Source: a virus
Virus record (IMG/VR): IMGVR_UViG_3300037847_000505
Span: 1-31,250 of that record
Strand: one strand, 5' to 3'
Length of the DNA stretch: 31,250 nt
Positions within the stretch are counted from its first letter, which is position 1; the number at the start of each line of letters is the position of its first letter. Below, one piece after another: positions 1 through 31,250 of the stretch. The position numbers were made by a program, and so were the translations under genes. Below the pieces are notes generated by a model that saw nothing but the letters and a program-made list of their open reading frames with translations, did no database searches and had not been told where the DNA came from.

Positions 1-71
1 ATAAGTTTGTGGAAGAATACAACAAACTAGTAACTAAATATGCAACACTAAAAAAAGATAAGGATAAATAA
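1..71 (+). CDS. C-terminal end of an unknown protein (partial)
   Basis: The reading frame is open from the window edge to a TAA at 69-71 and encodes the last 22 residues of a protein, ending KKDKDK. The tail is rich in Lys, Glu and Tyr and looks helical. The stop overlaps the next ATG by one base (TAATG), the same junction used throughout the window, which supports it as a real upstream gene of the same operon. Nothing can be said of its function; by position it belongs to the replication/recombination block. Confidence 0.6.
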   Translation, partial: KFVEEYNKLVTKYATLKKDKDK

Positions 72-712
72 TGCCAAAAACAATAGATGCAGTATATAAT
101 CCAGCAAATAGCAATGCTTGGAAACCAGTTGAAGAGGGTGAATACCCTGCTCACATTACAACTCTTGATACAAGAGAAGTAAATACTAAAGCAGGACCTG
201 CTATTGTTGTAAATATGCAATATAAGATAGCACCTGAAGTAGAAGAATGTACTCAACCATTGTATGAAATGGATGGATACAATTATATTACAGACTCTAA
301 TGGCGATTTAGTTCCTAAAGTTGGAACTGATGGTAATCAAGAGCATGGAACTTGTGAGCATCTAAAAGATAGAACATACAGAGACAATGGTACATTTGTA
401 TTTCTTGATAGTTCTTCTAGTGGTAAAAACTCTAGGTATTTTCAATTGTTAGAAAATCTAAATATAGAGTTAGAATCAGATAAAGTAGATGGTCAAGAAG
501 TAAAGAAACTTGTGCTTATTGAAGAAGATGATGTTGTAGGTAAAGCAGTTATAGTAAGACTTAAGAAAGAAACTTATGTAACTTCTAATACTAAACATCT
601 ACCTCCGAATGAGCAAGACGTTAGGTCTACATTCAAAGTTTCAAGTGTAAATACTTGGGATGGTGGTAAAGATATTACTGCTGATGAATTAGACGCTGAC
701 GTACCATTCTAA
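71..712 (+). CDS. SSB-like protein, DUF669-type
   Basis: A 213-residue protein, probably a single-stranded DNA-binding protein that protects replication intermediates and recruits partners. The N-terminal pattern (a short YNPANS-type opening, then VEEGEYPAHI, followed by a strand-rich OB-like region) resembles the DUF669 family found in phage replication operons. The C-terminus is acidic and ends DADVPF, which closely mimics the DDIPF-type tail through which bacterial SSBs bind other proteins. Its ATG overlaps the preceding stop (TAATG). Helicase, resolvase and methyltransferase genes follow downstream on the same strand, fitting a replication role. The family call is by pattern recognition; DNA binding itself is inferred. 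Confidence 0.65.
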   Translation: MPKTIDAVYNPANSNAWKPVEEGEYPAHITTLDTREVNTKAGPAIVVNMQYKIAPEVEECTQPLYEMDGYNYITDSNGDLVPKVGTDGNQEHGTCEHLKDRTYRDNGTFVFLDSSSSGKNSRYFQLLENLNIELESDKVDGQEVKKLVLIEEDDVVGKAVIVRLKKETYVTSNTKHLPPNEQDVRSTFKVSSVNTWDGGKDITADELDADVPF

Positions 713-725
713 AATAAAGTAATAT

Positions 726-821
726 AAAGGGGAGTGAAAGACATTTGTTCCTTTCGATTTTTTAATAATTCGTATGTGGGAAGAAAAGGTTGATAAATTG
801 GTTGGCATCAAACTCCCCTTT
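726..821 (+). ncRNA. candidate structured RNA with three-way junction
   Basis: A 10-bp perfect GC-rich stem pairs 726-735 with 812-821. Two further stems abut its inner ends with no unpaired bases: 736-740 with 751-755 (10-nt loop) and 790-794 with 807-811 (12-nt loop). This makes a compact three-way junction with one long single-stranded joiner (756-789). It lies in the only substantial non-coding gap of the early block, and the outer 3' strand runs into a T-rich stretch (819-828), so it could also end transcription. It may be a small RNA, a 5' leader element or a terminator-like structure. No known class was recognised. Confidence 0.4.
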
Positions 822-852
822 TACTTTTATCCGATTGGTTGTAAATTAGATA

Positions 853-917
853 GAGGGCGGTACTTATTTATATAAGTCTCTCTTCTCTCTCTTCTACTAC
901 CAAGAACGGCCGCCCTC
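853..917 (+). promoter_or_regulatory. GC-rich leader hairpin before a small gene
   Basis: An 8-bp perfect stem pairs GAGGGCGG (853-860) with CCGCCCTC (910-917). Inside it a 6-bp hairpin pairs 862-867 with 872-877, followed by a pyrimidine-only CT tract. The stem is strikingly GC-rich against an AT-rich background. It ends 25 bases before the ATG at 943, so it would sit in the 5' untranslated leader of that gene. It could be a regulatory leader, a processing site or part of the same RNA as the junction at 726-821. Confidence 0.4.
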
Positions 918-942
918 AAATTATAAACACAAAGGTATAAAC

Positions 943-1182
943 ATGAATGAAGCAACAGCAACTATAAAATTCACTAAATCAGAAATAGAAAACATAATAA
1001 TATCTCTTGTTCTTTCATCTAGGTCAGCAGAAATATTTAGTAATACAGAGATGAGTAGCAATATGACAAAGATAAAAGACGACTTAGTAAAAATAAAAAG
1101 AGATTTAAATAAAAAAGTAGAGGAGAAACAAAATGGATTATTGGAAGAAGGTCAAGCGCCGTATTGCAAAACTTGCGACTAA
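943..1182 (+). CDS. small early protein, unknown function
   Basis: A 79-residue protein that was not recognised. It is mostly helical, with many Lys, Glu and Ile, and a charged heptad-like stretch in the C-terminal half (about residues 45-66). It ends with a CKTCD motif, a single CxxC pair that could contribute to a metal site. It is the first gene after the structured gap 713-942, so its expression is the most likely to be affected by those hairpins. Its last 50 bases overlap the next gene in a different frame, which is unusually long for this genome. Confidence 0.6.
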   Translation: MNEATATIKFTKSEIENIIISLVLSSRSAEIFSNTEMSSNMTKIKDDLVKIKRDLNKKVEEKQNGLLEEGQAPYCKTCD

Positions 1183-1411
1183 GGCATTGAATGATAAGCC
1201 AGATTGGCAACCACCAAAGGGAGCAATATACTTAAAAGATGTCGAAGACGGACAGTTAATACAAGTATATAATTCAGAAACACAAGCAATAGTATTAAAT
1301 AAAACACCAAGTTCAGTTAGTGTATATGTGACTAATCATAGGTCTAATGACCCTTTCTATGCTGGAGAGCAACGATGGGGATTAGAAACGGAAGTGCAGG
1401 TAGTAAAATGA
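1133..1411 (+). CDS. small early protein, unknown function
   Basis: A 92-residue protein that was not recognised. It opens with a basic segment (KKVKRR), and the remainder looks like a small beta-rich fold (YLKDVEDGQLIQVYN, then SSVSVYV). The ATG at 1133 has a good ribosome binding site (GAGGAG, about 6 bases upstream) inside the preceding gene, which supports the long 50-base out-of-frame overlap. Its stop overlaps the next ATG (ATGA at 1408-1411). Confidence 0.6.
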   Translation: MDYWKKVKRRIAKLATKALNDKPDWQPPKGAIYLKDVEDGQLIQVYNSETQAIVLNKTPSSVSVYVTNHRSNDPFYAGEQRWGLETEVQVVK

Positions 1412-1569
1412 AAAATTATTATGACAAATCAAGACCAAGAGGATTCTTATTTAAAAGTGAAAAAGAATATTTAAAAGAAAGAGATAAATTTTTAAATGAA
1501 CATGGCAATGGATGGTGGGTAAGTTATTGTATAGATAAAAAAAATAAGAGAACAAGAGTAACAAAATAA
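1408..1569 (+). CDS. small early protein, unknown function
   Basis: A 53-residue basic protein with many aromatic residues (KNYYDKSRPRGF, GNGWWVSYC). The start at 1408 is chosen because it forms an ATGA overlap with the preceding stop, the usual junction here. An in-frame ATG at 1375 would add 11 residues and has a GGAGAG about 5 bases upstream, so it cannot be excluded. The function is unknown; the charge and size suggest a nucleic-acid-binding or host-interaction peptide, but that is only inference. Confidence 0.5.
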   Translation: MKNYYDKSRPRGFLFKSEKEYLKERDKFLNEHGNGWWVSYCIDKKNKRTRVTK

Positions 1570-1582
1570 AAAAGGAGAGAGA

Positions 1583-1774
1583 ATGGAAAAATGTTTTTCA
1601 TTAGAAGAGATAAAATTTGCTGTCGATGTATCAGTAGGAGATGGTGGACACAAAGCCAAGCAAGTGTCTGAAGTATTAATATCAATATGGAATGAACGAG
1701 AAAGATTATTAGAATGCAAGATACAAGACGAACAATCAAAAGCATATGAGGAGAAGAGAATCAATGGCCTATAG
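1583..1774 (+). CDS. small early protein, unknown function
   Basis: A 63-residue protein, unrecognised. The start has a strong ribosome binding site (AAGGAG, 7 bases before ATG). The N-terminal part (CFSLEEIKFAVDV) and the C-terminal half (about residues 26-60, Glu/Arg/Lys rich) are predicted to be helical. The last 11 bases overlap the following gene. Two long open frames on the opposite strand across 1492-1779 are its antisense shadows. Confidence 0.6.
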   Translation: MEKCFSLEEIKFAVDVSVGDGGHKAKQVSEVLISIWNERERLLECKIQDEQSKAYEEKRINGL

Positions 1775-2168
1775 AACAAGTAGGTTTAGCAAATGCCCTT
1801 CTTGTGGATTTGACCTCAATAACAGAGGTAATAAGATGGGTAAAGAAATGTCCGAGATGCTTAGAGCAAGAACAAAGTATACTAGAAATAAAATCAATAA
1901 CATAGCAACACTTATTAATGATTTGATACCATCACAAAACAGAACAGAATATTGGAAGTTTCTTGTGGGTATAAAAGATATAGATGATAAGATTGTAGAC
2001 TATGGTATTGAACAATACTATCAAGGTGGACATCATAATCAAGGTAAAGGGTTTCCTTATCTTAAAAAGATATTACAAACATTAGGACAAGATAACGAAG
2101 CAATAAAAGAACTAGAACGTAAAAGAATTGGTGGAGTTCCACCGATAATAAAAGTAGGAGAGAAATAA
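1764..2168 (+). CDS. hypothetical protein with N-terminal CxxC
   Basis: A 134-residue protein starting MAYRTSRFSKCPSCGFDL, with one CxxC knuckle that looks like half a zinc ribbon; no second Cys pair is visible, so zinc binding would need another ligand or dimerisation. The rest is helical and basic. The ATG at 1764 is preferred over the in-frame ATG at 1746 because GAGGAG lies about 10 bases before it. It sits directly before the DUF932-like gene, with a one-base TAATG overlap. It may belong to the replication machinery by context, but there is no family evidence. Confidence 0.6.
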   Translation: MAYRTSRFSKCPSCGFDLNNRGNKMGKEMSEMLRARTKYTRNKINNIATLINDLIPSQNRTEYWKFLVGIKDIDDKIVDYGIEQYYQGGHHNQGKGFPYLKKILQTLGQDNEAIKELERKRIGGVPPIIKVGEK

Positions 2169-2941
2169 TGAAAGCAAATATACAAGACATAATGTTTCCT
2201 GTTAAAGAAATGCCAGCAAAACTAGGAAATAAAAAAGATACTGGATATAAATTTATTGTAAGAGAAGATACTGGAGATGTCTTATCTTGCATGACAGATA
2301 ATTACAGACTTATTAATAACTCTACAATCTTAGAGAAATCTGACAATATAATTAGTAAAGAAGGTGGTAATCTAAAAGAAGTTCAAACTTTTGGTAACGG
2401 AGCAAGAAGTATTGTAAAGTATGAGTTTGATAAGCATAAAATTACTATCAGTAATGGTGATATATGTACACCAGAAATAGTATGGTCAAATAGTTATGAT
2501 GGAACTGTTGGATTGAATATTATAGCAGGAGCATTCAGATTAGTATGCACAAATGGATTGGTAATTGGTGTTGTTGCTGATAAATACAAGAACAAACACA
2601 TCATACAAAACATGGACTTGCAAGATATTGAAGGTGTGATTGAAGAAACAATTAAGAAAACAAAACGAATTATGAAAGATGAGTTTCCTATTATTCATGG
2701 TACTAGAGTTCAGCAATCACATATTGTTGATATACTCAAGATGTTTCCATTACAATCATCAGATTACATTACTAATCTACTAATTGCAGAAAATCCTAAT
2801 AATCTATGGGACCTGCTAAATGTAGCAACTAATGTAGCAACTCATGGTATGGATAGAAAAGCAGAAGCTACACACAAGTTAGAAGCAAGAATCTATGCTA
2901 AGATATGCAAGATGGCAAAGGTACATATAGCTAGTGCCTAG
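2168..2941 (+). CDS. DUF932-like protein
   Basis: A 257-residue protein matching the general layout of DUF932 phage/plasmid proteins. It has YRLINNSTILEKSDNI near residues 47-62, a GARSIVKYEF strand, a NSYDGTVGLNIIAGAFRLVCTNGLVIG core (about residues 108-135), and a helical C-terminal half. Members occur widely in phages and plasmids beside replication and recombination genes, but their biochemical role is not settled. The start overlaps the preceding stop (TAATG) and its end overlaps the methyltransferase start by 8 bases. The family call rests on the VCTNG core and the flanking strands. Confidence 0.65.
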   Translation: MKANIQDIMFPVKEMPAKLGNKKDTGYKFIVREDTGDVLSCMTDNYRLINNSTILEKSDNIISKEGGNLKEVQTFGNGARSIVKYEFDKHKITISNGDICTPEIVWSNSYDGTVGLNIIAGAFRLVCTNGLVIGVVADKYKNKHIIQNMDLQDIEGVIEETIKKTKRIMKDEFPIIHGTRVQQSHIVDILKMFPLQSSDYITNLLIAENPNNLWDLLNVATNVATHGMDRKAEATHKLEARIYAKICKMAKVHIASA

Positions 2942-3776
2942 TCTAGATTGGTACGATTGCCCGATTGTACTTCCTTATTATGGGGGTAAATATGAGATGA
3001 GTAAAAAACTTATCCCTCTTTTGCCCCCTCATGAGAGGTATATAGAAGTGTTTGCAGGCGGTCTTTCTATGTTCTTTAGGAAGGCCAAAGCAAAATGGAA
3101 CGTACTTAATGATAAAGATAAGAACATTGTAAATCTTTACATGAGTGTTATCTTAAAAAGAAAAGAACTAATAGATAATTTATTTTGGATTCCCAAAAGT
3201 CGTGATTTATTCTTAGATTTCAAAGGAGAGATAAGAGATGAAAATTATACATTCGAGATACCTGACCCATTACAAGCTGCGAAGTATCTGTATTGTATAC
3301 GATATAGTTTTAATAAACTAATTCATACTCCATTCTCAATGAATAAAGATATGAACAAAAACTGGGAAGAAGAATTGACATATTCAAGAAAGTTTTTAGG
3401 TGGTGCAACAATAGAGAATTTAGATTTTGAAGAACTTATTGATAGGTATAATCCTAGAAAAGGTGATTTCTGGTATCTAGACCCTCCATATATTGTAGCA
3501 ACAGAGAAAGGCTCATATTATAATCATAGTTTTGATATGGAAGACCATGTAAGATTACGAGAATGTGTACAAAAAATTCATGATAATGGTGGATACTTTA
3601 TGGTAAGTTATGATTACAGAGAAGAAGTTGCTGATTTATATCAGGACTTTGATTGTAGAACTCTTGATTGGAAATATGTAGGAGCAACTGATGAAGCTAG
3701 ACAAAAAGGTAGAAAAGAATATGTTATAATAAATTATGAACCAACACAACAAATAAATATATTTAAGGAGGATTAA
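2934..3776 (+). CDS. dam: D12-class DNA adenine N6-methyltransferase
   Basis: A 280-residue enzyme that transfers a methyl group from S-adenosylmethionine to adenine N6 in a short DNA target. The N-terminal PYYGGK (residues 14-19) and IEVFAGG (37-43) form the cofactor site, and the catalytic DPPY is at residues 183-186 (YLDPPY). The start is a GTG at 2934. It is preferred over the first ATG (2995) because that ATG would remove the PYYGGK motif, although no good ribosome binding site is visible; coupling to the upstream gene (8-base overlap) probably supplies ribosomes. No restriction enzyme gene is nearby, so this is an orphan phage methylase, likely protecting the genome or marking it for replication or packaging. 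The recognition site cannot be predicted. Confidence 0.9.
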   Translation: MPSLDWYDCPIVLPYYGGKYEMSKKLIPLLPPHERYIEVFAGGLSMFFRKAKAKWNVLNDKDKNIVNLYMSVILKRKELIDNLFWIPKSRDLFLDFKGEIRDENYTFEIPDPLQAAKYLYCIRYSFNKLIHTPFSMNKDMNKNWEEELTYSRKFLGGATIENLDFEELIDRYNPRKGDFWYLDPPYIVATEKGSYYNHSFDMEDHVRLRECVQKIHDNGGYFMVSYDYREEVADLYQDFDCRTLDWKYVGATDEARQKGRKEYVIINYEPTQQINIFKED

Positions 3777-5095
3777 TGAACGAAGAGATAAAAGAAATAA
3801 AAACATTACCACACTCCGAAGATGCAGAAAAAGCTTTGCTTGGATGTATACTTAAAGGTGATGCAAGAGAGCAAGAGATTGCTATGGCTTGGGTAAGAAG
3901 TAATGAAGCATTCTATAATAATGATTGTAAAGATGTTTGGGTTGCATTCAAAGAATTGTACAGAGACCAAATAGATATAGACTTTATTACTTTATCAGAC
4001 AAAGTACAAGAAATGAGTGGTAAACAACTTGCATACTTTATGACTGGACTTACTGATTTTGCACCAAGCACTGCTAATGTTGAGAACTATGCAAAGATAA
4101 TATGGCAAAAGTACATACAAAGAGAAACTGCAAAGTCAGCAACTAAACTTGTAGATGCTAGTTATGATAATAATGGTAGTGTAAAAGAAATATTGAGTGA
4201 GCATAACAAACTTATTCAAGAACTAAAGAACATACAACCATCTAAGCAAGTAGATATGAACGTATTGATTGAAGACATGAAGAAAGTAATGGAAGAAGAT
4301 TCTAATCTAATACCATTTAACTTAGCACATCTTGATTCATTCGCAGGTGGTATGACTCGCAAAGAGATTACTGTTGTTGGAGGTAGACCCGGTCATGGTA
4401 AGACTACACTTATAATTAATATTATTCGTGGACTTATCTATCAGGGATACAATGTAATGCTATTTAATCGTGAGATGTCTAATACAGAAATGCTTAAAAA
4501 GATGGTAGTTATGGAAAGTAAAGGTCTTGAATATGGTCATGTTCGTAGAAATGAACTTAATGATGATAGTAAAGAAGAGTTTGAAATAACATCTGACTTT
4601 ATGAAAGAGAAGTACAGAAATCTAATAATGTATGATAACATACGAAGTCTAGATGATTGTCTAAGAGAAATATCTAAGCATAAACCAGATGTTGTTATTG
4701 ATGACTACATACAATTGATTCAAGTAGATGGTATTAAAGAAGGTAGACGATTCGAGATTGAAAAGATTATGCAAGAATACAAATGGATTTCTAAGTCTGA
4801 AGATTGTAGTGTTATCTTAGTATCTCAACTTAACAGAGAGATTGAGAAACGTATTGACCCTAGACCTAGAATGAGTGATTACGCAGAAAGTGGTGTAATT
4901 GAACAAACAGCAGAGTCTGCTATGTTTGTATTCTATGGACATAACTTTGATAGCGAAAGATATGACCAACACAAAAGTGAAATTATTGTAGCTAAAAGTA
5001 GATATGGTAGGATAGGTACACATCAAGTTGGATTTAATGGTAATCGTTGTAAATTCTACATGAATGATAAACTAGCGAAAGATGATTCAAAATAA
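3776..5095 (+). CDS. dnaB: replicative DnaB-type DNA helicase
   Basis: A 439-residue helicase that unwinds the phage replication fork using ATP. It has the DnaB N-terminal domain (SEDAEKALLGCIL near residues 14-26, which normally binds primase), a linker, and a RecA-like C-terminal domain. Walker A is GGRPGHGKTT (202-211), Walker B is VVIDDY (306-311) and the SVILVSQLNRE motif spans 345-355. The downstream arginine-containing segment PRMSDYAESGVIEQ matches the hexameric DnaB pattern. The length is typical. The start overlaps the methyltransferase stop (TAATG) and has AAGGAGG just upstream. No primase gene or fused primase domain is visible, so a separate primase should lie outside the window or be supplied by the host. 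Confidence 0.95.
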   Translation: MNEEIKEIKTLPHSEDAEKALLGCILKGDAREQEIAMAWVRSNEAFYNNDCKDVWVAFKELYRDQIDIDFITLSDKVQEMSGKQLAYFMTGLTDFAPSTANVENYAKIIWQKYIQRETAKSATKLVDASYDNNGSVKEILSEHNKLIQELKNIQPSKQVDMNVLIEDMKKVMEEDSNLIPFNLAHLDSFAGGMTRKEITVVGGRPGHGKTTLIINIIRGLIYQGYNVMLFNREMSNTEMLKKMVVMESKGLEYGHVRRNELNDDSKEEFEITSDFMKEKYRNLIMYDNIRSLDDCLREISKHKPDVVIDDYIQLIQVDGIKEGRRFEIEKIMQEYKWISKSEDCSVILVSQLNREIEKRIDPRPRMSDYAESGVIEQTAESAMFVFYGHNFDSERYDQHKSEIIVAKSRYGRIGTHQVGFNGNRCKFYMNDKLAKDDSK

Positions 5096-5384
5096 ATCTT
5101 GTAATGGCTGCTACTACGAACATGATAGGACCTGTTATTGGTTTGAACTTGTTAATGGTAGCAGTCCAAAGATAATACCTGATGATACATTTAATAAAGG
5201 ATGTAAGCAGTATAACAATACTACAATAGGTAATCAAACTATGGATGAGATAACTACTAAAGTAATTAATGTATTCAAAGGTGAGATAATAGGAGATAAA
5301 TATACTCCTACAAAATGGTCTGGTAATTACAAGAAGAAAACATATACTACAAGACACAAGTATACAGAAAGGAAAGACTTCTAA
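5082..5384 (+). CDS. Cys-rich small protein, possible zinc binder
   Basis: A 100-residue protein with a cysteine cluster at its N-terminus (CNGCYYEHDRTC, then GCKQY about 25 residues later), which could bind one zinc ion. The C-terminal half is basic and polar (KKKTYTTRHKY). Such small Cys-cluster proteins are common in phage replication operons and have no assigned job. The start overlaps the helicase end by 14 bases; the stop overlaps the resolvase start (TAATG). The position between helicase and resolvase suggests DNA metabolism, which is inference only. Confidence 0.65.
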   Translation: MIQNKSCNGCYYEHDRTCYWFELVNGSSPKIIPDDTFNKGCKQYNNTTIGNQTMDEITTKVINVFKGEIIGDKYTPTKWSGNYKKKTYTTRHKYTERKDF

Positions 5385-5911
5385 TGATTACTATAGGAAT
5401 AGACCCAGGTCGTAGTGGAGGAATTGTATTTGTAAATGGTGATACAATAATTGAAATGTATAAATGCCCAAAAACTATAGAAGAGATGGCAGAAATATTA
5501 GAACCATACAGAATGACATGGGAAACTACAACACCAATTACAGCATACATTGAGCAAGTACACGCATTCCCAACTGATGCTCGTAGCAGTGCATTTAAAT
5601 TCGGTACTAACTATGGGATTTGGCAGGGTCTGCTAGCAGCTAATAAGATAGAAACAAAGTTCATTGCTCCACAAGTATGGATGAAGTCATTAGAGTTACC
5701 AAAAGATAAAGTAAGTAGAAAAAAAGAAATAAAAATAATTGCGCAAAGAGTAATTGATAAACAAGACTTACTAAAAAAGAAAGTAACACTACATACTGCT
5801 GATGCTGTTCTTATAGGAATGTTTGGAGTTTTAAAAACTGCATTAGATAATATGAATTTAAAAGATAAAATTAATACATTAACTAAATTAAAGAAGAGAG
5901 GAAATAAATGA
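5384..5911 (+). CDS. ruvC: RuvC-type Holliday junction resolvase
   Basis: A 175-residue nuclease of the RNase H-like RuvC family that would cut four-way DNA junctions made during recombination and replication, freeing concatemers for packaging. The acidic catalytic set is present: D7 in the opening strand (IGIDPGRSGG), E57 in YIEQVH, and D140 in HTADAVLIG. The length and motif order match phage RuvC-like proteins. There are no ruvA or ruvB genes nearby, as usual for phages. The start forms TAATG with the preceding stop and has AAAGGA upstream. Confidence 0.85.
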   Translation: MITIGIDPGRSGGIVFVNGDTIIEMYKCPKTIEEMAEILEPYRMTWETTTPITAYIEQVHAFPTDARSSAFKFGTNYGIWQGLLAANKIETKFIAPQVWMKSLELPKDKVSRKKEIKIIAQRVIDKQDLLKKKVTLHTADAVLIGMFGVLKTALDNMNLKDKINTLTKLKKRGNK

Positions 5912-6102
5912 TATTACAAAAGTCTAAAAAAGAAATAGATAATTTTATAATAACAATGAATAATGTAGAATCAACATTAAAAATTTTATCTAATAGTCAA
6001 GAAACAGATTCAGCAATTAAAATACTTACCGAACTTGTAAGTGTAACTGAATTACTTGTTGAGATATTAGAACAAAGAAAAGAAGAAACTTTTACCGCAT
6101 GA
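5908..6102 (+). CDS. small helical protein, unknown function
   Basis: A 64-residue protein that was not recognised. It appears to be two helices with regular hydrophobic spacing (STLKILSNS; SVTELLVEILEQ), possibly a helical hairpin or a dimerising coiled coil. It is the last gene of the rightward block, overlapping the resolvase stop by four bases (ATGA), and ends 22 bases before the hairpin at the convergent junction. It could modulate the resolvase, but that is only position-based. Confidence 0.6.
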   Translation: MILQKSKKEIDNFIITMNNVESTLKILSNSQETDSAIKILTELVSVTELLVEILEQRKEETFTA

Positions 6103-6123
6103 TTCTCCTATAGCGTGTAAACG

Positions 6124-6157
6124 GAATGAGCAGGTACTATCTCTTGCCTGCTCGTTC
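6124..6157. terminator. hairpin at the convergent gene junction
   Basis: An 11-bp stem pairs 6124-6134 with 6147-6157 (one G-U pair, perfect GAGCAGG/CCTGCTC core) around a 12-base loop. It lies between the end of the rightward block (6102) and the last codons of the leftward late block (stop at 6137-6139, inside the loop). A shared bidirectional terminator is the natural reading, but neither side is followed by a clean T tract, so termination may be weak or Rho-aided. It may instead protect the 3' ends of the mRNAs. Confidence 0.5.
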
Positions 6158-9079
6158 TAATTCTCTTAATGAATTTTGTATATCAACTGGTAATCCAGAA
6201 TACTTTTTCTTTTTAAGTCTACCTTTTTCTTCAAGTTTGTCAAAGTAATAATCTTTAATAAATTTATTCTCTGATTTCCTTAATGGTTCTTCTAACAAAT
6301 CTCTATATAATGAACCTTGTTCTTTATTAGTAGGATAGAATGTCATCTCTTGAAAAGCAGCTGCTCCTAAACCATAAGGTGTTTTAACAGTCATTGGTAC
6401 ATATCTATCATATGTTCTACCTGCCATTTGATTAATAAGTCTTATGTATTGACCCATCATATCGCTTGAACTTAAATCTTTATTTGCTAATCCAAAGTCT
6501 CCAGCAGTAATAAGTATGTTATCTAAGTATTCACTATCAGCATTAATTAATTCTGTTGCTATACCTATATCAAAGATAGTACCAAATGTAGGACCTAACT
6601 TAGAACCAATAAGACCCTTACCATAAAACTCTTTGTTAAGTTTTTCTAATTGTTCTGGGTCATCATAATCAGTAAATAATATATGATATAAATCTTCTAG
6701 TATTTCTTTACCAGTGTGTTCAACAAGTGTTTGATTATATCCTGCTATATAACTAAGAAGAGCAGGTGCTAAGAAATATGCTGTTGATACATTCATCATT
6801 TTATGTACGCCTCTAGCATCTTTTAACCAATTAGAAAAATTATCTTCACCTAATGCAGACAAGTCTCCTTTAAATTCTTTATATATAGAGTAATTTCTTT
6901 CAAGAAATTCCATACCATAATGTTGAAACTGAAACATAAATTGACCAATACCTTCTCTCATATTCTTTGCTTTAGCATATGCATTATAATCAAAATGATT
7001 TAATATAACCATATTCTTTGCATAAGCTCTCATCATATCTCTTCTCATTTTATTTTTAACAGATTGAACAGTTCCTTTACCAGTCTTTTCAACTTGTTCT
7101 TCTGCTAGTTTTGTTAGATATTTTTGAAACTTTGGCTTCTTAGTTAGTTTATGCACTTGAGCAAATGCAATCTCAGCAGTTAATTTTCTATTCTTATTTT
7201 CTACTGCTCTATGCATACCAGAACTCCAATTAGCAAGTTTGCTCATGTTGCTTCCAAATATTTTTACTCCTTTATATAAAAAGTTTTCTTCATCGGAATA
7301 AACTATCTTACCATTCTCATCCATTCTTCTTACTTTGTGAGACCTTGCTGATTCAGGACTTATACCTGATTCTATTAATGCTTCTGATGTCTCCATAAAT
7401 AAGTTTTCTTTTCTTAAAAACTCATCTAAATCTAAACCTAATACATCACTAGCTTTATTTTCTTTTAAATATGCTCTTGAATCTTGAACTGCTCTATATC
7501 CAAATGTTGCATAGTTCATTAAATACTGAGTAGCATTTCTAGCTGCTGACCTTACACTAAATCCTAATTTATTTGTAAACTGATATGATAGTAATGCTTT
7601 TTTTAATTCATGAAGAGAACCAGAATTTTGTATCTCACCATTAACAGAACCATACAAACTATTAATCATATCAACTATTTTAGATGAGTATTCATTTTCT
7701 TTTGTATACATACTCTTAGCTTCTGTTAGTGATTCGATAAAACTTTTCTTAAGAAATGCTTGAGTATTAAATTTATTTACATCATTAATATATGTTTGAA
7801 CTACATCAATAAAATTCATGCTGTAGTCTTTATTCTTATCATCTCTAGCTTTAGCATAACTAGGTAATGCAACTGATATATTATCTATAATATCTTCTAT
7901 TGATTTACCAGTATGTTTCATATCTATACTGGTATCATCTAGTTCATCAAAATGCTTCATCATATTATCCATCATCTGAGCATTTAATTGCCTAGTAAAA
8001 TGAGGAAAGTATCCATCTTCTTTATACTTAGGCATTAACTCGCCTTGCATTTTATCTTTTAATTCTTTTAACTTAGTTATGCTTGTAGCAAATCCTTTTC
8101 TATTCTCTAATTTTTTTATGTGTACATCTATCTTAGCATTAATACCTGCTCTAAGAACTGAATAAGAATCAGTCATTAAATTATTATAATCAATTAATGA
8201 TTGAGTTATATCTTCTGGCATATTTAATTGTCTAAAATATTTTAAAGATTCATCATCTGTAAGTCTTACTAATTTTGTACCATTGTCGTATTCTTTAATT
8301 CTTTCTCTAGCTTCTTTTATTACTTTTCTTTCTTTACGTTTAATACCTTTAAGGTCTTGCAGACTTCCATCTTCATTTATTCTAGCAATAATTCTTTCAT
8401 CATTATACTTTGCTAATATTGCTTTTGGCATTTTAGTTTCAATAATATCTATAAATTCTGTAAATGTTTTAACAGAACCATCTCTCTCAAACTTTGTTAA
8501 TATTTCATACTTTTCATCTATATCTTTTTGAACACCACTATCTAATGCTTTAATATAATCTAATTCTAATTGTCTATGTTTTTTTAATGATGCATTTAAT
8601 CTTCTTTCGCTAAATATACCACCAACATCTGAAGAACCTCTTAATCCATCTATTATTTTTTTAAATTTAAGATTTAAATCGCTACTTCTTTTTTTATCAC
8701 TATCTACTACTTCTCTGATTGATTTAATAGTTTTAGCAAGAACAGGGTCTCTTTTACCAAGTACAGTTCCCACCATAAATCCTTCAGCAACTTCAAACTC
8801 ACTAAACTTACCACTATCAACTCTCTTAGCATAACTATATAAATCTTTTATAAATGCATTTATGTTGCCTCTAGTTAAAAATGCTCCACCTTGAGCATCA
8901 CTAAGTAATACTGCATAATCCATTGGTATATGAAATCTAGATTCAAACATTGACATCGCTGCTTGATAAGGAGCTTGTATATTCTTATTTACTATTTCAG
9001 TATCTGCCCATTTACTAATAGAGTTCCAAAGTTTTAATGCTTTCTTATTATTTATATTATCGCAACTTACTACTGACAT
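6137..9079 (-). CDS. large putative ejected virion protein (980 aa)
   Basis: A 980-residue protein, mostly helical and charged, probably an internal virion/ejection protein that enters the host with the DNA. The C-terminal half has features of large polyvalent phage proteins: a VRSAARNATQYLMNYA segment, a GQFMFQFQHYGMEFLERNY segment, and hydrophobic stretches (AYFLAPALLSYIAG; LIGSKLGPTFGTIFDIG) that could insert in membranes. No catalytic motif was recognised. It is the last gene of the late block and starts inside the end of the 2909-residue gene (10-base overlap). The ATG is preceded by GGGAGAG about 8 bases away, so independent initiation is possible. A TTTAAAA slippery heptamer at the overlap could instead fuse the two by a -1 shift. 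Confidence 0.7.
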   Translation of the reverse strand: MSVVSCDNINNKKALKLWNSISKWADTEIVNKNIQAPYQAAMSMFESRFHIPMDYAVLLSDAQGGAFLTRGNINAFIKDLYSYAKRVDSGKFSEFEVAEGFMVGTVLGKRDPVLAKTIKSIREVVDSDKKRSSDLNLKFKKIIDGLRGSSDVGGIFSERRLNASLKKHRQLELDYIKALDSGVQKDIDEKYEILTKFERDGSVKTFTEFIDIIETKMPKAILAKYNDERIIARINEDGSLQDLKGIKRKERKVIKEARERIKEYDNGTKLVRLTDDESLKYFRQLNMPEDITQSLIDYNNLMTDSYSVLRAGINAKIDVHIKKLENRKGFATSITKLKELKDKMQGELMPKYKEDGYFPHFTRQLNAQMMDNMMKHFDELDDTSIDMKHTGKSIEDIIDNISVALPSYAKARDDKNKDYSMNFIDVVQTYINDVNKFNTQAFLKKSFIESLTEAKSMYTKENEYSSKIVDMINSLYGSVNGEIQNSGSLHELKKALLSYQFTNKLGFSVRSAARNATQYLMNYATFGYRAVQDSRAYLKENKASDVLGLDLDEFLRKENLFMETSEALIESGISPESARSHKVRRMDENGKIVYSDEENFLYKGVKIFGSNMSKLANWSSGMHRAVENKNRKLTAEIAFAQVHKLTKKPKFQKYLTKLAEEQVEKTGKGTVQSVKNKMRRDMMRAYAKNMVILNHFDYNAYAKAKNMREGIGQFMFQFQHYGMEFLERNYSIYKEFKGDLSALGEDNFSNWLKDARGVHKMMNVSTAYFLAPALLSYIAGYNQTLVEHTGKEILEDLYHILFTDYDDPEQLEKLNKEFYGKGLIGSKLGPTFGTIFDIGIATELINADSEYLDNILITAGDFGLANKDLSSSDMMGQYIRLINQMAGRTYDRYVPMTVKTPYGLGAAAFQEMTFYPTNKEQGSLYRDLLEEPLRKSENKFIKDYYFDKLEEKGRLKKKKYSGLPVDIQNSLRELERAGKR

Positions 9080-12000
9080 TTTAAATACTCTCCCATCTTA
9101 TTAAATACTTCATATCCACTATCTTTTAATGGATTCTGTCTCGCTGCCGTATGTAATGCATTATTTGCTTCACTAACTACCTTTAACATATTTATTGCTT
9201 TATTAGGAGACTTAGCCTGCTTTGGTTCATACTTTAAAAACTCCATGTGAGCATACATAGGATTGTTTTTTATATTATCAGGTAACATATTATCACCTGC
9301 TATATTATATATATCTTTTCTCATCATATCTAAAAAGTCTTTATCTAATGACATTCTTAAATGAGCATATTTAATTGGATTTAAATAATCTTGTCTAGCA
9401 GAAAACTCTTCTAAGTCATTTAATCTTTGTAAAAAATCTTGGTATTTTTCTGCATTTGCATCTGGAATTAAGTCTGCATAATCAGAGTACATTCTCATAA
9501 CAGATTTATTAATTGTTGATAATGGATTGTTTGGAAGCATTTCTTTAGTCCAACTAAAATCACTAGAGTTTTCATTTAATCTCATTCTAGTATTCTTATC
9601 AAACCCCATTATTCCAAATCTTTCATGGTTTAAATTATTAAAATCTATTAATGATGTATCTTTATTAAAGAATATTCTGTAATGATTATTGCCTTCCATA
9701 ATTGATTTCAATACAAATTCAGATACTTTCTGTCCTCTTTGTTTTACAGATTCATCTTTAGCAAATTCAATATTACCTCTTGCAAACCCTGTAAGTAATT
9801 GTATTCCCTGTTTATATCTAGCAGTTTCTTTGTATGGAATAGATATTGGCCTATTATTAAATACTCCTATATCATCTTTGTTTCTTCTAGGTTCCATGTA
9901 TGCATAAAGAAAATTTAACTTATGTTTTTCAACCATTTTAGTTAAGTATTGATTTCTTAAATCTGAAATTGTTGATATGTTAGGTCTATATTCTCTAATC
10001 ATTTTCATTAAGTCTTCATTATCAACTAATGTTCTATCTTTAAATGCTAATACTTCATCTATTAATGCGCCTTTACCATACTCTAGTCTATTAAAATCAA
10101 GTATAGTCTTCATGTCTTTTCTAGCTTCATCACCCAATGTATCATACCAACTATCATAGTTCATACCATAACCAAATCCTCTTAGTAAGGAATCCATTGT
10201 ATTTGCATGAACAACGCTATCTACTAAATCAGAATTAGATTCTATAGATACATAGTTTTTATACTTTAAATCTTTTGTATGTAATTTATTTTTTGGAACT
10301 TTATATTGATTTTGTAACTTATCTTTCATCTTATTAATTACCCAATCAATACTTTTTACTTTAGATTGTTTCCATTTTTCTGGATACTTACTTCTTCTAA
10401 TATAATTTTTGTTTTTATCTAATCTTTTTATAGTAGCAATGATGCTATTAAATTGTTGAGTATCACTTTTAATACCTTTAGTTAATCTATCCAATGAAGA
10501 TTCAAAATCATCTAATTCTGCTTGAGACATTTCCTGTGTTTCTATAGTAGTGTTTCCATCATCGTCAGTCTTTATTTGACCAGGCTCTATAGCAATTAAA
10601 GATTTAAACCAATTATCCATTACCATATGATTAGCTGTCGTCATATGATATTCTCTTTTATTATCTAAAAATTCTTTATCTGCTATTTTTACTGCAATTC
10701 TATCTAAATAATTACCGCCCTGACCTTGAGCAATATTCTGTATCCTACTTTTAGTCTTATTAAAGAAGTCATTTTCTGGATTAATTAAATCATCTAAATA
10801 TTTACTATTTGCTTTATCTAAATCTTTTCTCTTCCAAGACTTAGGAAAGAAGTGTCTATTTAATGACTTATATATATCTTCATGAAACTCTTTAAATGCT
10901 TTACTACCGATAGCCATATCATAAAAACTTGTTTTTCTTTTCTGTCCACCTTCGTAAGTATCATCTCCAAAAGAAGCTAGTAATTTATTTTGTTGATTTA
11001 AAAATTCTTTAATAACTAGTTTATCTGCTTCATTCAAAGCTACTTCTCTATATATACCATCACTATCTAGCTTAAACCTTTGAAAGATTCTTATTCTTCT
11101 TCCATCTCCATTTCTACCCCTAGCATATATTTCTCTAGAATCTTGCGCATCTGCATTCTTAGGACTTAATGAGTTATCTAAATCAGGAAATAAAAATTTA
11201 TCAGACCATTCATATAAATTATTACCAAGTTTCTTATTAAATTTGTTTGCTCCATCAATAACATATTGAACTTCTAAAGCAGCCCTTTGAAAGTAAGAAA
11301 GTGATTCTGTATCCATTGTAATTATTTCAGTATTATTACCATCGTTATCTTTACCTGCTTCATATAAAACTCCAGGTCCTACTAATTCACCATTGACATT
11401 TTGCCTTATTATATTTCTCCACTTTCTATCATTTAATTTGTTTATCTTATCTTGTTCTGATTCATATGTTAAATGACTTATATCAGTTAAGTTTTGTAAA
11501 TAATTAAGTTTTCTATGTGTTTTTTGTACAATACCTATTCCTTTTTTAAATGCTATAGCGTTACCTATTTTAGACAGAACTGTATTTCTTGATGTAGTTG
11601 CATCTAAAGCAAATGTAAACTCTGAGCCTTCTTGAAGTTTAGATATATCAACACCTTGAACAAAGTGAGCATCGTTTCTTTTTATATAATCAAACATATA
11701 ATCACTATGTGCAAAAAAGTAATCTACTTTATCAGCATCGTAATCACCTTCATATATATTAGCAATATCATAACTATTTATCTCTACTGCTAGTCCAGTA
11801 TCTTTATCTAAAAATCCTTTCAGTCCCAGTAAAGTAATATCATTAGGTCTTGTTCTTGGGTTTCTTCTAGATATGATTCCTAATTGGTATCTACTTTTAA
11901 TACCTTCTTTATTTAAATCTTTATTATACTTTAATAAAACTCCATGAATAGCTTCTAATGTCATTGCATTATCAAATTGTTTGTCAAACTCTTTATCAAA

Positions 12001-15000
12001 CTCTTTGTTATTATATTGCTCTATCTTTTTTAAATCTTGTTTAAACTCTTCAATAGTAAATACTGCTTCGTTATTTACAATACGTATTTTCTTTCTACCT
12101 AACTTAGTTAAATCAGATTCTCTTTCTGCATCAGGCAGCATTATTTCACCCCTGAGAATCATCTTTCTATCTTTATTAAATAAAGTTGGTAGTAATCTGG
12201 TTTTTAATTTTCCACCTTGATGAGCTCCAGCAGTTTGTACAAGAGGTCCTTGACCACCATATCTAAAAGCATCTTGTTTGTCTTGCGAATATACATGATT
12301 TACTATTGCTCTTCTATTGCTAAATATATTATCAATATATACTTTAGATAAATACTTGTTTACTTGAGCAGAACTATAATCATTAGGGTTAGCACTTCTA
12401 TCTAATTGTAAAAAGTATACAAAGTTACTAAGATTTTTTAATGCTCCATCTTCTGCATCGTCAGGTATATTACCTTTGTTTAATTGCTCTAACATAAAAC
12501 TTCTTAACTTAAATGAATCTGATTTAATATTATCCATATAAGTAAGACTAGCATCTAGTTCATCTACCATCTCTCTAAAAGCTGCTTCATGTTCTCTTCT
12601 ATTCATATAGTTATAATCTGCATCTGATTCACTAGCAGATATTCTAACAGCTTCTTTTTCTGGTCTTAATCCTATACCATCTAAATCTATTTCTTTTACA
12701 AGATTTGAATATGTTTGACCACTTTTTTGACCAATTTGAAAATCATTTAATTCACTCCATCTAGTATCTCTTATAATAGATATATCTGTTCCTTCTTTAT
12801 CTGCCTTAACATCATATGCTTTAGCTCCACTTTTAGTAAGTAGAACATCAACAGGATTATTTTTAAAAAACTTACTTAAGGAAGGACTGTAAACAAATAA
12901 TGTTTTACCATATAATAATGTTTTACCTTCGCCTTGAGATGATATAACAGGTTTTATTGGACTTTTAGAGTTAGGACTATGACCCATAATAGTATGCATT
13001 TCCATCATCATATCTTTAGATAAAAATGATATACTATCAAAAGCTGAAACATCTGCGTGAGCTTCACCTATAGTATGCTTTGTACTAAAATTTTCTAACT
13101 CAGGATATTGGTCTTTGTATTCTGTAATAACATCATCTATTAAAGTAGACATTGTTTCAGTACCTTCGTCATCCCATACTGCTATTCTATATTTACCTTT
13201 ATGTTTTTCTAATCTATTTTTTAATACTTGTGTAGATTTTTTATCACCATTTTTTACTATTTCTTTTGCATCTATTAATGCTTCGTAAAATGTTTTATCT
13301 GACCTAATAAAGTTTTTAGTTGTAGCAAGTTTCATTCTTTTAAGATATGTATCTACATTCTTTGCTGAATTTTCATTTAATACTCTGTAAAATACTTCAT
13401 TGTCTTTACTTCTATACGCTGCTTCATAAATTAAAAACCTAGTAGCTAACTCAATATTTTCACCTGTGTAATCGTAATCTTGTTTTGCATTTTTAAATTC
13501 TTTTACAAGTTTCTTTACTTGTCTTTTAACATTTGCATTATCTATTTTTGAAATATGGTCTTTACTAAACCTTATAAAATCTTGAGCAATCTTAGATGAA
13601 CTACTTCTGTCTATAACTATGCTATCTAATCCATCAAATATATCTAACTTAAGCATTCCTCCTTTATTGCCTTTATCAGCAATTTGTATATTGTCTTGAG
13701 ATAGAGCGCTTAAATTTTTATTAAGTAAATTATTACCTAAATAGTTTTGTACTTGACCTCGTAAGAATAATATGTGTGATTTTTGATTATCACTTAATCC
13801 TTGTGTGCTTAATATATTATATGACTTTTCTGTTACATATCTACCAAACTCTGTATATACTACATTGTTATCAAATATACCATAATCAAGACCAAGAGAT
13901 TCTAATTTATCAAATATAGGATTACCTTGCATTACTTCCCTAGAAGTAGCATCATCATTATAAATTACTTCACCATTAACAATAGATACTTTCTTAACAG
14001 ATTTTCTTTTTAATACACCTCTTACTACTTGTGTTAAATCTTGTATTACTTTATCTTGGTCTTTACCATCCATGTCATCAAACTTAATATCATCTTTTAC
14101 AAGAGTTTTTGCAACATTAATTAAGTTTGCTTTAGGAACTTTATTACCTAAGTCATCTAAAATAAAATCTAATCCTTTTAAATGGTCAGATTTCCATTCA
14201 GAACTTTGGTCTCTATAATCTATAAAATCTCCTTCTCCATCTATGACTTCATTAAAAAATTTATATTTTCTAAAAAATTCATCAACGCCCATTGAAGGAG
14301 TTACATCTTCATCTAATGCTTTTTCTTGATACCTAAGTTTAATTTTCTCTCTTTCTTTTATTTCATTTTCAACATAATGATTAACACCTTGACCATCTAA
14401 ATTATCTATAATAGGATTTAATGCTTCTTTAAAATCTTTACTAATATCTGATTGTAAATCTAATATCTTTTGTCTTTCTTCTTCTGTCTTTGCTTCACCT
14501 AATTCATTATTTAATTTTTCAATTGTAAACTTTTTGTTTACTTCTAAATTACCATCAGCATTTCTATCAATAATACCCTGTCTTTTTAACATAGAAAGTA
14601 TTCTTATCTGCCCTCTCTTACCAAATACTTGCATATATGCTAACATTCTATTCTTAGGACTTTCTAATCCACTATTTGTTAATGCTCTAAATAGGTTTTC
14701 CATACCCATATTTTCATTAGCTGTTGCAACATTATAAATAGAATCATATAAAAATTTTACTTCTTCTACTTGAACCCCAGTTAATACTCTTACTTTATCT
14801 GATATATTAACAACTCCAGATTCTTTATCTAACTCGTTAATTTTTTTATTATATTCATTCTGAAAGTCTCTATCTTCAGGAGCATCTATTTTATTTAATG
14901 TAAATCCTCTTAATCCACCTTCTCCTAATAAACCTCTTTCACTAAGTAATGAATTACCTGATTGTTGTACAATAAAATCTATGTCAGCTTGAGATGCAAC

Positions 15001-17799
15001 GGAATCTTTTAATCTTTTATTACTTATATCGTTCAATAACATTTGATATAAGAATTTTGTATTAGGGTCATTGAATCTAGACAAATCAATACCTGAGTCT
15101 AGCATACTAGATTTAAGCCTTGAAATATTACCAGTTTCGACCTTTTTATTAATTGCTGTACTTGTAGGGTCAAACTCACCTAATGCTACTAATACGTTGT
15201 GAAGTTTAGTTAAATCATCAAACTTTGTTTTATATTCTTCATCTACTTTAATCTTAGATACATCATCTATAATTTTTAACTCACCATCTACTTTTTGCAA
15301 AATGCCTACATCAAATAAAGCAGTCTTCAATTTATCTGTCATGTTGTTTCTTTGAAGATTAGACATAACATTTTTAGTATATTTTTTACCTTCGTTGTGT
15401 ATTACTGGCATTAAATAAGAATGAACATCTGAAAATCTAAATTCTGCTCTTGAATCTTTTGGGTCTACAGATGATTGTATTGCTTTTTCAGAATCTCTTA
15501 CAATATTATATACATCTTTTAATGTATCAGAAGAATTAATTGTTGTGCCTTCATTACTTAATTTTGCTGATTTAGAATCAATAGCCATAGTAGAACGTAT
15601 AACTGTATCTAAACTCCTAAATGCATTACGTATTTCTTCTACTGCTTTTTCTCCATCTTTATCTGAAAGCCATTCTTTAAATTCACCATCTCTTGCTCTA
15701 TCAAGCAACTTAGTATTTATTTCTATAATTTTAGGTATAGACATTTGCTTACTACTTGTATCGCTAGTAATACCAAAATCTTCAAACTCTGCTTTTTCTA
15801 TATTTCTTAATACACTAACTAGACTTTCTTTCATTGTAGTAGTTGATTCAGCAATTCTATCTTCATATGCTTTATCAAAATCATCTAGTGTTTTAAAACC
15901 TTGCTTTTCTAATATGTTTATTATTTCATTTGCTTGTCGTTCAGATATTTGGTCTTTAGGTATTTTATATTTAAAGTCTTGACTTAGTAATCCATAAACA
16001 TATTCCATTCTACCGTTATGAGGGTCAATAGGATTACCATTTACATCTTCATAAAATACTCTTTCATCTTCTGCAAGTCTACCTGATTCTACAGATTCAT
16101 CTTCATCACTAACAATACGTTCATCTTTTAAATACTTAGAAAGTCTTTCATTATCTCTTGCTAATCCAACTCCAAACATATTTGTATTACTAGTAAATGT
16201 AGTACCAAAGACTGTATTCTTAGTATCAACTCCAACAAATTCTAATGTAGACCTAAGTTCTTGTATTCTTTTACCTAAGTCTACTTCTCTTGCAAAGTTA
16301 CCTCTACGTTGTGTCCAAGCACCAATTAATACACTAGATATATAATCTTCTGCTCTTAATTCATTACCAGTGGCGTATGCTTGTACTCCTTGTGTGCCTG
16401 CCATCGCTGCTCCAGCTACAAACATTCTAGGGAATATTAATCTATAGTTTTGCATACCCTCTCTAGTTGCTTCTGCTAACATCTCTCTTCCATATATTTT
16501 CTTTTGAGACATTAACCAATTTATTGATTTAGTTCTAGCGTCTTTTTCGCCAAGTTCATCTATTAATTTAGCAGTAATTCTTTTAATATTTGTCTTATGG
16601 CTTTGATTGTCAGATTCTAATAAATCTTGACTTTTCTTTACACCATCTAAATTCTTATAATCAAAACTAGTAGAAAAAGCATTTTTTCTATTGTTATTTG
16701 CTATACCAACCATACTATTAACAATGTTTTCTAATGGTTCATTTTCATACATTTTTCTACTTGTTAAGTATGTTCTTAATCCTTGTGCAAAATCTGTTCT
16801 TGATTTTAACATCTTACCTAAAGGTTTAAATGGAGCTGTAGCTGCGTTAATTGCTGTACCTGCTAAGAAACCTGTTGCTACTGAATATCCTACCTGACCT
16901 AAGTTAAATTCTTCTTGCTCTCCTTTTAACATTTGTTGAGATTGAAACGATGCATCCATCACTGCATCAGATACAGAGAATACAAATGCATCATGCAATG
17001 CTTCTGTAGCAAATCTACCAAATCTAGTATTACCATATTTAGTTCTAGCAAACTGAGATATGTTTTGTAGTGGTACACCTCTGCTTGCTACTTGCTCTCC
17101 CATCTCTAATATTGCATCATATTGAGATTGAGTTATTTCTTTTCTTGCAAGTTTTCTATTAGCACTCTTTGATAGGTTTGCAAAGAAACCAGTTGTTGTA
17201 TCTGTAAACGCTTCATTAGCAAGTTTATTTTTAGCACTCGCAGATATAGTAGAACCAGTTACTACATTACCAAACTCATTTGCTAACTTTGATTCTATAC
17301 CACTTTTAACAGCTGCTTTTTTTATATCAGCAGTTGCTTTACCAATTGTTTGTCCTTTAGTTGCTTTAGCTATTAAAGCAGTAGCAGGTTTTTGTAAAAG
17401 TTTACCAGTTAATTTTAATGGAGCTCCAAGTAAAAATCCAGCTCCTGTACCTACACCACCTAATATAGCTGCTAGCGAACTATCTTCTTGGTATTTTCTC
17501 ATAGACTCTTGAAAGTCTAATTCTTCTCCTAACGCTTTTTCTACACCTATTTCTCCAAGACCTAATAAACCAAATGATGCAGATTCACCAAACTCATATA
17601 AACCTGCTCCTAATGCTTGAAATAAAGATACTTTATCTTTTTTAATTCTATCTTCAGTTTCTTGTTCTGTTTCTCCAGTTATTCTACGAACAGGTCTCTG
17701 ACCTAATCTATCTGAAGTAAAAGTAAAAGGGTCTGTAGAATTTTGTTGTTGCTCTTTTCTAAGTTTTAATAGAGCTTCTATTGCTTCTTGAGTAGGCAT
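9070..17799 (-). CDS. giant virion protein with putative two-barrel RNA polymerase core
   Basis: A 2909-residue protein that appears to be an ejection protein joined to an RNA polymerase. The N-terminal third has Gly/Ala-rich hydrophobic segments (about residues 109-128, 303-325, 458-476) like those of phage ejection proteins. Around residues 1974-2025 the order IISRRNPRTRPNDITLLG, then GDYDADKV (D2019, D2021, D2023) parallels the second double-psi barrel of cellular beta-prime (NRAPTLHR, then NADFDGD) and of RNAi polymerases (RNP...PGDI, then DxDGD). The three Asp would hold catalytic magnesium; Gly is replaced by Ala in DxDGD. Upstream, residues 1588-1663 (FDSISFLS; KPVISS; LLYGK with K1632; SGAK with K1660) fit the first barrel with its two lysines. 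No T7-like or N4-like polymerase motifs were seen. There is no clear Shine-Dalgarno; the start follows the upstream stop by six bases. Polymerase identity is inferred from motifs, not from a search. Confidence 0.7.
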   Translation of the reverse strand: MPTQEAIEALLKLRKEQQQNSTDPFTFTSDRLGQRPVRRITGETEQETEDRIKKDKVSLFQALGAGLYEFGESASFGLLGLGEIGVEKALGEELDFQESMRKYQEDSSLAAILGGVGTGAGFLLGAPLKLTGKLLQKPATALIAKATKGQTIGKATADIKKAAVKSGIESKLANEFGNVVTGSTISASAKNKLANEAFTDTTTGFFANLSKSANRKLARKEITQSQYDAILEMGEQVASRGVPLQNISQFARTKYGNTRFGRFATEALHDAFVFSVSDAVMDASFQSQQMLKGEQEEFNLGQVGYSVATGFLAGTAINAATAPFKPLGKMLKSRTDFAQGLRTYLTSRKMYENEPLENIVNSMVGIANNNRKNAFSTSFDYKNLDGVKKSQDLLESDNQSHKTNIKRITAKLIDELGEKDARTKSINWLMSQKKIYGREMLAEATREGMQNYRLIFPRMFVAGAAMAGTQGVQAYATGNELRAEDYISSVLIGAWTQRRGNFAREVDLGKRIQELRSTLEFVGVDTKNTVFGTTFTSNTNMFGVGLARDNERLSKYLKDERIVSDEDESVESGRLAEDERVFYEDVNGNPIDPHNGRMEYVYGLLSQDFKYKIPKDQISERQANEIINILEKQGFKTLDDFDKAYEDRIAESTTTMKESLVSVLRNIEKAEFEDFGITSDTSSKQMSIPKIIEINTKLLDRARDGEFKEWLSDKDGEKAVEEIRNAFRSLDTVIRSTMAIDSKSAKLSNEGTTINSSDTLKDVYNIVRDSEKAIQSSVDPKDSRAEFRFSDVHSYLMPVIHNEGKKYTKNVMSNLQRNNMTDKLKTALFDVGILQKVDGELKIIDDVSKIKVDEEYKTKFDDLTKLHNVLVALGEFDPTSTAINKKVETGNISRLKSSMLDSGIDLSRFNDPNTKFLYQMLLNDISNKRLKDSVASQADIDFIVQQSGNSLLSERGLLGEGGLRGFTLNKIDAPEDRDFQNEYNKKINELDKESGVVNISDKVRVLTGVQVEEVKFLYDSIYNVATANENMGMENLFRALTNSGLESPKNRMLAYMQVFGKRGQIRILSMLKRQGIIDRNADGNLEVNKKFTIEKLNNELGEAKTEEERQKILDLQSDISKDFKEALNPIIDNLDGQGVNHYVENEIKEREKIKLRYQEKALDEDVTPSMGVDEFFRKYKFFNEVIDGEGDFIDYRDQSSEWKSDHLKGLDFILDDLGNKVPKANLINVAKTLVKDDIKFDDMDGKDQDKVIQDLTQVVRGVLKRKSVKKVSIVNGEVIYNDDATSREVMQGNPIFDKLESLGLDYGIFDNNVVYTEFGRYVTEKSYNILSTQGLSDNQKSHILFLRGQVQNYLGNNLLNKNLSALSQDNIQIADKGNKGGMLKLDIFDGLDSIVIDRSSSSKIAQDFIRFSKDHISKIDNANVKRQVKKLVKEFKNAKQDYDYTGENIELATRFLIYEAAYRSKDNEVFYRVLNENSAKNVDTYLKRMKLATTKNFIRSDKTFYEALIDAKEIVKNGDKKSTQVLKNRLEKHKGKYRIAVWDDEGTETMSTLIDDVITEYKDQYPELENFSTKHTIGEAHADVSAFDSISFLSKDMMMEMHTIMGHSPNSKSPIKPVISSQGEGKTLLYGKTLFVYSPSLSKFFKNNPVDVLLTKSGAKAYDVKADKEGTDISIIRDTRWSELNDFQIGQKSGQTYSNLVKEIDLDGIGLRPEKEAVRISASESDADYNYMNRREHEAAFREMVDELDASLTYMDNIKSDSFKLRSFMLEQLNKGNIPDDAEDGALKNLSNFVYFLQLDRSANPNDYSSAQVNKYLSKVYIDNIFSNRRAIVNHVYSQDKQDAFRYGGQGPLVQTAGAHQGGKLKTRLLPTLFNKDRKMILRGEIMLPDAERESDLTKLGRKKIRIVNNEAVFTIEEFKQDLKKIEQYNNKEFDKEFDKQFDNAMTLEAIHGVLLKYNKDLNKEGIKSRYQLGIISRRNPRTRPNDITLLGLKGFLDKDTGLAVEINSYDIANIYEGDYDADKVDYFFAHSDYMFDYIKRNDAHFVQGVDISKLQEGSEFTFALDATTSRNTVLSKIGNAIAFKKGIGIVQKTHRKLNYLQNLTDISHLTYESEQDKINKLNDRKWRNIIRQNVNGELVGPGVLYEAGKDNDGNNTEIITMDTESLSYFQRAALEVQYVIDGANKFNKKLGNNLYEWSDKFLFPDLDNSLSPKNADAQDSREIYARGRNGDGRRIRIFQRFKLDSDGIYREVALNEADKLVIKEFLNQQNKLLASFGDDTYEGGQKRKTSFYDMAIGSKAFKEFHEDIYKSLNRHFFPKSWKRKDLDKANSKYLDDLINPENDFFNKTKSRIQNIAQGQGGNYLDRIAVKIADKEFLDNKREYHMTTANHMVMDNWFKSLIAIEPGQIKTDDDGNTTIETQEMSQAELDDFESSLDRLTKGIKSDTQQFNSIIATIKRLDKNKNYIRRSKYPEKWKQSKVKSIDWVINKMKDKLQNQYKVPKNKLHTKDLKYKNYVSIESNSDLVDSVVHANTMDSLLRGFGYGMNYDSWYDTLGDEARKDMKTILDFNRLEYGKGALIDEVLAFKDRTLVDNEDLMKMIREYRPNISTISDLRNQYLTKMVEKHKLNFLYAYMEPRRNKDDIGVFNNRPISIPYKETARYKQGIQLLTGFARGNIEFAKDESVKQRGQKVSEFVLKSIMEGNNHYRIFFNKDTSLIDFNNLNHERFGIMGFDKNTRMRLNENSSDFSWTKEMLPNNPLSTINKSVMRMYSDYADLIPDANAEKYQDFLQRLNDLEEFSARQDYLNPIKYAHLRMSLDKDFLDMMRKDIYNIAGDNMLPDNIKNNPMYAHMEFLKYEPKQAKSPNKAINMLKVVSEANNALHTAARQNPLKDSGYEVFNKMGEYLKCQ
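9079..9085 (-). other. candidate -1 frameshift site TTTAAAA
   Basis: On the minus strand the giant gene ends tat-tta-aaa-tgt-cag-tag, giving the heptamer T_TTA_AAA in the zero frame, with the canonical X_XXY_YYZ register. A -1 slip continues as ATG-TCA-GTA, exactly the frame of the 980-residue protein, whose ATG immediately follows the heptamer in the shifted frame. A GGGAGAG lies a few bases upstream, where an internal Shine-Dalgarno is known to stimulate -1 slippage (as in dnaX) but would equally start the downstream gene. No strong downstream hairpin was identified. Confidence 0.4.
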
Positions 17800-17805
17800 A
17801 TATTA

Positions 17806-18837
17806 TTAATTACCAAATTTATCTGTGTAATCTTCTAGTGTAATAGGCGGTTTACCTTCCGATGCTAATTGTTCATTTATAGAAATTAATTCTTGTTCTG
17901 AAGGAATCATTCCTATTCTATATAAAGATTGTATCATTAATTCATTTCGTAAGGCATTTTTATCTTGACCTTTAGTTTTTAAATTTTTATTTACAATATC
18001 TAATATTTGAGAATTTAATGCTCCAGATTCAAATGATTGGTCAAAAGATTGATTTCTCATTAATGCAATATTATTTATTTCTAAGTTATTAACAGCAACA
18101 TTAAGTTCAGTTTCAAATTGTTTTACTAAATCTTTTTTAGCATTTAAATCATCATATAATCTATTCATTGATTCAAATAATGGTTTAAATGATTGTTCAG
18201 ACCTTTCACCTTTATTTACTAACATTTGATATGAAGCTATTCCTGTTATTAAGCCTGGGTATTGCTCTACTATTTTACCAAGAAACTTAGCTTGTTTTTT
18301 ATCTTTAGCATGTCTTGAAATATTATTTTTTACTTCTTGTATATCTTTACCTTCAAACTCTCCATCAATTGTATAATCTCTAGTTGCTCTAAATAATGCA
18401 TTCATTCCTACATTTCTTTTAAAATCATCTACAATATCTTGTTTATTGCTTACACTTTTTAATTTTATAGCAGCTGTTAAATTATCTAATTCTGTTTGTT
18501 TAATTGTATTATATCTTGTTTCAGCAATTAACTCAGCATTTCTAGCTTCAGCTTCTAATTTTCTTTTTTGTAATGAAATATATTCTGGAGATGATTCTCT
18601 TCTTTCTTTTTCTAAAGCAAGTTCAGCAGATTGTAATTGTTTACTAAATAGTTTAGAAGTTCTTTCTTCATCTGCTCTTCTCATTCTCATCATTTCATTC
18701 TGTCTAGCATTCTCTAATTGTTGTTGTCTTAATCTTGTAGCCATGTCCATCATAGATAAAGACCTATCAATCTTCTGACGTTCTCTTTCTTGTTTATATT
18801 TTAATAATGAGTTTAATGATTGTAATGCTTGTGACAT
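17806..18837 (-). CDS. coiled-coil internal virion protein candidate
   Basis: A 343-residue, highly charged, almost entirely helical protein. Residues about 1-120 are a long Gln/Arg/Glu-rich coiled coil (RLRQQQLENARQNEMMRMRR; LALEKERRESSPEY). The rest is helical with a C-terminal segment ending DYTDKFGN. It is unrecognised by family. Its position, just upstream of the giant protein and in a row with two other helical proteins, matches the internal-core/ejection protein set of podoviruses (analogous to T7 gp14, gp15 and gp16), where such proteins form a channel across the cell envelope. That role is inferred from context. The start is four bases after the preceding stop, with no clear ribosome binding site. 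Confidence 0.6.
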   Translation of the reverse strand: MSQALQSLNSLLKYKQERERQKIDRSLSMMDMATRLRQQQLENARQNEMMRMRRADEERTSKLFSKQLQSAELALEKERRESSPEYISLQKRKLEAEARNAELIAETRYNTIKQTELDNLTAAIKLKSVSNKQDIVDDFKRNVGMNALFRATRDYTIDGEFEGKDIQEVKNNISRHAKDKKQAKFLGKIVEQYPGLITGIASYQMLVNKGERSEQSFKPLFESMNRLYDDLNAKKDLVKQFETELNVAVNNLEINNIALMRNQSFDQSFESGALNSQILDIVNKNLKTKGQDKNALRNELMIQSLYRIGMIPSEQELISINEQLASEGKPPITLEDYTDKFGN

Positions 18838-18841
18838 AATA

Positions 18842-19339
18842 TTATCCGAATATACCTAGATATTTTGATTGAGATTGTTGGTCTGCTAACTTTCTTTGCA
18901 TATCTAATTGTTCTTTTTGAGATTGCATTTCAAATTTTGTTTTTTCAAAATCAGATAATATTGAAGCTAAATTTTTAGTAAGACCAATATCTAAGTCTTC
19001 CATTTTAGTAGTATATGCACTTCTTATATTTTTAATCATATCGTTATCCATAGACATACTAGCAAAACCAGTTGCTTTACTTATTGCATCTTGTTGTTTT
19101 CTAGCTTGCATAATATTTTGTTGTCCACTACTAGAAACTATATCTGAAGCTCTTCTTCCCTCAAGAACTGCTGATTGCAAACTTGGATTAAGAGTTTTAT
19201 TAAATGCATCTTGAGCTTGTCTCATTTTTGATGAAGCATCCTTTAAATAATCTGATTGTATTTTTCCTTGTTCTCTAGCTGAACTAGTGTTACTTATAGA
19301 CTCTAATAAACTTAATCCTGCCATTACATATTCTATCAT
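18842..19339 (-). CDS. small internal virion protein candidate
   Basis: A 165-residue helical protein. A short hydrophobic N-terminus (YVMAGLSLLESI) is followed by Ser/Ala/Gln-rich amphipathic helices (SAREQGKIQSDYLKDASSKM; KKLA-type segments near the end) and a YLGIFG C-terminus. This pattern resembles the small gp14-like internal virion proteins of podoviruses, which are ejected first and sit in the outer membrane; the similarity is in style, not a proven family match. It is three bases downstream of the next upstream gene's stop, and AGGT lies before the ATG. Confidence 0.55.
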   Translation of the reverse strand: MIEYVMAGLSLLESISNTSSAREQGKIQSDYLKDASSKMRQAQDAFNKTLNPSLQSAVLEGRRASDIVSSSGQQNIMQARKQQDAISKATGFASMSMDNDMIKNIRSAYTTKMEDLDIGLTKNLASILSDFEKTKFEMQSQKEQLDMQRKLADQQSQSKYLGIFG

Positions 19340-19342
19340 ACT

Positions 19343-20518
19343 TTACCTACTTACAAAATCTTTAATAAAACTAATTGAATCTTTATCTTGTATTTCTAAT
19401 TGACCTCTTAAATTTGCTCCCTTAAAATCATCACCAAAAAATACATCTAATTCTGGATTATAAACTTTAGATAATAAATCTTTTAATTCTTGTTCTCTTT
19501 CAGACACTAAAGATGAAAATTTTTCTTTATTTCTTTTATCATATTTAGGAAGTCCTTTTAAGTTTTTTCTTGCTATTTTTAAATCTTTTATTTTGTCAGA
19601 CAAAACATCAGCAGTTATTTTTCTAGTTTCTTTTGTATTTTGGAAATTAGCTTTAGCATATCTTTCTGATATTGATTCAGTAGGTTCGTCTATAGGTTGA
19701 GACATTGTATAATCACCGCCAGTTATTTCTCCTCCTAATAAAAAACTTGCTAAATTATTATTTTCAATTAATTCAGGAGCTAATGGACCTCTAGTAAAAT
19801 TTGGTTCTAAAGGACTACCTATTTCACTTTCAACAATTATTTCATTAATATTCTTTTCAGTAGTATCTTCTTTAATTAAAGGTTTGTCTACACTATCTTG
19901 CAATGATTCTATATCTGTATCTTTTCCGTATATAGATGAAAAATCTTTAGTAAGAGTTGGCATTCCTTCTGAGCCTAATTGTAATGATGATTGTAATGTT
20001 GGAGATTTACTATCTAAAGGTTCTCCTTCCATAAATCTATCTAATAAATCTGTTTGTTTTAATGCTTTTGCTTTTTCTCCCATAGCAGCTACATCATATT
20101 TACTACCTAATACATTCTCACCTAACATATATTGTTCTTTCTCTTCAGTTAAATAAGAAGTTAAAGAACCTTTTTTTCCTTTTAATACATCCATTAATGA
20201 TGCTCTATTAGGATTTTCTACAACACTTACACCACCTGCTTTACGAACTGCATCAGGTAATGATTCTTCAAATGCTTTTATATTAGATTCTAATTCTGCT
20301 TTTTGTTTTAATCCTTCTCCAAATGTAGATGCTAATTCTAATCCAGAAGCGGCTGTAGCAAACATTGTTTCTTTTTGTTTTGCTTCTAAATCTGCCATCT
20401 TTGATGAAAAATCAGCTTGTTGTAACAAACTTTCTACATTTGCTAATTGTTGAGATACACCTCTTTCAGCAGATGATTTAGACCTAATTGCTGATTTTAT
20501 TTGTGCTGCTGTTGCCAT
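19343..20518 (-). CDS. helical structural protein, internal virion candidate
   Basis: A 391-residue protein that was not recognised. It opens with an Ala/Ser/Gln-rich amphipathic helix (MATAAQIKSAIRSKSSAERG), then a coiled-coil region to about residue 85, a central polar and probably disordered part (about 150-270), and a Lys/Arg-rich helical segment (KIKDLKIARKNLKGL, about 310-325). It is the first of three consecutive helical proteins before the giant gene, so a core or ejection protein is likely. It follows a 62-base AT-rich gap, the longest non-coding interval among the large late genes. No strong ribosome binding site is visible. Confidence 0.55.
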   Translation of the reverse strand: MATAAQIKSAIRSKSSAERGVSQQLANVESLLQQADFSSKMADLEAKQKETMFATAASGLELASTFGEGLKQKAELESNIKAFEESLPDAVRKAGGVSVVENPNRASLMDVLKGKKGSLTSYLTEEKEQYMLGENVLGSKYDVAAMGEKAKALKQTDLLDRFMEGEPLDSKSPTLQSSLQLGSEGMPTLTKDFSSIYGKDTDIESLQDSVDKPLIKEDTTEKNINEIIVESEIGSPLEPNFTRGPLAPELIENNNLASFLLGGEITGGDYTMSQPIDEPTESISERYAKANFQNTKETRKITADVLSDKIKDLKIARKNLKGLPKYDKRNKEKFSSLVSEREQELKDLLSKVYNPELDVFFGDDFKGANLRGQLEIQDKDSISFIKDFVSR

Positions 20519-20543
20519 AATCTACTATATACTTTTACTATTT

Positions 20544-20572
20544 AATTTAATAAACAAATTATTGTATTTCAA
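20544..20572 (-). promoter_or_regulatory. weak sigma70-like promoter candidate
   Basis: On the minus strand, TTGAAA (20572-20567), a 17-base spacer and TAAATT (20549-20544) sit in the gap between the fibre gene and the internal-protein genes, about 26 bases before the ATG at 20518. The spacing is ideal, but the -10 matches only 4 of 6 bases and the region is very AT-rich, so chance is a real alternative. If real, it would boost the ejection-protein genes separately from the tail genes. Confidence 0.22.
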
Positions 20573-20580
20573 TCTGTATT

Positions 20581-23500
20581 TTATACATGACATATTATTT
20601 GTGTTCCTGTTACTCCTGTTGCTGGTGAACCAATGTCTGTAGTATTACCACTACCATTAGAACCTCCACTTCCACCACTAACATCTATTACTATATCTGA
20701 AGGGTCTGTTCCTGTTATTAATACAACGCATCCGCCATCACCTCCATTACCACCTGCTCCTGCTCCACCTTGACCTGCTGTTGTACTATAATCATATCCA
20801 TTTCCTCCATTTCCACCAGCTCCACCTTTTGCTTCTAATTCTAAATGTGATAAAGTTCCAGTTATTTCTCTTGCTACAAGCATTACATGACCACCTGAAC
20901 CACCTGCGCATCCACCAGAACCACCACCGCCTCCGATAGTTAAGTTTCCTCCGTAACCACCTCCGCCACCTCCGCCTCCTCCAATAGCTCCAGCGGATGG
21001 AACTAAAGAAGGTATAGAAGTTGCTGTTGTAAAAAAATCTTTCATTGCTATAATATATGTTAAATCTGCATTAGTTATACTTACAGCTCCTGAAGTTGAT
21101 GCATTCCCAGAAGCATTTGCATTTGTATATCCAGCTCCGCTTGAACCACCAGCTCCTTTACCCCCTTTAACTCCATTATTTGTAGTATAATTTTTAACAC
21201 AATTAGTAGTTCCTGACACAGATGCTCCTCCTTGACCTGCTGTAGGATTAGTTGATGTACCTTCTACTCCACCATCTCCAGCATCTCCTCCATTTCCGCC
21301 TACAACTCCACCTAATAAACTACCTCCTTTTGCTCCAGCTCCAGTTCCATTAGCAAAACTACTTCCATTATTACTACTTGCAGTAGCTCCCTCAAAATCA
21401 ACTGCATTTCTTCCTGAATTACCTGTATATCCATTGTTATAAATTTTTATTCCAGAACCTGAAAGGATTAAAGTGTCTCTTACAAATATTCTATATCCTG
21501 CACTATGTATTTGTGTACTAGCTGCTAATGTTAATGTTGTATAATATTTATCAGAAGTTAATTCTACACTACCACTAAGTGACCCTGCTCCATCACTACC
21601 ATTACCAAATATTCTAGAAGCTGTTATTAAATAATCAATGTTATTTTTTCTATATATACCATTACCTCGTATCTTACCATCACTACCAAATGATATAGCT
21701 GCGTTAGCACCAGAATTACTACTAGCACCTGCAAAAAAAGAACTTATAGGTATACTAGCTCCATCAGAATCAAGTTCAGTTATGCTACTTACACTTGCTT
21801 GTACTAATCCTATAAAACTATTATTGTATGGATTAACTATAGAAGCTCCACCTTCAAAACTAGGAGAACTATGATTGCCACTTAAATCATTTGGACTTCC
21901 AGTAGTAAAATCACAATGAAGTTTTAAATTTGAAGATTGTGTATAATTGCCATAATTTTCACCTAATGGTAAATATTCTCCACTATTATATATTGCTGTA
22001 ACTGGATTTGCATTAGTTTCATCTAATCTAGTATTCCACACAGCAAAGTTTTTCATTTTATATTCACCTTCTGTATCTACACCTCCAGTTATTTCTTTAG
22101 CAAATCTTGTTATACCAGTATAAGAATAAGTAGGAGTAGAAACCCCAGCAAGTCCAGATGGTTCTGAAACTGTAGTAGCAGTATTATTTACATAAATTTT
22201 TGTTTCTCCTATTGTAGTAGCATGAAAAGTGCTTGTTATAACTACAAAATACCAAGTATCAGCTGCTAATACTTCGTCTGATAATCGTGTTTCTCTATTA
22301 GAGCTACCTGTTCCACCACTATCTCCCCAATTAAATGCTATTTTATTATCTGAAGTTTTTTGAACCCAATATCCAACATAATAAAGATTATTATCATGGC
22401 TTGCCCATATTTGTTCATTTACACCTAATGTTGGAAAATTAATCCAGAATGCAATAGATATTCCTGTTGCATTTGATATAGCAAGAGGTCCATCTGTAGC
22501 TTGAGTTCCAAAACTTAATCCATCTCCACTACCATCAAAATCAATATATTGAATTTCTCCATTATTATAAATTTTAGAATTTTCTATTTTCCATCCATGC
22601 TTACCTTCTTCATTAGAACCTATTAATCCACTCTTAGCTGTTATTTCACCTTTAAGAAAAACATTGCCACCATATAATCCAAAACCACTTAATGCATTTC
22701 CAGAATTAATTGCTGAGTCTGTTATTCCTGATAATTTACCTATTCTTACTTTTGTAGTATCTGCTCCATGCCAATTAGCATAACTATCTACACCATCTTT
22801 AATATCCATAAAAGGAGCATTAGAATCATCAGATGTTAAATATAACAATCCTTGTCTATCTGTATTAGTAGTATTACCTATTCTTACAAAATCATCTCCA
22901 GGCTCAGGCGATGTTGTATTATCATATCCAATATTTGTAACTGTTGCAACATTATTAGATACAGAAGAAACTTTATAAACAAGTTTTTTAATAACATTAG
23001 TAGCTCCACCAGCTGCATCTCCAGCAACTAAAGCGCCTGGATTTATTCGTTGCATCATAATAATATCATTTTCTAAAAAAGGACATATATTATTCCCACT
23101 AGGGTCTTCAAATGTAATAGTACCATCATCATCACTAGATGATAATCCACTACTAGATTCTACTTTAGCAGCTGATGTAACAAATACTGCTCCGTTAGTT
23201 GCTCTAATTTGTTGTATTAATAATTCAAATACACTAAGAGTTCCTCTAAGAAACATATTGTCTAATTCAAGAGTAAAGTCATTACTAGTAGGATTTAGTT
23301 TCCAACCTGAACCTGCAAATCCAGAAACAAAATTAGCAGATTGTAATATGCCATCACTATAATTTGGACTACTATAAGTACCAAAAGTAGTATCTGTAGT
23401 TATATTTAATGTTCCTGTTACGTCTACACCAGAAGTATCTATTCTTAATCTCTCTGTATTATCAACTCCAATTTTTATAGCATCATCAGTACCAAAGTCA

Positions 23501-24198
23501 ATCCAATCATCATCAGTAGCTCTTCCTATTTTTAATGAATTATTAAATATAGATGTAATAGTAGTTTGAGCTGGAGTTATATTTAATGTACTTCCATTAC
23601 CCCCACTAATACCATCTCCTTGAGTTGCCAATCTTATATTTTCTGAGCCATCATCTTCTAATCCAGTTCCTACAAAATCACTAACATCTACTGCAAATTT
23701 ATTAGAACTATTTTGAACACCATCACCAGATAATAAAGTAACAACATCTGCTAAAGATTCTTTTTTAGAATTATTACTATCATCAGCATCTATAAAAACA
23801 ATAGAATCACTAGTTGTTATAGCTGTGTCTGTTAGTTCATTTAAATTTAAACTTAATGTATGATTTATATTTTGACCAGAAGTAGCTCCTGTACTATCTA
23901 TACCAACTCCTCCAGTTATACTACCAACATAACTTGTAGTTATTCCTGATGAAGTTGATGAAGAAGAACTTCCACCCCTTGTACTACCAATTATTCTTAC
24001 AACTGGCATTTCACCAGAAGAAGCTACTGCTACCCATTCACCATTAGTTTTTACATATTCAACAGTTCCAGAACCTTCTACTTTTCTAAAAGATATATCT
24101 CCTTCATTGCCATCTTTATTATCAGGTTTACCATTTCCAAAAGTAGGTTGTTTAGATTTTTGATGTAATAATTTTCTTTCTTCTCTAGTCAATCCCAT
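20581..24198 (-). CDS. tail fibre with LamG-like domain and glycine-rich tip
   Basis: A 1205-residue fibre, likely the receptor-binding protein. The N-terminus (EGDISFRKVEGSGTVEYVK, about residues 32-50) is a short attachment module seen in many marine phage fibres. Residues 50-520 are Ser/Thr/Gly/Asp-rich beta repeats with phrases such as NTERLRIDTSGVDVTGTL. Residues about 550-790 look like a LamG/concanavalin-type jelly roll (GLSFGTQ; ISIAFWINF; WYFVVITST; TKIYVN), a carbohydrate-binding fold. From about 925 to 1195 there are polyglycine blocks (a run of nine Gly near residue 1070) separated by short strands, resembling the polyglycine-II tip of the S16 gp38 adhesin. It ends ICHV without a chaperone domain. 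The start overlaps the preceding stop (TAATG). Confidence 0.8.
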   Translation of the reverse strand: MGLTREERKLLHQKSKQPTFGNGKPDNKDGNEGDISFRKVEGSGTVEYVKTNGEWVAVASSGEMPVVRIIGSTRGGSSSSSTSSGITTSYVGSITGGVGIDSTGATSGQNINHTLSLNLNELTDTAITTSDSIVFIDADDSNNSKKESLADVVTLLSGDGVQNSSNKFAVDVSDFVGTGLEDDGSENIRLATQGDGISGGNGSTLNITPAQTTITSIFNNSLKIGRATDDDWIDFGTDDAIKIGVDNTERLRIDTSGVDVTGTLNITTDTTFGTYSSPNYSDGILQSANFVSGFAGSGWKLNPTSNDFTLELDNMFLRGTLSVFELLIQQIRATNGAVFVTSAAKVESSSGLSSSDDDGTITFEDPSGNNICPFLENDIIMMQRINPGALVAGDAAGGATNVIKKLVYKVSSVSNNVATVTNIGYDNTTSPEPGDDFVRIGNTTNTDRQGLLYLTSDDSNAPFMDIKDGVDSYANWHGADTTKVRIGKLSGITDSAINSGNALSGFGLYGGNVFLKGEITAKSGLIGSNEEGKHGWKIENSKIYNNGEIQYIDFDGSGDGLSFGTQATDGPLAISNATGISIAFWINFPTLGVNEQIWASHDNNLYYVGYWVQKTSDNKIAFNWGDSGGTGSSNRETRLSDEVLAADTWYFVVITSTFHATTIGETKIYVNNTATTVSEPSGLAGVSTPTYSYTGITRFAKEITGGVDTEGEYKMKNFAVWNTRLDETNANPVTAIYNSGEYLPLGENYGNYTQSSNLKLHCDFTTGSPNDLSGNHSSPSFEGGASIVNPYNNSFIGLVQASVSSITELDSDGASIPISSFFAGASSNSGANAAISFGSDGKIRGNGIYRKNNIDYLITASRIFGNGSDGAGSLSGSVELTSDKYYTTLTLAASTQIHSAGYRIFVRDTLILSGSGIKIYNNGYTGNSGRNAVDFEGATASSNNGSSFANGTGAGAKGGSLLGGVVGGNGGDAGDGGVEGTSTNPTAGQGGASVSGTTNCVKNYTTNNGVKGGKGAGGSSGAGYTNANASGNASTSGAVSITNADLTYIIAMKDFFTTATSIPSLVPSAGAIGGGGGGGGGYGGNLTIGGGGGSGGCAGGSGGHVMLVAREITGTLSHLELEAKGGAGGNGGNGYDYSTTAGQGGAGAGGNGGDGGCVVLITGTDPSDIVIDVSGGSGGSNGSGNTTDIGSPATGVTGTQIICHV

Positions 24199-27182
24199 TA
24201 TTTAACATTCTTTAATCTATATATTATTGATATATCATTTATTTCAAAATCACTATCAACTGTACCAGACATATGTAATTGAAAACTATATATATTATTT
24301 GCTTCTGATGAAACATCAGGTTTTAATTCTGCTTGATACCATTGTGTTAAATCTGTTTTATCATGTAATGGTTTACTGCTACTAGCTGTAGAACCTGTTG
24401 GTTTACCTGTTGATGCATCTGTTCCTTCAAAATCATAAGGAGAATCTGTATCTCCATTAACAGAATATTTAACTACTAAGTCTTCAGCATCTCCTTTATA
24501 ATTTATTCTAACTCTATATATTTTTTTTCTTATTGAAGATTGACCAAAATCAATATCTTTACTTTTAAATATTAAAGAAGTAGTAGATTGAGAAGATGAT
24601 TGCCAAGTTTTTCTAATAGTTGTTGTATTATCAATATAAAATAAATTTTGGTCTCCATTTAATGCAAAGTTTGTCATTGCTGTTGATTCTGTTACTTTAC
24701 CACTTCCAATTGTCCATGATTGTAAAACAAAATCATATAGATATATATCATTGTTTTCATTTTTAATTATTAAATGTTTTTTCTTAGGAATATATCCTAT
24801 CATTGCACTACTCATATCTGTGTCATCAGTTCCATCTTTTACAAACAAAGACCAATCATCTTCATTTATTAATCTAATTCCTTGTTTTTCAAGTAAATGT
24901 ATAACACTTTTTCCATCATATAAATAACAACCGTGGTCATTAAACCAAGCAATTCCTAAATCTGTTCTTACAACATGATAATCAAATGCGCATCCTTTAT
25001 TTCTAAATGTATCTTCTAAAAAATCTACACTCTCTGAAACATTAATTATATATAAACTATGTTCTTTAAATTGAAGTATTCTATCTGCGTATGCTTCTAA
25101 CTTAACAATATTTTCTCCGTCTCTTATTACTACATCTACTGAACCCATTCCTTCTGGAAATGTATCAAATCTATTTACCTGACTTTTAATAATTCTATCA
25201 GGATGTGTTTTACCATCAGGTCTTTTAATATTACCTATATATACTCTTCTACCATGTACTACAGCAGTTTTATATTTAGCATCTAATGATTTTACTTCTG
25301 TAGAAAAACCATTTATTGTTTTAAATGTATCAACTGTATTAGCAGAATCTGGAGATATTCCTTTTATCAAAGCAGTTTTACCTAATATGTTTCCTGTTGT
25401 ATTTGATGTATTACTCATTGTATATGAAAGAGTATCTGCTTCTGGTATAAATTTAAATCCTTTTTCAACAAAATCTAATTCTCCAATAAGAAAGTAATTA
25501 TCATTTTCCTCTACTTTCCAATATAATCTTGAACCACTTATTCTTTTATTTAATCCATATGCATCGCCAGCTGATACATTGCTACATATGTATGTATCAA
25601 AATTAAATAATACAGGACCTCCTACTATATTAATTTTATTTACATTTTCCCTATCAGTTAATGTTCCATCTTCATCTACATCATTAAATGTAAATGGTAA
25701 TGATTCCTGTTTATTTTCTACATCATATAAATAAGAATAATGAAATGTATATAAACCAGGTTGAAATGCTTCTAATCCTTGATTTTCTGCAATAACAGGT
25801 CCACTCATTTGCCATGTTGGAGATGCATTACTACCTGTTCCAGTTGTGCCATTTTGCTGTGCAAATACAATCCAAGCATCATTTGATTGGTCAATACTTC
25901 CACCACTTGCAATAGTATTTATATTATCTGAAGAACAAACTAAAATATTCCAACAATCTGGTTTTAAATTATTTACAGAAAACTTCCAAGTAATTGAAGA
26001 TGTTAAGACACTTGTTATTCTATTAGTAACTAAAACTTGACCTAAATTATCATATTCAGATTTTTTAATATGAAATCCAAAAATAAAACATCTATTATTA
26101 CCTAACGAAAAATCTAAACTTTGGTCTCCACCTTTACTAATTGTTCCATTTCCATTTGAAGTAAATTTAACATTATTATCTCCTAATAATTTTAATGGAT
26201 TACTAGAAACATCTGAAAGAGTTGCTCCACCTACATCATAATCCCATCCAGAAGCAGTATTATTTAATAATTCATCATATTGTATTCCTACTCTTAAATT
26301 TACTGCGCTATGTTCTACTACATCATCTGCATCTGTTCCATTTTGTATTACATTACCTATATATTCAGATGCTGAAGAATTAATACCATTTGTATCACTA
26401 CCTACTTCTGGATTTGATATTAAACATTTACCTGATGTTGGACTTGTTAATGATTGTTCTGCATTTATCCAAGCAGCTGAAGGCCCTACTGCATTTAAAG
26501 AACTAAATCTTACATCACTAATATATCCAAACCATTGACTATTTTGAGTTAAACTTGCATCTGATACTCTTATTACTCCATCAGCAGTATAATAAATTGG
26601 AATAGAACTACCACCCATATTAATAAGAGCAGTATCCCATCCTTCACTATCATTTACATCTATTGTATGATTAGCATTATCATGTAAAAATATAAGTGTT
26701 TCATTTGCACTACCACCATCTAATTGCCTATCACTAGACATAGTAAATAAACCTCTATTCTTAAGAATACTTATTTCATTACCATCACCTCTTATTTCAT
26801 ATCCACTTCCACTAGTAGGAGCAGGGCTATCCCAAGCTGGAGAAATTGCACATGATTTACTACTACCAGTATAATCAGTTATTTTTCTTTCTTGACCAAT
26901 ACCTTGTCCAGTAGTAATAAATATACTATATCCATTATAAAAATCATCACTTCCTGAAGCTGAAGATGCTAAAGTTATTTGAGTAGAAGCTAAAGTAGAA
27001 GCTGTTATACCAGAATGAAATACATTTCCATTATCAAAACTACCTAATGTTTTTATTTTGCCAACAGAATCTATTGCAACATCTTGTATAGAGGGAGATT
27101 CTATTTCTCTTATATCTCTAGGGTCAGAATTACTATTAAGACCTCCATGAAAACCTTCAATTTTAAAAACTTCTTTAGGCAC
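24198..27182 (-). CDS. large tail protein, hub/nozzle-like
   Basis: A 994-residue beta-rich protein. It starts at a GTG overlapping the previous stop (TAGTG) and opens KIEGFHGGLNSNSDPRDI. The C-terminal half has the strand order IVKLEAYADRILQFKEHSLY, then GIAWFNDHGCYLYDG, then KKHLIIKNENNDIYLYDF, with hydrophobic-charge patterning typical of the beta-propeller-like tail hub/nozzle proteins of podoviruses (P22 gp10, T7 gp12). The N-terminal half carries Thr/Ser/Gly-rich strands and may include a carbohydrate-binding insertion. It lies directly before the fibre gene, as expected of the protein that holds the fibre. The match is by pattern; a P22 gp10-type fold is the best guess. Confidence 0.6.
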   Translation of the reverse strand: MPKEVFKIEGFHGGLNSNSDPRDIREIESPSIQDVAIDSVGKIKTLGSFDNGNVFHSGITASTLASTQITLASSASGSDDFYNGYSIFITTGQGIGQERKITDYTGSSKSCAISPAWDSPAPTSGSGYEIRGDGNEISILKNRGLFTMSSDRQLDGGSANETLIFLHDNANHTIDVNDSEGWDTALINMGGSSIPIYYTADGVIRVSDASLTQNSQWFGYISDVRFSSLNAVGPSAAWINAEQSLTSPTSGKCLISNPEVGSDTNGINSSASEYIGNVIQNGTDADDVVEHSAVNLRVGIQYDELLNNTASGWDYDVGGATLSDVSSNPLKLLGDNNVKFTSNGNGTISKGGDQSLDFSLGNNRCFIFGFHIKKSEYDNLGQVLVTNRITSVLTSSITWKFSVNNLKPDCWNILVCSSDNINTIASGGSIDQSNDAWIVFAQQNGTTGTGSNASPTWQMSGPVIAENQGLEAFQPGLYTFHYSYLYDVENKQESLPFTFNDVDEDGTLTDRENVNKINIVGGPVLFNFDTYICSNVSAGDAYGLNKRISGSRLYWKVEENDNYFLIGELDFVEKGFKFIPEADTLSYTMSNTSNTTGNILGKTALIKGISPDSANTVDTFKTINGFSTEVKSLDAKYKTAVVHGRRVYIGNIKRPDGKTHPDRIIKSQVNRFDTFPEGMGSVDVVIRDGENIVKLEAYADRILQFKEHSLYIINVSESVDFLEDTFRNKGCAFDYHVVRTDLGIAWFNDHGCYLYDGKSVIHLLEKQGIRLINEDDWSLFVKDGTDDTDMSSAMIGYIPKKKHLIIKNENNDIYLYDFVLQSWTIGSGKVTESTAMTNFALNGDQNLFYIDNTTTIRKTWQSSSQSTTSLIFKSKDIDFGQSSIRKKIYRVRINYKGDAEDLVVKYSVNGDTDSPYDFEGTDASTGKPTGSTASSSKPLHDKTDLTQWYQAELKPDVSSEANNIYSFQLHMSGTVDSDFEINDISIIYRLKNVK

Positions 27183-27421
27183 TATCTGCCTCTAGAATCT
27201 TCGTATTCTATATCTTCTACTATATATCTTTGAGCAGTCTCTGGAAGTTCGCAAACAGCACAATCTTCTGTACTAAAGTCTGTACCATTAGCATATGCTA
27301 TTTCATCGTGTTTAAAAACATCTAATCTAAGACCGCCTTCTTTACCAGATATACGGCCTCCACCTCTTGCTATTTCCTGTAAGGTATCATCCTGTTCAAC
27401 AATGCTTTTCTTTTCTTGCAT
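27182..27421 (-). CDS. small acidic late protein, unknown
   Basis: A 79-residue acidic protein starting MQEKKSIVEQDD. The ATG at 27421 is chosen over the GTG at 27430 because AAGGAG lies 8 bases upstream of it. The sequence has a GGGRISGKEGG glycine stretch and a CAVC knuckle near the C-terminus (about residue 55); no second Cys pair is present. It overlaps the preceding small gene by 52 bases in another frame and its stop overlaps the GTG of the tail protein gene. A tail-assembly or connector role is plausible from position only. Confidence 0.6.
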   Translation of the reverse strand: MQEKKSIVEQDDTLQEIARGGGRISGKEGGLRLDVFKHDEIAYANGTDFSTEDCAVCELPETAQRYIVEDIEYEDSRGR

Positions 27422-27525
27422 CCTCCACACTCCTTTATTTTGCCCCTAGTAACTACATTAATAGCTCTACCGACTGTATCTCCGAAGCCTGTATCGTCTC
27501 CGAATAAATCTACACTTATCTTCAT
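27370..27525 (-). CDS. 51-residue CxxC-tail protein
   Basis: A 51-residue protein in a frame different from its neighbour, beginning MKISVDLFGDDTG and ending CGGCKKRKALLNRMIPYRK. The CxxCxxRxxxLN type tail recurs at the end of small late proteins of many phages and is probably a small metal knuckle. The ATG overlaps the preceding stop (TAATG), the standard junction in this block, and it fills an otherwise empty interval, so it is likely real despite its length. It overlaps the 27182-27421 gene by 52 bases. Confidence 0.6.
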   Translation of the reverse strand: MKISVDLFGDDTGFGDTVGRAINVVTRGKIKECGGCKKRKALLNRMIPYRK

Positions 27526-27731
27526 TAATATGAACTAGCTTGTTTAGCTAATCTTTTTTTCATTCTATAATTAGCAGCTATAGCTCTATCTTTTCCTCTT
27601 TTAGCACTTTCATCTTTAACACTAGTATCTGGTTTTTGAGTCATTTTCTTTTTACCATAACTTTGACAATCAGACATAGATTTATAACCCATCTTCTTCC
27701 AACCTACTTTACACTTTGCTTTACTTGGCAT
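27525..27731 (-). CDS. small basic Cys protein, paralogue B
   Basis: A 68-residue, very basic protein. The first 30 residues (MPSKAKCKVGWKKMGYKSMS and onward through DCQSYGKKKM) match 25 of 30 positions in the neighbouring gene at 27731-28015. The C-terminal part (AKRGKDRAIAANYRMKKRL) is different and helical. Two conserved Cys lie 15 residues apart. Such Lys-rich small proteins could bind DNA inside the capsid or decorate the virion; the function is unknown. The ATG overlaps the preceding stop (TAATG). Confidence 0.65.
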   Translation of the reverse strand: MPSKAKCKVGWKKMGYKSMSDCQSYGKKKMTQKPDTSVKDESAKRGKDRAIAANYRMKKRLAKQASSY

Positions 27732-28015
27732 TACTTTCTACCTTTCATTGCTTTCTGTATAGCTGCTGACCTTTTACTTTCATAAGATGACATTTTGCCA
27801 TCTTTGTTTAAATCACCAACTTTTTTCTTACCATATGACATACAATCACTCATGCTTTTGTATCCCATTTTTTTCCATCCACTTTTACATTTCATTGCAC
27901 TTGGCATTTTTTTTCTCCTTTTATTATATGTTCTGCGCATGCCTCCAGTTTTTAAAGAACTACCACGACCTGTATCTTTACTAGATACATCTGCTAATCC
28001 TATAACATCAGACAT
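27731..28015 (-). CDS. small basic Cys protein, paralogue A, with EF-hand-like loop
   Basis: A 94-residue basic protein if read from the ATG at 28015, which overlaps the preceding stop (TAATG). An internal ATG at 27907 has a stronger ribosome binding site (AAAAGGAG, 7-8 bases away) and lines up with the start of the paralogue, so a 58-residue product is also likely; both may be made. The shared module is MPSAMKCKSGWKKMGYKSMS onward to YGKKK. It is followed by DLNKDGKMSSYE, which fits a canonical 12-residue calcium-binding EF-hand loop (D1, N3, D5, G6, S9, E12), then a basic helix (KRSAAIQKAMKGRK). Confidence 0.65.
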   Translation of the reverse strand: MSDVIGLADVSSKDTGRGSSLKTGGMRRTYNKRRKKMPSAMKCKSGWKKMGYKSMSDCMSYGKKKVGDLNKDGKMSSYESKRSAAIQKAMKGRK

Positions 28016-28209
28016 TATTTCCAACTTATACGTTTACTGCTCGTTTTCTTTTTCATTGCAGAAGTACATTGAGCCATTGTAGGTCTGCATGCTGGGTATG
28101 ATTTTCGCTTTTCACCTTTACGTCTCCCACATGGTTTTCCAGTTTTACAATCTACCCAACCTTTACCTTGATTGCGAGAAAACCATTTTCTTAATCCTTC
28201 TTTAGCCAT
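28015..28209 (-). CDS. DUF5872-like small basic protein
   Basis: A 64-residue basic protein beginning MAKEGLRKWFSRNQGKGW, with VDCKTGKPCGRRKGEKRKSY and three more Cys-containing phrases (PACRPTMAQC). This matches the DUF5872 type pattern (KEGLxxWF, then a C..CGR..G..R.YPxC stretch) widespread in marine and T4-like cyanophages. The role is unknown; the Cys spacing suggests a small zinc-stabilised nucleic-acid binder. The ATG overlaps the preceding stop and its stop overlaps the next ATG. Confidence 0.7.
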   Translation of the reverse strand: MAKEGLRKWFSRNQGKGWVDCKTGKPCGRRKGEKRKSYPACRPTMAQCTSAMKKKTSSKRISWK

Positions 28210-28343
28210 TACTTTTTCTTTGAGTTACCCCAATTAGCTGCTCCAACTTTTCTGCATTTACTTAATGCACCTGAAGCATATGCTGATGGCCATACTTTAT
28301 ATCTTGCTTTTACTTTATAATAACAAGCATCTTTCTTAGACAT
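28209..28343 (-). CDS. 44-residue conserved marine-phage small protein
   Basis: A 44-residue basic protein, MSKKDACYYKVKARYKVWPS then AYASGALSKCRKVGAANWGN. The core YKVWPSAYASGAL.KCRKVGA is recalled from many cyanophage and marine phage genomes, where it is a conserved orphan of unknown function. Two Cys lie 23 residues apart. The ATG directly follows the preceding stop and the stop forms TAATG with the DUF5872-like gene, so it is firmly embedded in the operon. It is easily missed because it is so short. Confidence 0.75.
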   Translation of the reverse strand: MSKKDACYYKVKARYKVWPSAYASGALSKCRKVGAANWGNSKKK

Positions 28344-28631
28344 TTAACACCTCCAACGTCTTCTAGCTGCACAAATTCTCTTATCAGGAGTCTTTGAACA
28401 ATTGATTCCATGCATTCTCATTTGACCTGCAGAACGACTACAATAACTTTTTCTACGTTTTGCTGATTTACTACCAGGCTTTACTTTACCAGTTACTGCT
28501 GTTTTTAACTTAGAACCTGGGTTCATTCTTCTATAAGCTGCTACACCTGCTCGTGTCATTCCAGCTCCAGACTTAGTGGACCGAAAGTTCTTTTTATTTT
28601 TAGCAGGCATTTTACCTTGTTTACGAGCCAT
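28344..28631 (-). CDS. conserved small basic Cys protein (DUF6321-like)
   Basis: A 95-residue, extremely basic protein. The central part (KSGAGMTRAGVAAYRRMNPG, then SKLKTAVTGKVKPGSKSAKR) and the Cys-containing tail (KSYCSRSAGQM; NCSKTPDKRICAARRRWRC) form a very recognisable pattern shared by marine phage small proteins; the GxxAYRRxNPGSKLxTAVTG phrase is the DUF6321 type signature as I recall it. High charge points to DNA or RNA binding, but no function is known. The ATG overlaps the preceding stop by one base. Confidence 0.7.
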   Translation of the reverse strand: MARKQGKMPAKNKKNFRSTKSGAGMTRAGVAAYRRMNPGSKLKTAVTGKVKPGSKSAKRRKSYCSRSAGQMRMHGINCSKTPDKRICAARRRWRC

Positions 28632-28762
28632 TATAATCCCATCCTTACTAATACTTTATCAAGTTTATCTTGCAAGTATGCAATAGATTCTTCTATTTCT
28701 TGTATTCTACTTTCTTCAATAGAAGGTTTTACTTTTTTAACTTTAGATTTTTTACTATCCAT
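28631..28762 (-). CDS. 43-residue coiled-coil peptide
   Basis: A 43-residue protein beginning MDSKKSKVKKVKPS, followed by an amphipathic helix (EESRIQEIEESIAYLQDKLD) with heptad spacing of Ile and Leu. It starts with TAATG overlap to the preceding gene and ends with TAATG overlap to the next, so it is a true member of the operon. It probably forms a small coiled-coil dimer or trimer. The function is unknown. Confidence 0.65.
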   Translation of the reverse strand: MDSKKSKVKKVKPSIEESRIQEIEESIAYLQDKLDKVLVRMGL

Positions 28763-28992
28763 TATTTCCACACCATTCTAATCGCTACAGATAAGATGTC
28801 CATACTTTCTTTTGCGATAGCTTGTTTCTCTTTTGCAGACAATTTACCATCTTTCATAGCTTCATTATATTTTTCAGCTACATCTTTAAATTCTTTTAAG
28901 ATAGGTCTCCATTTAACTGCTACAACGCTCATATAACCACCAATTAAAATAGCAACTAAGTATGCAAAATTACTTAATGATAACCATTCCAT
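28762..28992 (-). CDS. small single-pass membrane protein, holin candidate
   Basis: A 76-residue protein with one membrane helix near the N-terminus (about residues 8-27, FAYLVAILIGGYMSVVAV) and a soluble helical tail. The tail contains EAMKDGKLSAKE, which resembles an EF-hand-type loop lacking the first Asp, then an amphipathic helix (IAKESMDILSVAIRM). A strong AAGGAG lies 8 bases before the ATG. Size and topology fit a holin or an envelope-active protein; the location among other membrane proteins supports this, but no endolysin is visible to confirm a lysis cassette. Confidence 0.6.
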   Translation of the reverse strand: MEWLSLSNFAYLVAILIGGYMSVVAVKWRPILKEFKDVAEKYNEAMKDGKLSAKEKQAIAKESMDILSVAIRMVWK

Positions 28993-29228
28993 TATTTATT
29001 CTCCTTTAGTATTTGTTTTATTTCTGCAATGTCTTCCATCATTACATCTAGTTTGTAAGTTATTAAATTTCTATCAGCAATTACTTCTCTTTTATCTGCT
29101 TTTAATTCTAATTCTTCTTTTAACAAATCAACATCATACTTCATAAAACCAAATGCTAATGTTACAGAGCAAATTAAAGCTATTATAGTTACAATGTTTT
29201 CAAGTGATATATTAGTATTTAACTTCAT
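28992..29228 (-). CDS. small membrane/coiled-coil protein
   Basis: A 78-residue protein with a membrane segment at about residues 12-29 (VTIIALICSVTLAFGFMK), then a charged coiled coil (DVDLLKEELELKADKREV; MEDIAEIKQILKENK). This is the layout of several small phage membrane proteins, including holin-like and spanin-like proteins. It overlaps its neighbours by one base on each side. It is the middle of three similar membrane/coiled-coil genes and may work with them. Confidence 0.6.
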   Translation of the reverse strand: MKLNTNISLENIVTIIALICSVTLAFGFMKYDVDLLKEELELKADKREVIADRNLITYKLDVMMEDIAEIKQILKENK

Positions 29229-29545
29229 TAGTTTTTTCCATTTAATCTGCTTATAACTCCTTTGATTTCAGACACCTGATTATCTAAGTCGTTTATTTCT
29301 TTGGTTAAGTCATCAAATTTTCTATCTAACTTTTCATCAGACTTATTCCATCTATCTATTAATTTTATAACCATTCCTTCCATATTTTCAAGAGTTTCGC
29401 TCTGTCCCTTATTCTCTATCTTTAACTCTTCTATTGCGTTGGCTTGCTCGTTTCCTCTTTTGCTCATTGAGTATACTAAGTACACTAATAAAGCCCCTAC
29501 GACACCTATCATACCCGCTTCGCTGTAAATCTCCATGAAGTTCAT
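29228..29545 (-). CDS. small membrane protein with long coiled coil, holin-like
   Basis: A 105-residue protein with an N-terminal hydrophobic helix (about residues 10-27, AGMIGVVGALLVYLVYSM), a short basic segment and a long coiled coil (about 35-102, NAIEELKIENKGQSETLENM onward). This resembles BhlA/UviB-like holins or bacteriocin-release proteins in topology. It begins three bases after the stop of the small zinc-ribbon gene and overlaps the next gene by one base. Confidence 0.55.
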   Translation of the reverse strand: MNFMEIYSEAGMIGVVGALLVYLVYSMSKRGNEQANAIEELKIENKGQSETLENMEGMVIKLIDRWNKSDEKLDRKFDDLTKEINDLDNQVSEIKGVISRLNGKN

Positions 29546-29547
29546 TT

Positions 29548-29646
29548 TTACTCTTTTTCTTGTTTAATACACTTTTCGCAGACTCCAAGATATATTTCCC
29601 CTTTTGGTTTATTACAAAATATGCAATAGTATGGGATTTTTTTCAT
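29548..29646 (-). CDS. 32-residue zinc-ribbon peptide
   Basis: A 32-residue protein, MKKIPYYCIFCNKPKGEIYL then GVCEKCIKQEKE, with two CxxC knuckles 12 residues apart that would form a complete treble-clef or zinc-ribbon site. The ATG has an excellent ribosome binding site (GGAG, 6 bases upstream), and the gene sits tightly between two membrane protein genes. It is too short for standard gene finders and was found by reading the gap. Its partner is unknown. Confidence 0.65.
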   Translation of the reverse strand: MKKIPYYCIFCNKPKGEIYLGVCEKCIKQEKE

Positions 29647-29707
29647 CGGACTCTCCGTAGTTCCCTGTTGATAAAATAGTTATGATTAAAGTCATCTTCA
29701 GTTAAGA

Positions 29708-30037
29708 TTACTTTCTTTTTCTTTTTTTCTTTCCCCAACTTAATGGGTTTAAATTTAATTCTGTTTCGTACCATTCTAATTGCTCTTGCATCTTACTTAT
29801 TTTTACTTCTTCTTCTGCTATATGTTTATTGACAAGTTCTTCAATGTTAGTGTCAGCGAGTTCCACTCTTCGTTCAAGTTCTTTAATTCTATTTTCAACT
29901 TGTAAGTACGAATAAACAAGTCCAGCGATAACCACAACTGACTGAATAAGCCACTTAATATTGATAGATATAATAGCGTTGTCATCGACCATAGCTCCAC
30001 GATACGACCTTGCCGTTTTAGGTTTGGCATTACTCAT
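29708..30037 (-). CDS. membrane/coiled-coil protein, i-spanin candidate
   Basis: A 109-residue protein with a basic N-terminal tail (about 27 residues), one membrane helix (about 30-45, LIQSVVVIAGLVYSYL), a long coiled coil (about 46-92) and a very basic end (KKKRKRK). The cytoplasmic tail, single helix and periplasmic coiled coil match an inner-membrane spanin subunit. Directly upstream, overlapping by four bases (ATGA), is a tiny lipoprotein that could be its outer-membrane partner. A 22-codon extension is open in the -1 frame just after the Lys-rich end. The spanin role is inferred from topology. Confidence 0.55.
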   Translation of the reverse strand: MSNAKPKTARSYRGAMVDDNAIISINIKWLIQSVVVIAGLVYSYLQVENRIKELERRVELADTNIEELVNKHIAEEEVKISKMQEQLEWYETELNLNPLSWGKKKRKRK

Positions 30038-30153
30038 ACCTCATAACCAGCTATACTCCAACCACCATCACAACTCCCAAGAAGAACTAATCCACCAAGC
30101 ACTATTACTAAAAATGCTATAATAGATAAATAATCTTTCCAATCTTCGTTCAT
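30034..30153 (-). CDS. 39-residue putative lipoprotein, o-spanin candidate
   Basis: A 39-residue protein, MNEDWKDYLSIIAFLVIVLG then GLVLLGSCDGGWSIAGYEV, with one hydrophobic segment (about residues 9-25) ending in LGSC, which fits a lipobox (Leu-Gly-Ser-Cys28). The processed product would be only about 12 residues, shorter than Rz1-type lipoproteins, so an alternative is a simple membrane peptide. It overlaps the upstream stop (ATGA at 30150-30153) and the downstream start (ATGA at 30034-30037), so it is a real translated member of the block. Confidence 0.6.
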   Translation of the reverse strand: MNEDWKDYLSIIAFLVIVLGGLVLLGSCDGGWSIAGYEV

Positions 30154-30443
30154 ATTACCATCCACCAAGCAGCTGCTGTTTCAACAAATATATCTGAAGC
30201 AGTATTAATTGCCCATCTTTGTTTTGTTCCATATGTTTCCTCTGTACCTTCAACATATACTTCGAATATTTCCCATGCAATACCTATGATTAATACCCAT
30301 AAGACTGCCCATAAATCTGATGCACCTAACCATTGTGCTACTTTTGCTATAAATAAACCAGCTGCTATATGATAAGATGTCCACCCATCTAATGCACCTG
30401 AACTAACTTGCCAACTATAAAATGTTGCTAAAGGATTTTTCAT
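30150..30443 (-). CDS. small polytopic membrane protein
   Basis: A 97-residue membrane protein with two to three hydrophobic helices (about residues 24-40, 44-62 and 83-97). The pattern SYHIAAGLF, then WAVLWVLIIGIAWEIFEVYV, then WAINTASDI resembles VanZ-like or DUF2238-type membrane proteins (helix with His, WE..E, and a D..D near the next helix). It could act in envelope modification or superinfection control, or be a holin. No experimental parallel is known to me. It starts adjacent to the preceding stop. Confidence 0.55.
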   Translation of the reverse strand: MKNPLATFYSWQVSSGALDGWTSYHIAAGLFIAKVAQWLGASDLWAVLWVLIIGIAWEIFEVYVEGTEETYGTKQRWAINTASDIFVETAAAWWMVI

Positions 30444-30662
30444 TTAATTAATACTTTCTGATTGTTTAATTCCTTGACCATTATTAAACCAACTTACTTG
30501 TTTGTTTTCATCTTGCATTAACATTTTAGTATATAGTAAATCTAAATGTTTTATAAGCATTGCTACTTCTGGCATATGAATGACTAATTCTTTTTTAGGA
30601 GAAGGTTGTTCTTGTTTTTTTTCAACACTATTTTGTTTGTTATATATTTCTGCTAATGTCAT
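30444..30662 (-). CDS. small hydrophilic late protein, unknown
   Basis: A 72-residue protein, MTLAEIYNKQNSVEKKQEQP onward, with a polar Gln/Lys-rich N-terminal part and a central hydrophobic helix (VAMLIKHLDLLYTKMLMQ, about residues 33-50). It was not recognised. It overlaps the upstream stop by four bases (ATGA). It may belong with the head-tail genes expected to its right. Confidence 0.55.
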   Translation of the reverse strand: MTLAEIYNKQNSVEKKQEQPSPKKELVIHMPEVAMLIKHLDLLYTKMLMQDENKQVSWFNNGQGIKQSESIN

Positions 30663-31096
30663 TTTTTTATATGCTTTGCACCAAAGTTTTCTACAATTCT
30701 AGATAGTAATTCTGCTTTAGTTTCACTATCACTATATGTAATACTACGAACATCATACCATGCTTTTATTTCTGCTTTAGTATTTGATTCATCAGGAAAC
30801 TCAGATTGTAACGTAGCAATACCACCTATTACTTGATGCTTACCTACTATTAATCTACCATGAGTATATCCACAATTATCTTCACATTGAGATACGTAGT
30901 ATTCTTCTATATTTTTAAAACTATCAGAACGTCTTACAATTGTTCCATCTACTTCAACAAAGTAATCATAACCAGCAGAAGGGTAAGTCAAGGTTTCGAC
31001 AGTTCCATCAGCATACGTTTTAGTACGTACAGCATTAGGAGTTGTGTTACGATGTAACCTAATTCGTTTACCTTGACTACACTTCCTTATAATCAT
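30659..31096 (-). CDS. hypothetical late protein
   Basis: A 145-residue protein with a basic N-terminal part (MIIRKCSQGKRIRLHRN), a strand-rich middle (GYDYFVEVDGTIVRRSDSF; YTHGRLIVGKHQVIGGIATL) and a helical end (SDSETKAELLSRIVENFGAKH). It was not recognised; the mix suggests a small structural or adaptor protein. It begins three bases after the upstream stop. Confidence 0.6.
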   Translation of the reverse strand: MIIRKCSQGKRIRLHRNTTPNAVRTKTYADGTVETLTYPSAGYDYFVEVDGTIVRRSDSFKNIEEYYVSQCEDNCGYTHGRLIVGKHQVIGGIATLQSEFPDESNTKAEIKAWYDVRSITYSDSETKAELLSRIVENFGAKHIKK

Positions 31097-31099
31097 AAC

Positions 31100-31250
31100 T
31101 TACGCTTTAGCTTCCTCTTCTTTATCTTCAGCAAGAGCCTCACGAAGTTTTTCTATGAACGCATCCTTACCAACACTTATCTGGTCTAAGTTAAACTGCA
31201 TTGAGTTCATCTTATTCTGTAAGTCATTAATGTGGTTAAGAAGTGCTTTT
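31100..31250 (-). CDS. C-terminal part of an unknown late protein (partial)
   Basis: An open frame running off the right edge encodes at least 49 residues (KALLNHINDLQNKMNSMQFN onward), ending AEDKEEEAKA. It is a charged, helical coiled coil with an acidic tail. Two internal Met codons lie in the window, so the true start is either outside it or at one of these. It is immediately upstream of the 145-residue gene. Its identity is unknown; a scaffolding-like or structural helper protein is one guess. Confidence 0.5.
   Translation of the reverse strand, partial: KALLNHINDLQNKMNSMQFNLDQISVGKDAFIEKLREALAEDKEEEAKA

Follow-up and report, generated by a model that had tools for sequence, protein, structure and literature searches.

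A terminator-like RNA junction and a leader-like RNA downstream of an SSB-like gene in marine viruses

Comparison among related loci suggests that the gap downstream of an SSB-like gene in a marine virus of microbes holds two separate RNA structures. The first, element A, starts 13 nt past the stop codon of that gene and, judged by comparison, is a real, selected RNA structure, which an earlier note on this DNA had spotted correctly and drawn partly wrongly. We put at about even the chance that it forms the 3' end of the SSB-like gene in the manner of a terminator, with a fast-evolving three-way junction as its cap. The second, element B, lies just downstream at 835-917. Its comparative support is far stronger than that of element A, and on this evidence it is the broader and less expected discovery of the two. 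We infer the functions of both elements from comparison.

The SSB-like gene, its relatives and the reach of element A

The window, meaning the whole stretch of DNA analysed, is an entire IMG/VR virus record of 31,250 bases. Plus-strand genes occupy bases 1-6102, and the larger frames in the remainder are on the minus strand. The plus-strand genes include:

71-712, plus strand: SSB-like gene (213 aa, C-terminal ...ELDADVPF); element A follows its 3' end
within 1-6102, plus strand: small genes downstream of the SSB-like gene
2168-2941, plus strand: DUF932 gene
2934-3776, plus strand: D12 DNA methyltransferase gene
3776-5095, plus strand: DnaB helicase gene
5384-5911, plus strand: Holliday-junction-resolvase-like gene

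On the minus strand, a single frame of 2909 codons (9070-17799) takes up more than a quarter of the record. A terminator-like hairpin of 14 pairs (6123-6158) lies between the convergent plus-strand and minus-strand gene blocks.

The label 'SSB-like' for the product of 71-712 is reasonable, not proven. Its AlphaFold2 model has a mean pLDDT of 77.8, and the best Foldseek matches of that model are ssDNA-binding OB-fold proteins, all weak, including PrgE (E 7e-4, TM 0.31) and the SSB of S. coelicolor (E 9e-3). The protein also ends in ...DVPF, which we take to be an SSB-like tail motif. Searches of Pfam, PHROG, PDB sequences and the proteins of 50,697 cultivated-phage records returned no match to the protein, and window bases 1-4000 had no nucleotide match in the cultivated-phage records. 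Among GTDB genomes, a relative is encoded on one contig (L226), from a MAG labelled Flavobacteriales.

IMG/VR yielded 12 loci when searched with the SSB-like protein and 72 when searched with a profile; the bases after the SSB-like stop codon were inspected for 70 loci. Element A was seen in ten of these (L134-L141, L188 and, in reduced form, L006), and a pattern scan added two more (L207 and L214). The copies in L134 and L136 are identical to that of the window, letter for letter. The other loci of the 70 have element B within tens of bases of the gene, other structured sequence, or a contig end. In a tree of 70 SSB-like proteins (L143 and L203, which are cut by contig ends, were omitted and L204 was dropped by the program), all 12 rows bearing element A fall together with L006 in one group with support 100/100.

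Element A is thus confined to one clade of marine viruses of microbes. A stricter pattern for the element recovered seven contigs, all already members of the clade, and among the matches listed for a loose loop pattern, TTGGTTGGCNNCAAAC, none of the checked loci L014-L093 had the motif followed by element B. A covariance model of element A run on 50 records gave clear matches (at least 39 bits) only in nine records bearing the element, at its known place; the remaining matches listed were antisense images of the element or scored below 24 bits. The model gave 19.0 bits at the hairpin of L006, and its best site elsewhere in the window reached 17.1 bits.

Anatomy of element A

The earlier note had drawn three stems, and all are present in the window at 726-735/812-821 (AAAGGGGAGT with ACTCCCCTTT), 736-740/751-755 (GAAAG with CTTTC) and 790-794/807-811 (TTGAT with ATCAA). 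They were said to abut without gaps; both inner stems do abut the outer one, but 34 nt (756-789) separate them from each other. Such an arrangement is unlikely by chance, as the earlier note said: with both inner stems abutting, it is reached by none of 100 shuffled windows and by none of 4000 shuffled copies of the 230-nt intergenic region, in a test that was shaped after the fact. One outer stem in the window has 10 or more Watson-Crick pairs, 5 or more G/C and arms 40-130 nt apart; 100 dinucleotide shuffles have 0.07 such stems on average. The folding energy of the whole element is mildly unusual (z -1.98; 9 of 200 shuffles do equally well), and the predicted fold of the window copy lacks the left inner stem, 736-740/751-755.

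The relatives keep the outer stem, with compensation, and not the drawn inner pairs. Together they point to the following parts:

726-735, plus strand: P1 5' arm, pairing with 812-821 (10 bp, 5 G-C)
750-755, plus strand: candidate P2 5' strand, pairing with 783-789 with A784 bulged; relatives form an equivalent stem
783-789, plus strand: candidate P2 3' strand, with equivalent stems in relatives
798-811, plus strand: P3 hairpin TTGG-[TTGGCA]-TCAA, flush against P1
812-821, plus strand: P1 3' arm, covarying with 726-735
820-830, plus strand: T-rich tail with an interrupted U-tract, TTTTACTTTTAT, present in 11 of 11 element-bearing sequences

P1 shows the compensatory changes whose absence from relatives the earlier note had named beforehand as a refutation. 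Across 10 distinct sequences, 96.9% of 96 cells are paired, and double changes occur at four of the ten pairs (11 cells, against 3.6 in shuffles; 0 of 500 shuffles reach this), counts that cover 10 of 11 sequences (L006 was too short to align), that are favoured by the choice of arms by eye, and of which only about four unlike stem groups are independent. Slid out of register, the arms pair at only 40-74%. Stem variants within the clade include AAAGGGGAGT/ACTCCCCTTT, AAAGGGGAAGTTT/AAACTTCCCCTTT and AGAGAAGTAGTTA/TAACTACTTCTTT; P1 of L141 is AU-rich, and the T-rich tail is also found in two sequences with a quite different P1. In a cruder cross-pairing test, arms form a mean of 11.1 of 13 pairs with their own partners and 9.1 with arms from other stem groups, a test made weaker because all P1 arms are purine-rich on one side.

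The right inner stem survives as the 3' hairpin P3, which abuts P1 in relatives, though in a different register from the pairs drawn. All 10 aligned relatives have TTGGC unchanged in its loop, and the P3 stem varies (TTGG/TCAA, TTGG/CCAA, TGATT/AATCA, TGGTT/AATCA, ATTGG/CTAAT, AATGTTGG/CTAATATT and AATTAT/GTAATT). P3 and P1 are 0-2 nt apart in most sequences; extra pairs intervene in L141 and L188. The left inner stem had to be given up: relatives do not keep it, and 751-755 pairs with 783-788 instead, so that it and P2 (750-755/783-789) are mutually exclusive. Equivalents of P2 are CTTTTCGT/ACGAAAGG in L135 and GTCTTTCGA/TTGAAAGGC in L137 and L138. P2 is poorly conserved in length and sequence, and it is the least certain part, since the minimum-energy fold of the window copy gives yet another interior. 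The interior as a whole ranges from 7 to about 115 nt among relatives (76 nt in the window). By comparison, then, P1, a flush-stacked P3 and a variable P2 side domain would make up a three-way junction.

No reading frame is kept across element A in relatives, whose lengths differ freely, so coding was rejected. Nor did the junction match a recognised class: there were no Rfam matches at gathering score in the window or in 20 relative loci, and permissive scans returned only unrelated families (E 0.096 or worse), by which a known Rfam class for element A was rejected. A tRNA scan found none, and no hammerhead-like core was found in element A by eye.

A terminator-like reading of element A and its rivals

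Of the three roles suggested for the junction (terminator, leader sensor or phage small RNA), termination agrees best with the comparison, in which all 11 sequences have a T-rich tail and L006 has a bare terminator hairpin; the leader-like object is instead the separate RNA at 835-917, not the drawn junction. Under this reading, element A would be transcribed together with the SSB-like gene, and P1 and the T-rich tail would stop RNA polymerase, acting like an intrinsic terminator of the SSB-like transcript. Pre-folded P2 and P3 would join the distant P1 arms, substituting for a short loop. A weak promoter that overlaps the tail would restart transcription, and the restarted transcript would be a separate pseudoknotted leader (element B) ahead of the next small gene.

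The reading is preferred mainly because L006 retains the closing stem and the tail in a form called terminator-like. This locus keeps only a AAGGGGAGTT-GTCGTTA-AACTCCCCTT hairpin of 10 pairs and loop 7; the whole interior is gone. A terminator scan of L006 gave two sites, one per strand, against 0.1 in shuffles. As L006 is nested inside the clade, with L137-L139 and the window as its sister group (joint fork 92/92), stem and tail would be the part not lost, and the simplest history would be one gain of element A with later interior loss in L006. A promoter-like TTTATA-17-TATATT spans the tail of L006; the window's own promoter match is poor (8/12 by hand count) and absent from the scan listing.

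Like intrinsic (Rho-independent) terminators, element A has a GC-containing stem that runs directly into a T-rich tail behind a gene; here the stem is the 10-bp P1 with 5 G-C, and the tract is interrupted. The L006 hairpin is a standard short-loop case. The window copy departs from such terminators in that its interior is a structured 76 nt instead of a short loop, with a second hairpin loop that is invariant, and in that its U-tract is interrupted. A terminator scan of the window reported seven sites, element A not among them, because its interior is 76 nt and the scan accepts loops of 3-8 nt; the window copy may therefore work like a terminator rather than be a canonical member.

A bare terminator does not explain the constancy of TTGGC in 10 of 10 sequences. 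A loop kept while its stem changes would suit a regulated terminator (attenuator), in which a factor recognises the P3 loop or P2, decides whether P1 forms and so controls read-through into element B and the small genes. The flush contact of P3 with P1 and the position between two transcription units are also consistent with this. Its ligand might be the SSB-like protein, by analogy with T4 gp32, which represses its own mRNA through a pseudoknot (PMC535899). We nevertheless consider an attenuator unlikely: L006 persists without P2 and the P3 stem, no covarying alternative antiterminator pairing was found, and P2 shows poor conservation of both length and sequence. Less probable again is a discrete small RNA, processed from the SSB-like transcript and acting in trans, with P1 stabilising both ends. 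The compact closed fold with its near-flush stems and a constant loop sequence able to base-pair would fit, but relatives have interiors whose lengths lie more than 100 nt apart, and L006 has none, which leaves no constant seed besides TTGGC, and the element occurs in one clade only. Slightly less probable still is clade-specific filler, an insertion that can form a hairpin and is tolerated where it stands, between the SSB-like gene and element B; other clades do have unrelated structures or nothing in the same gap, each structure confined to its clade, but P1 covariation and the constant TTGGC point to selection on the fold.

We also rejected a kissing interaction between the element A loop and element B, as the partner CCAA is absent, by reading, in L141 and L188. 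A putative anti-Shine-Dalgarno role of the pyrimidine strand of element B was weighed by eye.

Element B and the variable gap before it

Element B is best described by its strands in the window:

835-843, plus strand: S0 5' strand, TTGGTTGTA, pairing with 895-903 with one U-U mismatch
848-855, plus strand: S1 5' strand, its last three bases common to S2
853-861, plus strand: S2 5' strand, GAGGGCGGT, covarying across 42 sequences
862-877, plus strand: inner hairpin ACTTAT-TTAT-ATAAGT, as read from the sequence
882-890, plus strand: S1 3' strand, pyrimidine-rich
895-903, plus strand: S0 3' strand, TACTACCAA
909-917, plus strand: S2 3' strand, GCCGCCCTC; the ATG of the next gene (943) is 25 nt on

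The crossing helices S1 (6 bp) and S2 (10 bp) carry the comparative case. In 42 distinct sequences, 94.8% of 649 cells are paired, with double changes at 9 of 16 pairs (52 cells, against 17.0 in shuffles; 0 of 500 reach this); slid out of register, they pair at 45-61%. S2 alone is 97.8% paired with double changes at 5 of its 10 pairs, a figure partly by construction, because 41 of the 42 rows were picked by a pattern needing at least six outer S2 pairs (the remaining one, L158, was a manual addition); the choice made no use of S1 and S0. Extended S1 is 92.5% paired across 361 cells, with double changes at 5 of 9 pairs. Variants include GGGCGG/CCGCCC, GGGTAG/CTACCC and GGGTACTC/GAGTACCC for S2, and GATGAG/CTCATC against GACGAG/CTCGTC for S1. 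As S1 extends three pairs into the first strand of S2, three bases can serve either helix, and element B would be either a pseudoknot whose junction is contested or a pair of mutually exclusive states.

S0 adjoins S1. It is perfect in L006 and L140 (TGGTAGTA/TACTACCA) and has counterparts in other subclades (GCACTAAGG/CCTTAGTGC in L147, GCCGAGAG/CTCTCGGC in L189 and AATACTAAGG/CCTTGGTATT in L171), being clear in several and weak or absent in others. In the window it is weak, as 13.5% of shuffles reach its best ungapped stem. This mismatched S0, together with an S1 that is imperfect in the window clade, speaks against a uniform fold. Just before S1, nearly all relatives have TAAATT, TATATT or a near form (842-847 in the window); this could be a -10 box from which a transcript starts at S1, or it could belong to the S0-S1 junction. 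L190 has a shorter stretch before this motif, which argues against a fixed -35 spacing.

A covariance model of element B matches 47 of 50 related viral records, usually once and beside the SSB-like gene, and gives none in G012, G048 and G049; besides these, it gives a weak match of 24.7 bits in G020 and a weak antisense overlap in G043. Where genomes carry extra genes in the gap, element B sits beyond them. The first ATG of a frame follows S2 by 17-32 nt in 42 of 42 aligned rows, and these first genes fall into five groups (33, 6, 1, 1 and 1 rows), which means that element B is not bound to any single gene.

The gap between the SSB-like gene and element B carries clade-specific structures, of which three further types are:

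type 2, ACTGAGGAGCTGACCGAAGTATGA...GAATAGTAGGAGGCTCCTCAGT: L166 3157-3275, also L167, L170, L172, L173 and L176; six loci, one clade (98/99)
type 3, ATAAGGCTAGGTATTGCC...TTATGGCTCTAGCCTTAT: L144 3150-3242, L148 3150-3233 and L142 3292 onward; similar in L204 3126-3186 and L226 3128-3188
type 4, GGTGTTGAAGCG...CGCAGAGTTCGCC: L144 3247-3332 and L177 3145-3256

Type 2 has conserved internal loop strands, CCGAAGTATGA and GAATAGTAGG, reminiscent of a loop-E motif; its permissive Rfam scan gave only U6atac (E 0.94), and nothing credible. Type 3 has a conserved GGTAT...TTATGGCTC adjoining the closing stem, and a type 3-like element is also present in the contig binned as Flavobacteriales (L226). Types 3 and 4 together make up four rows of one clade (97/95). 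Gap structures had no Rfam match at gathering score in the 20 loci scanned, and element B had no Rfam match.

Several described RNAs invite comparison. The T4 gp32 operator is a pseudoknot of about 28 nt upstream of the SSB gene itself, followed by UUAAA repeats (PMC535899). Like element B, and not element A, it is a pseudoknotted RNA near a phage SSB gene; the differences are that element B measures about 83 nt and is found downstream of the SSB-like gene, ahead of a different gene. We rejected a gp32-type autoregulatory operator on that arrangement (five kinds of following gene, 42 rows). HK022 putRNA, an RNA antiterminator of about 70 nt, has two stem-loops and occurs twice per genome (PMC9378689). 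It resembles element B as a structured RNA heading a phage early transcript and may be a functional parallel; element B differs from it in its crossing helices and its usually single copy. The manA, wcaG and PhotoRC-II motifs, candidate structured RNAs of marine metagenomes and of phages, cyanophages among them (PMC2864571), differ in having Rfam entries (RF01745, RF01761 and RF01717), to which cmscan of our elements gave no match. A literature search found no recognised description of such elements, which does not prove their absence from print.

A bolder picture, which we consider unlikely, is that the gap is an RNA control hub. Element B would be a new leader class whose 5' purine strand is held by either of two overlapping, separately conserved partners, as a switch or pseudoknot that sets expression of the next gene; element A would be one of several clade-specific gates, a terminator with a TTGGC hairpin read by a phage or host factor. 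What began as a reader's hunch is now a testable map, in which a covarying, clade-specific, terminator-like junction adjoins a leader RNA conserved across a marine phage lineage, neither of them in Rfam. The gap ahead of element B offers a natural series of different RNA folds tried at one position, and should element B work as a switch or an antiterminator, uncultivated phages would have in it a general device for controlling early genes.

Follow-up and report, generated by a model that had tools for sequence, protein, structure and literature searches.

The stretch of DNA analysed here (the window) is a virus record of 31,250 bases that carries a giant open reading frame (ORF) flanked by virion-type and replication-type genes. 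Replication-type genes occupy the plus strand from position 1 to 6100 and include a D12-class DNA adenine methyltransferase, a DnaB helicase and a short ORF that, by eye, has a RuvC-like look. The remainder, from 6137 onwards, has its main genes on the minus strand; their products are proteins of 980 and 2909 aa, three smaller ones, a 1205-aa fibre-like protein and one of 994 aa. The giant ORF (9070..17799, minus strand) encodes the 2909-aa protein, in which an RNA polymerase core is predicted. Directly downstream of it, in fixed synteny, lies the 980-aa ORF (6137..9079, minus strand), which gave no Pfam match above the cut-off and is probably a second cargo or ejection protein. Three ORFs of 343, 165 and 391 aa (17806..20518, minus strand) stand between the tail-fibre gene and the giant gene and, judging by their position, are probably virion proteins.

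Other features of the window include a DUF932 protein encoded within the replication block (2168-2941, plus strand; E 1.1e-16), for which a similar ORF is present in the relative G001. Two adjoining small Lys-rich ORFs with the motif CKxGWKKMGYKSMSDCxSYGKKK (27525-28024, minus strand) appear to form a duplicated cassette, and several small ORFs at 28762-30443 (minus strand), each with one hydrophobic N-terminal segment, may encode lysis or membrane proteins.

Gene order and phage lineage

Gene order is identical in the 34 contigs that retain flanks, running from fibre genes through two to three small ORFs to the giant chain (always a single chain, 2817-3003 aa), the counterpart of the 980-aa ORF (about 900-1030 aa, and 603 aa in one contig, where it is perhaps cut by the contig end) and convergent genes, which match the RuvC-like, helicase and methyltransferase ORFs in size where the contig reaches them. 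The giant gene thereby sits between the tail genes and a convergent replication block. The polymerase gene of phage phi14:2 occupies the same place, adjoining tail or cargo genes at the junction with a convergent replication block, and according to the phi14:2 record the polymerase and neighbouring large proteins were detected in virions by mass spectrometry. No shared early-promoter words rose above shuffles, and a search for a T7-like RNA polymerase found none, but it also found none in the control genomes, so that absence does not follow.

Longer relatives of the window encode a terminase (phrog_38) and a portal protein (phrog_156). The capsid protein of one relative (L225:3054-4583, minus strand) matches SU10_MCP with an E-value of 1.2e-14, and PHROGs gives it no family. 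Because of the terminase, portal and SU10_MCP-type capsid matches, these uncultured phages are probably short-tailed. As far as phmmer can tell, they do not look like Crassvirales, because the ORFs of five long contigs have no phmmer similarity to bases 30000-99000 (~69 kb) of phi14:2; Crassvirales are also absent among the best TerL matches listed. The 1205-aa fibre-like protein (20581-24198, minus strand), whose C-terminus is very Gly-rich, matches tail fibres of Bacteroides and Salinibacter phages over residues 284-524 (33-36% identity for the best matches), and these matches hint at a host among the Bacteroidota.

Homologues and residue conservation

Three successive scans of viral contigs yielded 26, 43 and 70 loci with homologues of the 2909-aa protein, and a fourth scan added four more distant loci (L211, L220, L221, L222); among 84,980 cellular genomes scanned there was no homologue, and no annotated phage record matched. 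With HMMER, neither the protein nor its profile retrieved anything useful from Pfam, PHROGs, PDB sequences or phage records. When the window protein and 70 homologues are aligned over their full length (71 sequences), K1632 (context LLYGKTLF) and K1660 (context KSGAKAYD) are invariant throughout (71/71), and D2019, D2021 and D2023 are invariant in 70/70, one fragment ending before them. The fourth loop residue, at the Gly position of DxDGD, varies (Ala 62, Val 5, Phe 2, Tyr 1), and Lys 2024 is replaced in 2 of the 70. The alignment has 82 near-invariant columns over its full length, and more than half are concentrated in residues 1488-2239. K1616, K1632, K1660 and the Asp triad also remain invariant when the most distant relatives, at 27-33% identity, are included (a set of 53 members).

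The original prediction, which was made from the window alone, had placed GIISRRNPRTRPNDI at residues 1974-1988 (11836..11880, minus strand) and the metal-binding loop GDYDADKV at residues 2018-2025 (11725..11748, minus strand), 30 residues apart, and this is exactly what the translation reads; these motifs are well beyond chance. It had also named K1632 and K1660 as the two lysines of the first barrel, and both are invariant, but a third, K1616, is equally conserved and falls on a lysine present in 69 of 70 crAss-like enzymes. The span that it gave for the core, 11695-13038 (residues 1588-2035), lies inside the core, but the conserved catalytic region is larger, extending over at least residues 1440-2240.

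Profile comparison with crAss-like virion polymerases

A query profile of 52 members (residues 1440-2300) was compared by hhalign with a target profile of 70 crAss-like polymerases, the family of phi14:2 gp66. The match (probability 94, E 1.1e-7, score 76.4) is one colinear alignment of 413 columns that runs from before the first barrel, across both barrels and through the metal-binding loop, while 100 column shuffles reach at most 24.6 and other regions of the 2909-aa protein score 17-19. Each barrel region alone also aligns at the matching place, residues 1440-1760 with a score of 46.3 and residues 1760-2110 with 41.0, the latter value having been obtained with a deeper alignment, as the second barrel was not above shuffles with a shallow one.

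The residue pairs of this alignment point to a first double-psi barrel (DPBB-B like, approximately residues 1588-1720; 12640..13038, minus strand), in which D1588, K1616, K1632 and K1660 are all invariant, and a second (DPBB-A like, approximately residues 1848-2028; 11716..12258, minus strand), which is also placed by the structural model. In the first barrel, D1588, K1616 and K1660 fall on gp66 D962, K1012 and K1065, within the span (residues 1588-1663) that the original prediction had matched to this barrel, and K1632 is one residue off K1027. In the second, D2019/D2021/D2023/K2024 align on D1361/D1363/D1365/K1366, and R1979 and P1981, within GIISRRNPRTRPNDI, align on R1322 and P1324, both invariant in crAss-like enzymes. 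Across the 70 crAss-like sequences, K1065 and R1322 are present in 70/70, and K1012 and I1364 in 69/70. The last of these, Ile, stands at the Gly position of DxDGD; the Ala found there in the window protein had been considered unusual, and it is ordinary because crAss-like enzymes, including gp66, carry Ile at this position.

Detectable sequence similarity to the crAss polymerases is confined to approximately residues 1500-2032, and hhalign found no homology between the rest of the 2909-aa protein and the N- or C-terminal parts of crAss polymerases. YonO and P23-45 gp96 and gp64, used as single-sequence hhalign targets, gave no match, which is a weak test, as a single gp66 sequence was also unmatched.

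Predicted structure

The core (residues 1440-2300; 10900..13482, minus strand) was modelled with AF2 from the alignment of this family alone. With the deeper alignment the model reached a mean pLDDT of 85.3 and a pTM of 0.86, and it replaced a poor earlier model built from 23 close homologues (pLDDT 47). The top Foldseek match in the PDB is 6VR4, the phi14:2 virion polymerase (E 2.3e-9, probability 1.00), followed by three QDE-1 structures and then by RDR2 and phage multisubunit polymerases; a viral library returned two close relatives and many crAss-like phage proteins. The alignment to 6VR4 comprises 789 columns with a low global TM-score (0.32 by query length), and the catalytic loop, residues 2018-2022, is below pLDDT 50 in the model. 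A 38-residue helix (residues 2067-2104; 11488..11601, minus strand), which follows the second barrel in the modelled secondary structure, is a candidate bridge helix.

The closest relative found is the crAss-like enzyme, by profile and by fold. The two-barrel RNA polymerase core of the original prediction is thus upheld by the hhalign match to gp66, by the fold matches to 6VR4 and QDE-1 and by the conserved triad and lysines; absence of a barrel, or variation of the residues in homologues, had been named as evidence that would count against it, and as far as the tools reached the prediction survived this check, since the model matches 6VR4 and QDE-1 and the three Asp and two Lys are invariant. 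Among the comparisons then suggested, crAss-like gp66 and RDR gave matches, but YonO, available as a single-sequence target only, did not.

A probable virion polymerase

From the profile and model evidence, we call the middle of the 2909-aa protein a divergent two-barrel, single-chain RNA polymerase of the crAss/QDE-1 type, which would group with crAss-like virion polymerases and RNAi polymerases in one clade. The first double-psi barrel would supply the conserved lysines and the second D2019/D2021/D2023, which would bind the catalytic Mg2+. Because of its fixed place in the tail block, its N-terminal hydrophobic stretches and the reported behaviour of its crAss-like homologue, the polymerase is most likely packaged and ejected and would act on early genes. 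For the phi14:2 enzyme, a review (PMC10136315) reports early transcription that resists rifampicin as well as activity in vitro; packaging in the virion (PMC10136315, PMC7886860) and translocation from it (PMC7886860) have also been reported. As a virion-type polymerase lies inside the giant protein, each phage probably delivers a transcription enzyme of its own to the cell. The enzyme would be made late with the tail proteins, be packaged in the capsid, reach the host cell by way of the short tail, together with the DNA or before it, and then transcribe the early (replication) genes without the host polymerase. Hydropathy marks a hydrophobic Gly/Ala-rich stretch at residues 106-130 (17410..17484, minus strand) as a candidate membrane-interacting segment, and many members have similar stretches of moderate strength within their N-terminal 500 residues, with no single fixed place across all of them. 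These first ~500 residues probably aid crossing of, or residence in, the envelope. We give the reading as a whole, that of a single-chain two-barrel DNA-dependent RNA polymerase that is packaged, ejected and transcribes early genes, a probability of about 80%.

An active two-barrel polymerase that is made in the cell, serves middle or late genes and is never packaged seems to us unlikely. Some phage two-barrel polymerases, such as YonO and P23-45 gp64, are indeed non-virion enzymes (PMC10770324, PMC5467207); however, in the contigs with flanks the gene described here belongs to the tail/virion block, where it follows the fibre genes and converges on the replication genes. The nearest relative of its product is a virion enzyme, and the size and N-terminal hydrophobic stretches of the protein are cargo-like, unlike the compact YonO and gp64. 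It is more improbable still that polymerase activity was lost and the barrels were kept to serve an ejection protein as a scaffold or for nucleic-acid binding: the variable fourth loop position and the occasional replacement of Lys 2024 would suit such a history, but without catalysis selection is unlikely to have kept all six residues (three Asp, three Lys) unchanged in relatives as distant as 27-33% identity, and the fourth position is Ile in the active gp66. That a structural protein with a DxDxD motif resembles these polymerases by chance is scarcely credible, as the lack of HMMER matches to Pfam, PHROGs and PDB sequences is outweighed by the profile-profile alignment, the shuffle controls and the fold search.

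Relation to known polymerases

The N4 virion RNA polymerase is likewise giant, and the 2909-aa protein would share with it carriage in the virion and use in early transcription, whereas the N4 enzyme is T7-like, with a palm fold that bears no relation to the double-psi barrel. The phi14:2 polymerase (KC821624 gp077, 2180 aa) likewise has two barrels in one chain and in the same order, with an Asp triad followed by Lys, conserved barrel lysines and an RxP motif upstream of the triad. The likeness is visible only by profiles and fold, however, and the 2909-aa protein has ~650 more residues ahead of the catalytic motif (2019 vs 1361); the contigs that carry it are at most 54 kb, and pairwise comparison of these phages with ~69 kb of phi14:2 detected no similarity. 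The RNAi polymerases QDE-1 and RDR (PDB 7y7q, 7w84), the second-best fold match, are also single chains with two barrels, but they are eukaryotic, non-virion and more weakly matched. In P23-45 gp96, too, a two-barrel polymerase is fused into a giant virion protein (PMC10770324), with the difference that it forms the N-terminus of a tape measure protein of 5002 aa and that the phage is long-tailed. YonO of SPbeta-like phages is a single-chain two-barrel polymerase with an Asp triad as well (PMC5467207), but it is compact (~100 kDa) and carries DxDGD. The very large size of the protein that contains the core had been thought unusual; crAss polymerases reach ~6000 aa (PMC10136315), and P23-45 gp96 has 5002 aa (PMC10770324), so it is not.

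Giant and fused two-barrel virion polymerases are thus already known. The novelty lies in the lineage: the polymerase family, for which the literature searched gave no description, occurs in phages whose capsid protein is SU10-like and which, as far as the comparisons reached, stand outside Crassvirales. Coupling of transcription to genome entry has been proposed for fused virion polymerases (PMC10770324), and such coupling would fit the 2909-aa polymerase too. A more specific picture is tentative and somewhat doubtful: the enzymes would form a lineage of RNAi-polymerase-like virion polymerases, undescribed so far and lying outside Crassvirales, whose chain always includes a membrane-active ejection domain, so that the enzyme, placed at the entry pore, would link transcription to entry of the genome of a small phage.

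Through this family, virion-type two-barrel polymerases reach into a second phage lineage, one that is apparently unrelated and that annotation libraries miss entirely. For work on how RNAi polymerases and single-chain RNA polymerases arose, it offers a further family that is both conserved and model-ready. If the enzyme is indeed ejected, early transcription that does without the host enzyme would be commoner among environmental phages than annotation suggests.
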